Positions 1 through 64,000 of a DNA stretch of 64,000 nucleotides are shown here, one piece after another. Positions within the stretch are counted from its first letter, which is position 1. Every line of letters begins with the position of its first letter. Origin of the DNA: Mytilus galloprovincialis (taxonomy: Eukaryota; Mollusca; Bivalvia; Mytilida; Mytilidae). The DNA lies in NCBI RefSeq assembly GCF_965363235.1, contig NC_134839.1, forward strand, positions 96,677,743-96,741,742, in the 5' to 3' direction. The notes beneath the pieces were generated by a model that saw only the letters and a list, made by a program, of their open reading frames with translations, made no database searches and was not told where the DNA came from. The position numbers and the translations under genes are program-made.

Positions 1-285
1 TCTCATTAGAAATGTCAGAATAATCTGTCATAGAACTGTTCTAAACTGTCCTAGAACAGTGAGAACTAAAACTGTCAGGATCAGTCCTAGGGTAGAACTG
101 TCTAAACCAGTTACAGTCGTAGAACTGACAGCAGAACTGACCAAATCAGTTCTAACCGTAGAAATGACAGCAGAACTGACCATCAGTTCTAACCGTAGAA
201 CTGTCGGCAAAACTGACTTGATCAGTTCTAACTTTAGAACTGTCTAGCCGTAGAACTGACCAAACCTGTCAGGATTGTAGAACAT
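1..285. repeat. Degenerate tandem repeat of TAGAACTG / CAGTTCTA words
   Basis: The words TAGAACTG and its reverse complement CAGTTCTA recur about every 20 bases, with a rough period near 44 bases (compare 119-160 with 161-200). Because the array holds both orientations of the same word, either strand can fold back on itself. Two short overlapping frames stay open on opposite strands only because of the repeat. The array may continue to the left of the window. Confidence 0.7.
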
Positions 286-2970
286 GACGTCACTTAAAGT
301 TAAAACAGTGCTCTGATGAGATTGTTTTAATATACATTATATTTTTTTGACCTATTTATATTAAGACAAAGAAAAAACTAATGGCCTAATGTATGTAGAA
401 AAAATGAACGAGAAAATACGTTAACTAACGATAACCACCGAAATACAGGCTCCTGACTGGGACAGCAAAGACATGAAGAATGTGCCGGGGTTCAATATGT
501 GGGTACTAGACGTATACCAATTGATGAACGATGTCACGCATGGTGCACACTAAAATGTGAAATAAGATAGTATTCTGCAGAGATTTTTCTGCAAAGTCAG
601 TGTGGAGGATGCTACAGGCAAAGGGAATAGTCGGAAAGGCAAGAAAGACAGCTAGGGGAAACATTAAAACTTTCATCTTGCTAGTTATGGCATGGCAGAG
701 CTGGAAGCCGAGTGCTAATGAGTAGAGGTATGGCCACCTCTTCTGGCCCGTCAACCGGAGGATGTAATGGTACAGGATCGAAACATCTGGTGAAGATTCG
801 GAGATTTGGGATAGATGTGCAGTCAAATGATATAACAGAAGAAAAGCAGAATACAACCATCTGTAGGTAATAATCTCTATTCTTGGCGAGAGCTTTCTTA
901 GTGCAAACAACATTCAATATTGGACCAAATTTAAAAAGAATCTTTAGTGTTTGGTCTTAGATAAAAATATTGGAAATACTAATCCATTACACATAAATAC
1001 AAGTCAAGCGATTTAGACTCTGATTTCAAACTCCAGGATTTAGTGATCTACATGATAAAATTATGGTTTTACACCCACACAAACACGCACTATCAGTGAA
1101 ATAAAACAACATTTGGATTGAATTTATGAATTAACAATTCATACGTGTTACAAAGGAAGACGTATATATTTCCTGGTAAAACAATGATTTTTTCCGATAT
1201 AAAAAGTTTTTAATTGTTTGTCCACTTCACCACTCTTCTTTGTAATTTGAATATGTATGACAACTGTTTAATTTGCAGTAATATTTGGGCAATATAAAAA
1301 AAAATATGGTATGATTTCTAATGAGACAACTTTTCATCAAAAAGAAGATAACAACTATAACAGGTTAACGTTCAGCCTTTAAAAATGAGCAAAACCCATA
1401 CCGTAAGTTATAAAAGGCATCGAAATGACAAAGGTAAAAGCAATTCAAATGGAAAATTTCACGGCATGATTTATTTACAAAACAGAAAAGGCAACGGCTT
1501 CTGACTTGGTTCAGGGACTTTCCGAATTTTGCGGAATTAACTTTGTTTGATGGTGCAAAATCATCCCCCTGACATAAGAACAGAATACAGAAATCAGTTG
1601 AAAAGGGCTGAACTCAGCAGATCGATAGAAAGCAGAAAAACATTTATCAAAGGCGGGACGTGGCAGGGTATTTTTACATCCCTAGAAACAAAACAAAAAG
1701 ACCGTGAAATACATATATGAGAGTACTAATCAGACCAATACAAGGAAGAAACACAACTAACAAAAACGCAAACCCGACAAGGCACGGAAATTAAATATCC
1801 ATCGCTAATAAACGACAAAGTAAAGATCTGAGAGTACTAGTAGTTACTGACAGCCAGTTCAAAGCCAATAACAACTAATCAAAAAATAAGTCTCTAAGAC
1901 TGAAATATCAATCAGTAAACAACAAACATCCAATGGATTTAGTTTAAAGACGTTTTATATTATATGTTAATGCAAAAGACACTAACAAATCTAAACTATA
2001 TTTTTTTCAGTGGGAGCATGGGGTTTCTTGAAATCCGTTACAATTATTTCTAAAGTATAACAGTAAGTTTTTTCACAAAAAAACCTACATTGCAATCTTT
2101 AGATTCAAGGACATTAACTCTTATAAGATGCTAATTAACACTTTCGGTTATACATGTATTTTTTTCATAATTTTTTGTTTGTTTGCATTTTTAGTATTTT
2201 ATTGAAAAAAAATAAGGTAGTGCTGGAAGTTTAAGTGTACAAATTCCATCTAAATAAGCCCACTTCTAGTTGTTATACTGACCACTAGTCTTTTAAATTA
2301 GACAAACGTTTTAGTTTATCACTACGATCTGGTACGGAATTCTTATAAGACTTGTGTGAATTACAGGTTTCCATTTGGTTGGTCAAAGAAGAAATCAACC
2401 GTTTATCCTTTTAAAATGTCGGTCAAAGGAAATAACTCAAATTGAAATTACGAAATTCGGAATCTTTTTTGTCTAGTGATATCAGGGAAGAAGATCTTTT
2501 CAATACTTACTACGACAGCCGGCATGGAATGGCATATGTTTAAAGCCTGTAATCCTTTGAAAAGTCAATGCCTACCAAAGAATATATGCATTCATAATGA
2601 CTGATTTACAGCTAGCTTTAGAGACAATTTCAGACAAATTCAGTCTGTCAATTTTTGTTTTGTAGACTTTTTGCGAATTATTTTAGTATATTTTTGATTA
2701 CAATTTCGTTCCAGTTGACTGACATTTCCAACACTTAACCTTGAACACAGAGTTGCTGGTTTGCACGGTCCCTGATACACATTACCATTCACATAAATTC
2801 TCATAAATAAATTTAAATTAGGCTGCAGTCAGGGTTATTAAGTTTGTGCTTTTATCTGATAAATCTTCTTTCTTTTCGTTGATTTTTTCAATGGATTAAA
2901 ATTACGTCAAGATTAAAAATTATTTGCACCTTTCATTATCAGTTGTTAAGGAACTTTTTGTTATCATTTA
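286..2970. other. Gene-free AT-rich DNA upstream of GALNT
   Basis: No exon with matching splice sites and protein-like content was found on either strand. Around 1305-1445 there is a decayed copy of the dispersed family marked by CCAATGAGACAACT (called family B here). The stretch 430-930 looks like another dispersed repeat; its 135-residue minus-strand frame has no recognisable protein features. Confidence 0.4.
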
Positions 2971-2974
2971 AATT

Positions 2975-3632
2975 TTTGCTCACCTGAAAAGGCCAAGTGA
3001 GCTTTTCTCATCACTTGGCGTCCGTCGTCGTCTGTTAACTTTTATAAAACCCTTCTCCTCTGAAACTACTGGGCCAAATTTAACCAAAGTGGTCCACAAT
3101 CATCATTTGGGTATCTAGTTTAAGATATCGAGGTTAAATGTTCATCAGGTTAAGAATTATCTGTCCTGAAATCAGATGAATCACAGAACCCGTTGTTGGG
3201 TTGATGCCCTTGAATAAGTAATATTAATGATTTTTTTTTCTTCAGTTTTTTGTTTTTATTTTGAATATTATCATAGATAAAGATAAACTGTAAAAAAACA
3301 ATAATGTTCATCAAAGTAAGATCTACAAATAACTCAAGAGGACCAAAATGGTTAATTGACCCCTTCAGGAGTTATTGCCCTTTAAAGTCCTTTTTTTAAC
3401 AATTTTTCTTAATTTTTTGTTAATCTTTTCCTCGGAAACTACTGAGACAAATTTAACAAACTGAAACGTGGCCACAATCATCACTAGGGTATTTTAAATT
3501 ACTAATAGATTAACCCTGCTAGTCAACCAAAATGGCTGACATGGCTAAAAATAGAACATAGGGGTAAAATGCAGTATACAAAAAATATCAGGACAGCGAC
3601 ACAGGCTCATTGGATCCTCTAGTTTTTATATA
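2975..3632 (+). repeat. Dispersed bivalve repeat (CACTTGGCGTCCGTCGTCG family)
   Basis: It begins near GCTCACCTGAAAAGGCC, continues through CACTTGGCGTCCGTCGTCG and the phrases for 'contrast' words such as GAAACTACTGGGCCAAATTT, and ends near GAACATAGGGGTAAAATGCAGT-like sequence. From memory this is a very common repeat of mussels and oysters. Related sequence in matching orientation lies at 38810-39860. No coding capacity is visible. Confidence 0.6.
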
Positions 3633-5032
3633 ACAGTATCCGTACTTGCTATTATAATAATTGCTATATAAATAATTATATCCGATGGAAAAATTTTAAA
3701 TACGGATGAAATAAACGTCGGATTGCCACAGACATAGATATAATTTAAAATATAACAATTCAAATGTACCGTTATTGTCTTTTTTGGTCTTTTTACCACC
3801 TGAAATACATTTGATTAAACCTATTTATCTGCATGTAAACAAAATAAATATAAATTATGCAAGAATATTAGTGTTAAGTTTGTTTAGAATAAAAATGCCA
3901 AGATACGAGACAAAGTCGGTAGTTTTAAACATGTTCATTTCTATAAAGGGAATGAATATTTAGTGAAGACTAAGTAAGAAAGTTTTTATCAAACTTCGTA
4001 TTGGTAAGTTTGGTTTCAGATTTATTTAGAGTTATAAATGTTATCATAATCTTATTTTATCACAGTTTAATTCAATATAATTCCTCAGTAACTATGATTA
4101 AACCAATTCAAGATATAGAAATATAATTGTACACACCGGACAGTGGTCGTAGAGTAAAGGTAAGTAATATGTATGTATTAAATGTAAATACTCATTGACA
4201 AACGAAACGTTATTGCAGAAAAATAATAAAAAAAAATATTTCAGCAAATTATTATAATATACATATTATATTTTCAGCAACCACTGATAAATCTCATGTC
4301 CATAATATTTTATGCACGTTAATTTGTTTTCATTGTATCTAAAGTCTGTCTTATGACAAAAAAGCTAGTAAACACTATTGTCGAATCTCTAATGAGTGTT
4401 TTGTTTTGTGAATTTTTAATCAGAACTGTATAGAAACTCAGAATAAAAACAAATATGCAGCTATTGCACTAGAAGTGGTAAGGATTATCAAATGACACCA
4501 CAATGTCAGTTGGGATGACTGTAGATGTGTTTAAAGCCGGCACACGTTTGTTTGATAATTTCGCCTGAAAAAAAACTTCCCGTGTTATGTGAGGATCAAA
4601 TAAAACAGAAAAGGACATGGTTGATTAAGTTACCATAGACGGACGATCGTAAATATTCTTTCTGTCATGTGGAAATAGTTCCACATCATGGCACGGTTCA
4701 CAGTGTCGGCGATCTGATGTTCAGTCGTGTGATGGTAACAAACACATTTTATTTACAATCCGTGTTATAATATTTTTCGAGAAACAAAAAATTGCAAAGT
4801 ATCCTGGATATTTGGAGAAAGCTGCAAGTTACTTACATTAAATTGAGTCATTAGTCTTCAGACCGTTAGTTTTCTCGATTAAACTACATTTTGTCATTTC
4901 GATACCCTTTATAGTTGTTTATTTCTACATATTTTGTTCAAATAAAACACTGGTGGAGAGGTGCACCTATACCTTTGGCAATATAACAACTTTTTAATTC
5001 AAATTGCTTATCTTGAAACTTCGAAAATAGAC

Positions 5033-5068
5033 AGTTTTACTCAACATAAATAAATGTTGAGTAAAACT
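5033..5068. repeat. Perfect 15-bp hairpin with a 6-base loop
   Basis: AGTTTTACTCAACAT at 5033-5047 pairs with ATGTTGAGTAAAACT at 5054-5068 around the loop AAATAA. It lies about 440 bases before the GALNT start codon and directly before a family A repeat copy, so it may be a repeat end rather than a regulatory structure. Confidence 0.55.
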
Positions 5069-5075
5069 ATTTTCT

Positions 5076-5226
5076 ATATTTGAAAATGCCTGTACCAAGT
5101 CAGGAATATGACAGTTGTTGTCCATTCGTTTGGTGTGTTTTCTTATTTGATTTTGCCATTTGATTAGGGACTTTCCGTCTTGAATTTTTCTTGGAGTTCA
5201 GTATTTTTGTGATTTTACTTTTTGCA
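5076..5226 (+). repeat. Family A dispersed repeat copy, 3' part
   Basis: Family A is a repeat of roughly 250-300 bases. It runs from GCATCGTTGTCAATATAATG through CCTGTACCAAGTCAGGAATA to GGAGTTCAGTATTTTTG. This copy carries the last half. Other + copies lie near 8709-8962, 15959-16168, 24470-24708, 33062-33215, 34940-35032, 47668-47735 and 51500-51745. Minus copies lie near 21232-21320, 33340-33560, 42525-42795, 45588-45680 and 46985-47285. Confidence 0.65.
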
Positions 5227-5505
5227 TGTTTTTTTATGTTACTTGCCATGAGAAGGTATGGTACATTTTAATTGCAAAATGAGCAAAACCCGAACTGTAC
5301 AGAAAGCTATACAAATGTTTAAATAAATCGAATTGTATGTGTTTATATTGCCCTACTTGATACTCTTTGTGTAAGTCCTGCTATTGTTCTATTTTTAGGA
5401 TTATGCCAGGAAATGATAGTTCATTTAGATGTTTTATCACCCGTCTTCTTTCCGTCGCAAAGTAAAGAAAGTATTCATTTCTTTGATTTACAATTAAGTT
5501 AAATA

Positions 5506-5779
5506 ATGCGGAGATCTGAAAGGCGGTTTTTGATAAAGTTTACGTGTTTATTTTGTTTAATTTGGATATGTGTAACATTCTTAATCAGTAAAAAATACAA
5601 TATACTATTGAGTCAAACATGGATGGAAAGTGCAAACTATATCAGGGCTAAAACTGTACGGAATTTGGCGAACAAATCTGAATGTCAGGATAACATCACG
5701 GGAAAGGCTGAATTTAGAGATCAGTTGGTAGAGCAAGCAAAAAGTAGATGGAATACTAACTACAGTAACTCAGTAGTGG
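5506..5779 (+). CDS. GALNT exon 1: cytosolic tail, membrane anchor, stem
   Basis: It encodes residues 1-91, beginning [12 protein letters not shown], followed by a hydrophobic run rich in Phe, Leu, Ile, Cys and Trp that fits a type II signal anchor. The donor G|GTAGGT leaves phase 1, which exon 2 completes as a glycine codon. An alternative donor eight bases... at GTAATA would leave phase 2 and break the frame of exon 2, so the first is preferred. Confidence 0.85.
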
Positions 5780-8700
5780 GTAGGTAATACATATGAAACA
5801 GTTTATATTTAAACTAGCCTACCCACAAACAAATAATCTGTAGACACTAAAATGCCAATACATTTTTGTTGGTTTCACTATCATATAATTGAAAATAGAC
5901 AAAATCGGTAATTGTTATCTCATATTGAAAATATTTTCAAAAAGTCGCAGTTAGGTACACGAAAGAAAAGACATTATATAACTCGAAAATGAGTTTCACT
6001 CGATACAAAATATAGGTTGAGTTTATCTATTTGTATTCAGTCGATTTTCAGCTTTTTCAGTTTATCATATTTCACGGGTAATTCCAAAATGCGAAAGCTA
6101 CTGTACACACTGAGTATAATTTTGTATAAATCATGACCGATCGTAATGGAAGTGTCCGAACAGCGCTCGTCAATATGGTCTGAGAACACAATTATTCCGC
6201 AGTGCGTTACTTTTAAACATTTAATTAAAATTTAAAAAAACGCACCTGCTCTATCTCAAAAAAAATTACACTTTCGTGTAATACTATTGGGACAATTAAT
6301 GTCCATATTATAGAAATTTCTACCAACACTTACTCAAAATATTGAGAATTTTATTTTAAGGGGGTCTACAATATAGTTTTACAGCTTTCTACATACTAAA
6401 TGTTTACCTTTTTAACCGGACCAAATCACTACTTTTTTTAAAAACATAAAGATTCAGCACATACATATTTTTAATATGTAATTTTATGTCTTTTTATGTT
6501 TCACGCAGAAAGGAAATGGAAAGTGCATGAAAAACATTAGTAAGTTAAACAGTGTCCACACTATTGACTATATTTGTATAGACAACGAAAATCTAAGGAC
6601 GATAACTGTGTCATCGGACCATATAAATACATGTATCTTTAAGTACGCGTATTTCCCCTGTTCCACGAAGTAAAAAACCGAAGACTGTTAAAGCCTCATG
6701 GAATATGCACACACACGGTAGCTGAGCAAGATTTATTTTCAATATTCGGTGGATCAAATTGTTCTTCATACCATGACAAGACATGTTGCATTCTGCGTGT
6801 ACGTTTACAAAACACTCATCAGTGACGGTCGAATATAAAAATGAAAACTCATAGCTTACAAAAGATTGTTTGCATAATATTTTATATATTAGATAACAAC
6901 TTGAAGTGTGTGGTTAAGGAGGTTGTAATTGTATTCTTGAAATATATGTTTGTTGTTTATCTTTAAAGGTTATAAAGGTACAGGTGTAAATGTTGATGAA
7001 AGCCTTCTGTCACCGTTACAGAAACAGACATATGACGACGGATGGAAGAAAAATGCTTTTAATCAATATGCTAGTGACCTTATACCGGTTAATCGATACG
7101 TCGGAGACCACAGACATGATTTGTAAGACATAAAGATACACTAAACATAAAACATTGAGGTGCATTATTATTCTTCATTCAATATTTTTTTTTGTGAATA
7201 TTACTCTGTACATGATTTATCATTCATCCTTCGATTGGCCATGCTAAAAGGGTACGCCAAGGTTCAGTCAGTAAGCTGTCAACTCATCCCACAATATGAA
7301 ATACCTCAAGGCAGCTACTGTTACAATAGACAAGGCCATATTTGGGGCCCTTTAATATAGCTTCCTGTTCGGCGTGAGCCAAGGCTCCGTATTGAAGACT
7401 GTACTCTGACATATTATAGTTAACTTTTACATAATGTGACATGAATGGAGAGTTGTCTCATTGGCACTCATACCACATCTTCTTATATCTATATTCGACA
7501 ATAAAACGTTTTCGAAGTACTAAAATGTGCAGCAAATGCAGTATTTTGATTGTTTGTATTCTGAGTCTGAGTACGATAGTCTATCAAACTGAAAAAAATC
7601 GTCGTGTGTTTTATATTAAGGAAAATGCAAGGGATGAGAATTAAAAACCAATATTCTTAGAAAAACGTGTATAAAACAACGTTGCCTTTACAAACAGTTT
7701 AATGCATAAGGGAGCTACCATTTGATTTTTATGGGGGGGGGCTAGGATGAAATTTGAAAAAAATAGGCAGGACAGGAGTTTTGAGTAAAAAAAAAAGGCA
7801 GGATGAGACACTTGCAAAAAAAAAGAGTCAGGGGCCGGTAACAAGAAGCATTCTTATGTCTTACGAACGTCTAAGGGCGTCTTAAGATTTAAGAATGTAA
7901 CAAGACCCAACCTCAGACCTATCTTAGAATTATTGACATCCCTAAATGTTTTGAAAAAGTGCTTGATTTAAGAACGATTCTTATGCTTACCTTAAAGCGA
8001 TCTTACTAATTCCGGTAACACAAAATCATTCTTAAATTTTGGTCAGTTATTAAGTGTTCTTAAAACAAACTAAAGCAACTTAGGGGTGTACCAAGAACTA
8101 TTCGCAATAGCTTCACTTGATATTTTTTGTAAGAGTGGTCCCGACTACTCTTAGTTGTACATAATAGAACAAGTTGCTTAAAAAAGTTAATACGTGAACC
8201 TTAGAACTTTTTTATTCTAATTATTAATTCATCTGAATAGGAAATTATATATCAGTGTTTTTTTGGCCATGTGTGTGGAGGATGGTCGTTTCTCTTTATT
8301 GTAACTTGATCATTACAATGTTGGCTTGTTGAGACAAGTGTTAAATATAAAGCAAAGAGAAATGTGTGACCTTTTTCAATTTTAAACCAAGAGTTCCAAA
8401 TGGTGAAGTTTAAATCACCACTTCTTAAATTTTACGGAAGCCATCATAGTTAACCAATATGGAATATCCGTTATACAGATGATATCGTTTATGTTCATTA
8501 TGTCGTAACTACAGTCCCATTCCTTTTTCACGAATGTGACCTAACGAATTAGACTATTTACCGGCTTTGTAACATAATGAGCAACACGATGGGCGCCACA
8601 CGTGGAACAGGATCTGCTTACCCTTCCGGATCATCTGAAATCATTCCCAGTTTTTAGCGGGTTTCGTGTTGCTGTTATACACTTATTTTTAACATTTTTG

Positions 8701-11700
8701 CCTATTGTGTCTGTTTTGTCCATGCATCGTTATCAATATAATGGAATTTGATAAGAATGTCATACAAGTGAGAGTTTCAGCTCTTTAAACCAGGTTCAAT
8801 CCATCATTTTTTTACAGTTTGAAAATGCCTGTAACAAGTCAGGAATATGAGAAGTGTCGCCAATTTGTTTGATGTGTTTTATCATTTGATTTTGCCATTT
8901 GGTTAGGGACTTTCCGTTTTGAATTTTCCTCGGAGTTCAGTATTTTTGTGATTTTATTTTTTGTAAGAAGGCTTTCAAAGAAAAAAAAATGTTGTTTTAA
9001 AGTGAAAAAATATAGAAAGATGTGGTATGGGTGTCAATGAGCCAACTCTCCATCCAAATAACAATTTATAAAAGTAAACCATTATAGTAGTGATTTGACC
9101 GAAATGAAAGTAAGATAGAAAGATAAGCCTACGTTATTTATACAAGATTAAAATCCTACCATTAGCCTGGTGAATAATAGGGCACTCAAAAGAAAAAGTA
9201 GATGGATTGTCCTGAGACAAGCATATTTTTATTAAAATAATAATGGTCTATAAGCAGTTGAATTAATTTCATGTTTGAAGCGGTGCAAATTTTTTAATTC
9301 AATTTGACTTTTATCAAAAAAGGGGAAGAATGAATAATGGTGGTCTGAGGCCAGAATTGTTTTCCATAGGTTAAATGGGTAGTTGATTGTTATGCGCATT
9401 TTATCATTCATTAAAACGTTTTTATGATTCATTTAAGGTGATTCTAATTTCTATGCGAGGAACCAAAAACGGAGACGCCAGAAAATTATTAAGAACTCGT
9501 AACTTGAAAACTATTACGATGCAACTTAAGGAGGAAATAAGACCGATCTACGAACAACCTGAGGGAGCTTTGATTTACACTCTTTGAATGATCTTAGAAT
9601 GATCTTATCTTCCCCTTCATCCTAGCCCCCCCCCCCCCCCCCCCCCCCCTAAAAATCAAATGGTAGCTCCCTAAGCTTTAATACTACATTTCTTGAAACA
9701 AAATTACATGTCTATGCTATGAGGTTCTCTCTGGGAATTAAAAGTTTCTTCGCCAATTAAAATTGGACGCACTAAGTATGATTATAAATTATCTTTTATA
9801 ATTTGATAATATTTGCAGGTGTACAAAGGTGGTTTATAAAGAATATTTACCAGAAGCATCTGTAGTAATTATATTCCATAATGAGGCTTGGAGTGTATTA
9901 TGGAGGACTGTATACAGTATATTAAACACATCACCTTCACATCTGTTGAAGGACATCTTCCTGGTTGATGATGCCTCAACACAAGGTAAACATGATAATA
10001 ATAGAGTTTATATGAATAAAGGGGTGATATTGGTAGCATAAACTGTTCATTGAGGGCTACGTATATGTTGGTATTCACCAAACAGCAACATAAGTTAACG
10101 AATCAAATATACATCAAGGGGAACAACGCGCTCTTCAACAACAGACAAGTACATAGATGTAGGAAGGTGTGGTGTGAGTGCCAATGAGACAACTCTCCAT
10201 CCAAGTAACACTTTATTAAAGTTAACCATTATAGTTCAATATACGACCTTTAACACGGAGCCTTGGCTCACACTGAAGAGCAAGCTATAAAGGGCCCCCA
10301 AAATTACTGATGTAAAACCATTCAAACGGGAAAACCAATGGTCTAATATTTACAAAAAAAAAATGAATACAATGAAAGTAAAACTCGACTCTTTTTGTCA
10401 ATCGTTAACAAACTGCTCTTTCTGCCTCTCGTATTTGTATTATTTAAAGTAGCACAACAGTCGTATTCAGGACAACTTGAGTGATTGTATTCGAATGGTT
10501 ATAACTGTGAAGAACATTAAGACAAATGAAGTGCAATATTAAAAGAAAGAGAGATTGCTAGTAACCATTTCCAGAATAGTTCGTAAACCCACAATTACAT
10601 GTCAATTCGTAGGCAGAAAAAAATATTAACAATATTTTTATTTTCAAGATTAGTATTATCAGTTTTAAAAGAGATATTTAATTTATTTCTATTTCATCAT
10701 AATTCTATATGTCAACACATTCTAGAACATTTTGGTCCGTTAGAATTACTTCCCTTAGCTTAGGTTGTTTTATGCCAAAGCTACTTTATTAAACAAGGTA
10801 AACGATATACGTGCATTGAATACTGGGAATCCTAGAAAGTTGAAATTAAAATACAAATGATAATAAATGTTTGGGTTAAGAGTAATAAGGAATACTTTGT
10901 CTAATTAAAGGTTATTGATGTGTAAACTGGGCCGCTGGATTATAAACTATCCATAAAAGCCAGAACCCTTCCCTTCTGACTTTTATAAGGTTTGATTCAG
11001 CGGCCTAATTCACAAAGAAAAGAAAAATGTTACAAAAATGTTTCACACATTTGGTTTAACGATTTTGAATATATGCGATTCATAAAGTCATTGGTCGCCC
11101 TCGAAAAAAGGTCGATCTATTATTTCGTAATAGGTCTTACTATAGAAAACGGTTTTGGTACTTTCTAAAGCAATTCAAACATCTAAGTATGACACCTTTT
11201 TAATAATTTCCTTATTGCAATATTAGTAATAGGAACTCATTTTTTCATACATTGTAATACCACATCTGTCTTTATAAACCGCAGATGACAGATACATAAT
11301 AGCATTTTAAATGTTCAAAACATAGACTAGCGAACTATTTAAATGTATTGAATAATCTATCATTATTGATATTTGAATTAAAGATTTTTCACGATTTCTG
11401 TTTGGTGGAAACGAGAGGATTACATTGAAGAAAACAAAAACATGTGTTACTCGCTGAGCTATGTGTTAGAGTAGACATGTATCCTCGTATTAACCAATAA
11501 AAAGCTTCATTTTGGCATGAAGTATAAAATGATGATATCAACTAAATAAGACGATCCTCGTTGTAGCTAATCAAGCACCTATAATAATATATTTTTATTA
11601 TATTTTCAGAACATTTACATCAGAGGCTAACCGAAGAAGTTGATAAATTTCCAAATGTTCATCTGCTTCGAACTGGTATTAGATCAGGCTTAATCAAAGC

Positions 11701-14700
11701 TCGATTATTGGGGTTTTCCCATGTTAACACAACAGTTGCTATATTTTTAGACTCTCACTGTGAATGTTCAGAAGGTATGTAATATTTCATGAACAGGATG
11801 GTGATTTTTTTGTCCTCATATATTCGTAATTTATTTTCTTATATAATGATATTCCCCTTTAAAATGTCCTATCTTATTTATTTTTTTTATATAATCTGTC
11901 CCTTGTTGGCATGTGCTTCCCGTGAAATAATCATTCTTTCCAAATGTGCCTGTGAAAATGTATTCATATCCATCTGTTAGAACGTTGATAGATCTACCTT
12001 AAGTGGTTAGAGTGGGGTTTGTTTGGCATAAAATTACGGTAACCTAGAAACAAAATCATCTGGTATCAAATGTTTGTAATCAAAACTCTGAAATAAAGTT
12101 AATGAGAGTTTACATTCAACCTATTGTATATGCACAAGGCAAACCATAAGGAATTTTACCCCAGTATTCCTCGCCTCAAAATGATATGTGCTTACAGTTA
12201 ATATGTATTAAATGTCTTGTACATGTTTCAGGCTGGCTTGAACCACTATTAGATAAAATAGCACACTGTAACAAAACAGTTGCTGTTCCCTTAGCTGACC
12301 AAATCTCATCAGAAACATTCCAGTTTAGCCCTGTAAATATAGAACATATGCACATGGGAGGATTTGACTTCGATTTGAATTTTAACTGGAGACCTGTTCC
12401 AGAAGAAGAATTGAAGAGGAGAACCAGTGTAATAGACTCTGTAAAGTACTCATCCTATTTATAGATAGTCACATAAAATATTTAAATTGGAAAAAAATAA
12501 TATATTTGAAAGGTTAAACCAAACTTCGAAATAAATATTTTAATCATAATCTTTTATGTATATACATTTTGCTTACAAAAATTATAAATGTTGAATTCAG
12601 GAAAAGCAGACTTACAGTTGTGATTCAAAATACAAACACTAACTATAATTCTTTTATCTAACTTTATAATTTTTATGATTTTTGCTTCAAAACTGTTTTG
12701 ATTTGAGCGCCACTGGTGAGTCTTGTGTTGCCGAAACACGTGTCTGGCATACCAAATTATAAGCATGAAACATTTGTACATGTATCTTTGATGAGTGTTC
12801 GTTAATGAAAAAACATTCTTACCATGTCATTAATTAGCAAATCAATCTTTTCAGAAGTCCAACGTTCCTTGGGTGCTGTTTTGCAATTAGTGTGGATTTT
12901 TTTAAACATTTGGGGACATATGACCCCGGCTACCAGATATGGGGAGCAGAAAATTTAGAACTATCGTTTAAGGTATGTTTTCATAAATAATTAAACACAT
13001 AGTAATTTATTAAACTATCAGAAGGAGCAGCAAATATACATTATAAATATTAAAAAAAAGAAGATGTGGTATGATTGCCAATGAGACAAGTCTCCACAAG
13101 AGACCAAAATAACACAGAAACTAACAACTCTTAAATAAAATTGAGAAAGGAAATGGAGAATGTGTCAAAGAGACAACAACCCGACCATAGAGCAAACAAC
13201 AGCCGAAGGCCACCAAAGGGTTTTCAATGTAGCGAGAAAAAGCATTCTTTTAAACAACCATGCAGTAGTTTTCTGTTTAACGTAACTGTTGTTTTTATTT
13301 TTCGCTATATAACGTGACAGTAATTGGGATACAATAGCCAACACTGTAAACATACATCATTGGCAAACAACACAATTGGCCCAATAAAAAAGCTAAGACG
13401 TAGATGATAGAGTGTAAAAATCAAAGCAAGCACTTAACTGTAAATACAGAGCGAATTCTAGATAGGACGATCAGCAATAAAGATGTAGTTTAAAATCGTT
13501 ATAGTAACACCCCAAAACTTAAGAGATTTAAAGGGTCAATGCACGATGCACATCTTTTGGATACATTAAATGTTCTTTCAGATTTGATAAAGGATCAATT
13601 TGAGACAAAAATATTGATTTGTAACATATTTTTTAGGTCCACAGTCTTGCATTTAACTGATTAACTGATAGATTTGTTTCAAATATGATATATATATATA
13701 CAATGTACAAGTTACTTTGGTACATGCATGAGCATGAAGGTTATAATTTCAAATGGTTTAACTATGTAAAATCCGTGTTTAATGACTGTGGCTTTTGTGA
13801 AGAAATAATATTCCGGAGCAAGTTGATTATAATTATATTAAAACTAATGTGAGGCAGCGTCTCCAGGACCAGTTTATTCAAAAATGGTTCTCTGATATAA
13901 ATAACTCATCAAGGGGGGAATTTTATTTACACTTCAAAGAAGAGTTTTGCTTAGAACCATATCTGTTAAAATTGAGGCGGGGTCATAGAGTTAATATATG
14001 TAAACTAAGGGTATGTAATACAAAGTTTCCCATTGAAACAGGAAGATGGAGAAATGTACCACGAAATGAGAGACTTTGTCCACTTTGTAAAGCTGGTCTT
14101 GGGGATGTGTACCACTATATATGTATATGTACCAATTGTGAAGTTAAAGATTTAAGGGGGAAGTTCATACCTCTATATTATTCAAAATATTCAAATGTTA
14201 AAAAAGTACTGGGTATGCTTAAATATTGTAATAATAATGTGCTGTCTAAGCTGTCAATTTTTATTCAAAAGGTAGAAAAGATGCTTGTCTGATCTAAAAT
14301 TGCAATAAACAAAGATTTATTTCTGAAGATGTATTATATAAAAATGTATACTGAATGTATTATGAAATATGTTGTGATTTATATTGTGTATAATATGCTC
14401 CTGTTACGCAGTCTTCTGCGGCTGAGTTTTCTTTAATAAACTATAAACTATGAAACTATATATATATATATATATATATCATATTTGAAACAAATATATA
14501 TTTATGTATATATAAACAAACCAGGTTGCAGCATCTATCAGTTTAAATTTACACATAAAATGTATGTTTAAAGCCAGAGTCCAAATTTAAACGGTTTATC
14601 CTTATAAAATACATATAAAGATAATATCTATTCAACTTGTTATGTTTCGTGTACACTTAGTTTTGTATTGAAATGTGTTTTTGCAATGTAGACATGGATG

Positions 14701-17700
14701 TGTGGTGGATCACTAGAAATAATTCCCTGTTCTCACATTGGTCACATGTTCCGTAATGCCATGCCATACTCCTGGGGTGATAATGGCATGCACATATTGA
14801 TTAAAAACAGTCTCCGATTGGCCGAAGTCTGGATGGATGACTTTAAAAGATTTTATCATGACAGAATATTTTATAACATAAAAGTAAGTAAGAAATCACA
14901 GTAACTAATTAGAATATAGGGTTTTGAATGAGGACATGAAATTTATTACATGTATGCACTTGCCTTAACCGAAGTCAAAACATCAATGTAACAATGGATG
15001 TATTGCTGTTCTTAGCATAGAAGTTATAGCTATGACTCTAACAGGGAATAATGGATTTTATTACCCTATTGGTACAAGGTGGTCCCTAAAACCGGAGTAT
15101 ATGTGCTTGTGTACATGTCAACAATTGTGTTGGTCTCTGATTCTGAACACCTTTTCCTCGACTCAAAGTTATGATCCGTAGCATTCGCACCTGTGCTATG
15201 CCTCAGTATGCCTATAATAAAATCTGTATTTCTTAATTGTGTAATCAATGGTAAACTGTCGCTCCTGCTTTTGAATTAATTTACATTGCAAGTAAACATT
15301 ATTATGATAAAATAATATCATTATAAAATTTATTATCGATTCAATGTACAAACAAAGTTTTTTCTTCGATATTGAGTGGCGACTTTTGTCATCATTTCCC
15401 GCAAAATAAAGACGCATGTGTTTGATAACATTTCTCTCTACCAATTGATAGGAATTTCTGAGTCATATGCACTTGCTTTGCAAAATAAACATTTGTCTTA
15501 CGATGTTTAGCAGATTTTCATTTTTTAAAAACATATTGCATGATGAATTAAGGTTCGAATTTGTGGTTATTACTCTTCTTGTTTAGTACATATTTTAAAA
15601 TTTAGAATTTGAAATGTTCATTTAAAGCTTAAAGGTCAACTTATTAATATCATCTTCATTTCTTCATATATGCTTTTCATACGTGAACATTGCAGTTAAC
15701 AGGAAATTTATACGTTTACGTATTGTTTCTTTTCCGTGTTTATTTAAAAAAAAAAAAAAAAAGCTCAACACATAATCTTACAGTTTTCAATCGTTTTTTT
15801 TTTTGTAATTTATTTATATGTTTTTTTGTTAATATTTAAGAACAAGTGCTAAATTAAATGCTATTACTACCAATATCTTTTTTGTTATTTTTACTCAAAC
15901 AACGACTACATATGTATTCGGTCCAAGGTTTTGGCATTCAAGGAAGATGTATTTTGTATATAGACTGTCATACAAGTGAAAAGTTTAGCGCTATAAAACC
16001 AGGTTCAATCAACTATTTTCTACATTTAAAAATGTCTGTACCAAGTCAGGAATATGACAGTTGTCCATTCGTTTGATGTGTTTTTATCATTTGATTTTGC
16101 CATTTGGTTAAGGACATTCCGTTTTGAATTTACCTCAGAGTTCAGTATTTTTGTGATTTTACTTTTTATGAATGTAAGCATTAAAGTAATATAAATTTCA
16201 TAAATGTAAGCATTAAAGGAAAACATGCGTTAAATATTCAAACAACAGTTTCTATTGGCCGAAAATCAACTAATGGTCTCACAAAGTGTGAAGATTATTC
16301 ATAAAAAGTCAGCTGACAGAAATATTATATACACTACATAAGTATGTCAATTACCTATGTAGTCATAACTTACATCATACATGTCATACTACGCGAAATA
16401 TGTACAGGCGATCTTATCAATAAGGGGGAAATTATTGCTAACTTAGACATTTACATGAATGGACTTCAGTATTTTATCTAATAAATTATATATTGAAAGT
16501 TATTGCATTTTTGTAGTTTGATATTGGTGACATTACAGACCGTAAAAAATTAAGACGCTCTCTTAAGTGTCACAGTTTTGACTGGTATTTGAAAAACGTG
16601 TATCCAGGATTATTTCTTCCCTATAACAGTCAGGCCACAGGACATGTAAGTATCACACAAAAAGTTTGGTTTTCTTTATTACTTAGCGCAACGGGGTCCC
16701 ATCTACACAAATTAGCAAAATGTTTTCTTGTTAACCATAAAGCTCGTCAAATCTCTATAACATAACTAAAAGAAATACAAAGAAATTGAGTTCTTACTGA
16801 CATTTCTCAAGCATACTGGCTTGACATTATCAGACTTTAAGGAGTATTAACCCAATGCATAAAATATTGTCAAAATGGCGTGCTATCTTGAACAATGACA
16901 ACAATATCAAATACATGCGATATTTTCTGTACAAATGTAATTGAAGCTCATTTTGCTTGATTCTGATGCCAAGGGATCTAAACTGACAGTTTAAAAAATG
17001 GGAAAATTTATTTCAGATTTTTTTTTTTACAATTATGTAAAAGTACGTAATACGCTAACTGTCGTATACATGAATTTTAAGACAAACCATGACAAAACAA
17101 AACAAGACAAAAGAATTAAAATAACACATTAAAGAGATGCTTCACAAAATAAATAACGCAAATCTTCATCTTCAATTAAGATATTCTCATTACAAGTGCT
17201 GTAAAAATACATATTATATATTTTCTATTTAAATTTTTGACAAATATTCGGAATCCTCTGGTTTTATCCATGTAGTGCCATTAAAATAATTTGCCCATTA
17301 ACCCTTATTTTTTGTCCATTATTTTATTAAACATAGTTTAAAATACCTTCTTTGAAAATCGTATAAAATCCTTGTTATTTTTTCAATGTTTTTGAAAGAA
17401 AAGGGGTTTCAATGTTGAATATAGGGAAAGTCTAGAGAGAATTATTTCCCGCCAAATTTTCAATCGCTTATATCTCGAAAACGAGTACACGGACCCATAA
17501 TTTTTTTTTGGCTTTTTTAGTTTCTTTGTTTATATACTATCAAAATATAAAAGTCTTTTAAAAAGCTTGTTATTTTGACATAGAGTAGCGAACATTCTTA
17601 AAACCTTCATACCTTCCAGTCTCAATTTTAAAGGAGCAGTACTACTGCTGAATTTTGCAATCACACCTATGTATTGTCCGTTGTGTTGTTGTTAATAACA

Positions 17701-20276
17701 AAATATCTCCGCGTAATTTATTATGATAATAAAAACTGTAACTTTCAATAGCCAAGCATTGTCTGCGTTGATTTGGAGATTAAAAAAATAAACATCGTTC
17801 TTTCGATCAAGTTTTTATTTGTTTTCTCATCAACAGATACGGAATGCTGCTACTGAATTATGTATAGAATCTCCAGTGATGGGTTTTATGATGTACAGAG
17901 AAGTTAGTCTTAAGCCATGTAGCGATTATGCGTTTAATCAGGTACACTATGTTTGGCATAAAAATATTTGATTTTAAAAGATTAAAAGAAAACAGATGAT
18001 ACTGTGAAACGAAATTTTCATATTCCTCCGAAATCAGTCATCGTAACCATAATGAAACCATTATACACTTAATAAATGATGGTTTAAATGAATTTAATGT
18101 TAAAACACAGTTCTTTTTCAAATAAATGATACCAAAACAAAAATCGCTGTGCACTGGGATAAAACCAAAAGTTTTTTTCTGACACAAGACTTGTAAGCAA
18201 CGACTTGGGTGTACTCATTTACACTGGATAACCTATATGTGTGGTCATAAATAAAAACCCAGATGTATTTCCTCTATCATAAACAAATACGGAATATGGT
18301 TTGATTGCCAATGAGACAACTATCCACCAAAGTTCAAATGAAATGGATAAAAAGTCAGCATTGCCATCTTAACACCTCAACAATGTAAACCTAAGTTATT
18401 CTAGTTTTGTATTAAAAATAATAGCATTTTAAATCTGAAATCCTATTTACAATAAAGCAATGAATATTCTAAATTTTCCGTTGTGAAATGGCTCAAATGT
18501 ATTTTTTTTTTATTTTTTTTTGGCGGATTTGAAATATTTGATTTGTAAAAAATGGTGCAAATGCAATGCGCCCAATAAAGTGGTAGTTATTTCCTAATGA
18601 GTATCTGAATGTCTTCGTTAAGTCTCTTGATATAAGGTAAATGAGACAAACTTATCATCCTTATCGTTCATTTTGTTTTGTATATAATCAATTTAAAGAA
18701 ATACAGATATGTAATTATTAAATTATGTTCCATTTAGCACTGGACGTTAACAGAAGACAACACAATAAGACGGGACGAGGGATGTCTTGGTTTTCAGGGA
18801 CCTCACTCTCTTGTAGTGATGCCATGTAACCCTCTTGCCTCAAAGATTAAATGGACATATTCGCAAGTACAGTATTTGTTATATCTATGTTTGATTTATT
18901 TTGCTAGTTTTGTAATCATTCTAAAATATATATCTATACTAATTAACTTATTGTTACTTGTAATTTACCATCATCCTCAACGGAACCATTGTATAAATTT
19001 GTCAAATGTCGCATTTACATTACGTATACATATGAAATATTTTAGAGATCATTAATTTGTTTATTTTTTTTTAATATTAAAAAAAATATATTCGGGAAGA
19101 AGAAAACTAGCTTGTTCTATCATTATTATGTAGATCGACCGGTGGTCCAACCTGGGCAGTAATTGTTTTTCCTGTATTTATATTGAACGGGGAACAAATA
19201 AAGTTCGGTGACACTAAGTTGATTTTTTTCTTCAAAAAGTACATGTTAAGAGCAATTTGGAATATTCTATGGTTTCGATTTTTATTTCTATTATTGCGAA
19301 CCCGATGAAAATTTTTCACAGTGCCATCTCTATCTGGCCTAGGTATCTAAGCTATTGCAATTTCACTTGTCCTGTTGAATAAATACAATAGCTATTGTTC
19401 TCTGTGTAGTTTATTCAATGAGACCTTTGAATTTCTTCTAGGAGAAATTTATCACTCATTGATTAATTTAACTGAGTCATGAAAAAATGTATCTTCTATA
19501 TAGACAAAAATATGTTTTATACTCATTAACTGCCTGTGATGATTACTTTGACCAGATAGAAATGGCACTGTGGAAAAGTTTCACTTGCAGCCACATGAGG
19601 AGTATGATATGCTTACCCTTCCGGAGCACCTTAGATTACCCCCAGTTTTTAGTGGGGTTCGTGTTGCTTAGCCTTTAGTTTAATTTCTATGTTGTGTCTT
19701 TTGTACTATTGTTTGTTTGTTTGTCTTTCTATTTTTTTGCTATGGCGTTGTCAGTTTATTTTCAATCTATCAATGTTACTGTCCCTCTGGTATCTTTCGC
19801 CCCTCCTTTTATTGCAAAGGTTCTTTTTCTACACAATCCGACTATTTTTACATATCCTGTTGTAACTTAATAAAAAGCTCCCTGATTATGACTTTCGTAG
19901 TAACTGTTGAGCTCTAGACCAACATCATCTTAATCGTAACTAATTATCATGGTTATTGTTACAGATATGGCTACCAAATTAAAATAATGTTCAGTTCGCA
20001 GGATATTCAAAACTTCACTTATACTTCTTCCAACCAGACTGACCAACCTGATGAGTATGCGTTTTGATCTAAATTGTTTTAATATATAATAGACAATGTA
20101 TTCAACATATTTAAACGCTGTGTTTTTGTATTCAGGAGAACCTGATCATAAGTAACCAGGACAACATTTGTTTAGAACTATCTACTGATAGGACAACAGT
20201 TTTTGTGAAACCTTGTCACGGTGGAAGTCAACAAGTATGGTCATGGCCTCGACGGACGCTTAAGAAAAGGTCGTGA
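5506..20276 (+). CDS. Polypeptide N-acetylgalactosaminyltransferase (GALNT), complete, 11 coding exons
   Basis: The product starts mucin-type O-glycosylation by moving GalNAc from UDP-GalNAc to Ser/Thr of secretory proteins in the Golgi. Joined coding exons are 5506-5779, 6969-7122, 9819-9985, 11610-11774, 12232-12445, 12855-12972, 14692-14883, 16517-16645, 17837-17941, 18738-18866 and 20136-20276. They total 1788 bases, 595 residues plus stop, the usual family size. Layout: short cytosolic tail; membrane anchor about residues 9-27; stem; GT-A domain about 110-450 with FHNEAWS (162-168), DDAST (193-197), the metal motif DSH (246-248), WGAENLE (354-360) and CSHIGH (377-382); ricin-type lectin domain about 472-590. 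A TAA stands in frame just before the ATG, so the start is firm. Oddities: the usual WGGEN reads WGAEN, and none of the three lectin CLD-type motifs keeps Asp (CIE, CLG, CLE). The subfamily is uncertain; the [11 protein letters not shown] stretch recalls the vertebrate GALNT4/12 group. Confidence 0.93.
6969..7122 (+). CDS. GALNT exon 2: end of stem, start of catalytic domain
   Basis: It encodes residues 92-142, including [20 protein letters not shown], the family's conserved NxFN..SD.I..NR lead-in to the catalytic domain. The acceptor is TTTAAAG and the donor TT|GTAAGA. It ends in phase 2. Confidence 0.9.
7709..9672. mobile_element. Terminal-inverted-repeat DNA element, non-autonomous, about 1.96 kb
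   Basis: The left end AGGGAGCTACCATTTGATTT (7709 on) followed by a G run and CTAGGATGAA is mirrored by the right end: TTCATCCTAG at 9617, a run of 24 C (9626-9649), then AAATCAAATGGTAGCTCCCT ending at 9672. The inverted ends are about 43-56 bases. No clear target-site duplication and no transposase are visible. The interior carries a family B piece (9015-9085), a family A copy (8709-8962) and a third dispersed repeat (about 8450-8680). It sits wholly in GALNT intron 2. From memory such ends are abundant in mussel DNA. Confidence 0.65.
8450..8680 (+). repeat. Dispersed repeat with CTTACCCTTCCGGA motif
   Basis: The stretch holds GGATCTGCTTACCCTTCCGG followed by a conserved tail ending TTCGTGTTGCT. 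Related pieces lie at 19590-19820 and 49070-49215. No intact reading frame was seen. Confidence 0.5.
9819..9985 (+). CDS. GALNT exon 3: nucleotide-binding core
   Basis: It encodes residues 143-198. [20 protein letters not shown] and then FLVDDASTQ form the first conserved block of the GT-A fold, where UDP-GalNAc binds. Phase 2 in and phase 1 out; the donor is AAG|GTAAAC. Confidence 0.95.
9986..11609 (+). other. GALNT intron 3
   Basis: A fairly complete family B copy lies at about 10155-10320 (CCAATGAGACAACT followed by a block containing GGAGCCTTGGCTCACACT). The rest is AT-rich with nothing recognisable. Confidence 0.6.
11610..11774 (+). CDS. GALNT exon 4: DxH metal-binding motif
   Basis: It encodes residues 199-253, including [11 protein letters not shown] and [14 protein letters not shown] at residues 246-248 is the DxH motif whose Asp and His hold the manganese ion in this family. 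Phase 1 in and phase 1 out; the donor is G|GTATGT. Confidence 0.95.
12232..12445 (+). CDS. GALNT exon 5: mid catalytic domain, weak donor
   Basis: It encodes residues 254-324 (GWLEPLL, then [16 protein letters not shown]). The only donor that keeps the frame and gives the family's VKSPT junction with exon 6 is AAA|GTACTC, a poor match to the donor consensus. Nearby GTAATA and GTAAAG sites would leave the wrong phase. If not spliced, translation would stop at TAG six codons on. Confidence 0.88.
12855..12972 (+). CDS. GALNT exon 6: Gal/GalNAc-transferase motif
   Basis: It encodes residues 325-364: [12 protein letters not shown], then [20 protein letters not shown]. This is the family's defining motif, usually DxGMxxWGGENLE. 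Here Gly-Ala replaces Gly-Gly and Tyr-Gln replaces the usual Met-rich pair. Phase 2 in and phase 0 out; the donor is AAG|GTATGT. Confidence 0.93.
12973..14691 (+). other. GALNT intron 6 with a LINE tail inserted
   Basis: A family B fragment lies at about 13060-13130 and another dispersed repeat at 13140-13260 (shared with 43360-43470). The LINE 3' end occupies about 13690-14460 and is followed by an (AT)n run at 14458-14482. Confidence 0.6.
13690..14460 (+). mobile_element. LINE (non-LTR retrotransposon) 3' end, 5'-truncated
   Basis: An open frame at 13849-14292 encodes 147 residues that look like the C-terminal tail of a LINE reverse transcriptase protein: [20 protein letters not shown], then a Cys/His knuckle [18 protein letters not shown]. 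Related coding sequence continues upstream to about 13720 in another frame, with the switch near 13815, so a frameshift separates them. The 3' end carries AATAAACTATAAACTATGAA and a short repeat tail. The reverse transcriptase core is absent, as in a typical 5'-truncated insertion. The clade is not certain. Confidence 0.75.
14692..14883 (+). CDS. GALNT exon 7: catalytic histidine region
   Basis: It encodes residues 365-428: [20 protein letters not shown], then [19 protein letters not shown]. His382 in CSHIGH matches the third metal ligand of the family. Phase 0 on both sides; the donor is AAA|GTAAGT. Confidence 0.95.
14884..16516 (+). other. GALNT intron 7
   Basis: A family A copy fills about 15959-16168. 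A short direct duplication follows it (ATGAATGTAAGCATTAAAG near 16167-16217). Nothing else is recognised. Confidence 0.55.
16517..16645 (+). CDS. GALNT exon 8: end of catalytic domain and linker
   Basis: It encodes residues 429-471 ([20 protein letters not shown], then [17 protein letters not shown]). The phrase FxWYLxNVYP closes the catalytic domain in GALNTs. Phase 0 on both sides; the acceptor is TTTTTGTAG. Confidence 0.95.
16646..17836 (+). other. GALNT intron 8, nothing recognised
   Basis: AT-rich sequence with no exon, array or clear repeat end that I can support. The block near 17390-17640 (GAATTATTTCCCGCC, ATATCTCGAAAACGAG) reads like a dispersed repeat but no second copy was found in this window. 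Confidence 0.4.
17837..17941 (+). CDS. GALNT exon 9: lectin alpha repeat
   Basis: It encodes residues 472-506. [10 protein letters not shown] holds the place of the usual CLD motif, with Glu for Asp, and the exon ends at the NQ of the NQHW (QxW) motif. In GALNTs with working lectin domains the alpha Asp contacts GalNAc, so the change may alter binding; that is inference. Phase 0 on both sides. Confidence 0.92.
18738..18866 (+). CDS. GALNT exon 10: lectin beta repeat
   Basis: It encodes residues 507-549 ([20 protein letters not shown], then [12 protein letters not shown]). CLG stands in place of CLD and IKW in place of QxW, so this repeat looks least able to bind sugar. The acceptor is CATTTAG and the donor CAA|GTACAG; phase 0 on both sides. 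Confidence 0.92.
18867..20135 (+). other. GALNT intron 10
   Basis: A copy of the CTTACCCTTCCGGA repeat lies at about 19590-19820 and ends in a block with CCCTCTGGTATCTTTCGCCC. The remainder is AT-rich with no exon seen. Confidence 0.5.
20136..20276 (+). CDS. GALNT exon 11: lectin gamma repeat and stop
   Basis: It encodes residues 550-595 and the [12 protein letters not shown] is the gamma CLD-like motif with Glu for Asp, and SQQVWSW keeps QxW. The basic tail PRRTLKKRS follows. The acceptor is GTATTCAG. Confidence 0.93.
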   Translation, partial: ENLIISNQDNICLELSTDRTTVFVKPCHGGSQQVWSWPRRTLKKRS

Positions 20277-20470
20277 TTACTTATAGTAGACCACTAATGA
20301 TGGTAGCCTAAAGGATGGTACCAACCAAACACTTGGACACTAGATGCAAGTTGTAGTCCTCTATTTGTTATGAATACAACTAACAGTTGTGACATATAAA
20401 CAATCATGACGGTATTTATTTACATTTATGAATCCTGTTACTTGTTGAGTTATACGATGGATTAATTTAA

Positions 20471-20476
20471 AATAAA
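20471..20476 (+). terminator. Probable GALNT polyadenylation signal
   Basis: AATAAA stands 195 bases after the stop codon and is the first such hexamer on this strand, which implies a short 3' UTR. Confidence 0.55.
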
Positions 20477-20639
20477 TATTCACCGAAAATGTTGGGGTTT
20501 TTTTAAACATTTTACAGGAGTAATTTGTCAATTCTTTGCTACCAGAAAGACAGGAATGTAACTCTTTGCATTAATAAGGCCACTGTATACATACAATATC
20601 TTTTTGTTTGAAGAGACAAACATTCTTTGAAATCACTCT

Positions 20640-21050
20640 TATTGATGTGGTCATAATTATAAATTAACTGTTTACAAACCTTTGGAATAGATTACCTTAG
20701 CTGTGTTTGACAAAACTTTGGAATAGATTACCTTAGCTGTGTTTGTCAAAACTTTGGAATAGATTACCTTAGCTGTATTTGACAAACCTTTGGAATAGAT
20801 TACCTTAGCTGTATTTGACAAATCTTTGGAATATATTACCTTAGCTGTATTTGACAAAACTTTGGAATAGATTACCTTAGCTGTATTTGACAAAACTTTT
20901 GGGAACTCAATACTCCTCAAATTCGTACTTTATTTTACCCTTTTAACTTTTTTAGCTTCAAGCGTCACTGACGAGACTTTTGTAAACGGAACGCGCGTCT
21001 GACGCAAGTAATAAAAATCAATCCTGGTATCTATGACGAGTTAAAATATG
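20640..21050 (-). repeat. Dispersed repeat (family C) with an internal 36-bp tandem array
   Basis: Between about 20678 and 20900 a 36-base unit (TTTGGAATAGATTACCTTAG plus GCTGTATTTGACAAA-like sequence) is repeated six times. One unit is present on the opposite strand in the family C copies at 30050-30130 and 30410-30490, so the array is a local expansion inside one copy of that repeat. The flank with ACGCGCGTCTGACGC and GGTATCTATGACGAG is the family signature. The 36-base period keeps an 82-residue minus-strand frame open; I do not count it as a gene. Confidence 0.75.
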
Positions 21051-21379
21051 TTTGACGTTCTCTGGAAGTGACATAAACAAGATCACTGATAACGGTAACT
21101 CAAGAAAAAGCGACGGATATTAACATAAAGTTTTATTTGTATGTGTACCCCCTCTACAAGGTGAACAGGGTCATTTAGTATTGTAGAGATACTGAGTAAA
21201 ATGGCCGATTAACTATTAGCAAAAATAGCAAAAAGTGAAGTCACAAAAATGCTGAACTCCGAGGAAAATTCAAAACGGAAAGTCCCTAATCAATTGTCAA
21301 AATCAAAAGCTCAAACTCATCTAAGGAATGGCTTACAACGGCATTGCAGGACCTTGATTTAGAACAATACCTTAAAAAT

Positions 21380-21790
21380 TATTCAACATGAACTTCTCTG
21401 AATGGTGATATCTCACGGTCCTAAGTTTAGAGAACCAAAAAACATCAATTGTTTATATTGAACAAAAAGTTTAAACATGCTACACAGAGGTACAAGTGAT
21501 CGTTATGCTGGATTTTATTAATGAATTTGAAGGCAGTCTTTTTTCAAAAAAAATTGTCCACATTCCTATGGGAACGAATTGTAAGTCTCTCCTTGTCGAC
21601 TTCTTATTTATTTTTTAAATGAGGTGGAATTACCTCCGACATTTGTCGAAAACAAGAACATCAAAGAAGACAGATAGTTCAATTTCGGATACAAATAGAT
21701 AGTTCAATTTCGGATACAAATAGATAGTTCAATTTCGGATACAAATATTTGTTATGCTATTGTTTCAGATAAGGGTGAAGGTTGATACCT
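21380..21790 (+). mobile_element. Penelope-like reverse transcriptase fragment
   Basis: Short stretches in different frames read ISHGPKFREPKNINW (about 21405-21450) and, further on, INEFEGSLF and IHIPMGTNCKSLLVDFLF (about 21510-21615). The IPMGTNC motif is typical of the reverse transcriptase of Penelope-like elements in marine invertebrates. The copy is a broken fragment with no ends visible. Confidence 0.6.
21676..21746 (+). repeat. Three tandem copies of a 25-bp unit
   Basis: AGATAGTTCAATTTCGGATA plus CAAAT is repeated three times without change inside the Penelope-like fragment. Confidence 0.8.
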
Positions 21791-22439
21791 TTAAGGTGTA
21801 ATACCATCATTGATTTTCCCTATTAGTCATTGTTAAATTTGCACTTTTAAAAAACTGTGAAGAATTTATCTTTGTTTCAAATACTAGTAAAGAAATACTT
21901 GGCATGAGTAAAGTTTTATCCTGTTTAGTTCAAAAATTTCACATAACATTTCATTGCATATAAGAAAAAGCCCATCACTGGAAGTAAACAAATCCAATGT
22001 CTCCCCTTATTTAACCTGTTTACAAATTTTAGTAACCATGTAACCTCAAGTTAACAACACATTCTATAGAAACCCCAAATAAAAAAAATAATGGTGCTTT
22101 GAAATACCCAAGACATATGTTTATGAAACAGAAATGTTTTACTGCAATACAATGTAGGTTTAATTACCTGCAACTGTCAAATTCAAAGGATTATTTTTTC
22201 TGCCTATTTTCGTATACAACCGGATGTGACGTACCATGACTTGGTGGTATTAAATCTTAAAACGCTTAAACCCACTGCAATTGTTTGCACTTGTCTAAAC
22301 TCAGGAATCTGCTGTTTAGTAGTTGTAGTTTGTTTGTGTGGTTCATAAGTATTCCTCGTTTCTCGTTGTATATATTTATCAGACCGTTGGTTTTCCAGTT
22401 TGAATGTTTTTACACTAATCATTTTAGAGCCCTTTATGA

Positions 22440-22565
22440 ATTGCTGTTCGGTGTGTGCCATGGCTCCGTGTTGAAGACTGTACTCACCTATAATGGTTTA
22501 CTTTTATAAATTGTGACTTGGATGAGGAGTTTGCTCATTGGCAGTCATACCACATCTTCTTATAT
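22440..22565 (-). repeat. Family B dispersed repeat copy
   Basis: The reverse complement reads AAGAAGATGTGGTATGACTG, then a CCAATGAG-like block and ATGGCACACACCG. It matches the copies at 10155-10320 and 37855-38010 in order of blocks. Confidence 0.6.
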
Positions 22566-22868
22566 CTACATTGATAATGTGCTTTCCATTCACAATTCGG
22601 GTTTCATTAATATATCCCCTAGAACTAGTCTCAGTACAAGAATTTATGACAAATAAAGGCAACAATAGTGTACTGCTGTTCGAAAATCATCAATAGATTG
22701 AAAGAACACAAATCCGGGTTACTAACTATAACTGAAGTAAACACATCAACTATAAGAGGAAATAACAAGACAACAAAAACACAAAAAAAAAGTGCAAAAA
22801 AAACCTGAAACGACAATGCAACGCACACAGAAACGACATATAAGATAACAACTGCCATTTTTAACCGG

Positions 22869-23590
22869 ATTTTTGTGACAAAAATGTCGGTTATTGATTT
22901 GGGGATGTACGTCGGGCGGCCGGTCGGGCGGTCGGTCGGTCGGGCGGGCGGGCGGCAATCAAATGTTGTCCGTGCATTAACTCCTGAACCGTTCAACCAA
23001 AGCTTTTAAAATTTTGATATGTTGTTACTGACAACTAAATGAAGGTCAAGTTCAATAATGACGATTTTGACTTTTACCGTTCAGGAGTTATGGTTCTTGA
23101 AAGATTGAAAAATGGAGTTTTCAGTCGTGTCCGTGCATTTACGCATGAACTGTTCTACCAAAGCTTCCCAAATTTTTATATGTTGTTACTGATGACTAAA
23201 TGGAGGTCAGGTTCAATAATGGCGATTTTGACTTTTACCGTTCAGGAGTTATGGTTCTTGAAAGATTGAAAAATGGTGTTTCCAGTCGTGTCCGTGCATT
23301 TTTTTCATGAACCATTCAACCAAAGCTTTTGAAATTTTTATATGTTGTTACTGAGGACAAAATAAAGGTCAAGTTCAATAATGACGATTCTGACTTTTAC
23401 CGTTCAGGAGTTATGGTTCTTGAAAGATCGTAAAATGGCGTTTCCATTCACGCTGTTTGCATTTACTCATGAACCATTCAATCTAAGCTTTTCAAATTTT
23501 TATATGTTGATACTGATGACAAAATGGAGGTCAAATTTGATATTGACGATTTTCACTTTCACCATTCATCAGTAATGGTTCTTGTGATAT
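22869..23590 (+). repeat. Dispersed repeat with four tandem units of about 161 bp
   Basis: A GC-rich lead of CGGTCGG/CGGGCGG words at 22913-22955 is followed by four units starting near 22969, 23127, 23288 and 23450. Each holds a form of GTCCGTGCATT, CCGTTCAACCAAAGC and TTCAGGAGTTATGGTTCTTG. It resembles a common bivalve repeat. The frames that stay open across it are by-products of the period. Confidence 0.7.
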
Positions 23591-24469
23591 TGCCAGGACA
23601 CAAATAAATGTTAATAAATCCGGTTTGCTGTCGTTGTGACAGCCTCTTGTCCTGACTTGGTACAGGACATTTGAAGGAGAAATGGTGTATTGAACCTAGT
23701 TTTGAGGCTAGCCAAACCTCGCGCCTTTATGACAATGTTAAATATAACACTATATATAAATGACAACATAACATGACCAGAATACACTTACAAATAAATG
23801 CAAGAACATTCATGACAGATAAATACATCATACACATTAAGATAGAACGTTTCGACAAGCAAATAGTTAACAAACTAGTCGATTTAAAGTTTGAAATTGT
23901 CATTTTACCCAATCTTCACTTGCATATGGGATATACATTTCCCAACTTTTTTGGTATTCAAACCTTGTAGCTGCTACTCAGACTTTGTGAAACATCACCA
24001 GTGTCTGAGCAGAAAGTTGATGAACCTAAAGGTTTTTAAAAAACGTTTCTAAAAAATAAAACTCAACGGAAGATATCGAGACCTTGTTTATAGATATTGC
24101 GTATCAACTTCACAAATTATACACGTTCGTCTTGAAGTATAGATTCTAGGTACGGACGTTGTTTATCGTCTTAATAACGTTTTATACCATTCTATTACTG
24201 TGTCTTTGTGAATATCATTAGTACTTTTATTGTGAAATCTATTTTTGGTAATACCAATTTGATACTTCCCGTCATTGTGTTATTTTGCTATGTTAAATAA
24301 ATGTGTGTATCCTTGTCTTATATTTTCGCTGATGTGCTTTCTTTATAAGTGATTTTGTATTTCTTTGTTGACTTATTATTTAGTGTTTAAGATGATATTA
24401 ACACAGTATTGACTGATAATGACCCTTGTTTAGCTGTTTAACTTATAATATAAATATTATGTCTGTTTG
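23591..24469. other. Intergenic DNA between GALNT and the secreted-protein gene
   Basis: Nothing beyond short dispersed-repeat scraps (a family A piece on the minus strand near 23650-23730) is recognisable. Confidence 0.4.
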
Positions 24470-24708
24470 TTTAATCAGACATCGTTGTCAATATAATGGA
24501 ATTTTATGCGACGTATGAGAGGTTAAGCTAGCTATAAAACTTGATGTACAACATTATTTCGACATAAGAAAATGCCTGTACCATGTCAGGAATACGAAAG
24601 TTGTTATCAATTTGTTTGATGTATCTGGGCGTTTGATTTTGCCATTTGCTTATCGGTTTTCCGTTAGAACTTCCTCGGAGGTCGGTATGTTTGTTATTTT
24701 ACTGTTTG
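24470..24708 (+). repeat. Family A dispersed repeat copy
   Basis: It runs from CATCGTTGTCAATATAATGG through CCTGTACCATGTCAGGAATA to the diverged 3' motif GGAGGTCGGTATGTTTG. It lies just beyond the likely 3' end of the minus-strand gene. Confidence 0.6.
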
Positions 24709-24841
24709 TTATTAAAACAATATATTTTTTTTTAATTTGAAAGGGGACAAATAAATAATGAAAACAAATATTGAAAATATCATACATTTATTTTAAAAGA
24801 TATTAATATTAGTAATAAAATGTTACATACACATTTTTCTT

Positions 24842-24847
24842 TTTATT
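24842..24847 (-). terminator. Candidate polyadenylation signal of the secreted-protein gene
   Basis: TTTATT on the + strand is AATAAA on the minus strand, about 700 bases after the stop at 25544. A second candidate stands at 24787-24792. The stretch 24790-25543 is free of recognised repeats, as a 3' UTR would be. Which signal is used cannot be told. Confidence 0.35.
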
Positions 24848-25543
24848 TCTACAATAAAACATTCACCATAGAAGAATGATCTAAACCATCAACTGATCGT
24901 GTATTATACATTGTCTACAATTACAATTGTTTCAAAGCAATATTTTCTATAAATTAAATACATTTCTTCTGCTAAACAAATGAACAAAAAATGCTTAAAT
25001 ATTACAATGCCTATTTCCATGACGTTCAACCACAATAAACATTCGTGTGCTAATTTACCTAAAGTAACTAAAGCTTAATGTACCATGTTTACACATTTCC
25101 AAATCTTCTATGATATGTATATCTAAATCGTATGGTACTTATTAGAAAGAAAGTACAAAAAACCTGAAATGTGTTGGATAATTTTGCAATTACTTGATAT
25201 TCAAAAATGTTAATTGAACAGTGAAGGAATTTCGTTTTATCATTTTTATAAAAGTTTACAAACTTCTGCTGTTCTCACACTTTCACAGAATGTGTAACAA
25301 TTAATATTCGTGTGCAGTATATGTAATTATAAGTAGTAATTTATGCCTCATTTCAGAGAAAGTGCAACGACTTAAGACAGAAAAAATATGAAAATGTATG
25401 ACCGTTGTACGATTTAAATGTTATTTCGTGCAAAAACCATTCACTATTGTCACTGTGCTTTAAAGTCCATAGAGTGTAATTTCATTTGGTAAAGAAGAGG
25501 CGAATATGATGTATTCCCCTTATCACTTAAGTAGTATTCAACA

Positions 25544-27987
25544 TTACATCCCTGTCCTTTTGGTCTTGAAGTAATTAACAACATCGTTCCATGCCAAGCT
25601 CTTTAAATCCATGATTTTATTTTTTGTTTTTTTAGATGTTTGAAGTCTATTTTGTCGATATAACTGATGACCAATTGCGTTTTGTGTTGATTGTCTTTTG
25701 AGAAGGTGCTGAAGAAATAAATTTATCGTGGTAGTTGACGGGATTGAAGTCGTCGTACCTGTAGTTGCAGTAGTACCAGGGGTAGTACTAGTAACTGTTG
25801 TAGGACTAATGGTAGTAGTGGTGGTAGTAGGAGCGGTAGTAGTAGTGGTAGTAGGAGTAGTAGTAGTAGTAACAATTGGTTGTGTTATGTTTGGCTTTTT
25901 GCCAAGTTCGATCAATATTGCAGCAAACCATGCATCTATTTCTTCGTCAGAACTATCGCTATCGTCGTCTTCTTCACTCTCATTTACTCTGACGTTGAAT
26001 GCTTTTATTGTTTGATTTTGTATTGCATACAAGAAATTTAAAGTTGAGTTTTTAGTCATTTCGTCTGACTCCTCGCTTTCGTTCGATTCATCGCTGTCTT
26101 CTGTTGCATTTACCTTTTTGGTTTTTATATTAGAGATTGATGTATTTCCTTTTAGAAAGGTTAATCTAAGTGCCTGTAAATGCTTAAAAGCACTTCTCGT
26201 TGCGGCATCTTTTGTCCCGAGACTGTTGACGGCCATCTTATTAAAATGGAGAAATTTATTCGATGGTTTTGATTTTCTTGCCTTTTTCAGCCTTCTGTTG
26301 GTCTTTTTCTTTTTTAAAAATTTCAATAGTTTCATTGCATGCAAGGCTTTAGCTGTATTATAATTACTTATTGTATTTCTTATCTGATTTGAAGGGTTTG
26401 CTGTTGTAGTTGTTGCTGTTTGTGGTGGTGGTGGTGTTGATTGGCCTATTAACTGTAATAACTGCTTCATGTGTTTATTTGTTTTCAAATTTTGTGATGT
26501 TTCAGCAGTTTGAGATCCAAACATGAGCATGCTCATCAGTTGTTGATGGTTATTCATCTGATTGTTTATCATTGGATTTACTGCTGCAGTATTGATAACA
26601 TTATTCATTGGATTCATTGCCGCAGAATTGATAACATTATTCATTGGATTCACTGCCGCAGTTTTGATAACATTATTCATTGGATTCACTGCCGCAGAAT
26701 TGATAACATTATTCATTGGATTCATTGCCCCAGAATTCAAAACATGAGTCATTGGATTTATAGCCGCAGAATTGATAAAACTATTCACTGGCTGTATTTG
26801 TGGTATCGGTGTGCTTGCTTGTGGGAAGGTATGTTGTACTGGCTGAGCCGCACTTGCTTTCTTTTTACCAAGAAGTAATTGCAAACGTTTTAATTGAGGA
26901 GCAAGTTTATTATTTGGATCAATGTTCCCTGCTATAAAACCCAAATCGGGCATTACTGGAGTAGTAGTGGCCATATTATTTGAGTTAATATTCAAATTAA
27001 ACATACCACCCCCGGGAATTTGATGTTGAATTTTCATCTGCCCTCCTGGAAGACTTTTTGTTAGCTGCGGCGATGGTGCCGGCATTGGAATCATCAGCTG
27101 GGATGCAATAGATTCTGCAATCAATGCCGTTAGTGGATCTAAAGTTGTGGTCTCTCGAAAGCCATGAGGTTTGCTTTGACTAGCACCTGATAAAATATTG
27201 TTACCCTGCAACGAATGCAATGTTTTCATGCTTTCAGAGTTAGTAAACCCTTGCAATTGACCCATCGCTGACATGAGAGATGACTGTTGTGATTGTAAAA
27301 TTGGAGACGAATGTCCTCTCTTGAACGAATTAAGTATCGTGTGAGTGTTTGATTTTTTAGCATGGTTGGATATTAACTGTTTTACATCCACAATGTGATT
27401 AGTGGAATGTAATTTAGTGTCCAATACTGTATTAGTGTGTGTTTGTGGATTATAAAACAGACCTAATAATGATTCAGTCGTAGAGGTAGGCGAGACTGTT
27501 GTAGAGGTAGGCGATGGTGTTGTGTTTGAACTGTTCAGTAAATGATTTATTATTCCTTGTAGAAGGACAGCAAGCGCTTCTTCTTCTGAGCTTTCGCTAT
27601 CATTATCCTCAGAATCAGAATCATCGTCGTCGAGAAAGGTTCTTGTCAAATTTTGAATTAAGCTGTTGTTCAATAACTTTGCTAGTTCCATTTCGTCACT
27701 TTCGTCGGAATCATCATCGTCGTCGTTTTGTTTTGCAATCATTGATCTTACTGTGGGAACTAAATGAGTTGGTACTTTGAATTTTTTAACTGCTTGTGAG
27801 GTTAAATTTTTCAAATATTCGTCACTGTCGTCATCTTCTTCTGAAGAAGAGTCGTCTTCGAATACCTCACATCTGTCATCCTCAAAGCATCTCATCCAAA
27901 CTTGCATACTCTTCTCTAATGCTGCTTGGTACTGACAGACTGCTGGTTCACAGCAAGGTTTATTTACATCTCTGAAGCATGTCATAC
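25544..27987 (-). CDS. Secreted-protein gene, exon 5 (main coding exon)
   Basis: This 2444-base exon encodes residues 153-966. It completes the Cys domain (MTCFRDVNKPCCEPAVCQYQ) and carries all acidic clusters, the Asn-rich repeats, the basic patch and the C-terminal Thr-rich stretch, ending KTKRTGM and stop. The acceptor is TTTTTTGCTTAATAG and the first two bases finish a Gly codon split with exon 4. The ATG at 27985 is therefore internal and not the true start. Several open frames on the opposite strand are shadows of its low-complexity codons. Confidence 0.92.
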
Positions 27988-30900
27988 CTATTAAGCAAAA
28001 AAATAATCAAATACAAGTTACAAAAATAAGGAATTCAGTTTGTTCTATCTGATTATATATATTTATTTTGAATTACGTTCGTAACTAGTGTATATCCTCA
28101 AATATTAAGCGACACAGTTATTGAACTGAATTTTGCATGGCTGATATAGTTATATTCATTTTTGTAAAAGTTAAATCTTAAGAAATTGAGTAATAAATCA
28201 AACTTATTTATAATTGCAAAACTATTATGGAAAACTTTAACATGACAGAGCTTCATTTTGTGCTTGATATCAAGAACGACCAGAGAATTAGGATATACTT
28301 AGCTACCCTTCGTTACTGTGAGACTGTTTTGAATTTGCCTTTGAATTTTATATTTTGTTACACATTTTTACATACCAATTTCACAGGCACAAAAATCATT
28401 ACATTGTTCTCCAAGCTGCGCTCTGGAGTTCGAACATGTTCCATTTATTGGAGGTCTAGATCTGTACGGACCTGCAAATAAGATGTCTTTGTTTACTTTC
28501 GTTACTATTATAAATATATAAATATGTATATTCTACTTTCCGTCGCTGATTGCTCATTATTAAGTTGAACTAGTTCATAGTTCTCTGATTAAAGACTATT
28601 TCGTGAATGTGCATGAATTTTTGCCACGTGATATAATGCAAATAACACCCCAAAAAATATTCCATTGAAATGTATCTTTTGGAAGGCAACAAACACGAAA
28701 TAATCATCATTAATTTCTGTCATATACTAAATGAAGAAAAGAATAGGTGGACACTATTATGTTGAAACTAAATAAAACAAAAAGAAAATATAAAAAAGAA
28801 GCATTCAAGAAAAACAGAAAAACAGTGACAAAAAAAACAAGAAATGGTGGATATTGAGCTTACAGTGGAAACTAGAACATGCCAAAATATAAAAAGATCG
28901 TTTCAATGTGATATGAATGTGAAATATATTTTGAATCAGACGAACTTTCGAAGTGCTACCTCTTGAGTTTTTAAACACCATTCCATAGGGAAAAATCTAC
29001 AAATCCGCACTTTATTCTGACTCCCAATCATATAACTTTGTTTAAATCACGGCTAAGGAGATAAGCTGTAGGTAATATTTTTGGGTTGGTCAGGCTTGGT
29101 TCGAACCCACCGACTTATTTTCTAGAGACGAAGTCGAATATGTATACATATAGATTCTACCAATAAACTGAGAGTTGAATGTTTAATGCTAGGTTTGAAG
29201 ATCAGCACTATAAATAACTTTTCACTACCACGGTAGCGGAATCTGATTCCCTGTTTATTTTTACACGATGTTTTCGCGATTTTTAAATTTTTTTTTCAAT
29301 GAAAAGATAGTATTATTTAAGTTTTGACAAAAGAAGAAACGAGATCAAATGAATAGCACGTTAAAAAAAGTTATAAATTTCCCGGTCGTGGAAAGAGTTA
29401 GAAAAATAAATTTGAAAAAAAAATGTTTATCAAGTATGCAAACCCTTATCTAGAAGTATAACAATGGATCTAAGGCATCCGTCCGATGATGAACACACGA
29501 TCTTCAATGCGACCTGCAATGTGTTTGATTCAATACGGAACTTTATAGCCGACATAAGATAAATTAACTATGCATCTACTTATAAGTAAATCTGATCATG
29601 ATTTGTTGTCTGCTTTAATTTTTATATCATTAATCAATTTCACAAACTCGAATTTAAATCATGATTGTAACAGCCTGGAAATCAACATCAAGGCTGAACA
29701 TATTATACACATCAAAACTGACAATTCACGATGACAGAACATATTACTCATGGTGTGTTTATTTTTAGCATGATTATATACATATGTAAGTGTACACATC
29801 TCTTCCTCCGACAATAAAATTAAACATCAATATGAAGGTTAGCTAGTAAGCAGTCTAAAATGTAAATAACTCAAACTCAAATAAATTTGTATGTATTACT
29901 GTCTATACCAGACCAAATAAACTAATCATAGATACCAGAATTGAAATTGTGTATCTACGCCGGACGCGCGTATCGTCTACAAAAGATTCATCAATGACGC
30001 TCGAATAAAAAAAAAGTTATAAAGGCCAAATAAAGTAGGAAGTTGTAAGGCATTGATGACCAAAGTTCCTAAACGTTTTGCCAAATACAGCTAAGGTCAT
30101 CTATTCCAGATGTAGAAAAGACTTGGTATAAAAAAAAATCAAAGTCTTGTAAAAGGTCAATTTATAATTATGACCATATCAAAGATAGTTCATGTCAACT
30201 CAGAAGTGCTGAATACTGGGCTGGTGATATCCTCGATGAATTAATACTCCACCAGCAGTGGGATCGACTTAGTAGTTGTAAATAAACTCATCATATATAC
30301 CACAAATTTTGTATTTACGCCAGACGCGCGTTTCGACTACAAAAGACTCATTAATGACGCTCGAATCAAATAAAGTTATAAAGGCCAAATAAAGTACGAA
30401 GTTGAAAAGCATTGAGGACCCAAAATTCCTTAAAGTTTTGCCAAATACACCTAAGGTAATCTATTCCTGAGGTAGAAAAGCCTTCGTATTAAAAAAAAAG
30501 TTTTGTTAATAATTAATGATTATGACCATATCAATGATAATTCATGTCAACACATAAGTGTTCTGTTCTATTGAAATTTCAATACAGTCTACAAAATAAA
30601 GTAGTGTCGATGTCTTGGTAATTATTTTAAATAACTTGTTCAGTCAAAGTATCGGTCATTCAAGAAGTGACCGCAAAGCAGATCTTAAAATCACGTATAT
30701 TGTACAATTAAAAGTAGGCATTAAGTATTACCATTCTTTTGACTTGAGTATTGTTCAGTGTTTTTGTACTACCGTATATCCTAACGACACTGGTCTTACT
30801 TACGTACTGGCAAATGATATGTGATAAATTTTTTATACCTAGGACAGTCCTAGTAACCATAAGTTTGTTACAAATTGACGGGTCTCTTACAACATGAATT

Positions 30901-33900
30901 CATAAAAATAATGACAAAGTCATTAGTTATTCTCAATTGAAAAAAATATCATAGATTGTTGTTTTTTTTTTACATCCAGTGGCAAATAAATAAAATTTCT
31001 TTACAATCCAAGAATCAATTATGTTTTATTGTAGGATAACGATGATAAAGGTGAGCTATCTCATTCAGTTTCAAGTATCATATTTTTAGCAAAGATATAC
31101 ATATATTCAAGCAGGCTATTCTTACCGGTTGCATCAAACACTTCTGACATCACAAGAACTTTTTGGTTTAGATCTCGACAGCAAGATGACAATGGACAAT
31201 CTGCCGATGTTCTACAAAAATTAGGAGGTAGTGTAGTAGGTGAAGGCGTTGTTGTTGTGGATTCTGTTGTTGTTCCTACCGCAGTTGTCTGGCCAGATGT
31301 CGATAATGAGATTCCAGGTGGCATTATATGATAGAACATCGGATTAATGACGATTGGAGCTCGCGTTGTTTGTTGATTTTTGACAAATGGATTATATATA
31401 TTTGGATCAAACAGGACAGCTGACTGAAATACAAAAGAGAAAAAATATGAAAATAATGATTTTTGAAACAGCTCCTATGGAAATTGCAGAACTTAATTAT
31501 TGATTGAATTAACAAATGATAGGGAGGGAATTTTTATTTACTCTTAACATTGATTAAATTAATTTAAAACAACAAGGAAACTGATGAATAAAGAAATAAT
31601 TATAGGTTAGAGGTAACACTTACCAACGATCCTGATATCACAGACAGTAGTACCTAGTAATATAAATAATAGAAAAATAAAAAAAAAGATGTATAATACT
31701 GTCATTCACTTTAACTTTCAGTAAGTGAATATATTCAAATGTTGTTCTATGCATTATTTGTTTTGATAGTGTGTCATTGACAAGTTTGATAAGTATTGTT
31801 GTTATAGTAGACACAATCTTTTAACTTGACTGTATCGCTAGTAATGGATATCTAGAAACCCCTTTTATCAATACATAAATCTGTTAACTTGACTGTATCG
31901 CTAGTAATGGATATCTAGAAACCCCTTTTATCAATACATAAATCTGTTAACTTGACTGTATCTCTAGTAATGGATATCTAGAAACCCCTTTTATCAATAC
32001 ATAAATCTGTTCACTTGACTGTATCGCTAGTAATGGATATCCAGAAACCCCTTTTATCAATACATAAATCTGTTAATTTGACTGTATCGCTAGTAATGGT
32101 TATCTAGAAACCCCTTTTATCAATACATAAATCTGTTAATTTGACTGTATCGCTAGTAATGGATATCTAGAAACCCCTTTTATCAATACATAAATCTGTT
32201 AATTTGACTGTATCGCTAGTAATGGATATCTAGAAACCCCTTTTATCAATACATAAATCTGTTAACTTGACTGTATCGCTAATAATGGTTATCTAGAAAC
32301 CCCTTTTATCAATACATAAATCTGTTAACTTGACTGTATCGCTAGTAATGGTTATCTAGAAACCCCTTTTATCAATACATAAATCTGTTAATTTGACTGT
32401 ATCGCTAGTAATGGATATCTAGAAACCCCTTTTATCAATACATAAATCTGTTAACTTGACTGTATCGCTAGTAATGGATATCTAGAAACCCCTTTTATCA
32501 ATACATAAATCTGTTCACTTGACTGTATCGCTAGTAATGGATATCTAGAAACCCCTTTTATCAATACATAAATCTGTTAACTTGACTGCTAGTAATGGAT
32601 ATCTAGAAACCCCTTTTATCAATACATAAACATTGGAGTATTTCAAAATCTTTAATAAAAATTTGCCAGAACTAGTGATATTAAATAAGTAAAAAGGCTT
32701 AAGCAACACATTTCTGACTTATCAAAAGTTTTAGCTCGAGTCATTGCACATTTTAGTACTTTCCATCTTTATATACTCTTATATACCATTGCTTGGAGTA
32801 TTAGTTTTCTTTTCGTCTATGTCATTATAATATCTATTAGTTGTATCTGCAATATCTATTTTCTTCGGAAATGTGAAATTTAGACATACTGTAAGGTTAA
32901 ACTTCGGAGTTGATTTAAAATACATATATAGGTAAACAATGAATGTGGTTGCTAAATTTGATAGATGATTTTTTTGGTGCTTCTTTGTTAAATATTTGTT
33001 GGTTTTTGTTCTATTTGAGATTGTGACATGGGGATGACTATTGTACCCCTATTTTGACAATTTTACATATTATATCTATTTTGTTCACGCATCGTTGTAA
33101 ATATAATGGAATTTGATGCAACTGTCATACAAGAGAGGTTTAGAGCTATAAAACCAGGTTCAATCCACTCTTTTCTACATTTGAAAATGCCTGTACTAAG
33201 TCAGGAATATGACATTAACCAATTTTCCGACAATAAGAAACTTCGGTAAAAAAGATAAAGTCAAACAGAGAAAGACTTCGAAAAACACTACATAGAATCA
33301 TATTTCAGCATCATGAATCCTATCAGGAGCTGAAGTAAACCAAAAATGAAATAACAAAAATACGAAACTCAAAACGGAAATTTCCTTAACAAATTGAAAA
33401 ATCAAAAGCTCAAACACATTAAACGAATGGATAACAAATGTCATGTTCCTGACTTTTAACATACATTTCTTTATGTCGAAAATGGTGAGTAAAAATGTTT
33501 GTATAGCTACCTAAACCTCTCAGCTGTAGGAAAGTCGCATTAAATTTCATATTCCAAAGTGCTTCGGTATATTCATCAGTTTCTACCCATAAACGTAACA
33601 CGTCCCATTCGTGACAAGAAAACAGCAGGTGATAAGTTACATCATTGTTTTCTTAAGTTTTTCCAAACACTATTTTTCCTTTTTCGAAATTTGAAAGAAT
33701 ATAAGAAAACTTGATGAAAAGTTTCTCCGTAATCAAAATACACCATCGATAAAAAAAAAAAGTAAGATTGCTTTTGCCTTTTTCGTATTTTACTAATAAA
33801 TTGACGATTTCCAAAACTAGAATACTAGTAACCTTTGTTTTTTTTTCAATCTTGAATTGCATTCGTTAAGCATTTAAGTACTTGAACCTTCGTTTAAGAT

Positions 33901-36900
33901 TTTAAAAATTGTACATAAATCTTCGTTAAAGATTTTGCTTGAATAGTATTGGTTAAAGATTCTAAAACTTGAACAATATATCGTAGAATTTTAACATACA
34001 AATCTTGGCTAAAAGCTTCTAGAATAACTACGCAATAAATGTACCTTATCTTAAATACTGTATACTTTGTGTTTTACATACACATAATTATGATTGTAAA
34101 AAACGATATTGTTCTAGCTCAGTGTTCTAGGCTTTGATTACAGGAAAACACCACATTCGCCACGGAGGTAAGACAAGTGCATGACAATATTAAAGTCTTT
34201 GAATATAAACGAAGCATAAGTGTCCATCGATCTGACAACGAAATATCAGCTTTGCCCATAATTAAAACGTTCTACATTCTATTTTCCGTAATTACATCAA
34301 CGCGAGACATATCTCTGTGTCAACAGGTAATGTGTTTTATTATAATCGTCCTAGGTATTATTCGTGTCCGAGAACATTCACACTTTTATTATTACATATT
34401 ATTCGGTTTATGTAAAAAAAATTGTAAACATCAATATATTTAATATTATTCATGGCCGAGAACATTCACACCTATTATTACATATCATTATGTTTATGTA
34501 CAAACACAATGTAAACATCAATATATTTAATAGTATTCATGGCCGAGAACATTCACACTGTTATTACATATCATTATGTTTATGTACAAAAATATGTAAA
34601 TATCCTAGGTATGCTGTAATATTTATTGTTATGAAATATGACCTGCGAGAGTGAAATTAGTGGTCACTCCATTAAAAGATAAACGACCAGTATGTCTATA
34701 TCTATCAATGTCGTGACCATTAAATTATTATTGTTTGCTGTTTTTATGTTAATTTATGCAAATGAACAAGTAAGAATCAATATTTGGCCGGAAATGTCCA
34801 TCTTATAATTAGTACTTCCCTACTAAACTTAATATAAAGCTAAATATGTTAGCATGAGCAACATTTTTGATGGCGCAAAATACCTTTTATTGAGTTGGGT
34901 TTTTTTTTTTTTTTACTTTTAAAAACATTAATATGCTTGATGTGATTGAACTTTTGATTTTGCCCTTTTGATTTGGACTTTCTGTGTGGAATTTTCCTCG
35001 GAGTTCAGTATTTTTGCGATTTAACTTTTTTCTAGCTAATATTTAGAAATTCACTACAAAATCATTGAAGGTCTTATTATTATTGAATTGATCAATGCTG
35101 CGATTTATGTTATGAAATTCAGTAAATAGGCAAACATGTTTTATTAAGAATTGACAAAAAGAGGGGAAAAAGTTCAGAATAAAGATAGTAGGGTGAGAAA
35201 ATATAAGGAACAGAAAATATTGCAAAAAATAATAAAGAAAAGAGAAAAATTGTATATATTTTTTTGTTTTGTGAAATACCGTCACTCTTTATTCAGATAT
35301 GCATAATGCTTTACCGAAATAATTGCTTTAAGTTACTTATGTCAAAAAAGAAACTAAAGACGTAAAAATATTTGCGGTATAACATTTGGCTATTCATATG
35401 TTTTAAAACATTGATTCGAGGATGTTTGTGGTATCATTATTGGTTAATTAAAGCAACCACAATGAATTGTTACTAAACATACCATCAGATGTATATATAG
35501 GTCTATAATTTTTAATATGCAATGTATATGATTGATTTCTCTGACATATGTTAAAGGTTTGAGATAACGTCGACGATGTTACTGTTTTATTTTATTGTAG
35601 CAATGTAGTTATTTCCTGAACACTGATATTTAGGAGCGTTTTGTTATCAACCTTACATCATACCATATTATGAAATAAAAAACTTAATATGTTAGTATGA
35701 TAAGGTGGTACCCAACACTTTCACTAAAATTAATTTGGCTCGTTTAATTTTCATAAAATTTTGACAAAGTATTTACTAAAAGTATTTACTTTGACCCTTT
35801 AACCAAAATATATAAATTTCAAAAATTTTGAACCAACCATTTTATCAGAAAAATTACACTGGTTATATAGCAGATTGACAAACTCCAATTTTGATCATTG
35901 AGAAGCTTTATATTCCCTTTACAACACAACGTTATTAAAACGTTTGGCTGATTTTACAGAGTTATCTCCCTATAGTGTTAGGTACCATCTAAAGTACTCT
36001 GATTGAGTGCTGCATGATATGAAACACATTTTTAAAGGATATTCCAAAAGTTCTGTGTTTGTGTAATAAATAAAAATTCATTTTGAAACATCCGAAACCA
36101 ACACGGATTTATATCTAAAAAAACATTCCATTGTTGCCTTTATGTTTAAGATGAACACTTAAATATTACCGTTAATTAAATTGGTATTTCATTTGCGACA
36201 AAAGCGCCAAAAAAACTTTAATTTCAAAGATGAGAATTTAGTATTCAAATACCTACAACATTTTAAGCAGACCATGTTTTGATCATTGAGAAGCTTTATA
36301 TTCCCTTTACAACACAACGTTATTAAAACGTTTGGCTGATTTTACAGAGTTATCTCCCTATAGTGTTAGGTACCATCTTAAGTACTCTGATTAGATCCCT
36401 TTTTATCATATTGACAAATTTATCATTCGAAAATCATTATCATTTTCATTTTTTACCATTTTCTATCAAATAAATATAGCAGTTAGTGCTGCATGTTATG
36501 AAACACATTTTTAAAGGATATTCCAAAGGTTCTGTGTTTGTGTAATAAATAAAAATTCATTTTGAAACATCCGAAACCAACACGGATTTATATCTAAAAA
36601 AACATTCCATTGTTGCATTTATGTTTAAGATGAACACTTAAATATTACCGTTAATTAAATTGGTATTTCATTTGCGACAAAAGCGCCAAAAAAACTTTAA
36701 TTTCAAAGATGAGAATTTAGTATTCAAATACCTACAACATTTTAAGCAGACCATGTTTAAGTTATAAATTGTAGGTTCTGATGTCGATTTTTTTTTTAAA
36801 TTGTAAAAATACGATTTTTTGAAATAAAAAAAAAATTAAAAAATTAACATCAATGGTTTTGAAAATAACACTCTAAAATAAGATGGCTTTCGGAGAATAT

Positions 36901-39900
36901 GGCTATGGCGGAAGTAACTGAAAACTTCACGTCATCCTAACTTTGGCGTTTTCTCTTTGAAAAAATCTTTTCAAATTTCTCATATTTTTGTTCTATTTTT
37001 GTTTTTTTTTTGTTTTTTTTTTGTTTAGTCACCTAATTAAAATAAAGACTTCCAGGACTAATAGCATTAGAAGACAGTGTTGTAAGTATAAAAGACCTAC
37101 GAAATCGAGTTTTATGGTTGAATGCTATTCAGGTACTTTTTTAAATGCAAATATCTATAGAACCTCTTCTTACTCTAAACCTGAAATATCTGTTTTAAAA
37201 CGGGATGGCGTCTTCAAGTTTAGCTGTTTTCGTGCAGTTTATAAACTATACTTGATGTGTACGGAATGTAAACATGATTAACACATGATTATTATCTAAG
37301 ATCTGCTGTTATTATTATGATATAAATCCATAATACTCTTTGTTTAAATGTAATAATGCATATCATTATAAGCACTTAGTATCGTCCTCTAAAATAAGAC
37401 CGATTTGCCAATTATTTACCTCGGTAATGTTTATCCAATTTCATTATACATGGAAAATACATTGCCTTGTATCGTTTCTTTGGTTGACTAGTATACATGG
37501 CGCAATATAATACTTCCTAATTTGCGCAAATGATACATGTAGAATGCAAACGTAGTAATAACCCAAATGAGTTGTGGCACAAAAGTCCCCTTTTAAGCGC
37601 AAACGCATTTCTCCTTTTACACTACTGACCGTCAAATGAAAAAAGAAGAGCAACATCTCTGAAAATTTGTAAAAGAGGCAAAACTTAATGTTATTAGACC
37701 CATCATTATCCATATGTTGCTGTGGTATTGTGAATTATAGTAAAGATAATAGTGGTCAGAAAACATGTATGGTGGTGAAATAAGTACAAACAAATTGGTG
37801 CTGTCGAATTATACAAGGATTTAAATTAATGACAAAATATAATAGATATAGGAAGTTGTGGTATGAGTGCCAATAAGACAACTCTCCATCCAAGTCACAC
37901 TTTATAAAAATAAACCATTATAAGTCAATGTACGGTCTTCAAAACGGAGCCTTAGCTCACACTAAACAGCAAGCTAGAAAGGGCCCCAAAAATATACAAG
38001 TGTAAAACCTTTTATTAGATGAAAATTCAATTCAATCAGTCAAATAGGTACCGTTAATGAGATGGTATTTTATCATAGATTTTCAACCTCTGTTTTCAAA
38101 TAAAAGCAATTCCCATTAAGAACACTCAAGCGTTGCATTCTAGGCATACGATTCCCTTGAAACCGTTTGCTGCAACAATATTTCAGAATTTGCTTGACCA
38201 TTTAATGATTAATTTTGTAACACTATTAATTTTATTAACCCCTACGAAATCAAATAAGTGCAGGTAGGTTAGTCTGGTAAAAGTATATATGCAATATGAC
38301 CTATATTGATAAAATGGTTAAACGTACTAACTTATATTTCTATAATTTGAATCAATCATCGTTTCTATATAGAAAAAAATATAGCCGTAATGTCCACTTT
38401 GAGATATGATTGTCATCGATATACATAAAAAAATCGTTCGAAAATGTCAAACATGACCATGTCAATACATTATTTCCTAAAATTTATCTTGAGTGGACAG
38501 TCGACATATAAAAGACTGACTGAAAAATATATATGTTCAAGGTTATGTGTAGGGAGAAAAGCAATAAAGAGTCAATAGGTCATTTTTAATTTATTTCAGT
38601 AGCCAAACATAGTTTATCATACCTCTTCGTTCGATGTTAATCTGTTACAGTAACAAGAACCTGAATTGCTCACCTGTAATTTGTTGTGTAAATCCTTCAT
38701 CAATGATTATTTTTCCTTTTCAATATATATGTTAAGGAGTGGCTTAAAATCGCAATTGAATGTTCTTCGTATCTGCCATATTTTCTTCAAAAGCAAATAA
38801 AATGCATTTCACCCCTGTACTCCATTTTAGCCATAGTGGCTATGTTTCTTGAAGTACATGAAATAAAATACAAAATACATGTAAAGGCCCAAGTCTGGTT
38901 GAAATTGATACAGCTGTTTCAAAGGGAGAAGATTTTTTGAAGTAAACACACTAGATGAACAAATTTTGAAAAAAAGACTTTAAAGGGCAATAACCAAATA
39001 AAGGGACATTTGAAAATTTTGGTCATACAATTTATTTGAAGATCTTCCTTTGCTGAAAATTTTTGCTTATTACAGTTTATCTTTATCTAAAATAATATTC
39101 AAGACAACCGAAAATTGCAAAATTTACTTAAAATTATCATTTCAGGCTCAATTACCAAAAAACAGATACCTGATTTGGCGGATAGTTTCAAAGCAGGTAG
39201 ACATTGACCTATTGAATAATTTATCTTCTTGAATGTTTTAGTTTTTAAGATACAAGTTAAAAATTGCAGTTTACCCAGTGTTCTAATTTTAGCCATGTTG
39301 GCCATGTTATTCGACGAAACAGAACTTTATTCTAGAAATCCTAAAGATCATTCAGCTTAAGTTTGGTTGGAAATATGGTTTAGTAGTTTCAGAGAAGATT
39401 TGAAATATTAACAAAACATGATAAACAAATTGTGTAAAATTGTCCTTAAAAGGAAATAACTCCTTAAGATGTCAATTGATAATTTTGGTCATATAAACTT
39501 ATTGTGAATCTTATTTTGCTGAACATTTTTCTATGTTTACAAATTATATTTATATATAATAATATTCCAAACTGCAAAATTTCCTTAAAATTAAAAATTT
39601 ATTGGCAGCAACCAAACAGTGAGTAATTAGATTCATCCGAAAATCTCAGGGTTGATAGAACTTCACATAGTGAACACTTATGCCCCTTGTCAGAAAATGC
39701 ACTAAATGTTTAGGTTTTTTTAGATATAAGTCAAAAACTGCATTTTTACCCCTATGTTCTATTTTTAGTTATGGCGGCCGTGGTTTTTGACAAAACAAAA
39801 AATGAAATACAAATTTTATTCTAGGTACCCTAAGGATCATTCAACTTAACTTCTAACAAAATATAATGACATATTCAAGCTCTAACTTACATTTCGGATT

Positions 39901-41424
39901 AGCTGAGGAATCTATCCTCCATAAATAGTAGAAAATATATAAACCATACACAGTAAACAGTAAGGAATCTATCTTCCATACACAGTAGGAAATATAAGTT
40001 TCTTGAAAGGGAGGAAAATTAATTTTTAAAAATTGAAATAATCTTGCTGTCAAAAATTCCTTTACTGAAATAACAATAATCTAAAATTCCATGTCTATGT
40101 CTAAAAATGAGCCAAGACAGCTGTATTATAAACTCTTGTTTCTTTAGTTTTGGTAAATTTATACTGTCGATTTAGAGAACAAGATGATAATCATTTATGT
40201 ATAAATAGTATGTGAAATTAAACGAACTTACTTCTTGGTGTTCTTTAATTTATAAAACTTTTAAGGCAATCCGTATACAAGTATAAAAAACCAGAAGTTC
40301 ATTAAATACTTTTGCTTGAAAACCATTGCAAATATGTTATTGAAGTGAAACTGGTATAAAAAGAAGATGTGGTATGCTTGTCAATGAAACAACTATTCAC
40401 TAAAACAAATTAGCATTAAGTGCCTGGATCAGTACAAACCTAATACAAACCAAGACTCATGCGCTAACTCAATTTGGAGAATGAAATAACTTATCACGAG
40501 AGAATCGGACTTGACAAAAAATTGTGACTCGAATTTCAATTTGAACTAACCTAAGACATATATATGGATACCTTGCCTATCTCTTAGTTTAGAGTTTGGC
40601 ACTTGCTGTCTTCTCTTACAGTGGCGATGTCTTAGGTTAGTTCAAATTGAAATTATAAGATATATATAAGATCGATTGAAACTAGCCCTGATGGCAACTG
40701 TTACCTTCTCAAATTAACCCATTTAAACTATTAAGAAAGTTGTCAATAAAATAATTTAATTAACATATTTTAAATACATTAATTTTTTTTCTTGGCTTTC
40801 GGAGAATTTGGCTATGGCGGAAGTAACTGAAAACTTCACGTCATCCTAACTTTGGTGTTTTCTCTTTGAAAATCTTTCCAAATTTCTCATGTTTTTGTTC
40901 TATTTTGTTTTGTTTAGTCACCTAACTAAAATAAAGACTTCCAGGTCAGATGAGGAAATATCATTAGAAGACAGTGTTGTAAGTATAAAAGACCTACGAA
41001 ATGGAGATTTATGGTTGAATGATATTCAGGTACTTTTTTAAATGCAAATATCTATAGAACCTCTTCTTACTCTAAACCGGAAATATCTGTTTTAAAATCG
41101 GGATGGCGGCTTCAAGTTTAGCTGCTTTTGTGCAGTTTATAAACTATACTTGATGTGTACGGAGTATAAACATGATTAACACATGCTTATAATCTAAGAT
41201 CTGCTGTTATTATTATGGTATAAATCCATAATACTCTTTGTTTAAATGTAATAATGCATATCATATAAGCACTTAATATCGCCCTGAAGTAAAAAGCATG
41301 TACAAGCAATTCATATTTCAAATAGACCATTAACATGTTTAAAAAATTGTGACATGCATTAAGAATTAATTTTAAACTTATAAATACATACCGGTAATAT
41401 AAACAAATGACTCGTCATGACCAT
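25544..41424 (-). CDS. Secreted acidic, Thr/Asn-rich protein with a prokineticin/colipase-like Cys domain, 5 coding exons
   Basis: Coding exons in order are 41424-41392, 31653-31624, 31423-31126, 28471-28376 and 27987-25544; together 2901 bases, about 966 residues. Layout: signal peptide about 1-22 (MVMTSHLFILP, VLLSVISGSL); Thr-rich linker; Cys domain 91-170 with the order C-x5-C-x4-CC, C-x10-C, C-x-C-x5-C, as in prokineticin, dickkopf and colipase folds; Asp/Ser/Glu clusters at about 196-209, 241-253, 272-289, 780-793 and 820-835; Asn-rich repeats about 555-625; a Lys/Arg-rich patch about 705-731; a poly-Thr stretch about 855-903. Ser residues followed by acidic residues are of the kind secreted Fam20C-type kinases phosphorylate. 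I infer an extracellular matrix or biomineral role; no known family name is claimed. Exon 1 is the least certain part because its intron is 9.7 kb. Confidence 0.85.
26562..26785 (-). repeat. 36-bp in-frame tandem repeat inside the secreted-protein exon
   Basis: About six copies of a 12-residue unit of the form NPMNNVINSAAV follow each other, with Ser/Thr/Lys and Ala/Gly swaps. The period is a multiple of three, so copy number can change without loss of frame. Neighbouring units are very similar in DNA, which points to recent growth. Confidence 0.9.
28376..28471 (-). CDS. Secreted-protein gene, exon 4 (middle of Cys domain)
   Basis: It encodes about 32 residues: PYRSRPPINGTCSNSRAQLG, then EQCNDFCACEIG. 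The acceptor is TATTTGCAG and the donor G|GTATGT. Phase 1 in and phase 1 out, so the exon could be skipped without shifting the frame. The C-x10-C-x3-C-x-C spacing joins smoothly to the cysteines of exons 3 and 5. Confidence 0.88.
28472..31125 (-). other. Intron 3 of the secreted-protein gene
   Basis: The part 28480-29920 shows nothing clear except a perfect pol III B-box-like word GGTTCGAACC at 29098-29107. The part 29930-30560 holds two copies of family C. The rest is AT-rich. Confidence 0.45.
29930..30560 (+). repeat. Two tandem copies of dispersed repeat family C
   Basis: The first copy runs about 29930-30290 and the second about 30290-30560. Both hold a form of GACGCGCGTNTCGNCTACAA, AATAAAGTANGAAGTTG and CCAAATACAGCTAAGGT. 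Pieces of the same family occur near 6790-6850, 12700-12790, 20640-21050, 52630-52760 and 53370-53720. Confidence 0.65.
31126..31423 (-). CDS. Secreted-protein gene, exon 3 (N-terminal linker and first cysteines)
   Basis: It encodes residues 22-120: SAVLFDPNIYNPFVKNQQ, a linker, a Thr-rich stretch TTTESTTTTPSPTTLPP, and CRTSADCPLSSCC. The acceptor has a long pyrimidine run ending TTTCAG and the donor is ACCG|GTAAGA. Phase 0 in and phase 1 out. The frame stays open past the donor, but the splice joins the Cys domain correctly. Confidence 0.88.
31624..31653 (-). CDS. Secreted-protein gene, exon 2 (30-bp microexon)
   Basis: Thirty bases encode VLLSVISGSL, the end of the signal peptide. The acceptor is ATATTACTAG after a T-rich run and the donor TTG|GTAAGT, a strong site. 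Phase 0 on both sides. A longer unspliced frame that starts at an upstream ATG and also looks hydrophobic is out of phase with exon 3, so I did not use it. Confidence 0.72.
31815..32630. repeat. Minisatellite of 63-bp units, about 13 copies
   Basis: The unit begins TTAACTTGACTGTATCGCTA, goes on with GTAATGGATATCTAGAAACC and ends ATACATAAATCTG. Copies differ at only a few positions (A/T in GGNTATC, C/T in TTAANTTG); the last copy lacks seven bases. It lies about 160 bases upstream of the microexon on the gene's strand. Confidence 0.95.
34355..34610 (+). repeat. Three tandem copies of a 90-95-bp unit
   Basis: Each copy holds GTCCGAGAACATTCACAC or GGCCGAGAACATTCACAC, an AT-rich stretch with TATTACATATNATT and TTTATGTACAAA, and ATCAATATATTTAATA. 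Two overlapping frames stay open across it because of the repetition. Confidence 0.8.
35702..35997. mobile_element. MITE-like element with GGTACC-containing inverted ends
   Basis: The left end reads AGGTGGTACCCAACACT and the right end AGTGTTAGGTACCATCT, imperfect inverted repeats of about 17 bases. There is no coding capacity. From memory this looks like a common bivalve MITE. Confidence 0.55.
35895..36760. repeat. Tandem duplication of a 380-480-bp segment
   Basis: The block starting GATCATTGAGAAGCTTTATA at about 35895 returns at 36279, and the block GAAACACATTTTTAAAGGAT at about 36021 returns at 36500; each pair is nearly identical over 100 and 270 bases. The second copy has about 100 extra bases (36386-36485). 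The duplication includes the right end of the MITE-like element. Confidence 0.85.
36886..37394 (+). repeat. First copy of a 500-bp exon-like block, decayed
   Basis: It matches 40795-41287 almost throughout, from GGCTTTCGGAGAAT to TATAAGCACTTA. The exon-like part is damaged by small length changes relative to the second copy, so the peptide there is lost. Confidence 0.8.
37855..38010 (+). repeat. Family B dispersed repeat copy
   Basis: It holds AGTTGTGGTATGAGTGCCAA, AACTCTCCATCCAAGT, GGAGCCTTAGCTCACACT and AAGCTAGAAAGGGCCCC in the same order as the copy at 10155-10320. Confidence 0.7.
38810..39860 (+). repeat. Two degenerate units of the 2975-3632 repeat family
   Basis: Parallel phrases recur in two units: TTTTGGTCATACAATTTATT and TTTTGGTCATATAAACTTAT, AATAATATTCAAGACA and AATAATATTCCAAACT, and the closing TTTTAGCCATGTTGGCCATG and TTTTTAGTTATGGCGGCCGT. 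This matches the closing part of the copy near 3540-3580. Nothing codes here. Confidence 0.6.
40532..40654. repeat. Perfect 28-bp inverted repeat with a 67-base loop
   Basis: The arm 40532-40559 begins AATTTCAATTTGAACTAACC and its exact reverse complement fills 40627-40654. All 28 positions pair. Confidence 0.9.
40795..41287 (+). repeat. Second copy of the 500-bp block, with an open exon-like stretch
   Basis: Within it, 40945-41029 reads SDEEISLEDSVV, then SIKDLRNGDLWLNDIQ, between an acceptor-like CTTCCAG and a donor-like CAG|GTACTT. A longer version could start at 40918 after TTTTGTTTAG. The composition looks like real protein but I do not recognise it. It lies 105 bases from exon 1 of the secreted-protein gene, on the other strand. 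It may be a captured or duplicated exon carried by a repeat. Confidence 0.5.
41392..41424 (-). CDS. Secreted-protein gene, probable exon 1 (start codon, first half of signal peptide)
   Basis: Thirty-three bases encode MVMTSHLFILP and end at CCG|GTATGT, a good donor, in phase 0. Joined to the microexon they give MVMTSHLFILPVLLSVISGS, a convincing signal peptide with likely cleavage shortly after. It is the only ATG-led, in-phase, donor-bounded candidate I found upstream. A TATA-like TAATAAAAGG stands about 115 bases before the ATG. Confidence 0.6.
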
Positions 41425-42524
41425 TTCCTGATTAGAAAATAAACAACGAAAATACCAAGAGCCAAGCACTTGTTTTTCTCAGCACATGGTCTATCGTTGG
41501 TGTGTATTCACAAACAAACATCAAGTACAGGCAATTATCCTTTTATTACAAGTAATAATTATACGACGACGGTAAATGATTAGTAAGGACAAGAGTTGTG
41601 ACACTTATAAGGTACGTTTTGGACAAGTAACGAAGTAAATACAATATTAACGGCGTGCACCTGTCAATGCCTTGTTCATATCGATTGATTCTCTATTTAT
41701 ATCATCTTATTCAGAAAATGAACTTAAATTTAAATATATTTTCATCTTATATACAGTTTTATTGCCATATCAACTAGAATTTAATGTATACTGAAACCGA
41801 GAAAAGAAAGAATATAAAGATGAATTAAAATAAATAAAAATATAAGAACAAACCAAAACATAGGATATATTTTCGAATGCAGCCATATAAATCTAAATCT
41901 TATGTGCTTACAGTAGTTGCAATATAGAACATCCTTGTCCTACGATTATTGATAAATTCCATTCATTTTTTAAAACTAAATATCATCACGTGTCTGGTTA
42001 CATGTATTGCAAACATATAAGTAAATATTAATAAAACATAAACATGAGGTCAACGTCATGTAAACCCTTCCAGATTGACCTGAAAACATTTTAAGTCTGT
42101 TAACAAAAACTCGCAAATTTGAAGGCACTTCTGTGCGTTTCATATTAAAAGGACATTATTTAAAAAAAAAGAAGTTAAACTTTGTTCTACAAATTGTAGG
42201 ACACTCGCGCTCGTTCTAAAGATATAATCTTATCAATTGATGGTATAGTTGACGGAATGCCGTTCAATGATACTCGTCAGAAGGACATCAAATACTAGAT
42301 GATTTGAGTAAGACAATTGCATCTTTTGCAAACATGCTTGTGTCAAATGAAAACGAATACACTCCAAGGGGGCACTCGGAACTTAATATCTCATAACAAC
42401 CATCACTTTTTCTTCAAAGTTAAAAATCAAATTAAGGTCTTCGCTAATTGAATAAGGCGGATATAAGCAATGACTGTAGATGAAACGGTTCATCGGACTT
42501 TACAGACAGACGAAACAATAAGCC
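41425..42524. other. Upstream region of the secreted-protein gene
   Basis: AT-rich DNA with no exon or repeat recognised. It probably holds the promoter and 5' UTR of the minus-strand gene, but no element can be assigned with confidence. Confidence 0.4.
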
Positions 42525-42795
42525 CAAAGTAAAATCACAAAAATACCGAACTCCATGGAAAATTCTAAACGGAAAGTCCCTTATCAAAATCAAAAGCTCA
42601 AACACATCAAATGAATGGGAGACAACTGTCATATTCCTGACTTTGTACCGGCATTTTCGTAAGTAGAAAATGGTGGATTAAACCTGGTTGCATAGCTGGA
42701 TAAACCTCTCACTTGTATGACAGTTGCATACACTTCAATTATATTGACAACGATGCGTGACCAAAACAAACAGACATAATAGGACTTACATGTCA
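42525..42795 (-). repeat. Family A dispersed repeat copy, nearly full length
   Basis: The reverse complement gives GCATCGTTGTCAATATAATT, TATGCAACCAGGTTTAATCC, CAGGAATATGACAGTTG and GGAGTTCGGTATTTTTG in family order. Confidence 0.7.
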
Positions 42796-42814
42796 AAATA
42801 AGGGTACAACAGTC

Positions 42815-43335
42815 AACATTGTGTTATAATCTTAATAATAATAAAGAACAAATAATTAATCAAGAAAAAAGAAAAACAAAATATAGACAATTTAGATTTG
42901 ACTCTATAGTCTCCCTTCCCGATAGCGTCAGGTATAATAGCAACATAACTACACAAATCTGTAATGAACTGCCAACCACTGTCGAATGGAAACATCTTTT
43001 AACCAATTCAAAAAATTGGTACAAACATGGGACCCAAGTAACAGCTCATGCCAGTCCATTGCATGCATATGGTGTTTATGCCTGTTTCATTTTACTTTTT
43101 ATTTGTTGTGTGACAATTTGACTTGTGCAATCTTATTATTAACTTGTGCTATGTTTTAAGTGTACTATGCTTTTAACTTATATATGTCATGCTTAAAATT
43201 GTGTTGTTTTTATGACTTTTGTATGTGTGTATTGTATTTTGGTATTAAGTTGATTTGGAAAGCTCATTAGAGCTTGTGTTTATGAAGTTTATTGAATATC
43301 GACTCTAAATAAAACTTTAAAGTGAATTGAATTGA
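42815..43335 (+). mobile_element. Possible 3' fragment of a retroelement
   Basis: An open frame at 42819-43121 gives 100 residues (for example FDSIVSLPDSVRYNSNITTQ, then a hydrophobic C-end FILLFICCVTI). It is followed by a T-rich tail, AATAAAACTTTAAAG and the short repeat TGAATTGAATTG, as at the 3' end of some LINEs. I do not recognise the protein. It could instead be unrelated sequence. Confidence 0.3.
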
Positions 43336-43359
43336 TCTTTCATTGCGTATGCAATAAAA

Positions 43360-43470
43360 TTGAGAATGGAAATGGGAAATGTGTCAAAGAGACAACAACC
43401 CGACTATAGAACAGACAACAGCAGAAGGTCACCAACAGGTCTTCAATGCAGCGAGAAATTTCCGCACCCG
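43360..43470 (+). repeat. Dispersed repeat fragment (AAAGAGACAACAACCCGAC)
   Basis: It matches 13140-13260, with GAAATGTGTCAAAGAGACAA and a block ending TTCAATGNAGCGAGAAA. Confidence 0.65.
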
Positions 43471-43579
43471 GAGACGAAGCTTGTATAATTTGTTTTTTAA
43501 TGTTTGTGCTTACTTTTAAGTGTGCTTTCCCTATTTCTAGCATGATTTTGTGGTGTAGTGTATGTTTGTATGTAGTTGT

Positions 43580-43980
43580 TAAAAGCTCTCTAGGGCCAAT
43601 CAAAATTTCTATCCCAAAGTAGCATGCACATTGAATCCATCTTTATCTAACAACATAGGTCTTGTCGGGTACAATAATAGTCATAGTAAAATTAATAGAC
43701 TAGAATCAGTTTTTAATAGAATATCACAAGGGGCTCTGCAGAAAGACAAACCAGCCACAAAAGACAGTTGGTTCACAAAAGTCATATTATTACAAGTTTA
43801 AAATACAGATTACCTTATTAGTCAATAGCATTTTGAATAAAGTTTAACCCCTATTAAAATTAAAGTGAAAAAATCTGTCAGGAAGCAAATCGATACCTAC
43901 GACCGTTTCATTCATTCGTGTTTTGCTCTTACCTCAGCGAAGGACCATTACTTGACTGAACTCTCAAAATCTTAAAAAAA
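43580..43980 (+). pseudogene. Unrecognised coding-like remnant in two frames
   Basis: One frame (about 43575-43801) reads NIGLVGYNNSHSKINRLESV, then FNRISQGALQKDKPATKDSW, and stops. A second (about 43846-43978) reads PIKIKVKKSVRKQIDTYDRF, then IHSCFALTSAKDHYLTELSK, and stops. The mix of residues is protein-like and unlike the AT-rich surroundings. It may be a broken exon or transposon gene; I could not assign a family. Confidence 0.35.
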
Positions 43981-43984
43981 ATAT

Positions 43985-45145
43985 ATCAATAATTGCGGGA
44001 TCTTACTACGCAAACTGTAAAACACTAAGGAATTAGTACTTAACTTATTGAAGATATAAGTGCATTACTCTGCAACTGTCAATAAAATTGTGGATAAGAA
44101 GCTTTTGCTAATCTAATAGAATAAATTAATAGAAAACTTTGTTTCGAAACTAGATTTATACATAAAAGTGGAATAAACTGACTTTGGAATTTTGCCGAAT
44201 GCCATGTTGCATATACTATCATACATAACGATACGAACGACTCCAGCAATCAAAGTGTGAAAAAACGAGATAAGATAACACTTCAATCGAAAAGTAGATT
44301 AAAATTTAAAATAACATTTTTGGTGTTCGATCGGTGTATTTTTTGTGGGATGTCCCTTTTGATGGATGTTATTACTAGCCCATTCGTAATATTGAAAAAA
44401 TTGATATTTCTAATGTAAGTAAAGGATTCATAAATGGTTGGCTGAAGAAAAATGGCACTGCTAGAGTATTCTTTTACATTATTTGCGTCTGCTTTTCTGT
44501 GATGTATCGTATGAGTACCACTAAGATAAGGACCAATCTTCTTACGTTGTGATAAAGAGAAAAAATGCAAGCCAATTTTAGTGTGAGATAGGGGTTTTCC
44601 CTAAAAAATAACAAAATATCAAACATGAAATAAACTCAACTGCTTATAGGCCATTACATATGCCTGTCACAGGACAATCAATCTGTTCTTTTTCTTTGGA
44701 GAGCCTTATCAACATGCCAGTGGTAGGATTTGAATCTTGAATAATTTCTACCATACTTTCATTTTGGCCAAATCATTACTTTCACTTTCAACAACAATGA
44801 TTTCCCACATCTTTTACTTATTTCAATATATACGCAACTAATAGAACCATTTTTACTGCACTCGTTCTATTATAGCAGTCTATGTCGTATACAGTCACTG
44901 ACCCGATCTAACTTGATATCACTTTTCCTTATGAATCTCTAAATAGTACGTGTTGTAGCCGGATTTTGTGACGAACTCTTCAACCAGTCCCTGTTTCAAT
45001 ATCTTTTTTTCAACAGGTGCAAAACAGTATAAAGCCAATTATAGTGTGTAATGACCTGACATATCAACGATATAAAGGTTCGGCTCGAAACGGGGAAAAA
45101 TCTTGACAGAGCCTCGCATTTCCCCGTTTCTGACCTCGTCTATAT
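43985..45145. other. Gene-free AT-rich stretch
   Basis: No exon is supported. A 95-residue minus-strand frame at 44283-44570 has no features that suggest a protein. Confidence 0.35.
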
Positions 45146-46836
45146 ATTATTGTCTATTTAGATAGTAAACATACAAATCAAACAGTAGTCAGAATACTCC
45201 GGAAGGAATATCCCAATATAATAATTGGGAACTATAGACCAATAATAAGAGGAATTTATAATGATATGAAGCCTACATATTCAGTCTGTGTAGTGTCGCC
45301 AGGAGATATTCTTTGTGAATCACCAGAGATACTAAAAAAGAAAAACAGGAAAAACAAGAAGGAAGCAAAACAGCAACAGGGAGAAGTTAATAATGCCAAG
45401 ATTGGCAAACTAGTAGAAATTACCAAAACTCTCTTATATAAATCAAATACATCAGATATTAAAGGCAATACACAAGAGAAAACAATAACAAATGAAAAAG
45501 TTGGTGCAAAGTCCATACTATTTACTGACAATATAATGGCGAAAGATAAGACAACACTGATACAACACTGATACAGTATTATTAACGAACTCCAAGGTAA
45601 ATTCAATAAAGGGAAGTCCATATAAAGCGAACAAAATCAAACGGTATCAACCAACGGAAACTGTCATATTCCAGACTTGCTTTAATATCCAATAACATAC
45701 CTATCTATTATGATTTAATAACAACTCAAACTTTACCCTTTTACACTTTCATACCAATCTTTCTCACTCCGCTCGCTCTGATTATGTTTATTAGATACAG
45801 TACATTATAATATACATAAAAGTCATCATATAAGTATTAATCATACAAGTCCAATTATCGAAAAAGAGAGATAACTCTAAATGTTGAAATAAACATTTTG
45901 TTTTTGCCAGGTAGATGTTTATTATGATTGAGCACACCTATGATGTTTTCTTTCTGCAATACACGTGAATAAGTCATCCTTTATAACGAAATTAATCAAA
46001 TAAAACACCAAAAACAATGTTGGTGAAATAGCAATGTTACGTTTGATTTTTTTTTATTTCAAACATTATTAATATAGAATGAGAAATGCATTACAAAGTA
46101 AAGGAAAAGAACAGACACAAGAAACTGGAGCAATAACCAGGCAAATGAAATAGGACTTGCTAAATACTCTAAAGATTTTTTTAAATATGATTAAAGAAAG
46201 TTTTGAGGAAAACAAATTCAGTACAACCACTTATTGTAGACAATGGTGAGCATATATTTGATAACAATGGAAAGGAAGATCTGTTTTATGATAGAGGTAG
46301 CCACCTTCGATGTTTTATAGGACAACATGCGTCAACCTGAGTGCACGGAAAACGAGTCAAAAAGAAGATTTTCGGCTAACTATCATTGTATTAACAACTC
46401 TAAAAATAAGAAAAGGTGATAAATTACAAACATATACACCTAGCAAGTATCCCGAAACATCAATCTCGAGAAATAGACAAAAATTGGTATTTCTTCATTC
46501 GTAAACACTGGTGAGCTGTGCTGACCATCCGCTATGTTTGATCATATATCAACATATAAACAACCTAGATAATGACCAGATTAAAAGTCTGCACTTATTG
46601 GTCTGCTATAAACTACTTACCATCATCTTCATTATAAATACATATAAAAGACGAAATGACCAATATAGCGATGAGGTCGGAAATATTATTCCAGACTACG
46701 AATATTTGGCTAGATCAAGACCCCATTTTAGAATGGAACATGTCGATTAGTTTACATAGAAATAGACAATTTAAAATACTGCATCTCGAAAACATCAACA
46801 CAGTCATTTGGACTCTTTTTATTCGTTATTCTATCT

Positions 46837-46965
46837 GGGGACATCCAACAGAACCCTGGACCTATACGGTGCACATGTGCCATTTATAGTAAACCTGTAG
46901 CCGAAAATCACCAAGGACTGCAATGCGATGAATGCGATGCTTGGTTACATGCAAAATGCGACGGT
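46837..46965 (+). other. 2A-like peptide followed by a PHD-type finger in the LINE
   Basis: The frame reads FVILLSGDIQQNPGP and then CTCAIYSKPV, LQCDECDAWLHAKC. D-x-E-x-NPGP is the 2A motif that makes ribosomes skip one peptide bond; here Gln replaces the usual Glu. Such 2A-like sequences at the start of LINE proteins are described for sea urchin elements. Whether this variant works is unknown. Confidence 0.65.
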
Positions 46966-48024
46966 CTTACAAAAAAAAAGTAAAAACACAAAAATACTGA
47001 ACTCCGAGGAAAATTCAAAAAGGAAAATCAAAAATCAAAAGGCAAAATCAAAAGTCCAAGCACATCAAACGAGTGGATAACAACTGTCATATTCCTGACT
47101 TGGTACAGGCATTTTCTAATGTAGAAAATGGTGGATTGAACCTGGTTTTATAGCTAGCTAAACCTCTCACTTGTATGACAGTCGCATCAAATTCCATTAC
47201 ATTGTCAACGATGCATGAACAAAACAAACATACTCAAAGAGTAAAAATGTCAAAAATAGGGGTACAACAGTCAATATTGTGTTATCATCTTAATATCACT
47301 ACATAAACAACAAATGTAACAAAGTAGCACAAAAAGGCATACATCAAATTCAACATTCTCATTTTGCTTTTCCTATACGGCTGAATTTATCTATGTAAAG
47401 TCTACCCATAAATGAAAGAAGGTTTTCATTACTGGTGTGAAATTGGTGCAAAAGAGGACTACAAGAAATTCCAGAACATCCATAGCTTAGTATTTCAGTG
47501 TCCACAATGCAGACTCCTGACATTCACAGATTGTTTCTTCATAAATGAATCAAGCACAGTAGTTGTAAACTGCAGAAGCCTAACTAGCGACAAGAAAAGG
47601 TAGTACTTCAAAATATGATTGAAACACATAAACATTATTCTAAGGACAGAATCGCACTTGCATGTTCCATTTGATTGGGGACTTTCCTTTTTGAATTTTC
47701 CTTGGAGTTCAGTATTTTTGTGATTTTACTTTTTTTGGACAACACAATAGCCAGTAGTGAAGTATTTCCAGACAATTCCAGAATCCATACAGAAAAGACA
47801 GAAAATTAGGAGAAGGAGGAGTATTTATAGCTGTTGACAACAACTATATCAAACGGAAATATTTACTGGAAGTGATTGTGAAATATCATGGTGTAAGATC
47901 AACACCCAGGGACGACAACCCCTATACCTAGGTACCTTCTATAGGCAGCCATACAGTGATATAGAAAAACTTGAAGTACTTGAAAAATCTAATACCTGCA
48001 TCATGAACACAAGGCAAAACCTAC

Positions 48025-49225
48025 ACTACCAAGAATTTACTCACGTTTTTTTGGTACATTTCTACCCTCGTATATAACAGCACTGTTCAGCAAGACAGAA
48101 AACTTGTAATGTTATACTTTCTGTTTATTCAGTACTGTTTTTGACAGTACTGTTTCAGTACTGATTTTGACATTACTGTTTCAGTACTGATTTTGACAGT
48201 ACTGTTTCAGTACTGATTTTGACAGTACTATTTCAGTACTGATTTTAACAGTACTTTTTCAGTACTGATTTTGACAGTACTGTATCAGTTCTGTTTTTGT
48301 CAGTAATGTTTCAGTACTGATTTTGAAAGTACTGTTTCAGTACTGATTTTAACAGTACTGTTTCAGGACGGATTTCGTCAGTACTTTTTCAGTACTGATT
48401 TTGACAGAACTGATTCCATTCTGATTTCGTCAATACTGTTACAGTACTGATTTCGACAGTAATGTTTCAGTACTGATTTTGTCAGTAGTGTTTCAGTACT
48501 GATTTTGTACTGTAAGTATACCGATTTTTTTAATTCTATTATTGAGTTGATATTTTCATTCAGGTTTGGTAATAAACTTTACTTTTTAGTGCGCACCATA
48601 TGATATCCATATGAAAAGTAGTTGTTTCTTTAGGTATATTTGCAGCAGTCGATTTGGTGTGGTTAATCTTTTAAATTTGAATGTGTATTGTTTCAAAAAA
48701 TATTTGGAACTGAAAACTTATATATCTAGGTAAGTATCGTATGGTACATAATAATTGTGACATATTTTTATCTTGTGTAGACATCTCTGATTCAGTGTTG
48801 GTCTATCATTAGAGAAATTTTTACAAAGTGCATCTCAGTACAATTGGTATCCAAATATAGGTTTGATAATTCTATGACAATATTACTATTATCCTTTTTT
48901 ATCTGGTAACGTTTTTCTCTTCGACTATATCACCCTGCTGAGCAGATTTTTTTTAGCGACGTGAACATGACCAAGGAAAATTATCAAGCTTACTTTCGTC
49001 TGTCGAAAAACTATTGAAGTGAAGGGAAAAACAACAGAAATGAAGCAAGATAAGCAGTTTATCGGATTTTACCCTTTAGGAGCACTTGAATTCATTCCCG
49101 GTTTTTGATGGAGTTCGTGTTGTTTTTTTTTTTTTTGTGTATTTTTCAAAGTGTTGTTGTAAATGCCCTTTAGTTTTTTAACTCTTTGTTTACCGCTTGA
49201 TTTTGATTGTGACTGTCTTTCTGTG
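48025..49225. repeat. Insert of about 1.2 kb splitting the LINE endonuclease
   Basis: It lies between MNTRQN-like and SDVILGGDFN-like coding pieces that are adjacent in related LINEs. It holds the CAGTACTG array (48120-48510) and, near its right end, a copy of the CCGGTTTTTGATGGAGTTCG-type repeat. Its exact ends and any target duplication are not clear. Confidence 0.55.
48120..48510. repeat. Array of the palindrome CAGTACTG
   Basis: The unit is about 26 bases: CAGTACTG, TTT, CAGTACTG, ATTTTGA. About 15 units follow one another with some base changes. CAGTACTG is its own reverse complement, so the array carries about 30 small palindromes. Confidence 0.9.
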
Positions 49226-50334
49226 TATAGAAAAAAGAATACGCACTCGACATCAGATGTCATACTAGGAGGAGATTTTAATCTGCCACATATCAACTGG
49301 CAAACAAACACTGTAAACACTAGCCCATAGTATGGAAAAGCATTAAATGAAAAACTAATTGAAATCTCAAATAACAACGACATGAATCAAATGGTAAATG
49401 AACCAACTAAAGGACAAAACACACTAGACTTACTCATGACAACCAATCCAGGACTTGTAAGTAATATTGAAGTACATCCTGGAATGAGTGACCACCAAGT
49501 AGTCATAGCAAATAAAGATATGAAGGCCAAAACATCAAAAAAGAAACCCAGACTGGTGCACCTTAAAAAGGGCGGCGATATGAATGGACTTAAAGAAAAC
49601 ATCCGAGACAACTTTGGAATAAGAATGGACAACATGGAAGAAAACTGGACATACTTCAGAAAGATCATACTACAAGCAACAAAAGAATTAATCCCACAGA
49701 AAACAATAGGTAGTAAACAACATGTGCCATGGAACTCTACACATATTAAAAGATTGATACGACATAGCGACGATACAATGCTGCTAAAAAACATAGCACC
49801 AAGAAAAATTGATATAATTACAAACATATGAGACACCTTGTCAAGAAGACAATGAACGAGGCCCACGACAACTATGTTCGACAAATCCTAAATCAAGAGA
49901 ACGAGGAAAACATTAAACCAAACCTTGGCAAACATTTCTGGAATTATATAAAATCATGGAAAAAGGCCACAATGGGAATATCCCTCCTCCAGAAGAACCT
50001 TGGAGAGCACATTATTGACAGCAAAGGCAAATCAGAAATATTGAACACTCAATATGATAGTGTCTTCACTACAGAGAATAGCAAAAATATGCCAAATATG
50101 GGAACAGTACAACTCCAAACATCAGAAAGTTACATATCATGTGAGAAAACCATTTACCTCAACAAGACAATACCATCAAGAAAAATTCACTCAGATCAGT
50201 ACCTCCAAAGATGCCTACAAATACAGCTACATACCACGCACCATCACCGACTGGAACATTCTGCCTCTTGAAGCCTTCCAAGCTACATCTCTGGAATGCT
50301 TCTAGGAGCGACTCGGAGACTGCAGCTGTAAACA

Positions 50335-51095
50335 GAAACCACCTGTTTTATCCAATTTTAATTGCACTTGTAAATACTGAGCACGCAGGTTGACGTTTGC
50401 ACAGCAGTATCTTCGTTATGGATTTCCACTGCAGATCAATTGTATAGATATAAACAATTTCCTTCAAGAGATGTATTTGACAGATAAATAAGCAAAGATA
50501 AAATAGACGCTAGTATATACCGCCTTTGAACAGGTACTGCATCAGGACCAGGCAAATAGTTTGCTGATTTTTTTATGCACAAAGATGAAAGTATATTAGC
50601 CATGGAAGTTAAAATGAATAACATAAGACAAAAAGGGAAATATTAATGAATTGTTAAAAACAGAGGTACAATTTCAGAGAAAACCTTTGAAAAAAACCTA
50701 CTTTTCCACATCTTCGTATAGCCACCAAATCGGTCAATCAATCGAAATGGGAGACGAAATAATGCAGAACAATTTTAAGTAAACTGCATAATATATCAAC
50801 AAGAATGAAAGAAATTTGAAAACACTACTGGCACCCTACGCAAGAAAATCAGATGATAATAAAATATTAAGGAAGCACAGTGCGATATTTAGCAAGCCCT
50901 GAATCCCGAAACTGGTCCTAAAAAATGTTTACCAAAGTATTGCGAGTTTTTGCTAAGAGAAATAGAGCACCAGATTTAAGATGCAAGAGTCAATGTTTTA
51001 ACCTCAGGATCACGACGTAACACTACATTTACTATAAGCTTATGATGGGTTATGCATGCCGAAACCGTATTCAGTTATTAAAAAGTAGTGTATAA
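50335..51095. other. AT-rich stretch after the LINE
   Basis: Nothing beyond possible LINE 3' UTR (to about 50400) is recognised. Confidence 0.35.
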
Positions 51096-51099
51096 AAAT

Positions 51100-51745
51100 A
51101 AGAAGATGTGGTATGATTGACAATGAGACAACTATCCACAAAACTTCAAATGACTGTCAACATTCTACAGTAAAGCAAGAGAGTCGTCATACAAAAATAT
51201 ACATGTCTTTGACCGATTCTGTCAACTAAAAATCATTCATTTTTATATAACAGTAAAACGATGATTTATAGTTTTCTTTTATGTCTTTGTAAATTACCAA
51301 CCTTTTCTGTTTAGTTCATTTTTAGTTATATGCGTTTTACGTGGCTCGGTACTTCTAACATTCCGCCAATGCGTTACTATTATGTGGTCATTTTTGTGTC
51401 TTGTCATCCAGTTTTTGTTTATGTGCTTTGTCCATATACCATGCAGTGATTAAGCTCATAAAACAATGTTGACTGCTGCGTCCTTTTTTTTGACAGTTTT
51501 ACCTATTATGCTTGTTGGCTTTTTCACTTTGTTTTCAATATAATTCAATTTTATGCAACTGTAATACAAGCGGAGGTTAAGCTAGCTCTAAAACAAGGTT
51601 TATTGTAATTTCTACATTAGGAAATGCCTGTACCAAGTCAGGAATATGATCGTTGTTTTCAATTTGTTTAATGTGTTTGAGAATTTTATTTAACCATTTC
51701 CGATTTGAATTTTCTTTGGAGTTCAGTATTTTTGTACATTTTACA
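51100..51745 (+). repeat. Family B fragment and family A copy
   Basis: 51100-51170 holds AAGAAGATGTGGTATGATTG and AATGAGACAACTATCCAC. 51500-51745 holds the family A blocks AATGCCTGTACCAAGTCAGG and GGAGTTCAGTATTTTTG. Confidence 0.65.
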
Positions 51746-51749
51746 TTTT

Positions 51750-52625
51750 ACAGTTTTAAACATCTATGACATGAAATCAAACAGACTTTCCTATATATTT
51801 ATATTTATATCGGGTTGAATGACTACCGATAAAAAAAATTCAGGGTAATCGCGAAAGTTAATTAGACACAAACCTATAATACGCGCGGAATGCTGATACA
51901 TAATAACGACTCCTAGCATTATTTAATGTTGTTTTTTTTTTTACTTTTTGAAATTTGGATTTACGTCATAGCATGTAATGAATCAAAGTCAAAATCGGTG
52001 ATCATTAATTTGACTTTACCGGGCGTTGAAAACAGTCATTACTCTGAAACCCGAGATGTTAAAATTCTCAATAATTCATACACTCTGGATCTTCCTATTT
52101 TAAATATCTAAACAAGTGGGAGAGTAGATCACAGGGAGGAACTGATTCATTCGGTTTAACGATTGATATATTTTAATGTTATTACAACTAATACAACAGC
52201 ATACCAAAAAGTATTGACTTACCATTAGGGGTTCCGATTAAAACTTGCCTTTTTAAAAACTTTAACATGCGAACTATACAAAAGTTTCAACGTCGATTGA
52301 TCATGAATGAGGGGCATGGTCAAAAAGTTCTTCCAATGAGAGGTGCCAATACTTATACACTGGCCAAATCACAGCTATAACAATCTGTGTCACCTCCACA
52401 ACTTCATGATGCAAGAGAATAGTAGAAAGTAATATTTTATAATAAAATGTGAGTGAATAAGTTATTCATAGCTCGAATAAATTAAAGTTAATAAACAAAG
52501 AAGGTAAATTGGTAATTGAGTCACACTAATGCCGTCACATCCAAAACTGACCGAAGGATGATATAGAGCTCCTCTTATAGTGAGTACACGCTCCTAATAT
52601 TCCTTTTGGAATTTTTATCCTCAAT
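51750..52625. other. Gene-free stretch with one short open frame
   Basis: A 61-residue + frame at 51926-52111 starts with a Phe/Leu-rich run and has an NLTLPGVENSHYSE section. Without splice sites or a known match it is not called as a gene. Confidence 0.3.
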
Positions 52626-52629
52626 GCAC

Positions 52630-53720
52630 TCAACTTACACTTTGTTTGACCTTTATAAATTTCAAACTAAGCATCACTGATGAGTCTTTTGTAGACGAAA
52701 CATACGTATGGCGTATAATGTGTGTATTCTGGTATCTATGATGAGTTTATTGAAGACCATGTGTATCAAATGAAATTACTACCTTTTATCTCAACAGATT
52801 GTCATGCAATAAGAATCCATATATATTATGTATTTTACACTTCATAGAAGCTTTGTAATAGTAGCCTGTCTGAATTCTGTGAGAAATAACTAGAAAACTT
52901 GAAACAGGAAGTAGGTGACTGATATATTTTTTCAGCAAGTGCTGGTACATTACAGCTTATGACTGACAGAGAAATTTTTATTCAATAGTGTGGATTCACT
53001 TATTTTTATAGTTTACCAATTTTCGTGATTGAGGAAAAATTGTGGATATCTAATTTGGCTGTGTTGCCAAAGTATGGATACACCCAATAGAAAATGTATA
53101 CTTCGTCAAACATTGAAATTCCTGGTTCACCTATAACCACGAAAATTTGTATCCTATATCCTACAAACAATAATGAATCTACAGTATATACAAATGGGGA
53201 GGTGTTCTGATTTAAAATGCTCGCACATGTTGATATTCATCAGTGTCAATCTAATGACCAAATATGGACATTGTTTTAGACGACTTTGAGAAATGCGCAA
53301 AATAAATTGTTTATAGTTAATTCAACGATTATTTTTTATTCAAGAGGGGCGAAAGATACCAGAGGCACAGTCAATCATTACTGATGAGTCTTTGTAGACA
53401 AAACGTCTGTCTGGCGCAAATATAAAATTTCAATTCTGGTATCCATGATTAGTTTATTTATAACCAGTGGGTCGATGCCACTGATGGTGGAGTTTTTATT
53501 GCTCGAGGGAATCACCAGCCCAGTAGTCAGAACTTCTGTGCTGACATGAGTTGTCATAATTATAAATTATATGGTCACAGTTATAAATTAACTGTTTACA
53601 AAACTTTTACTGTTGACATACTAAGGCTGTGCTTTTCAATCTCAGGAACATATTATTTAAGCTGTATTGGGCCAACTGCCGCAAATATACAATTTCAATG
53701 TTGGTATCCATGATGATTTT
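52630..53720 (+). repeat. Two family C repeat pieces
   Basis: At 52670-52750 and 53380-53720 the blocks GATGAGTCTTTTGTAGACGA, a diverged GTCTGTCTGGCGCAAAT and TCTGGTATCTATGATGAGTT recur. The second piece also holds CCACTGATGGTGGAG and TTGTCATAATTATAAATT. Confidence 0.6.
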
Positions 53721-53899
53721 AATTATATGAAATAATTATGAAGAACGGGTAACGGGAAGGCTGTATCTCAAAGATCTGAAACTTGCTTACACAGATGAAC
53801 GAACAGAGAGACAACATAATTGCAGTATACCTTATACTTTTGACTAGGAAATTAGTATCTCTGTTAAATTTTAAATGCTAAGGTATTCATCTTGCTGAT

Positions 53900-56800
53900 A
53901 AAAGAAAAAAACCTGTACAAAGAAAGCTTTTAATGAATGAACTGTAATGGATGAATGAATAAAACTCAATAAAAAAACAACCTTTCATACATGTTCACTA
54001 CATGACAGGTAACTAAAAATGTATAGCTGGATTCAGGGAGTGCAATCATAAATGTTATACCTGTATCTTAACTGATTCGAGTATTGTAGTAAATATTATA
54101 TTATAAATTGTTGCATTCCTTTTTCAATCAAAATTTGCAATAAGAAACAATTGAAGTATTTCAATTTAAATATATGGCTGTCAATATGCCAAATTACAAA
54201 ATTTTTATGGAGAAATGTTTAGATTTCGTATGCATGATAAAAGCAAAGCTAAATGCTTAAATAATTATGAATAGTCTGCAATTTGATAAAAAGCCAATAC
54301 ACAGTTACATAATAAAATTGTTTGAATACTTTCAAAGTATAAGGCTCCCTCTTTTCTGTATCAAGCTATACTTGTACCAACAAACTAAACAATCTAATTA
54401 CAAAGTATCAACAATTATATAATTTTCTTCAAGAAGAGTTAAATCTTATAAAAAGGAATGATTACAAAGCATAATTTATATAAGATCTAAAATAAATTCT
54501 AAAATTAAGATTCTTAAATCAAACATATTATGCTGGTTAAAAATACATATTGCCAAATTTCATCTTTTTTCCCCTATCTTAAATCTATTTTTCCTCATTA
54601 AAAAAACATTTTTCTATGACAGATGAATACCATACCAACACCAGACAAAAATAAAAAGGGAAAATCTATTAAAAAAAGACATCTATTAACTATTTCAACA
54701 TCTCAAACTGTATTAATATCTATTTCAATATTTGAAGCTCTATAAATAGCTGTTACAACCTTTCAAGCTCAATTGTTGAAAGTAATGCTGCTTATTAAAT
54801 TTTAAAAAACACTCCCCCAGTAAAAATTTTCAAGCTTATAACAAATAAAGTAACAGGTATTCCAAATTTACATTTTTTCACTGATTAATGTTAATTAAAG
54901 AAGTTTTTCTCAAAATTTGGAAAAAGATCAGCTTTTACTTGGCAAATTATCTGATTCAATGCCGATTTCATTTCTCCTGTTTGCCAAAGTGGATAATGGC
55001 AGTAGTAGGTGGCTCTTGTCACAAAAAGATACCTACTACATATCTTTGAATCTGTAAACCTGATTTATCCCACTGTTATATGTCATTCAAGGCAAAAAAA
55101 ATGTTTAAAGAGAGCTTTCGAGTGTTTGTCTTTGTGTAATTAACATTAATCAGTTTTATTCAACAAATGTCTTATAAAGACTAATAATATTTATGCCCAA
55201 ATGTTGACAACACCTTTTGACAGTCAGAGTAAGTCAGAAAACAACTATGATTAATGTGGACAGAATTAAAATTCATAAGTATTTATCAGACCCATATTTT
55301 AGAACAACTAATCCAAACAAAAGTAAAGTAGATATAATTACAAAGGATTTGTTTTCTTTCAATAAAGGCAATTCATATACCACATCCAAAGGTACACTGC
55401 ACATGAATGGATAAATGGCACAAATCATAGACTACACAACAGTTTAATACACTATATAGTAAATTACTATGTGACTACACAAATTACATAACTGTACAAA
55501 TAACAAAAAAGATTTGTATAAATAGACATTTAATTGTAGATACAAAGGAATTTGTAAGTATTCTGATTAAAGATTATAATAATGCTATAATTTTTTTTTT
55601 ACATTTATTTTCAGCTAAATGAAAATTATTAACAACATCAGTGAAATGAAAACATCTCAGATTTGACATATCTTTAGCAAATAATTACAATTTTTACAGG
55701 CTATATTTTTAGATGGATTTATCTCCCTTAGGACATTTTGTATCTGAACATTAACCACAAATAACTGACTATAAAACATACACATAGATTATTTACATGG
55801 GATTTCTTCTTACAAATAGTTGCCTAATTGAAATGAAAAATCTATATCTAATTTGATTTACTTAAGCAGACCACCAGCGTCATATGTTATTATTTCTTAC
55901 AAAATCTACCTGGATTCTTTAATCATTTCTGATTATTGACTACAAACTGTTATTATCTAGTGACACTTCTACAGCATGTAAATTTCTGTGTTTAATCAAA
56001 TTATGGGCATCACTGTGTAATATGAAGCTATTATTTTTTGTGTAATCTGTTTTAATATTAGTCATTAAAAAATATTCAAAGTAAACAAGTTATTTACTAT
56101 TTTCCAGATTTTTGATCAGGGTTTAATTCATTGAAAAGTTTGAAATATGAATGAATTATGCATGTTATATGATCATGCCACAATCTAATAAAATTAAAAT
56201 AGAAATAATTCAGGTAGATTTTGCAAAGGCAAACCTATAATTTTATTTTTCTCCAAAACAGCAAAGGCTAAGGGAAATTAAAACACCATGATTCAAAAAG
56301 GCACACACTGATTATATAATACTTATTTTTATATTCAACATTATCATCACAATAATCATATGTAATATATGCATTTTCCTGACAAAATGTACATCTTCTC
56401 TAACATTCATATTTGAAACAATGATTTTCAGAGTACACACATTTATATAGAATAAAGCCATCCATTTAAAACTGATATGCATCAACAATTGTAATAGTAT
56501 GGACTACATTCAGCTTACTAACAGTATCTTTGATCAACTGCTCACTGAAAACTGGTGACCATTTCATAAAACGTACATAAATGCATTTAGATTCATAACT
56601 GCACTTTTAGAGATATCAGTCAAAAGCTTTTAAGCCAATAAAAGGCAAAAGTTTTCTTACCTATTTTCTAAAAATACCAACCAATCGTCTAATACACCAG
56701 CAGGATGTATGTATGAGGTGAAATAAAGCAATATATCAATACTTGCAGTATAAAAAAGCCTCCCTAATATAAAAACAAAATGAATTAAATCTATTATGAA

Positions 56801-57123
56801 ATGATAGGAATGTATGAGATATGAGGCAATATAAAATAACTAGTTAAAATCAGAAATCAGAATTTTTACATGTAGAAAGAGGGAATTTTTTAAAATGTGT
56901 TCCTATTATTATAAACATTGACAGGTAGTTTTTTGCCTAACAAACATTTTTTTCTTATTCAAAATTTTATGCTTAATGTTCAAATTCACACAAAATTTAG
57001 TTAATTTCCAAATTTAACAATTTAGATTCTACATGTATTTTGAAGTCAGATTATTTCACCAATTTTTCTGGTTGCCAAATCTAATAAACTAACAGTGAAA
57101 ATAGTATCTGGATAAAAATATTG

Positions 57124-57155
<32 letters not shown>

Positions 57156-58038
57156 CATTGAAACATTATGCACCAATAAAAACGAGCTAAAATTATAGAA
57201 ACCGGTTGTTTTATCTAATTCTCACTGTAAATAATAATCTCTATGTTGAAAATTATAACATCCTAAATGATAATAAAATGTTTAATTGCACAGATAATGA
57301 TGGTTACATGATCTCATATTGGCACATTTTAAATATGTGGGAATTCTCTTTATTGTAATGTATTTTTTTTGGATACCTGTTGTTATATACACAAATACAA
57401 AGCTTTTATTCACAACCAAAAGAAAGTCCAAATATTTCAATGCAAATATATACAAACTGGCAAAAAATGTACACATATGATATAACAAAGAAATATTTAG
57501 TCAATCAATTGTAGCACTCAATGTATGACTAATTTTTTACAGACTCAGAATAAAAAGTCAAAACAACAGTAGGCTACACAAGCTTGCCAATGGCAGGGAC
57601 CAATACAATTTATACACACTGTTTTCTACAAAATTATTTGTAAGACTACCCTAGTGTTCACATTGACTAACAGAGTATTACTGTTTTAGTCCATCTTTCT
57701 TTTTCAAGTCATAATTTGTTCTTCTAGCACTCCTCTTTCACAACCATTAAATCAACAGGCAAACTTGACTGAATAGTCCCATCAGATCTCTCTCTTCTTC
57801 AATTTATTATAGGTTTACTTGTTTATGAACATTTATTTTAGATTTGCTGTGTAATTTTAAGGACTATATAGTAAAGCAATAGTAAAAACAAAATACCATT
57901 CCAATGTTAGCTCTCAGTTCCTTAATAATTGCCCCTTTACTGTGAAGACTTAAAACTTTTATTCCACCCTAACCTCTGATTTATATGTTTCTACAGGTCA
58001 CTCATAAACAAGTAAACATTTCCTAATAGATATATGTC
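53900..58038 (-). other. Probable long 3' UTR of the gene ending at 58039
   Basis: For about 4.1 kb none of the dispersed families seen elsewhere appears, and the sequence is AT-rich with many TTTATT words (minus-strand AATAAA). It lies directly after a stop codon of a likely last exon. Repeat-poor sequence after a terminal exon suggests transcribed, conserved UTR, but this is inference. An (AT)n run is at 57130-57155. Confidence 0.45.
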
Positions 58039-58115
58039 CTACAACAATATGGATGCCAGGAGAGACGAACACATCAAGAAGATGACATTCTGTAGACTAG
58101 CTGCTCCACTGTAAT
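58039..58115 (-). CDS. Probable last coding exon of a GPI-anchored protein (C-terminal 24 residues)
   Basis: After the acceptor TATTTTACAG the minus strand encodes YSGAASLQNVIF, then LMCSSLLASILL and TAG. A small-residue cluster (SGAAS), a short spacer and a hydrophobic end with no charged tail is what a GPI-attachment signal looks like, as in IgLON/lachesin-type adhesion proteins and many other surface proteins. The incoming phase is 1. Earlier exons were not found between 58116 and 64000, so the gene probably extends beyond the window. A single-pass membrane end is the alternative. Confidence 0.5.
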
Positions 58116-59395
58116 CTGTAAAATAGACAATTATATAAAATTATAAATATTACCATAGTATGTCCAGGGTAGTACATAGATAATTAGTGGTCATCTCTTT
58201 GAGCATGCACAACTGACCACTTACAGCTAATCCATTGATATCTATTTCATTTAATCTTCATAAATATTAAAACTGTAGAAACTAAAACTGAATTTGTTAT
58301 TTAACATCTGTAGCCATTACCAGTAGCCACTGCAAGGAATGTTTACTCAATATTTAACAATGTACAACTATATCTCCAGCTCAGGCCACAACATCATATA
58401 TTTTTTTGAAACAGTTTTGGGATGATTCAGTCATAAACATATTTACACTTTTGGTATTTAGCTGAATTTTTCTCTGAATGACTTGAGATCTCCCAATAAC
58501 CTTCTGACATCAAACAACAAACACTTGATAAATGTGACGTCAAAATATTTAAATTGTGATGTCAAGATTTACAAGAGCCTGTGTGATTGTACGTAATGGC
58601 AGACACATTTGCATACAAGTGTATATACCTCTATTGTATACAGGATAGCTAGCTGTCTTTTCTTTTTACAAGTCACCTGTTTTTCTATGTTAAATCTTGA
58701 TAGACACAAATCATGCTGCTTATAAAATGAAAGCCTTTTTGTATAATTTTGATAAAACTTACAAACAATTAAAATTTTCAAAACTGATACTAGTTTTAGA
58801 GAAAAACAGTCAAACATGTTTTTTGTTTACAGCTCTTTTCATAGCTATTCTACTAAAATACAAGTAATCAGTAAACTAAACACTGCTGTAGAACTCTGAT
58901 TTCTTACAATTATCCAATGATTTTAAAATTTAAATTTATTTGAGAATAAATGAAGAGCAATGCAGACCTGTATACTTGAAAATGAGATAATCTGGGGGCT
59001 ATACAATAACATTCCAAGTAAAAATGATATAATCAATCTATTATTCATAACCACTTTTAAAAATTAAAAATATAGCATTTAATTTGTGCAAGAATTCAAT
59101 GAGTAAAACTAGCAGAGAGGTCACTTTCTGCATGAATCTATAAATGCATGAATACTCATACAATGGCAAACATTTTCCATTATTAAAAAAAAGTGTCAAT
59201 TTATAAAGAACATATCCTGTTCTTGTTTTGTGGGCAATAGTGTACCATTAATCAAAACAAGACTGTTCACAATAAACTGTTAGCACAAATTAACACAAGA
59301 GTGCACACGCTGAAATGTCTCGCCTTCTATACTAATCATTGATATTATGTTGATAGTCCTAAGTATAAAGCTTAGTTTTATTACAACTGTCTCAT
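58116..59395 (-). other. Intron-like AT-rich DNA upstream of the last exon
   Basis: No exon or array was recognised on either strand. Confidence 0.35.
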
Positions 59396-59399
59396 AAAC

Positions 59400-60395
59400 T
59401 TAACATTAACCAAGATAACTAAACAAAGACCAATGAACCTTGAAAATGAGGTCAAGGTCAGATGAACCATGCCAGGCAGACATGTACAGCTAACAATGCT
59501 TCTATACAACATATATAGTTGACCCATTACTTATAGTTTAAGAAAAATAGACCAAACACAAAAACTTAACACTGTGCAATGAACCGTGAAAATGAGGTCA
59601 CCGTCAAATAAAACCAGCGCGACTGACATAAAGATCATAAAATATTTCCATACACCAAATATAGTTGACCTATGGCATACAGTATTAGATAAAAAGACCA
59701 AAACTCAAAAACTTAACTTTGACCACTGAACCATGAAAATGAGGTCAAGGTCACATGACATCTGCCCGCTAGACATGTACACCTTACCATCATTCCATAC
59801 AACAAATATAGTAGACCTATTGCATATAGTATGAGAAAACAGACAAAAACACAAAAATTTAACTATAACCACTGAACCATGAAAATGAGGTCAAGGTCAG
59901 ATGACACCTGCCAGTTGGACATGTACACCTTACAGTCCTTCCATACACCGAATATACTAGCCCTATTGCTTATAGTATCTGAGATATGGACTTGACCACC
60001 AAAACTTAACCTTGATCACTGATCCATGAAATGAGGTCGAGGTCAAGTGAAAACTGTCTGACAGACATGAGGACCTTGCAAGGTACGCACATACCAAATA
60101 TAGTTATCCTATTACTTATAATAAGAGAGAATTCAACATTACAAAAAATTTGAACTTTTTTTTCAAGTGGTCACTGAACCATGAAAATGAGGTCAAGGAC
60201 ATTAGACATGTGACTGACGGAAACTTCGTAACATGAAGCATCTATATACAAAGTATGAAGCATCCAGGTCTTCCACCTTCTGAAATATAAAGCTTTTAAG
60301 AAGTGAGCTAACACCGCCGCCGCCGTAGCCGCCGCTGCCGGATCACTATCCCTATGTCGAGCTTTCTGCAACAAAAGTTGCAGGCTCGACAAAAA
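59400..60395. repeat. Tandem repeat of about 150-165 bp with a GC-rich end and hairpin
   Basis: The phrase CCATGAAAATGAGGTCAAGG recurs in diverged form near 59432, 59583, 59732, 59878, 60025 and 60179. The last unit runs into CCGCCGCCG (60314-60334) and the hairpin GTCGAGC...CTGCAAC AAAA GTTGCAG...CTCGAC (60356-60390). From memory this is a common bivalve repeat. Nothing codes here. Confidence 0.75.
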
Positions 60396-61240
60396 AGCAA
60401 AGCTATCAAAACACTAGTCCAAATAATTTTGACGTCTTGAAAGGCTATGATAATTTTTTTCTTTGACGCCTTACTTCGACGTCATAACGCCAAACTCATA
60501 TTTTCAGTTGGACTTTGAGAAGGAATTTACTGCTTTATTAAAACGTTTAACTGATTTCTCCTCAAGATGCTTCATTTTAGGAGTATAAAATATATTTTTG
60601 AACCAAACACGGTACATTTTGACGGACCTGAATTTCTGGATAATGTAAAACAAAGGTTCCGGAAATTCGGGTCTGTAAAATTTTACCGAGTTTGGTGTAA
60701 AAATTATTTTATAATCTCCTAAAAAGAAATCAGATAAATGTTTTAAAAAATGCAGTCGACATATTCCTGTCTCGGATGGAATTGTTACTTATATTATTAT
60801 TTCTGTAGGGATTAATTGAAAATATTTTGCACAAACAAACACATAAAAGGTAAGAATTTTTAAATATGCATTTTTGGGGGAAAGACGGCTTGAAGCCGTC
60901 AATTCCCTAATGGGGTTGGCCAAAGTATCATTCCCTCACGTCAATCATTTTGTTTTGATAGTTTGGAAACCCCCTCAAAATGTCATACTGAAATTGATGA
61001 CAAGGAGAACAGATTGACTTTAAATACATTTTTTACACATTTCCCTTCATACTTTGTATATAGATGCTTCATGTTACGAAGTTTCCGTCAGTCACATGTC
61101 CAATGTCCTTGACCTCATTTTCATGGTTCAGTGACCACTTGAAAAAAAAGTTCAAATTTTTTGTAATGTTGAATTCTCTCTTATTATAAGTAATAGGATA
61201 ACTATATTTGGTATGTGCGTACCTTGCAAGGTCCTCATGT
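60065..61240. repeat. 196-bp inverted repeat, one mismatch, 785-base spacer
   Basis: Arm 60065-60260 begins ACATGAGGACCTTGCAAGGT; its reverse complement lies at 61046-61240. The one difference I see is ACATTAGACATG against ACATTGGACATG. The left arm is the last unit of the 59.4-60.4 kb tandem repeat; the right arm lies inside the TA-flanked element below. Confidence 0.9.
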
Positions 61241-62802
61241 GAAATTATCGTATATTGAGCTTTCCCTTACACTATATACGTTTCTTTTACAGTCCAGAAA
61301 AATCAGTATTACGAAATATTCTAAATATATCTAACCTAGTGACGTCATTGTTGGAATGCCACACAGGGATATCCTTTATTCATTATAAAAATCATTCACA
61401 GTATTTGTATACTAATCTAAAATCCGTATTTGTTAAATGTAAACCTAATGACGTTTGCTGTAGTGTAGATCATTCACACACCAACATGCAATGCTTTAAT
61501 CTGAGGCTATAATCAGATAATTTATAGGTCAACTTTCGCGGTAAACAATGTCAATGGGGATACATGAGACTGGGGAGAGCAAAGACAGTTTTCATTGTTT
61601 CTGTAAAGTTCTGTTTTTAGAATCTTCCTCCAATTCAGGAGCACCTCCATTGATGAGTAATTATACACTAAAATCAAAGTAAATGTTTCTGAACACTTAA
61701 AATGTGACATTTAGTATATGATAAGTAGTCTTCTATATAAAAAAATATTTGTGTACCAACATAATTATTGAAATGGTAAAAAATTTAAAAAAAAATTAAA
61801 TGTTGCTTTTTGTAGTTTATACCTATTGAGATTGGGGAGAGTAACTGCAGTTTTCATTCTTTCTGTAAAGTTATGTTTTTAGAATCTTTCTCCAATTAAG
61901 GAGCACCTAAATTGATTAGTAATTACCCACTAAAATGAAAGTTAATGTATCTGAACACTAAAAATGTCACATTAAGTATATATATGATAAGTAGTCATCA
62001 ATTAAAAAATAATTTTGCGTACCAACATAATTATTGTAGTGGTCATTATTTTTTTCATTTTTTTTTTAAATATTGCTTTTTGTAGTTTAAAGCTATTTAT
62101 TCATGAATTTTACAGATATACCAAATGTGGGATCTGGAAACAAACTTCACACAGCTTATATCAATCATATTTGATTTTATAAGTACATGTATCCCTGTGA
62201 TGAGAGTTGAAACTAGGAACTTTATCAATGGAAAATTAAACTGAATAGATTTTTCAGTCCTCACTTTCTTGAGAATACTGTCACAAAAAATTGAGAATGG
62301 TCTTAGCCTGCCGTTCAGTTGTACATAATTAAAATTCTAAAATATATTGTAGTAGTTGTTAAATTCAATTGAATTTTAGATAATTAACTCCTAACTTTAA
62401 TCAAATGTTTTGATTTAGAAGGTGCAGATCTCATTGGTCCAAATTGTCTCTATGATGAATTCTTGACTAAGGAAATGAAATAACAATAAACAACAATTAG
62501 TTTCATTATTGTTAGCCTTTCTTTATGTTCTAGCTGTTCTTTTGCTCATTCTTTGTATGTAGACTATCAAAAGATACCCCCCTAAAAATTGAAACAATGG
62601 CCGTCTTTTCCCTCAGAGCTCTTCAGCTCTTTGATTTTTAGCTTTCAATGAAAATTTGATGGCTAAATTGGGTCTCAAAGTTGAGAACAAAATATGCTCT
62701 CAAAGTCCAACCGAAAATGGCGGCTTCAGCATTATGACGTCGAAGTAAGGCGTCAAAAAAAAAAAATATCATAGCCTTTCAAGATGTCATAATTATTTGG
62801 AC
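60417..62802. mobile_element. TA-flanked element with 103-bp inverted ends (non-autonomous, fold-back)
   Basis: Left end GTCCAAATAATTTTGACGTC at 60417 and right end (reverse complement) GTCCAAATAATTATGACATC closing at 62802 continue as imperfect inverted repeats for about 103 bases. A TA stands on each outer side (60415-60416, 62803-62804), as left by Tc1/mariner-type insertion. No transposase is present. The interior has its own palindrome (60551-60640 with 60658-60733), a small hairpin GACGGCTTGAAGCCGTC (60884-60900) and a direct duplication (61566-62045). Confidence 0.6.
61566..62045. repeat. Direct duplication with a period of about 263 bp
   Basis: GAGACTGGGGAGAGCAAAGA (61566) and GAGATTGGGGAGAGTAACTG (61829) begin two similar units that both run through AGGAGCACCT, GATAAGTAGTC and GTACCAACATAATTATTG. 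Confidence 0.8.
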
Positions 62803-62804
62803 TA

Positions 62805-63635
62805 TTAAAACACCAGAATCATTGCAGGAATCTCTGGAATAAAGCTGATAACCATAACAGTCATCCCAAGATGTGTGATGAACAATCAGGTCAGTATCTG
62901 TATTGTCTGTTAAAGTGTTTCTATATTATTTTCTATACAAATCTTACATTGGTATGATCTTGGGATGTAATGACCATGAATCAAATAAAGGTCATCAGCC
63001 TTACCCCAGTGAGTAATATAAATTAAAGCTTTAAGGTGTTATTCACATTTATACTTAAAGTAAAATTCTAGACCATTTTCTTATTATCATGTTGGGTTTC
63101 CTATATCTAATAACTAAGCTGATACGGACGAATTTGTTTTTGATTTATTTAATGTGTGTGAGATTTTGATTTTTCTTATAAATATGTTAAGGGACCTTCT
63201 GGTTTGAGTTTTGTTGGAATTTTGTATTTTTTTTATTTTACTTTAAGAACTGAATAAAAATACCACAGGATTTTTGCATCCATTAAATTTAAGATAGAAA
63301 TATTGCAATAAAAGCATAATCATTAACATGAAATTCCATAGAACAATAAAACTAGGCAATACAAAACTGTCAAATAACTATCAAATATAATACAATTGTT
63401 TTCAACCTTTGGTAGTGACTTTCTTTGCTTGTTGGTTTGTAGACATGGTAGAGATCTCTCTCATTTACCTAATACAGGCAAGAATATGTCAATCAAATAA
63501 AAAAAACAATTTTGTTTAAATGAAAGATCTGCATATATCATTTTAATAGCATCACTGTGTTTCACTTTATTTGACAGAGGACCAAAATAAATAATAATTG
63601 ATAAGATCAAGTTGAAGGCAACATAGATCAATATT
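62805..63635. other. AT-rich stretch, no gene seen
   Basis: A loose inverted repeat (GCTGATAACC and TCATCCCAAGAT near 62843-62872; ATCTTGGGATG and GGTCATCAGC near 62957-62999) suggests another fold-back repeat. A diverged family A end lies near 63130-63245. Confidence 0.35.
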
Positions 63636-63639
63636 TAAC

Positions 63640-63940
63640 AAAAATGTGTTCATAGTGCATGGGTGCCCCACTTGCACTATCATTTTTCTATGTTCAATGG
63701 ACCGTGAAATTGGTATAAAAACTCTTATTGGCATTAAAATTAGAATGATCATATCATAGGGAACATGTGTACTAAGTTTCAAGTTGTTCAGTAATAATTG
63801 TGAATTATTTCCTTTTGACTTCAACTCCATCAAAAAGTAACTTGACCAAAAACTGTAACTTAAAGCTGGACAGAAAGGTGAACGGAAGCACAGACCAGAA
63901 AACATAATGCCCTCTTCTATCATAGGTGGGGCATAAAAAA
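63640..63940 (+). repeat. Dispersed bivalve repeat ending ATAGGTGGGGCATAAAAAA
   Basis: The stretch from GTTCATAGTGCATGGGTGCC through AAGCTGGACAGAAAGGTGAA to AACATAATGCCCTCTTCTAT and GGTGGGGCATAAAA matches, from memory, a very common mussel/oyster repeat. The 118-residue minus-strand frame across it is not counted as a gene. Confidence 0.6.
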
Positions 63941-64000
63941 TAGTGAGGATTAATGAAAGGGACTGAGTGACTTTTACTGTCCTGTTTTATAATAAATAAA

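Follow-up and report, generated by a model that had tools for sequence, protein, structure and literature searches.

How does a mussel gene come to join a compact cysteine-rich domain to several hundred residues of charged, repetitive sequence, and what might such a protein do? A locus of this kind lies on the minus strand of the window, the 64,000-nucleotide stretch of Mytilus DNA that was analysed here (Table 1). It is a true protein-coding gene of the mussel, and its cysteine domain belongs to a Mytilus gene family, a membership that is a new result of the present analysis. All three coding exons (A, B and C) have AG/GT borders, matching phases and no internal stops, and their in-phase splice gives 945 codons. 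Exon C sits inside an 820-codon open frame, and at the base composition of the window a run of 813 open codons beginning at a given start has a probability of approximately 3e-29. The open frame above exon A contains no methionine, so an exon further upstream is required. At the thresholds used, candidate exon 1 is the only first-exon candidate in positions 31424-50000, and with it the chain is 956 residues long. A short phase-0 first exon is also present in the array paralogs described below. By eye the candidate is weak as a signal peptide, and four such candidates, including this one, occur on the two strands of the window, a rate that predicts 0.58 in a stretch of the length of 31424-50000; hence we regard it as plausible but unproven. 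A sequence-only reading of this locus had described five exons with agreeing phases and a signal peptide. The in-phase splicing is borne out for the three coding exons, but four exons were found rather than five, and the signal peptide comes down to that one candidate.

Just upstream of exon A, in the presumed first intron, lies a 63-bp satellite (13 copies, 96% match, window 31815-32630), and an 86-bp tandem repeat (2.8 copies, window 34359-34604) is found between exon A and candidate exon 1. An open frame at window 49331-49828 has a sub-threshold match to an endonuclease-reverse transcriptase model (PF14529, E 0.0008, 19.7 bits against a cut-off of 27.4) and is perhaps a retroelement remnant.

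Table 1 Features of the tailed cysteine-domain gene, in window coordinates; residues are those of the 956-residue chain
Feature	Position	Strand	Residues	Description
Candidate exon 1	41392..41424	-		MVMTSHLFILP; phase-0 donor GTATGT; putative signal-peptide exon
Exon A	31126..31423	-		298 nt; AG acceptor, GTAAGA donor; leaves phase 1; Thr/Pro-containing lead and Cys 1-4 (C-x5-C-x4-CC)
Exon B	28376..28471	-		96 nt; phase 1 to 1; Cys 5-8 (C-x10-C-x3-C-x-C)
Exon C	25544..27987	-		Cys 9-14 and tail; ends at stop TAA
Cys 9-14 part of exon C	27869..27987	-		C-x7-CC-x4-C-x15-C-x5-C; end of family domain; from alignment with seven paralogs
Tail	25547..27868	-		774 codons; absent from 7 of 7 spliced paralogs; probably disordered
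Acidic cluster 1	27818..27859	-	186-199	EDDSSSEEDDDSDE
Acidic cluster 2	27692..27724	-	231-241	DDDDDSDESDE
Acidic cluster 3	27578..27631	-	262-279	DDDDSDSEDNDSESSEEE
Asn-rich repeat	26569..26791	-		INSAAVNPMNNV-like; period 36 bp, 6.2 copies
Basic patch	26273..26314	-	701-714	KKKKTNRRLKKARK
Acidic cluster 4	26060..26101	-	772-785	EDSDESNESEESDE
Acidic cluster 5	25940..25981	-	812-825	ESEEDDDSDSSDEE
Thr-rich stretch	25727..25870	-	about 849-896	Simple repeats at 25800-25871

The chain contains a single cysteine domain, which accounts for all of its 14 cysteines (1.5% of residues). The first nine are separated by gaps of 5, 4, 0, 29, 10, 3, 1 and 5 residues, in agreement with the spacing given in the sequence-only reading (C-x5-C-x4-CC, C-x10-C and C-x-C-x5-C). 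The domain continues past the ninth cysteine of that pattern with five more, at gaps of 7, 0, 4, 15 and 5 as read from the sequence. Pfam-A contains no family for any of the eight domain rows (the window gene and seven paralogs) up to an E of 10, and in the 945-residue chain the only Pfam match is New_glue, at 6.5 bits (cut-off 31) over residues 839-912. An NCBIfam scan gave a weak match to a bacterial methanobactin model in 2 of 9 rows (best E 0.024), and a phmmer search of the PDB with the window domain returned one chance-level match (E 1.7). The earlier statement that no named family has this layout thus holds within what was searchable. The NCBIfam scan and the profile permutation controls used a nine-row alignment that includes array gene g7, whose exon A is out of the family phase; the final alignment has eight rows, without g7, and the Pfam, PDB-profile and profile-profile tests on these rows had the same outcome as with nine.

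The window itself is part of contig C2. Searching the mussel genome with the window domain returned eight places: three from the gene itself, one on contig C2 at 112.62 Mb and four on contig C8 at 16.61-16.69 Mb. The C2 and C8 matches are weak (E 0.1 to 4), and reading these loci revealed the same exon modules. When an array member served as the query, 38 matches were returned, every one of them in C8:16.599-16.749 Mb; neither the window gene nor the C2 paralog was among them. Sorted by query range, they form a tandem array of 150 kb (G000:C8:16598938-16748689) with 12 exon-A, 13 exon-B and 13 exon-C matches, the genes of which are small, secreted and carry 14 cysteines. Exon A has homologues in both the C2 paralog and the array. 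A frame at C4:6275964 (L036), tried as a further relative, turned out to be a macro-domain protein. The seven paralog domains that were spliced (six from the array, one from C2) all have exact AG/GT splices in phases 1 and 1, as in the window gene, and all terminate four residues past the position of Cys 14. Seven upstream regions were examined, and each offers a first exon of seven codons that ends in a phase-0 donor (for example MKYLIIL, MKYFIVL or MKILIIL) and was chosen among several candidates for its recurrence. Pfam recognises no family in the six spliced array members.

The eight aligned rows have 19 invariant columns, 12 of which are cysteines; the C2 paralog is without Cys 10 and 11. 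Pairwise comparison gives z values of 12.1 (window gene against C2 paralog), 6.3 (window gene against array gene g2) and 9.1 (C2 paralog against g2), and in each comparison none of 2,000 shuffles that keep the cysteines in place reaches the score. By this measure the similarity within the family extends beyond the cysteines. Nine array copies of exon C (of 13 matches, g7 included) form 36 pairs. In 35 of these dN/dS is under 1 and in the remaining pair it is 1.01, which indicates that exon C of the array is under purifying selection. At least two array copies look damaged: exon A of g7 ends out of phase, and exon B of g8 contains an in-frame stop. Taken at the level of exon structure and alignment, the window gene is a member of a secreted family with 12 to 14 cysteines, built from a short signal exon and domain exons A, B and C, and the family is unnamed as far as it was searched.

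Each of the other members that we examined consists of the module alone, some 100 residues long; among all those examined, only the window gene runs on past the paralog stop, by 774 residues. The simplest account would be that the tail was gained by extension of the terminal exon past an ancestral stop, a direction that we infer; the reverse, loss of the tail in the other members, may also apply. All three forms (array genes, single paralog and tailed gene) are found in one genome, so the order of events is testable with other bivalve genomes.

From its N-terminal end the tail carries three Ser-Asp-Glu clusters, Asn-rich repeats, a basic patch, two further clusters and a Thr-rich stretch, and over its full length the chain counts 13 Ser-x-Glu sites and 14 sequons for N-glycosylation. 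The tail elements listed in the sequence-only reading (five clusters, Asn-rich repeats, basic patch and Thr-rich stretches) could all be located. The description of the protein as acidic has to be corrected: without modifications, the pI calculated for all 956 residues is 7.9, and net charge is -22 in residues 190-340, +14 in residues 690-790 and -8 in residues 790-870. The chain is a polyampholyte with acidic blocks, not acidic overall. A single-sequence AlphaFold2 model of exon C has a mean pLDDT of 38.8, with no residue at or above 70, and at this low confidence places a helix after each of the five acidic clusters, which lends weak support to a disordered tail with helical segments.

We also searched the genome (1.385 Gb, 331 contigs) with three overlapping pieces of the tail, scoring the best candidates and skipping simple repeats. 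The first 120 tail residues found their own gene only, the middle piece of 557 residues found itself and, at E values from 1.1e-4 to 0.86, 30 weak matches that overlap its Asn-rich repeats, and the last 129 residues found themselves and one place at E 0.61. The weak Asn-rich matches were considered as relatives and are read as shared composition. There is hence no clear tail relative among the best candidates scored in the three-piece search, and with simple repeats skipped this does not amount to proof that the tail is unique. Within the protein itself, 56 of the first 120 tail residues align with the C-terminal acidic block (41%, E 0.99). This hints, without proving it, that both blocks may be copies of one repeated unit. 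Elsewhere in the genome, a mussel foot protein-1 decapeptide array lies at G000:C4:52623277-52625448, in a 770-codon frame with up to 98% identity; this decapeptide marks Mytilus, and its presence supports the mussel origin of the DNA.

The cysteine domain had been likened to prokineticin and colipase, and in the order of its cysteines (C..C..CC..C..C..C-x-C..C) it does resemble colipase, dickkopf CRD-2 and prokineticin. The corresponding gaps are 5, 4, 0, 8, 9, 16, 1 and 5 in dickkopf-1 and 5, 3, 0, 10, 9, 11, 1 and 5 in colipase, so that six of the eight window gaps are within one residue of dickkopf-1 (5, 4, 0, 10 for 9, 1 and 5), and Cys 9 has a glycine at the third position ahead of it, an arrangement shared with dickkopf (GLSC) and colipase (GLTC). 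However, the loop between Cys 4 and 5 has 29 residues where dickkopf and colipase have 8-10, the loop between Cys 6 and 7 has 3 where they have 11-16, and Cys 9 is followed by five cysteines where one is expected for colipase, dickkopf or prokineticin. Prokineticins have ten cysteines in a set order; Cys 1-9 fit the part shared with dickkopf and colipase, with two loops of other length, and Cys 10-14 provide five options for the tenth cysteine. The hexapeptide AVITGA of vertebrate prokineticins is absent, Cys 1 being preceded by LPPNF; non-vertebrate prokineticin members reportedly lack it as well (PMC8398477).

At the level of residues, cysteine-anchored positions of five members of the family were compared with those of dickkopf-1, dickkopf-2 and colipase. 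All 15 comparisons are above the shuffle mean (z 1.5-4.2) and 13 have p <0.05, although these p values are optimistic because the compared positions were chosen by hand; the domain of the window gene is one of the weakest (z 1.7-2.0). The dickkopf model of Pfam matches neither the chain nor the eight domain rows, and the prokineticin model PF06607 matches none of the eight spliced rows up to an E of 10. An exon-by-exon search of the genome with PF06607 gave a match in none of 14 candidates, and the control genomes were also without a match. Profile searches of the PDB returned partial matches to an insect metalloproteinase inhibitor and to dickkopf-1 (E 0.2-6.7), the latter at E 0.42 and out of register. 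Profile-profile alignments with dickkopf-1, dickkopf-2 and colipase have a probability of 12-13% (local) and 2% (global) and are out of register too. Among permutations of the nine-row alignment including g7, 2 of 100 attain their score when the cysteine columns are kept and 0 of 100 when everything is permuted. The proposed likeness therefore survives in the cysteine order and in a few residues, and is not confirmed by the Pfam, PDB-profile and profile-profile tests. Distant kinship with colipase, dickkopf and prokineticin is likely but unproven, and we do not file the protein there.

The reading that we place first, a guess from composition with a probability of roughly 0.4, is that of a linker in the extracellular matrix of shell, periostracum or byssus. 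The compact disulfide head would dock to a partner (a protein, a glycan or a receptor), and the tail, if phosphorylated on its Ser-x-Glu serines, would bind Ca2+ or mineral and pack with oppositely charged matrix. The composition, the Ser-x-Glu sites and the precedent of accripin11 (see below) favour such a role, whereas the whole-chain pI, unlike that of strongly acidic shell proteins, is a point against it. Given that the paralogs examined have no acidic tail and that the six intact array modules have net charges of -3 to +3, the family as such is not obviously mineral-binding. A more specific proposal, in which a hormone-like disulfide module, elsewhere produced as a short secreted protein by the tandem array, became the anchoring head of a long phosphorylatable polyampholyte by terminal-exon run-on and so gave rise to a new class of mussel matrix linker, is tentative and must be called doubtful.

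The anatomy of the protein also fits a tethered ligand or a mucosal effector. A signalling ligand of colipase, dickkopf or prokineticin type (astakine-like), with a charged tail that tethers it to the matrix or sets its range or release, would explain the likeness of the cysteine gaps to dickkopf-1 and colipase and the residue likeness in all 15 comparisons. Several array members also have basic residues (RLRR-S, RLKR-S) directly before the domain, as in processed peptides, and prokineticins are reported from nearly all sampled lophotrochozoan phyla (PMC6425005). This reading is nevertheless unlikely, given that the Pfam scan is empty in all eight rows, that both profile-based dickkopf-1 matches are out of register, with a score that two cysteine-keeping permutations equal, that the hand-chosen positions flatter the p values, that the window member is among the weaker ones, and that the domain has four cysteines more than expected after Cys 9. 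A family of immune or mucosal effectors, that is, tandemly expanded secreted disulfide-rich peptides of which one has acquired a long mucin-like charged carrier, would account for 13 exon-C matches over 150 kb and for the damaged copies g7 and g8, as in arrays that turn over, and the Thr-rich stretch would suit O-glycosylation. Yet the six intact modules are not strongly cationic, and selection on exon C appears purifying, not diversifying, in 35 of 36 pairs, which makes this explanation quite unlikely. On the strength of these net charges, we also reject the straightforward view of the array as a set of strongly cationic antimicrobial peptides.

All of these readings take the tail as part of the protein. 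It might instead lie outside the mature protein or the transcript, either because a short domain is fused to an open frame or because the chain is cleaved at basic sites, of which 14 runs of at least two basic residues offer a choice; the paralogs, moreover, end just after Cys 14. We consider this very improbable: Cys 9-14 and the tail share one uninterrupted frame, so that no intron is needed between them, and 813 open codons are unexpected by chance.

If the account given here is true, it provides an entry to a mussel secreted protein family that is unrecognised by any Pfam model and a clean case of how lengthening the last exon can furnish a compact secreted domain with a charged, disordered body. 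Should the tail bind mineral, the window gene would encode a candidate matrix protein; should it not, the array would still be an unexplored peptide family.

A matrix linker, our leading reading, invites comparison with known shell proteins. The matches listed from the open-licence literature include no description of such a protein, and six family peptide strings found no match there. The portion of the M. galloprovincialis shell proteome study examined here names proteins that are M-, G-, R-, A- or S-rich and the types GRS, AGS, GYS, SGC, LKD, FGV, GFS and GYDK (PMC4517812). A protein headed by a cysteine domain and followed by Ser-Asp-Glu clusters, as encoded by the window gene, is not seen among the types in that portion, and colipase, dickkopf, prokineticin, Cys-rich and Asp-rich proteins go without mention in its main text (PMC4517812). 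The same portion includes unnamed M-rich and S-rich proteins, and its low-complexity uncharacterised shell proteins have, like the window protein, a biased composition and short tandem repeats (PMC4517812). The window protein may well already be present, unnamed, in annotated Mytilus genomes or among these S-rich and M-rich shell proteins.

A parallel in overall layout is offered by accripin11 (PMC9808598). The two differ in detail. Accripin11 has eight cysteines in another pattern (...x3-C-x12-C-x3-C-x6-C-x3-C) and a helical model, and its gap series of 3, 12, 3, 6 and 3 is not that of the window domain, which reads 5, 4, 0, 29, 10, 3, 1, 5 and then 7, 0, 4, 15, 5. Its mature protein has 103 residues with a C-terminal part of 39 (39-81 in the family), whereas the tail of the window protein runs to hundreds. 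In plan they agree. Accripin11 is a shell protein of bivalves, and in it and its pteriomorph relatives, one of them in Mytilus galloprovincialis, a secreted Cys domain leads into an acidic C-terminus that is disordered, a layout shared with the window protein, whose tail is probably disordered. In accripin11 this C-terminus is rich in Asp, and accripin11 is discussed as a possible linker between the mineral surface and the organic framework (PMC9808598).
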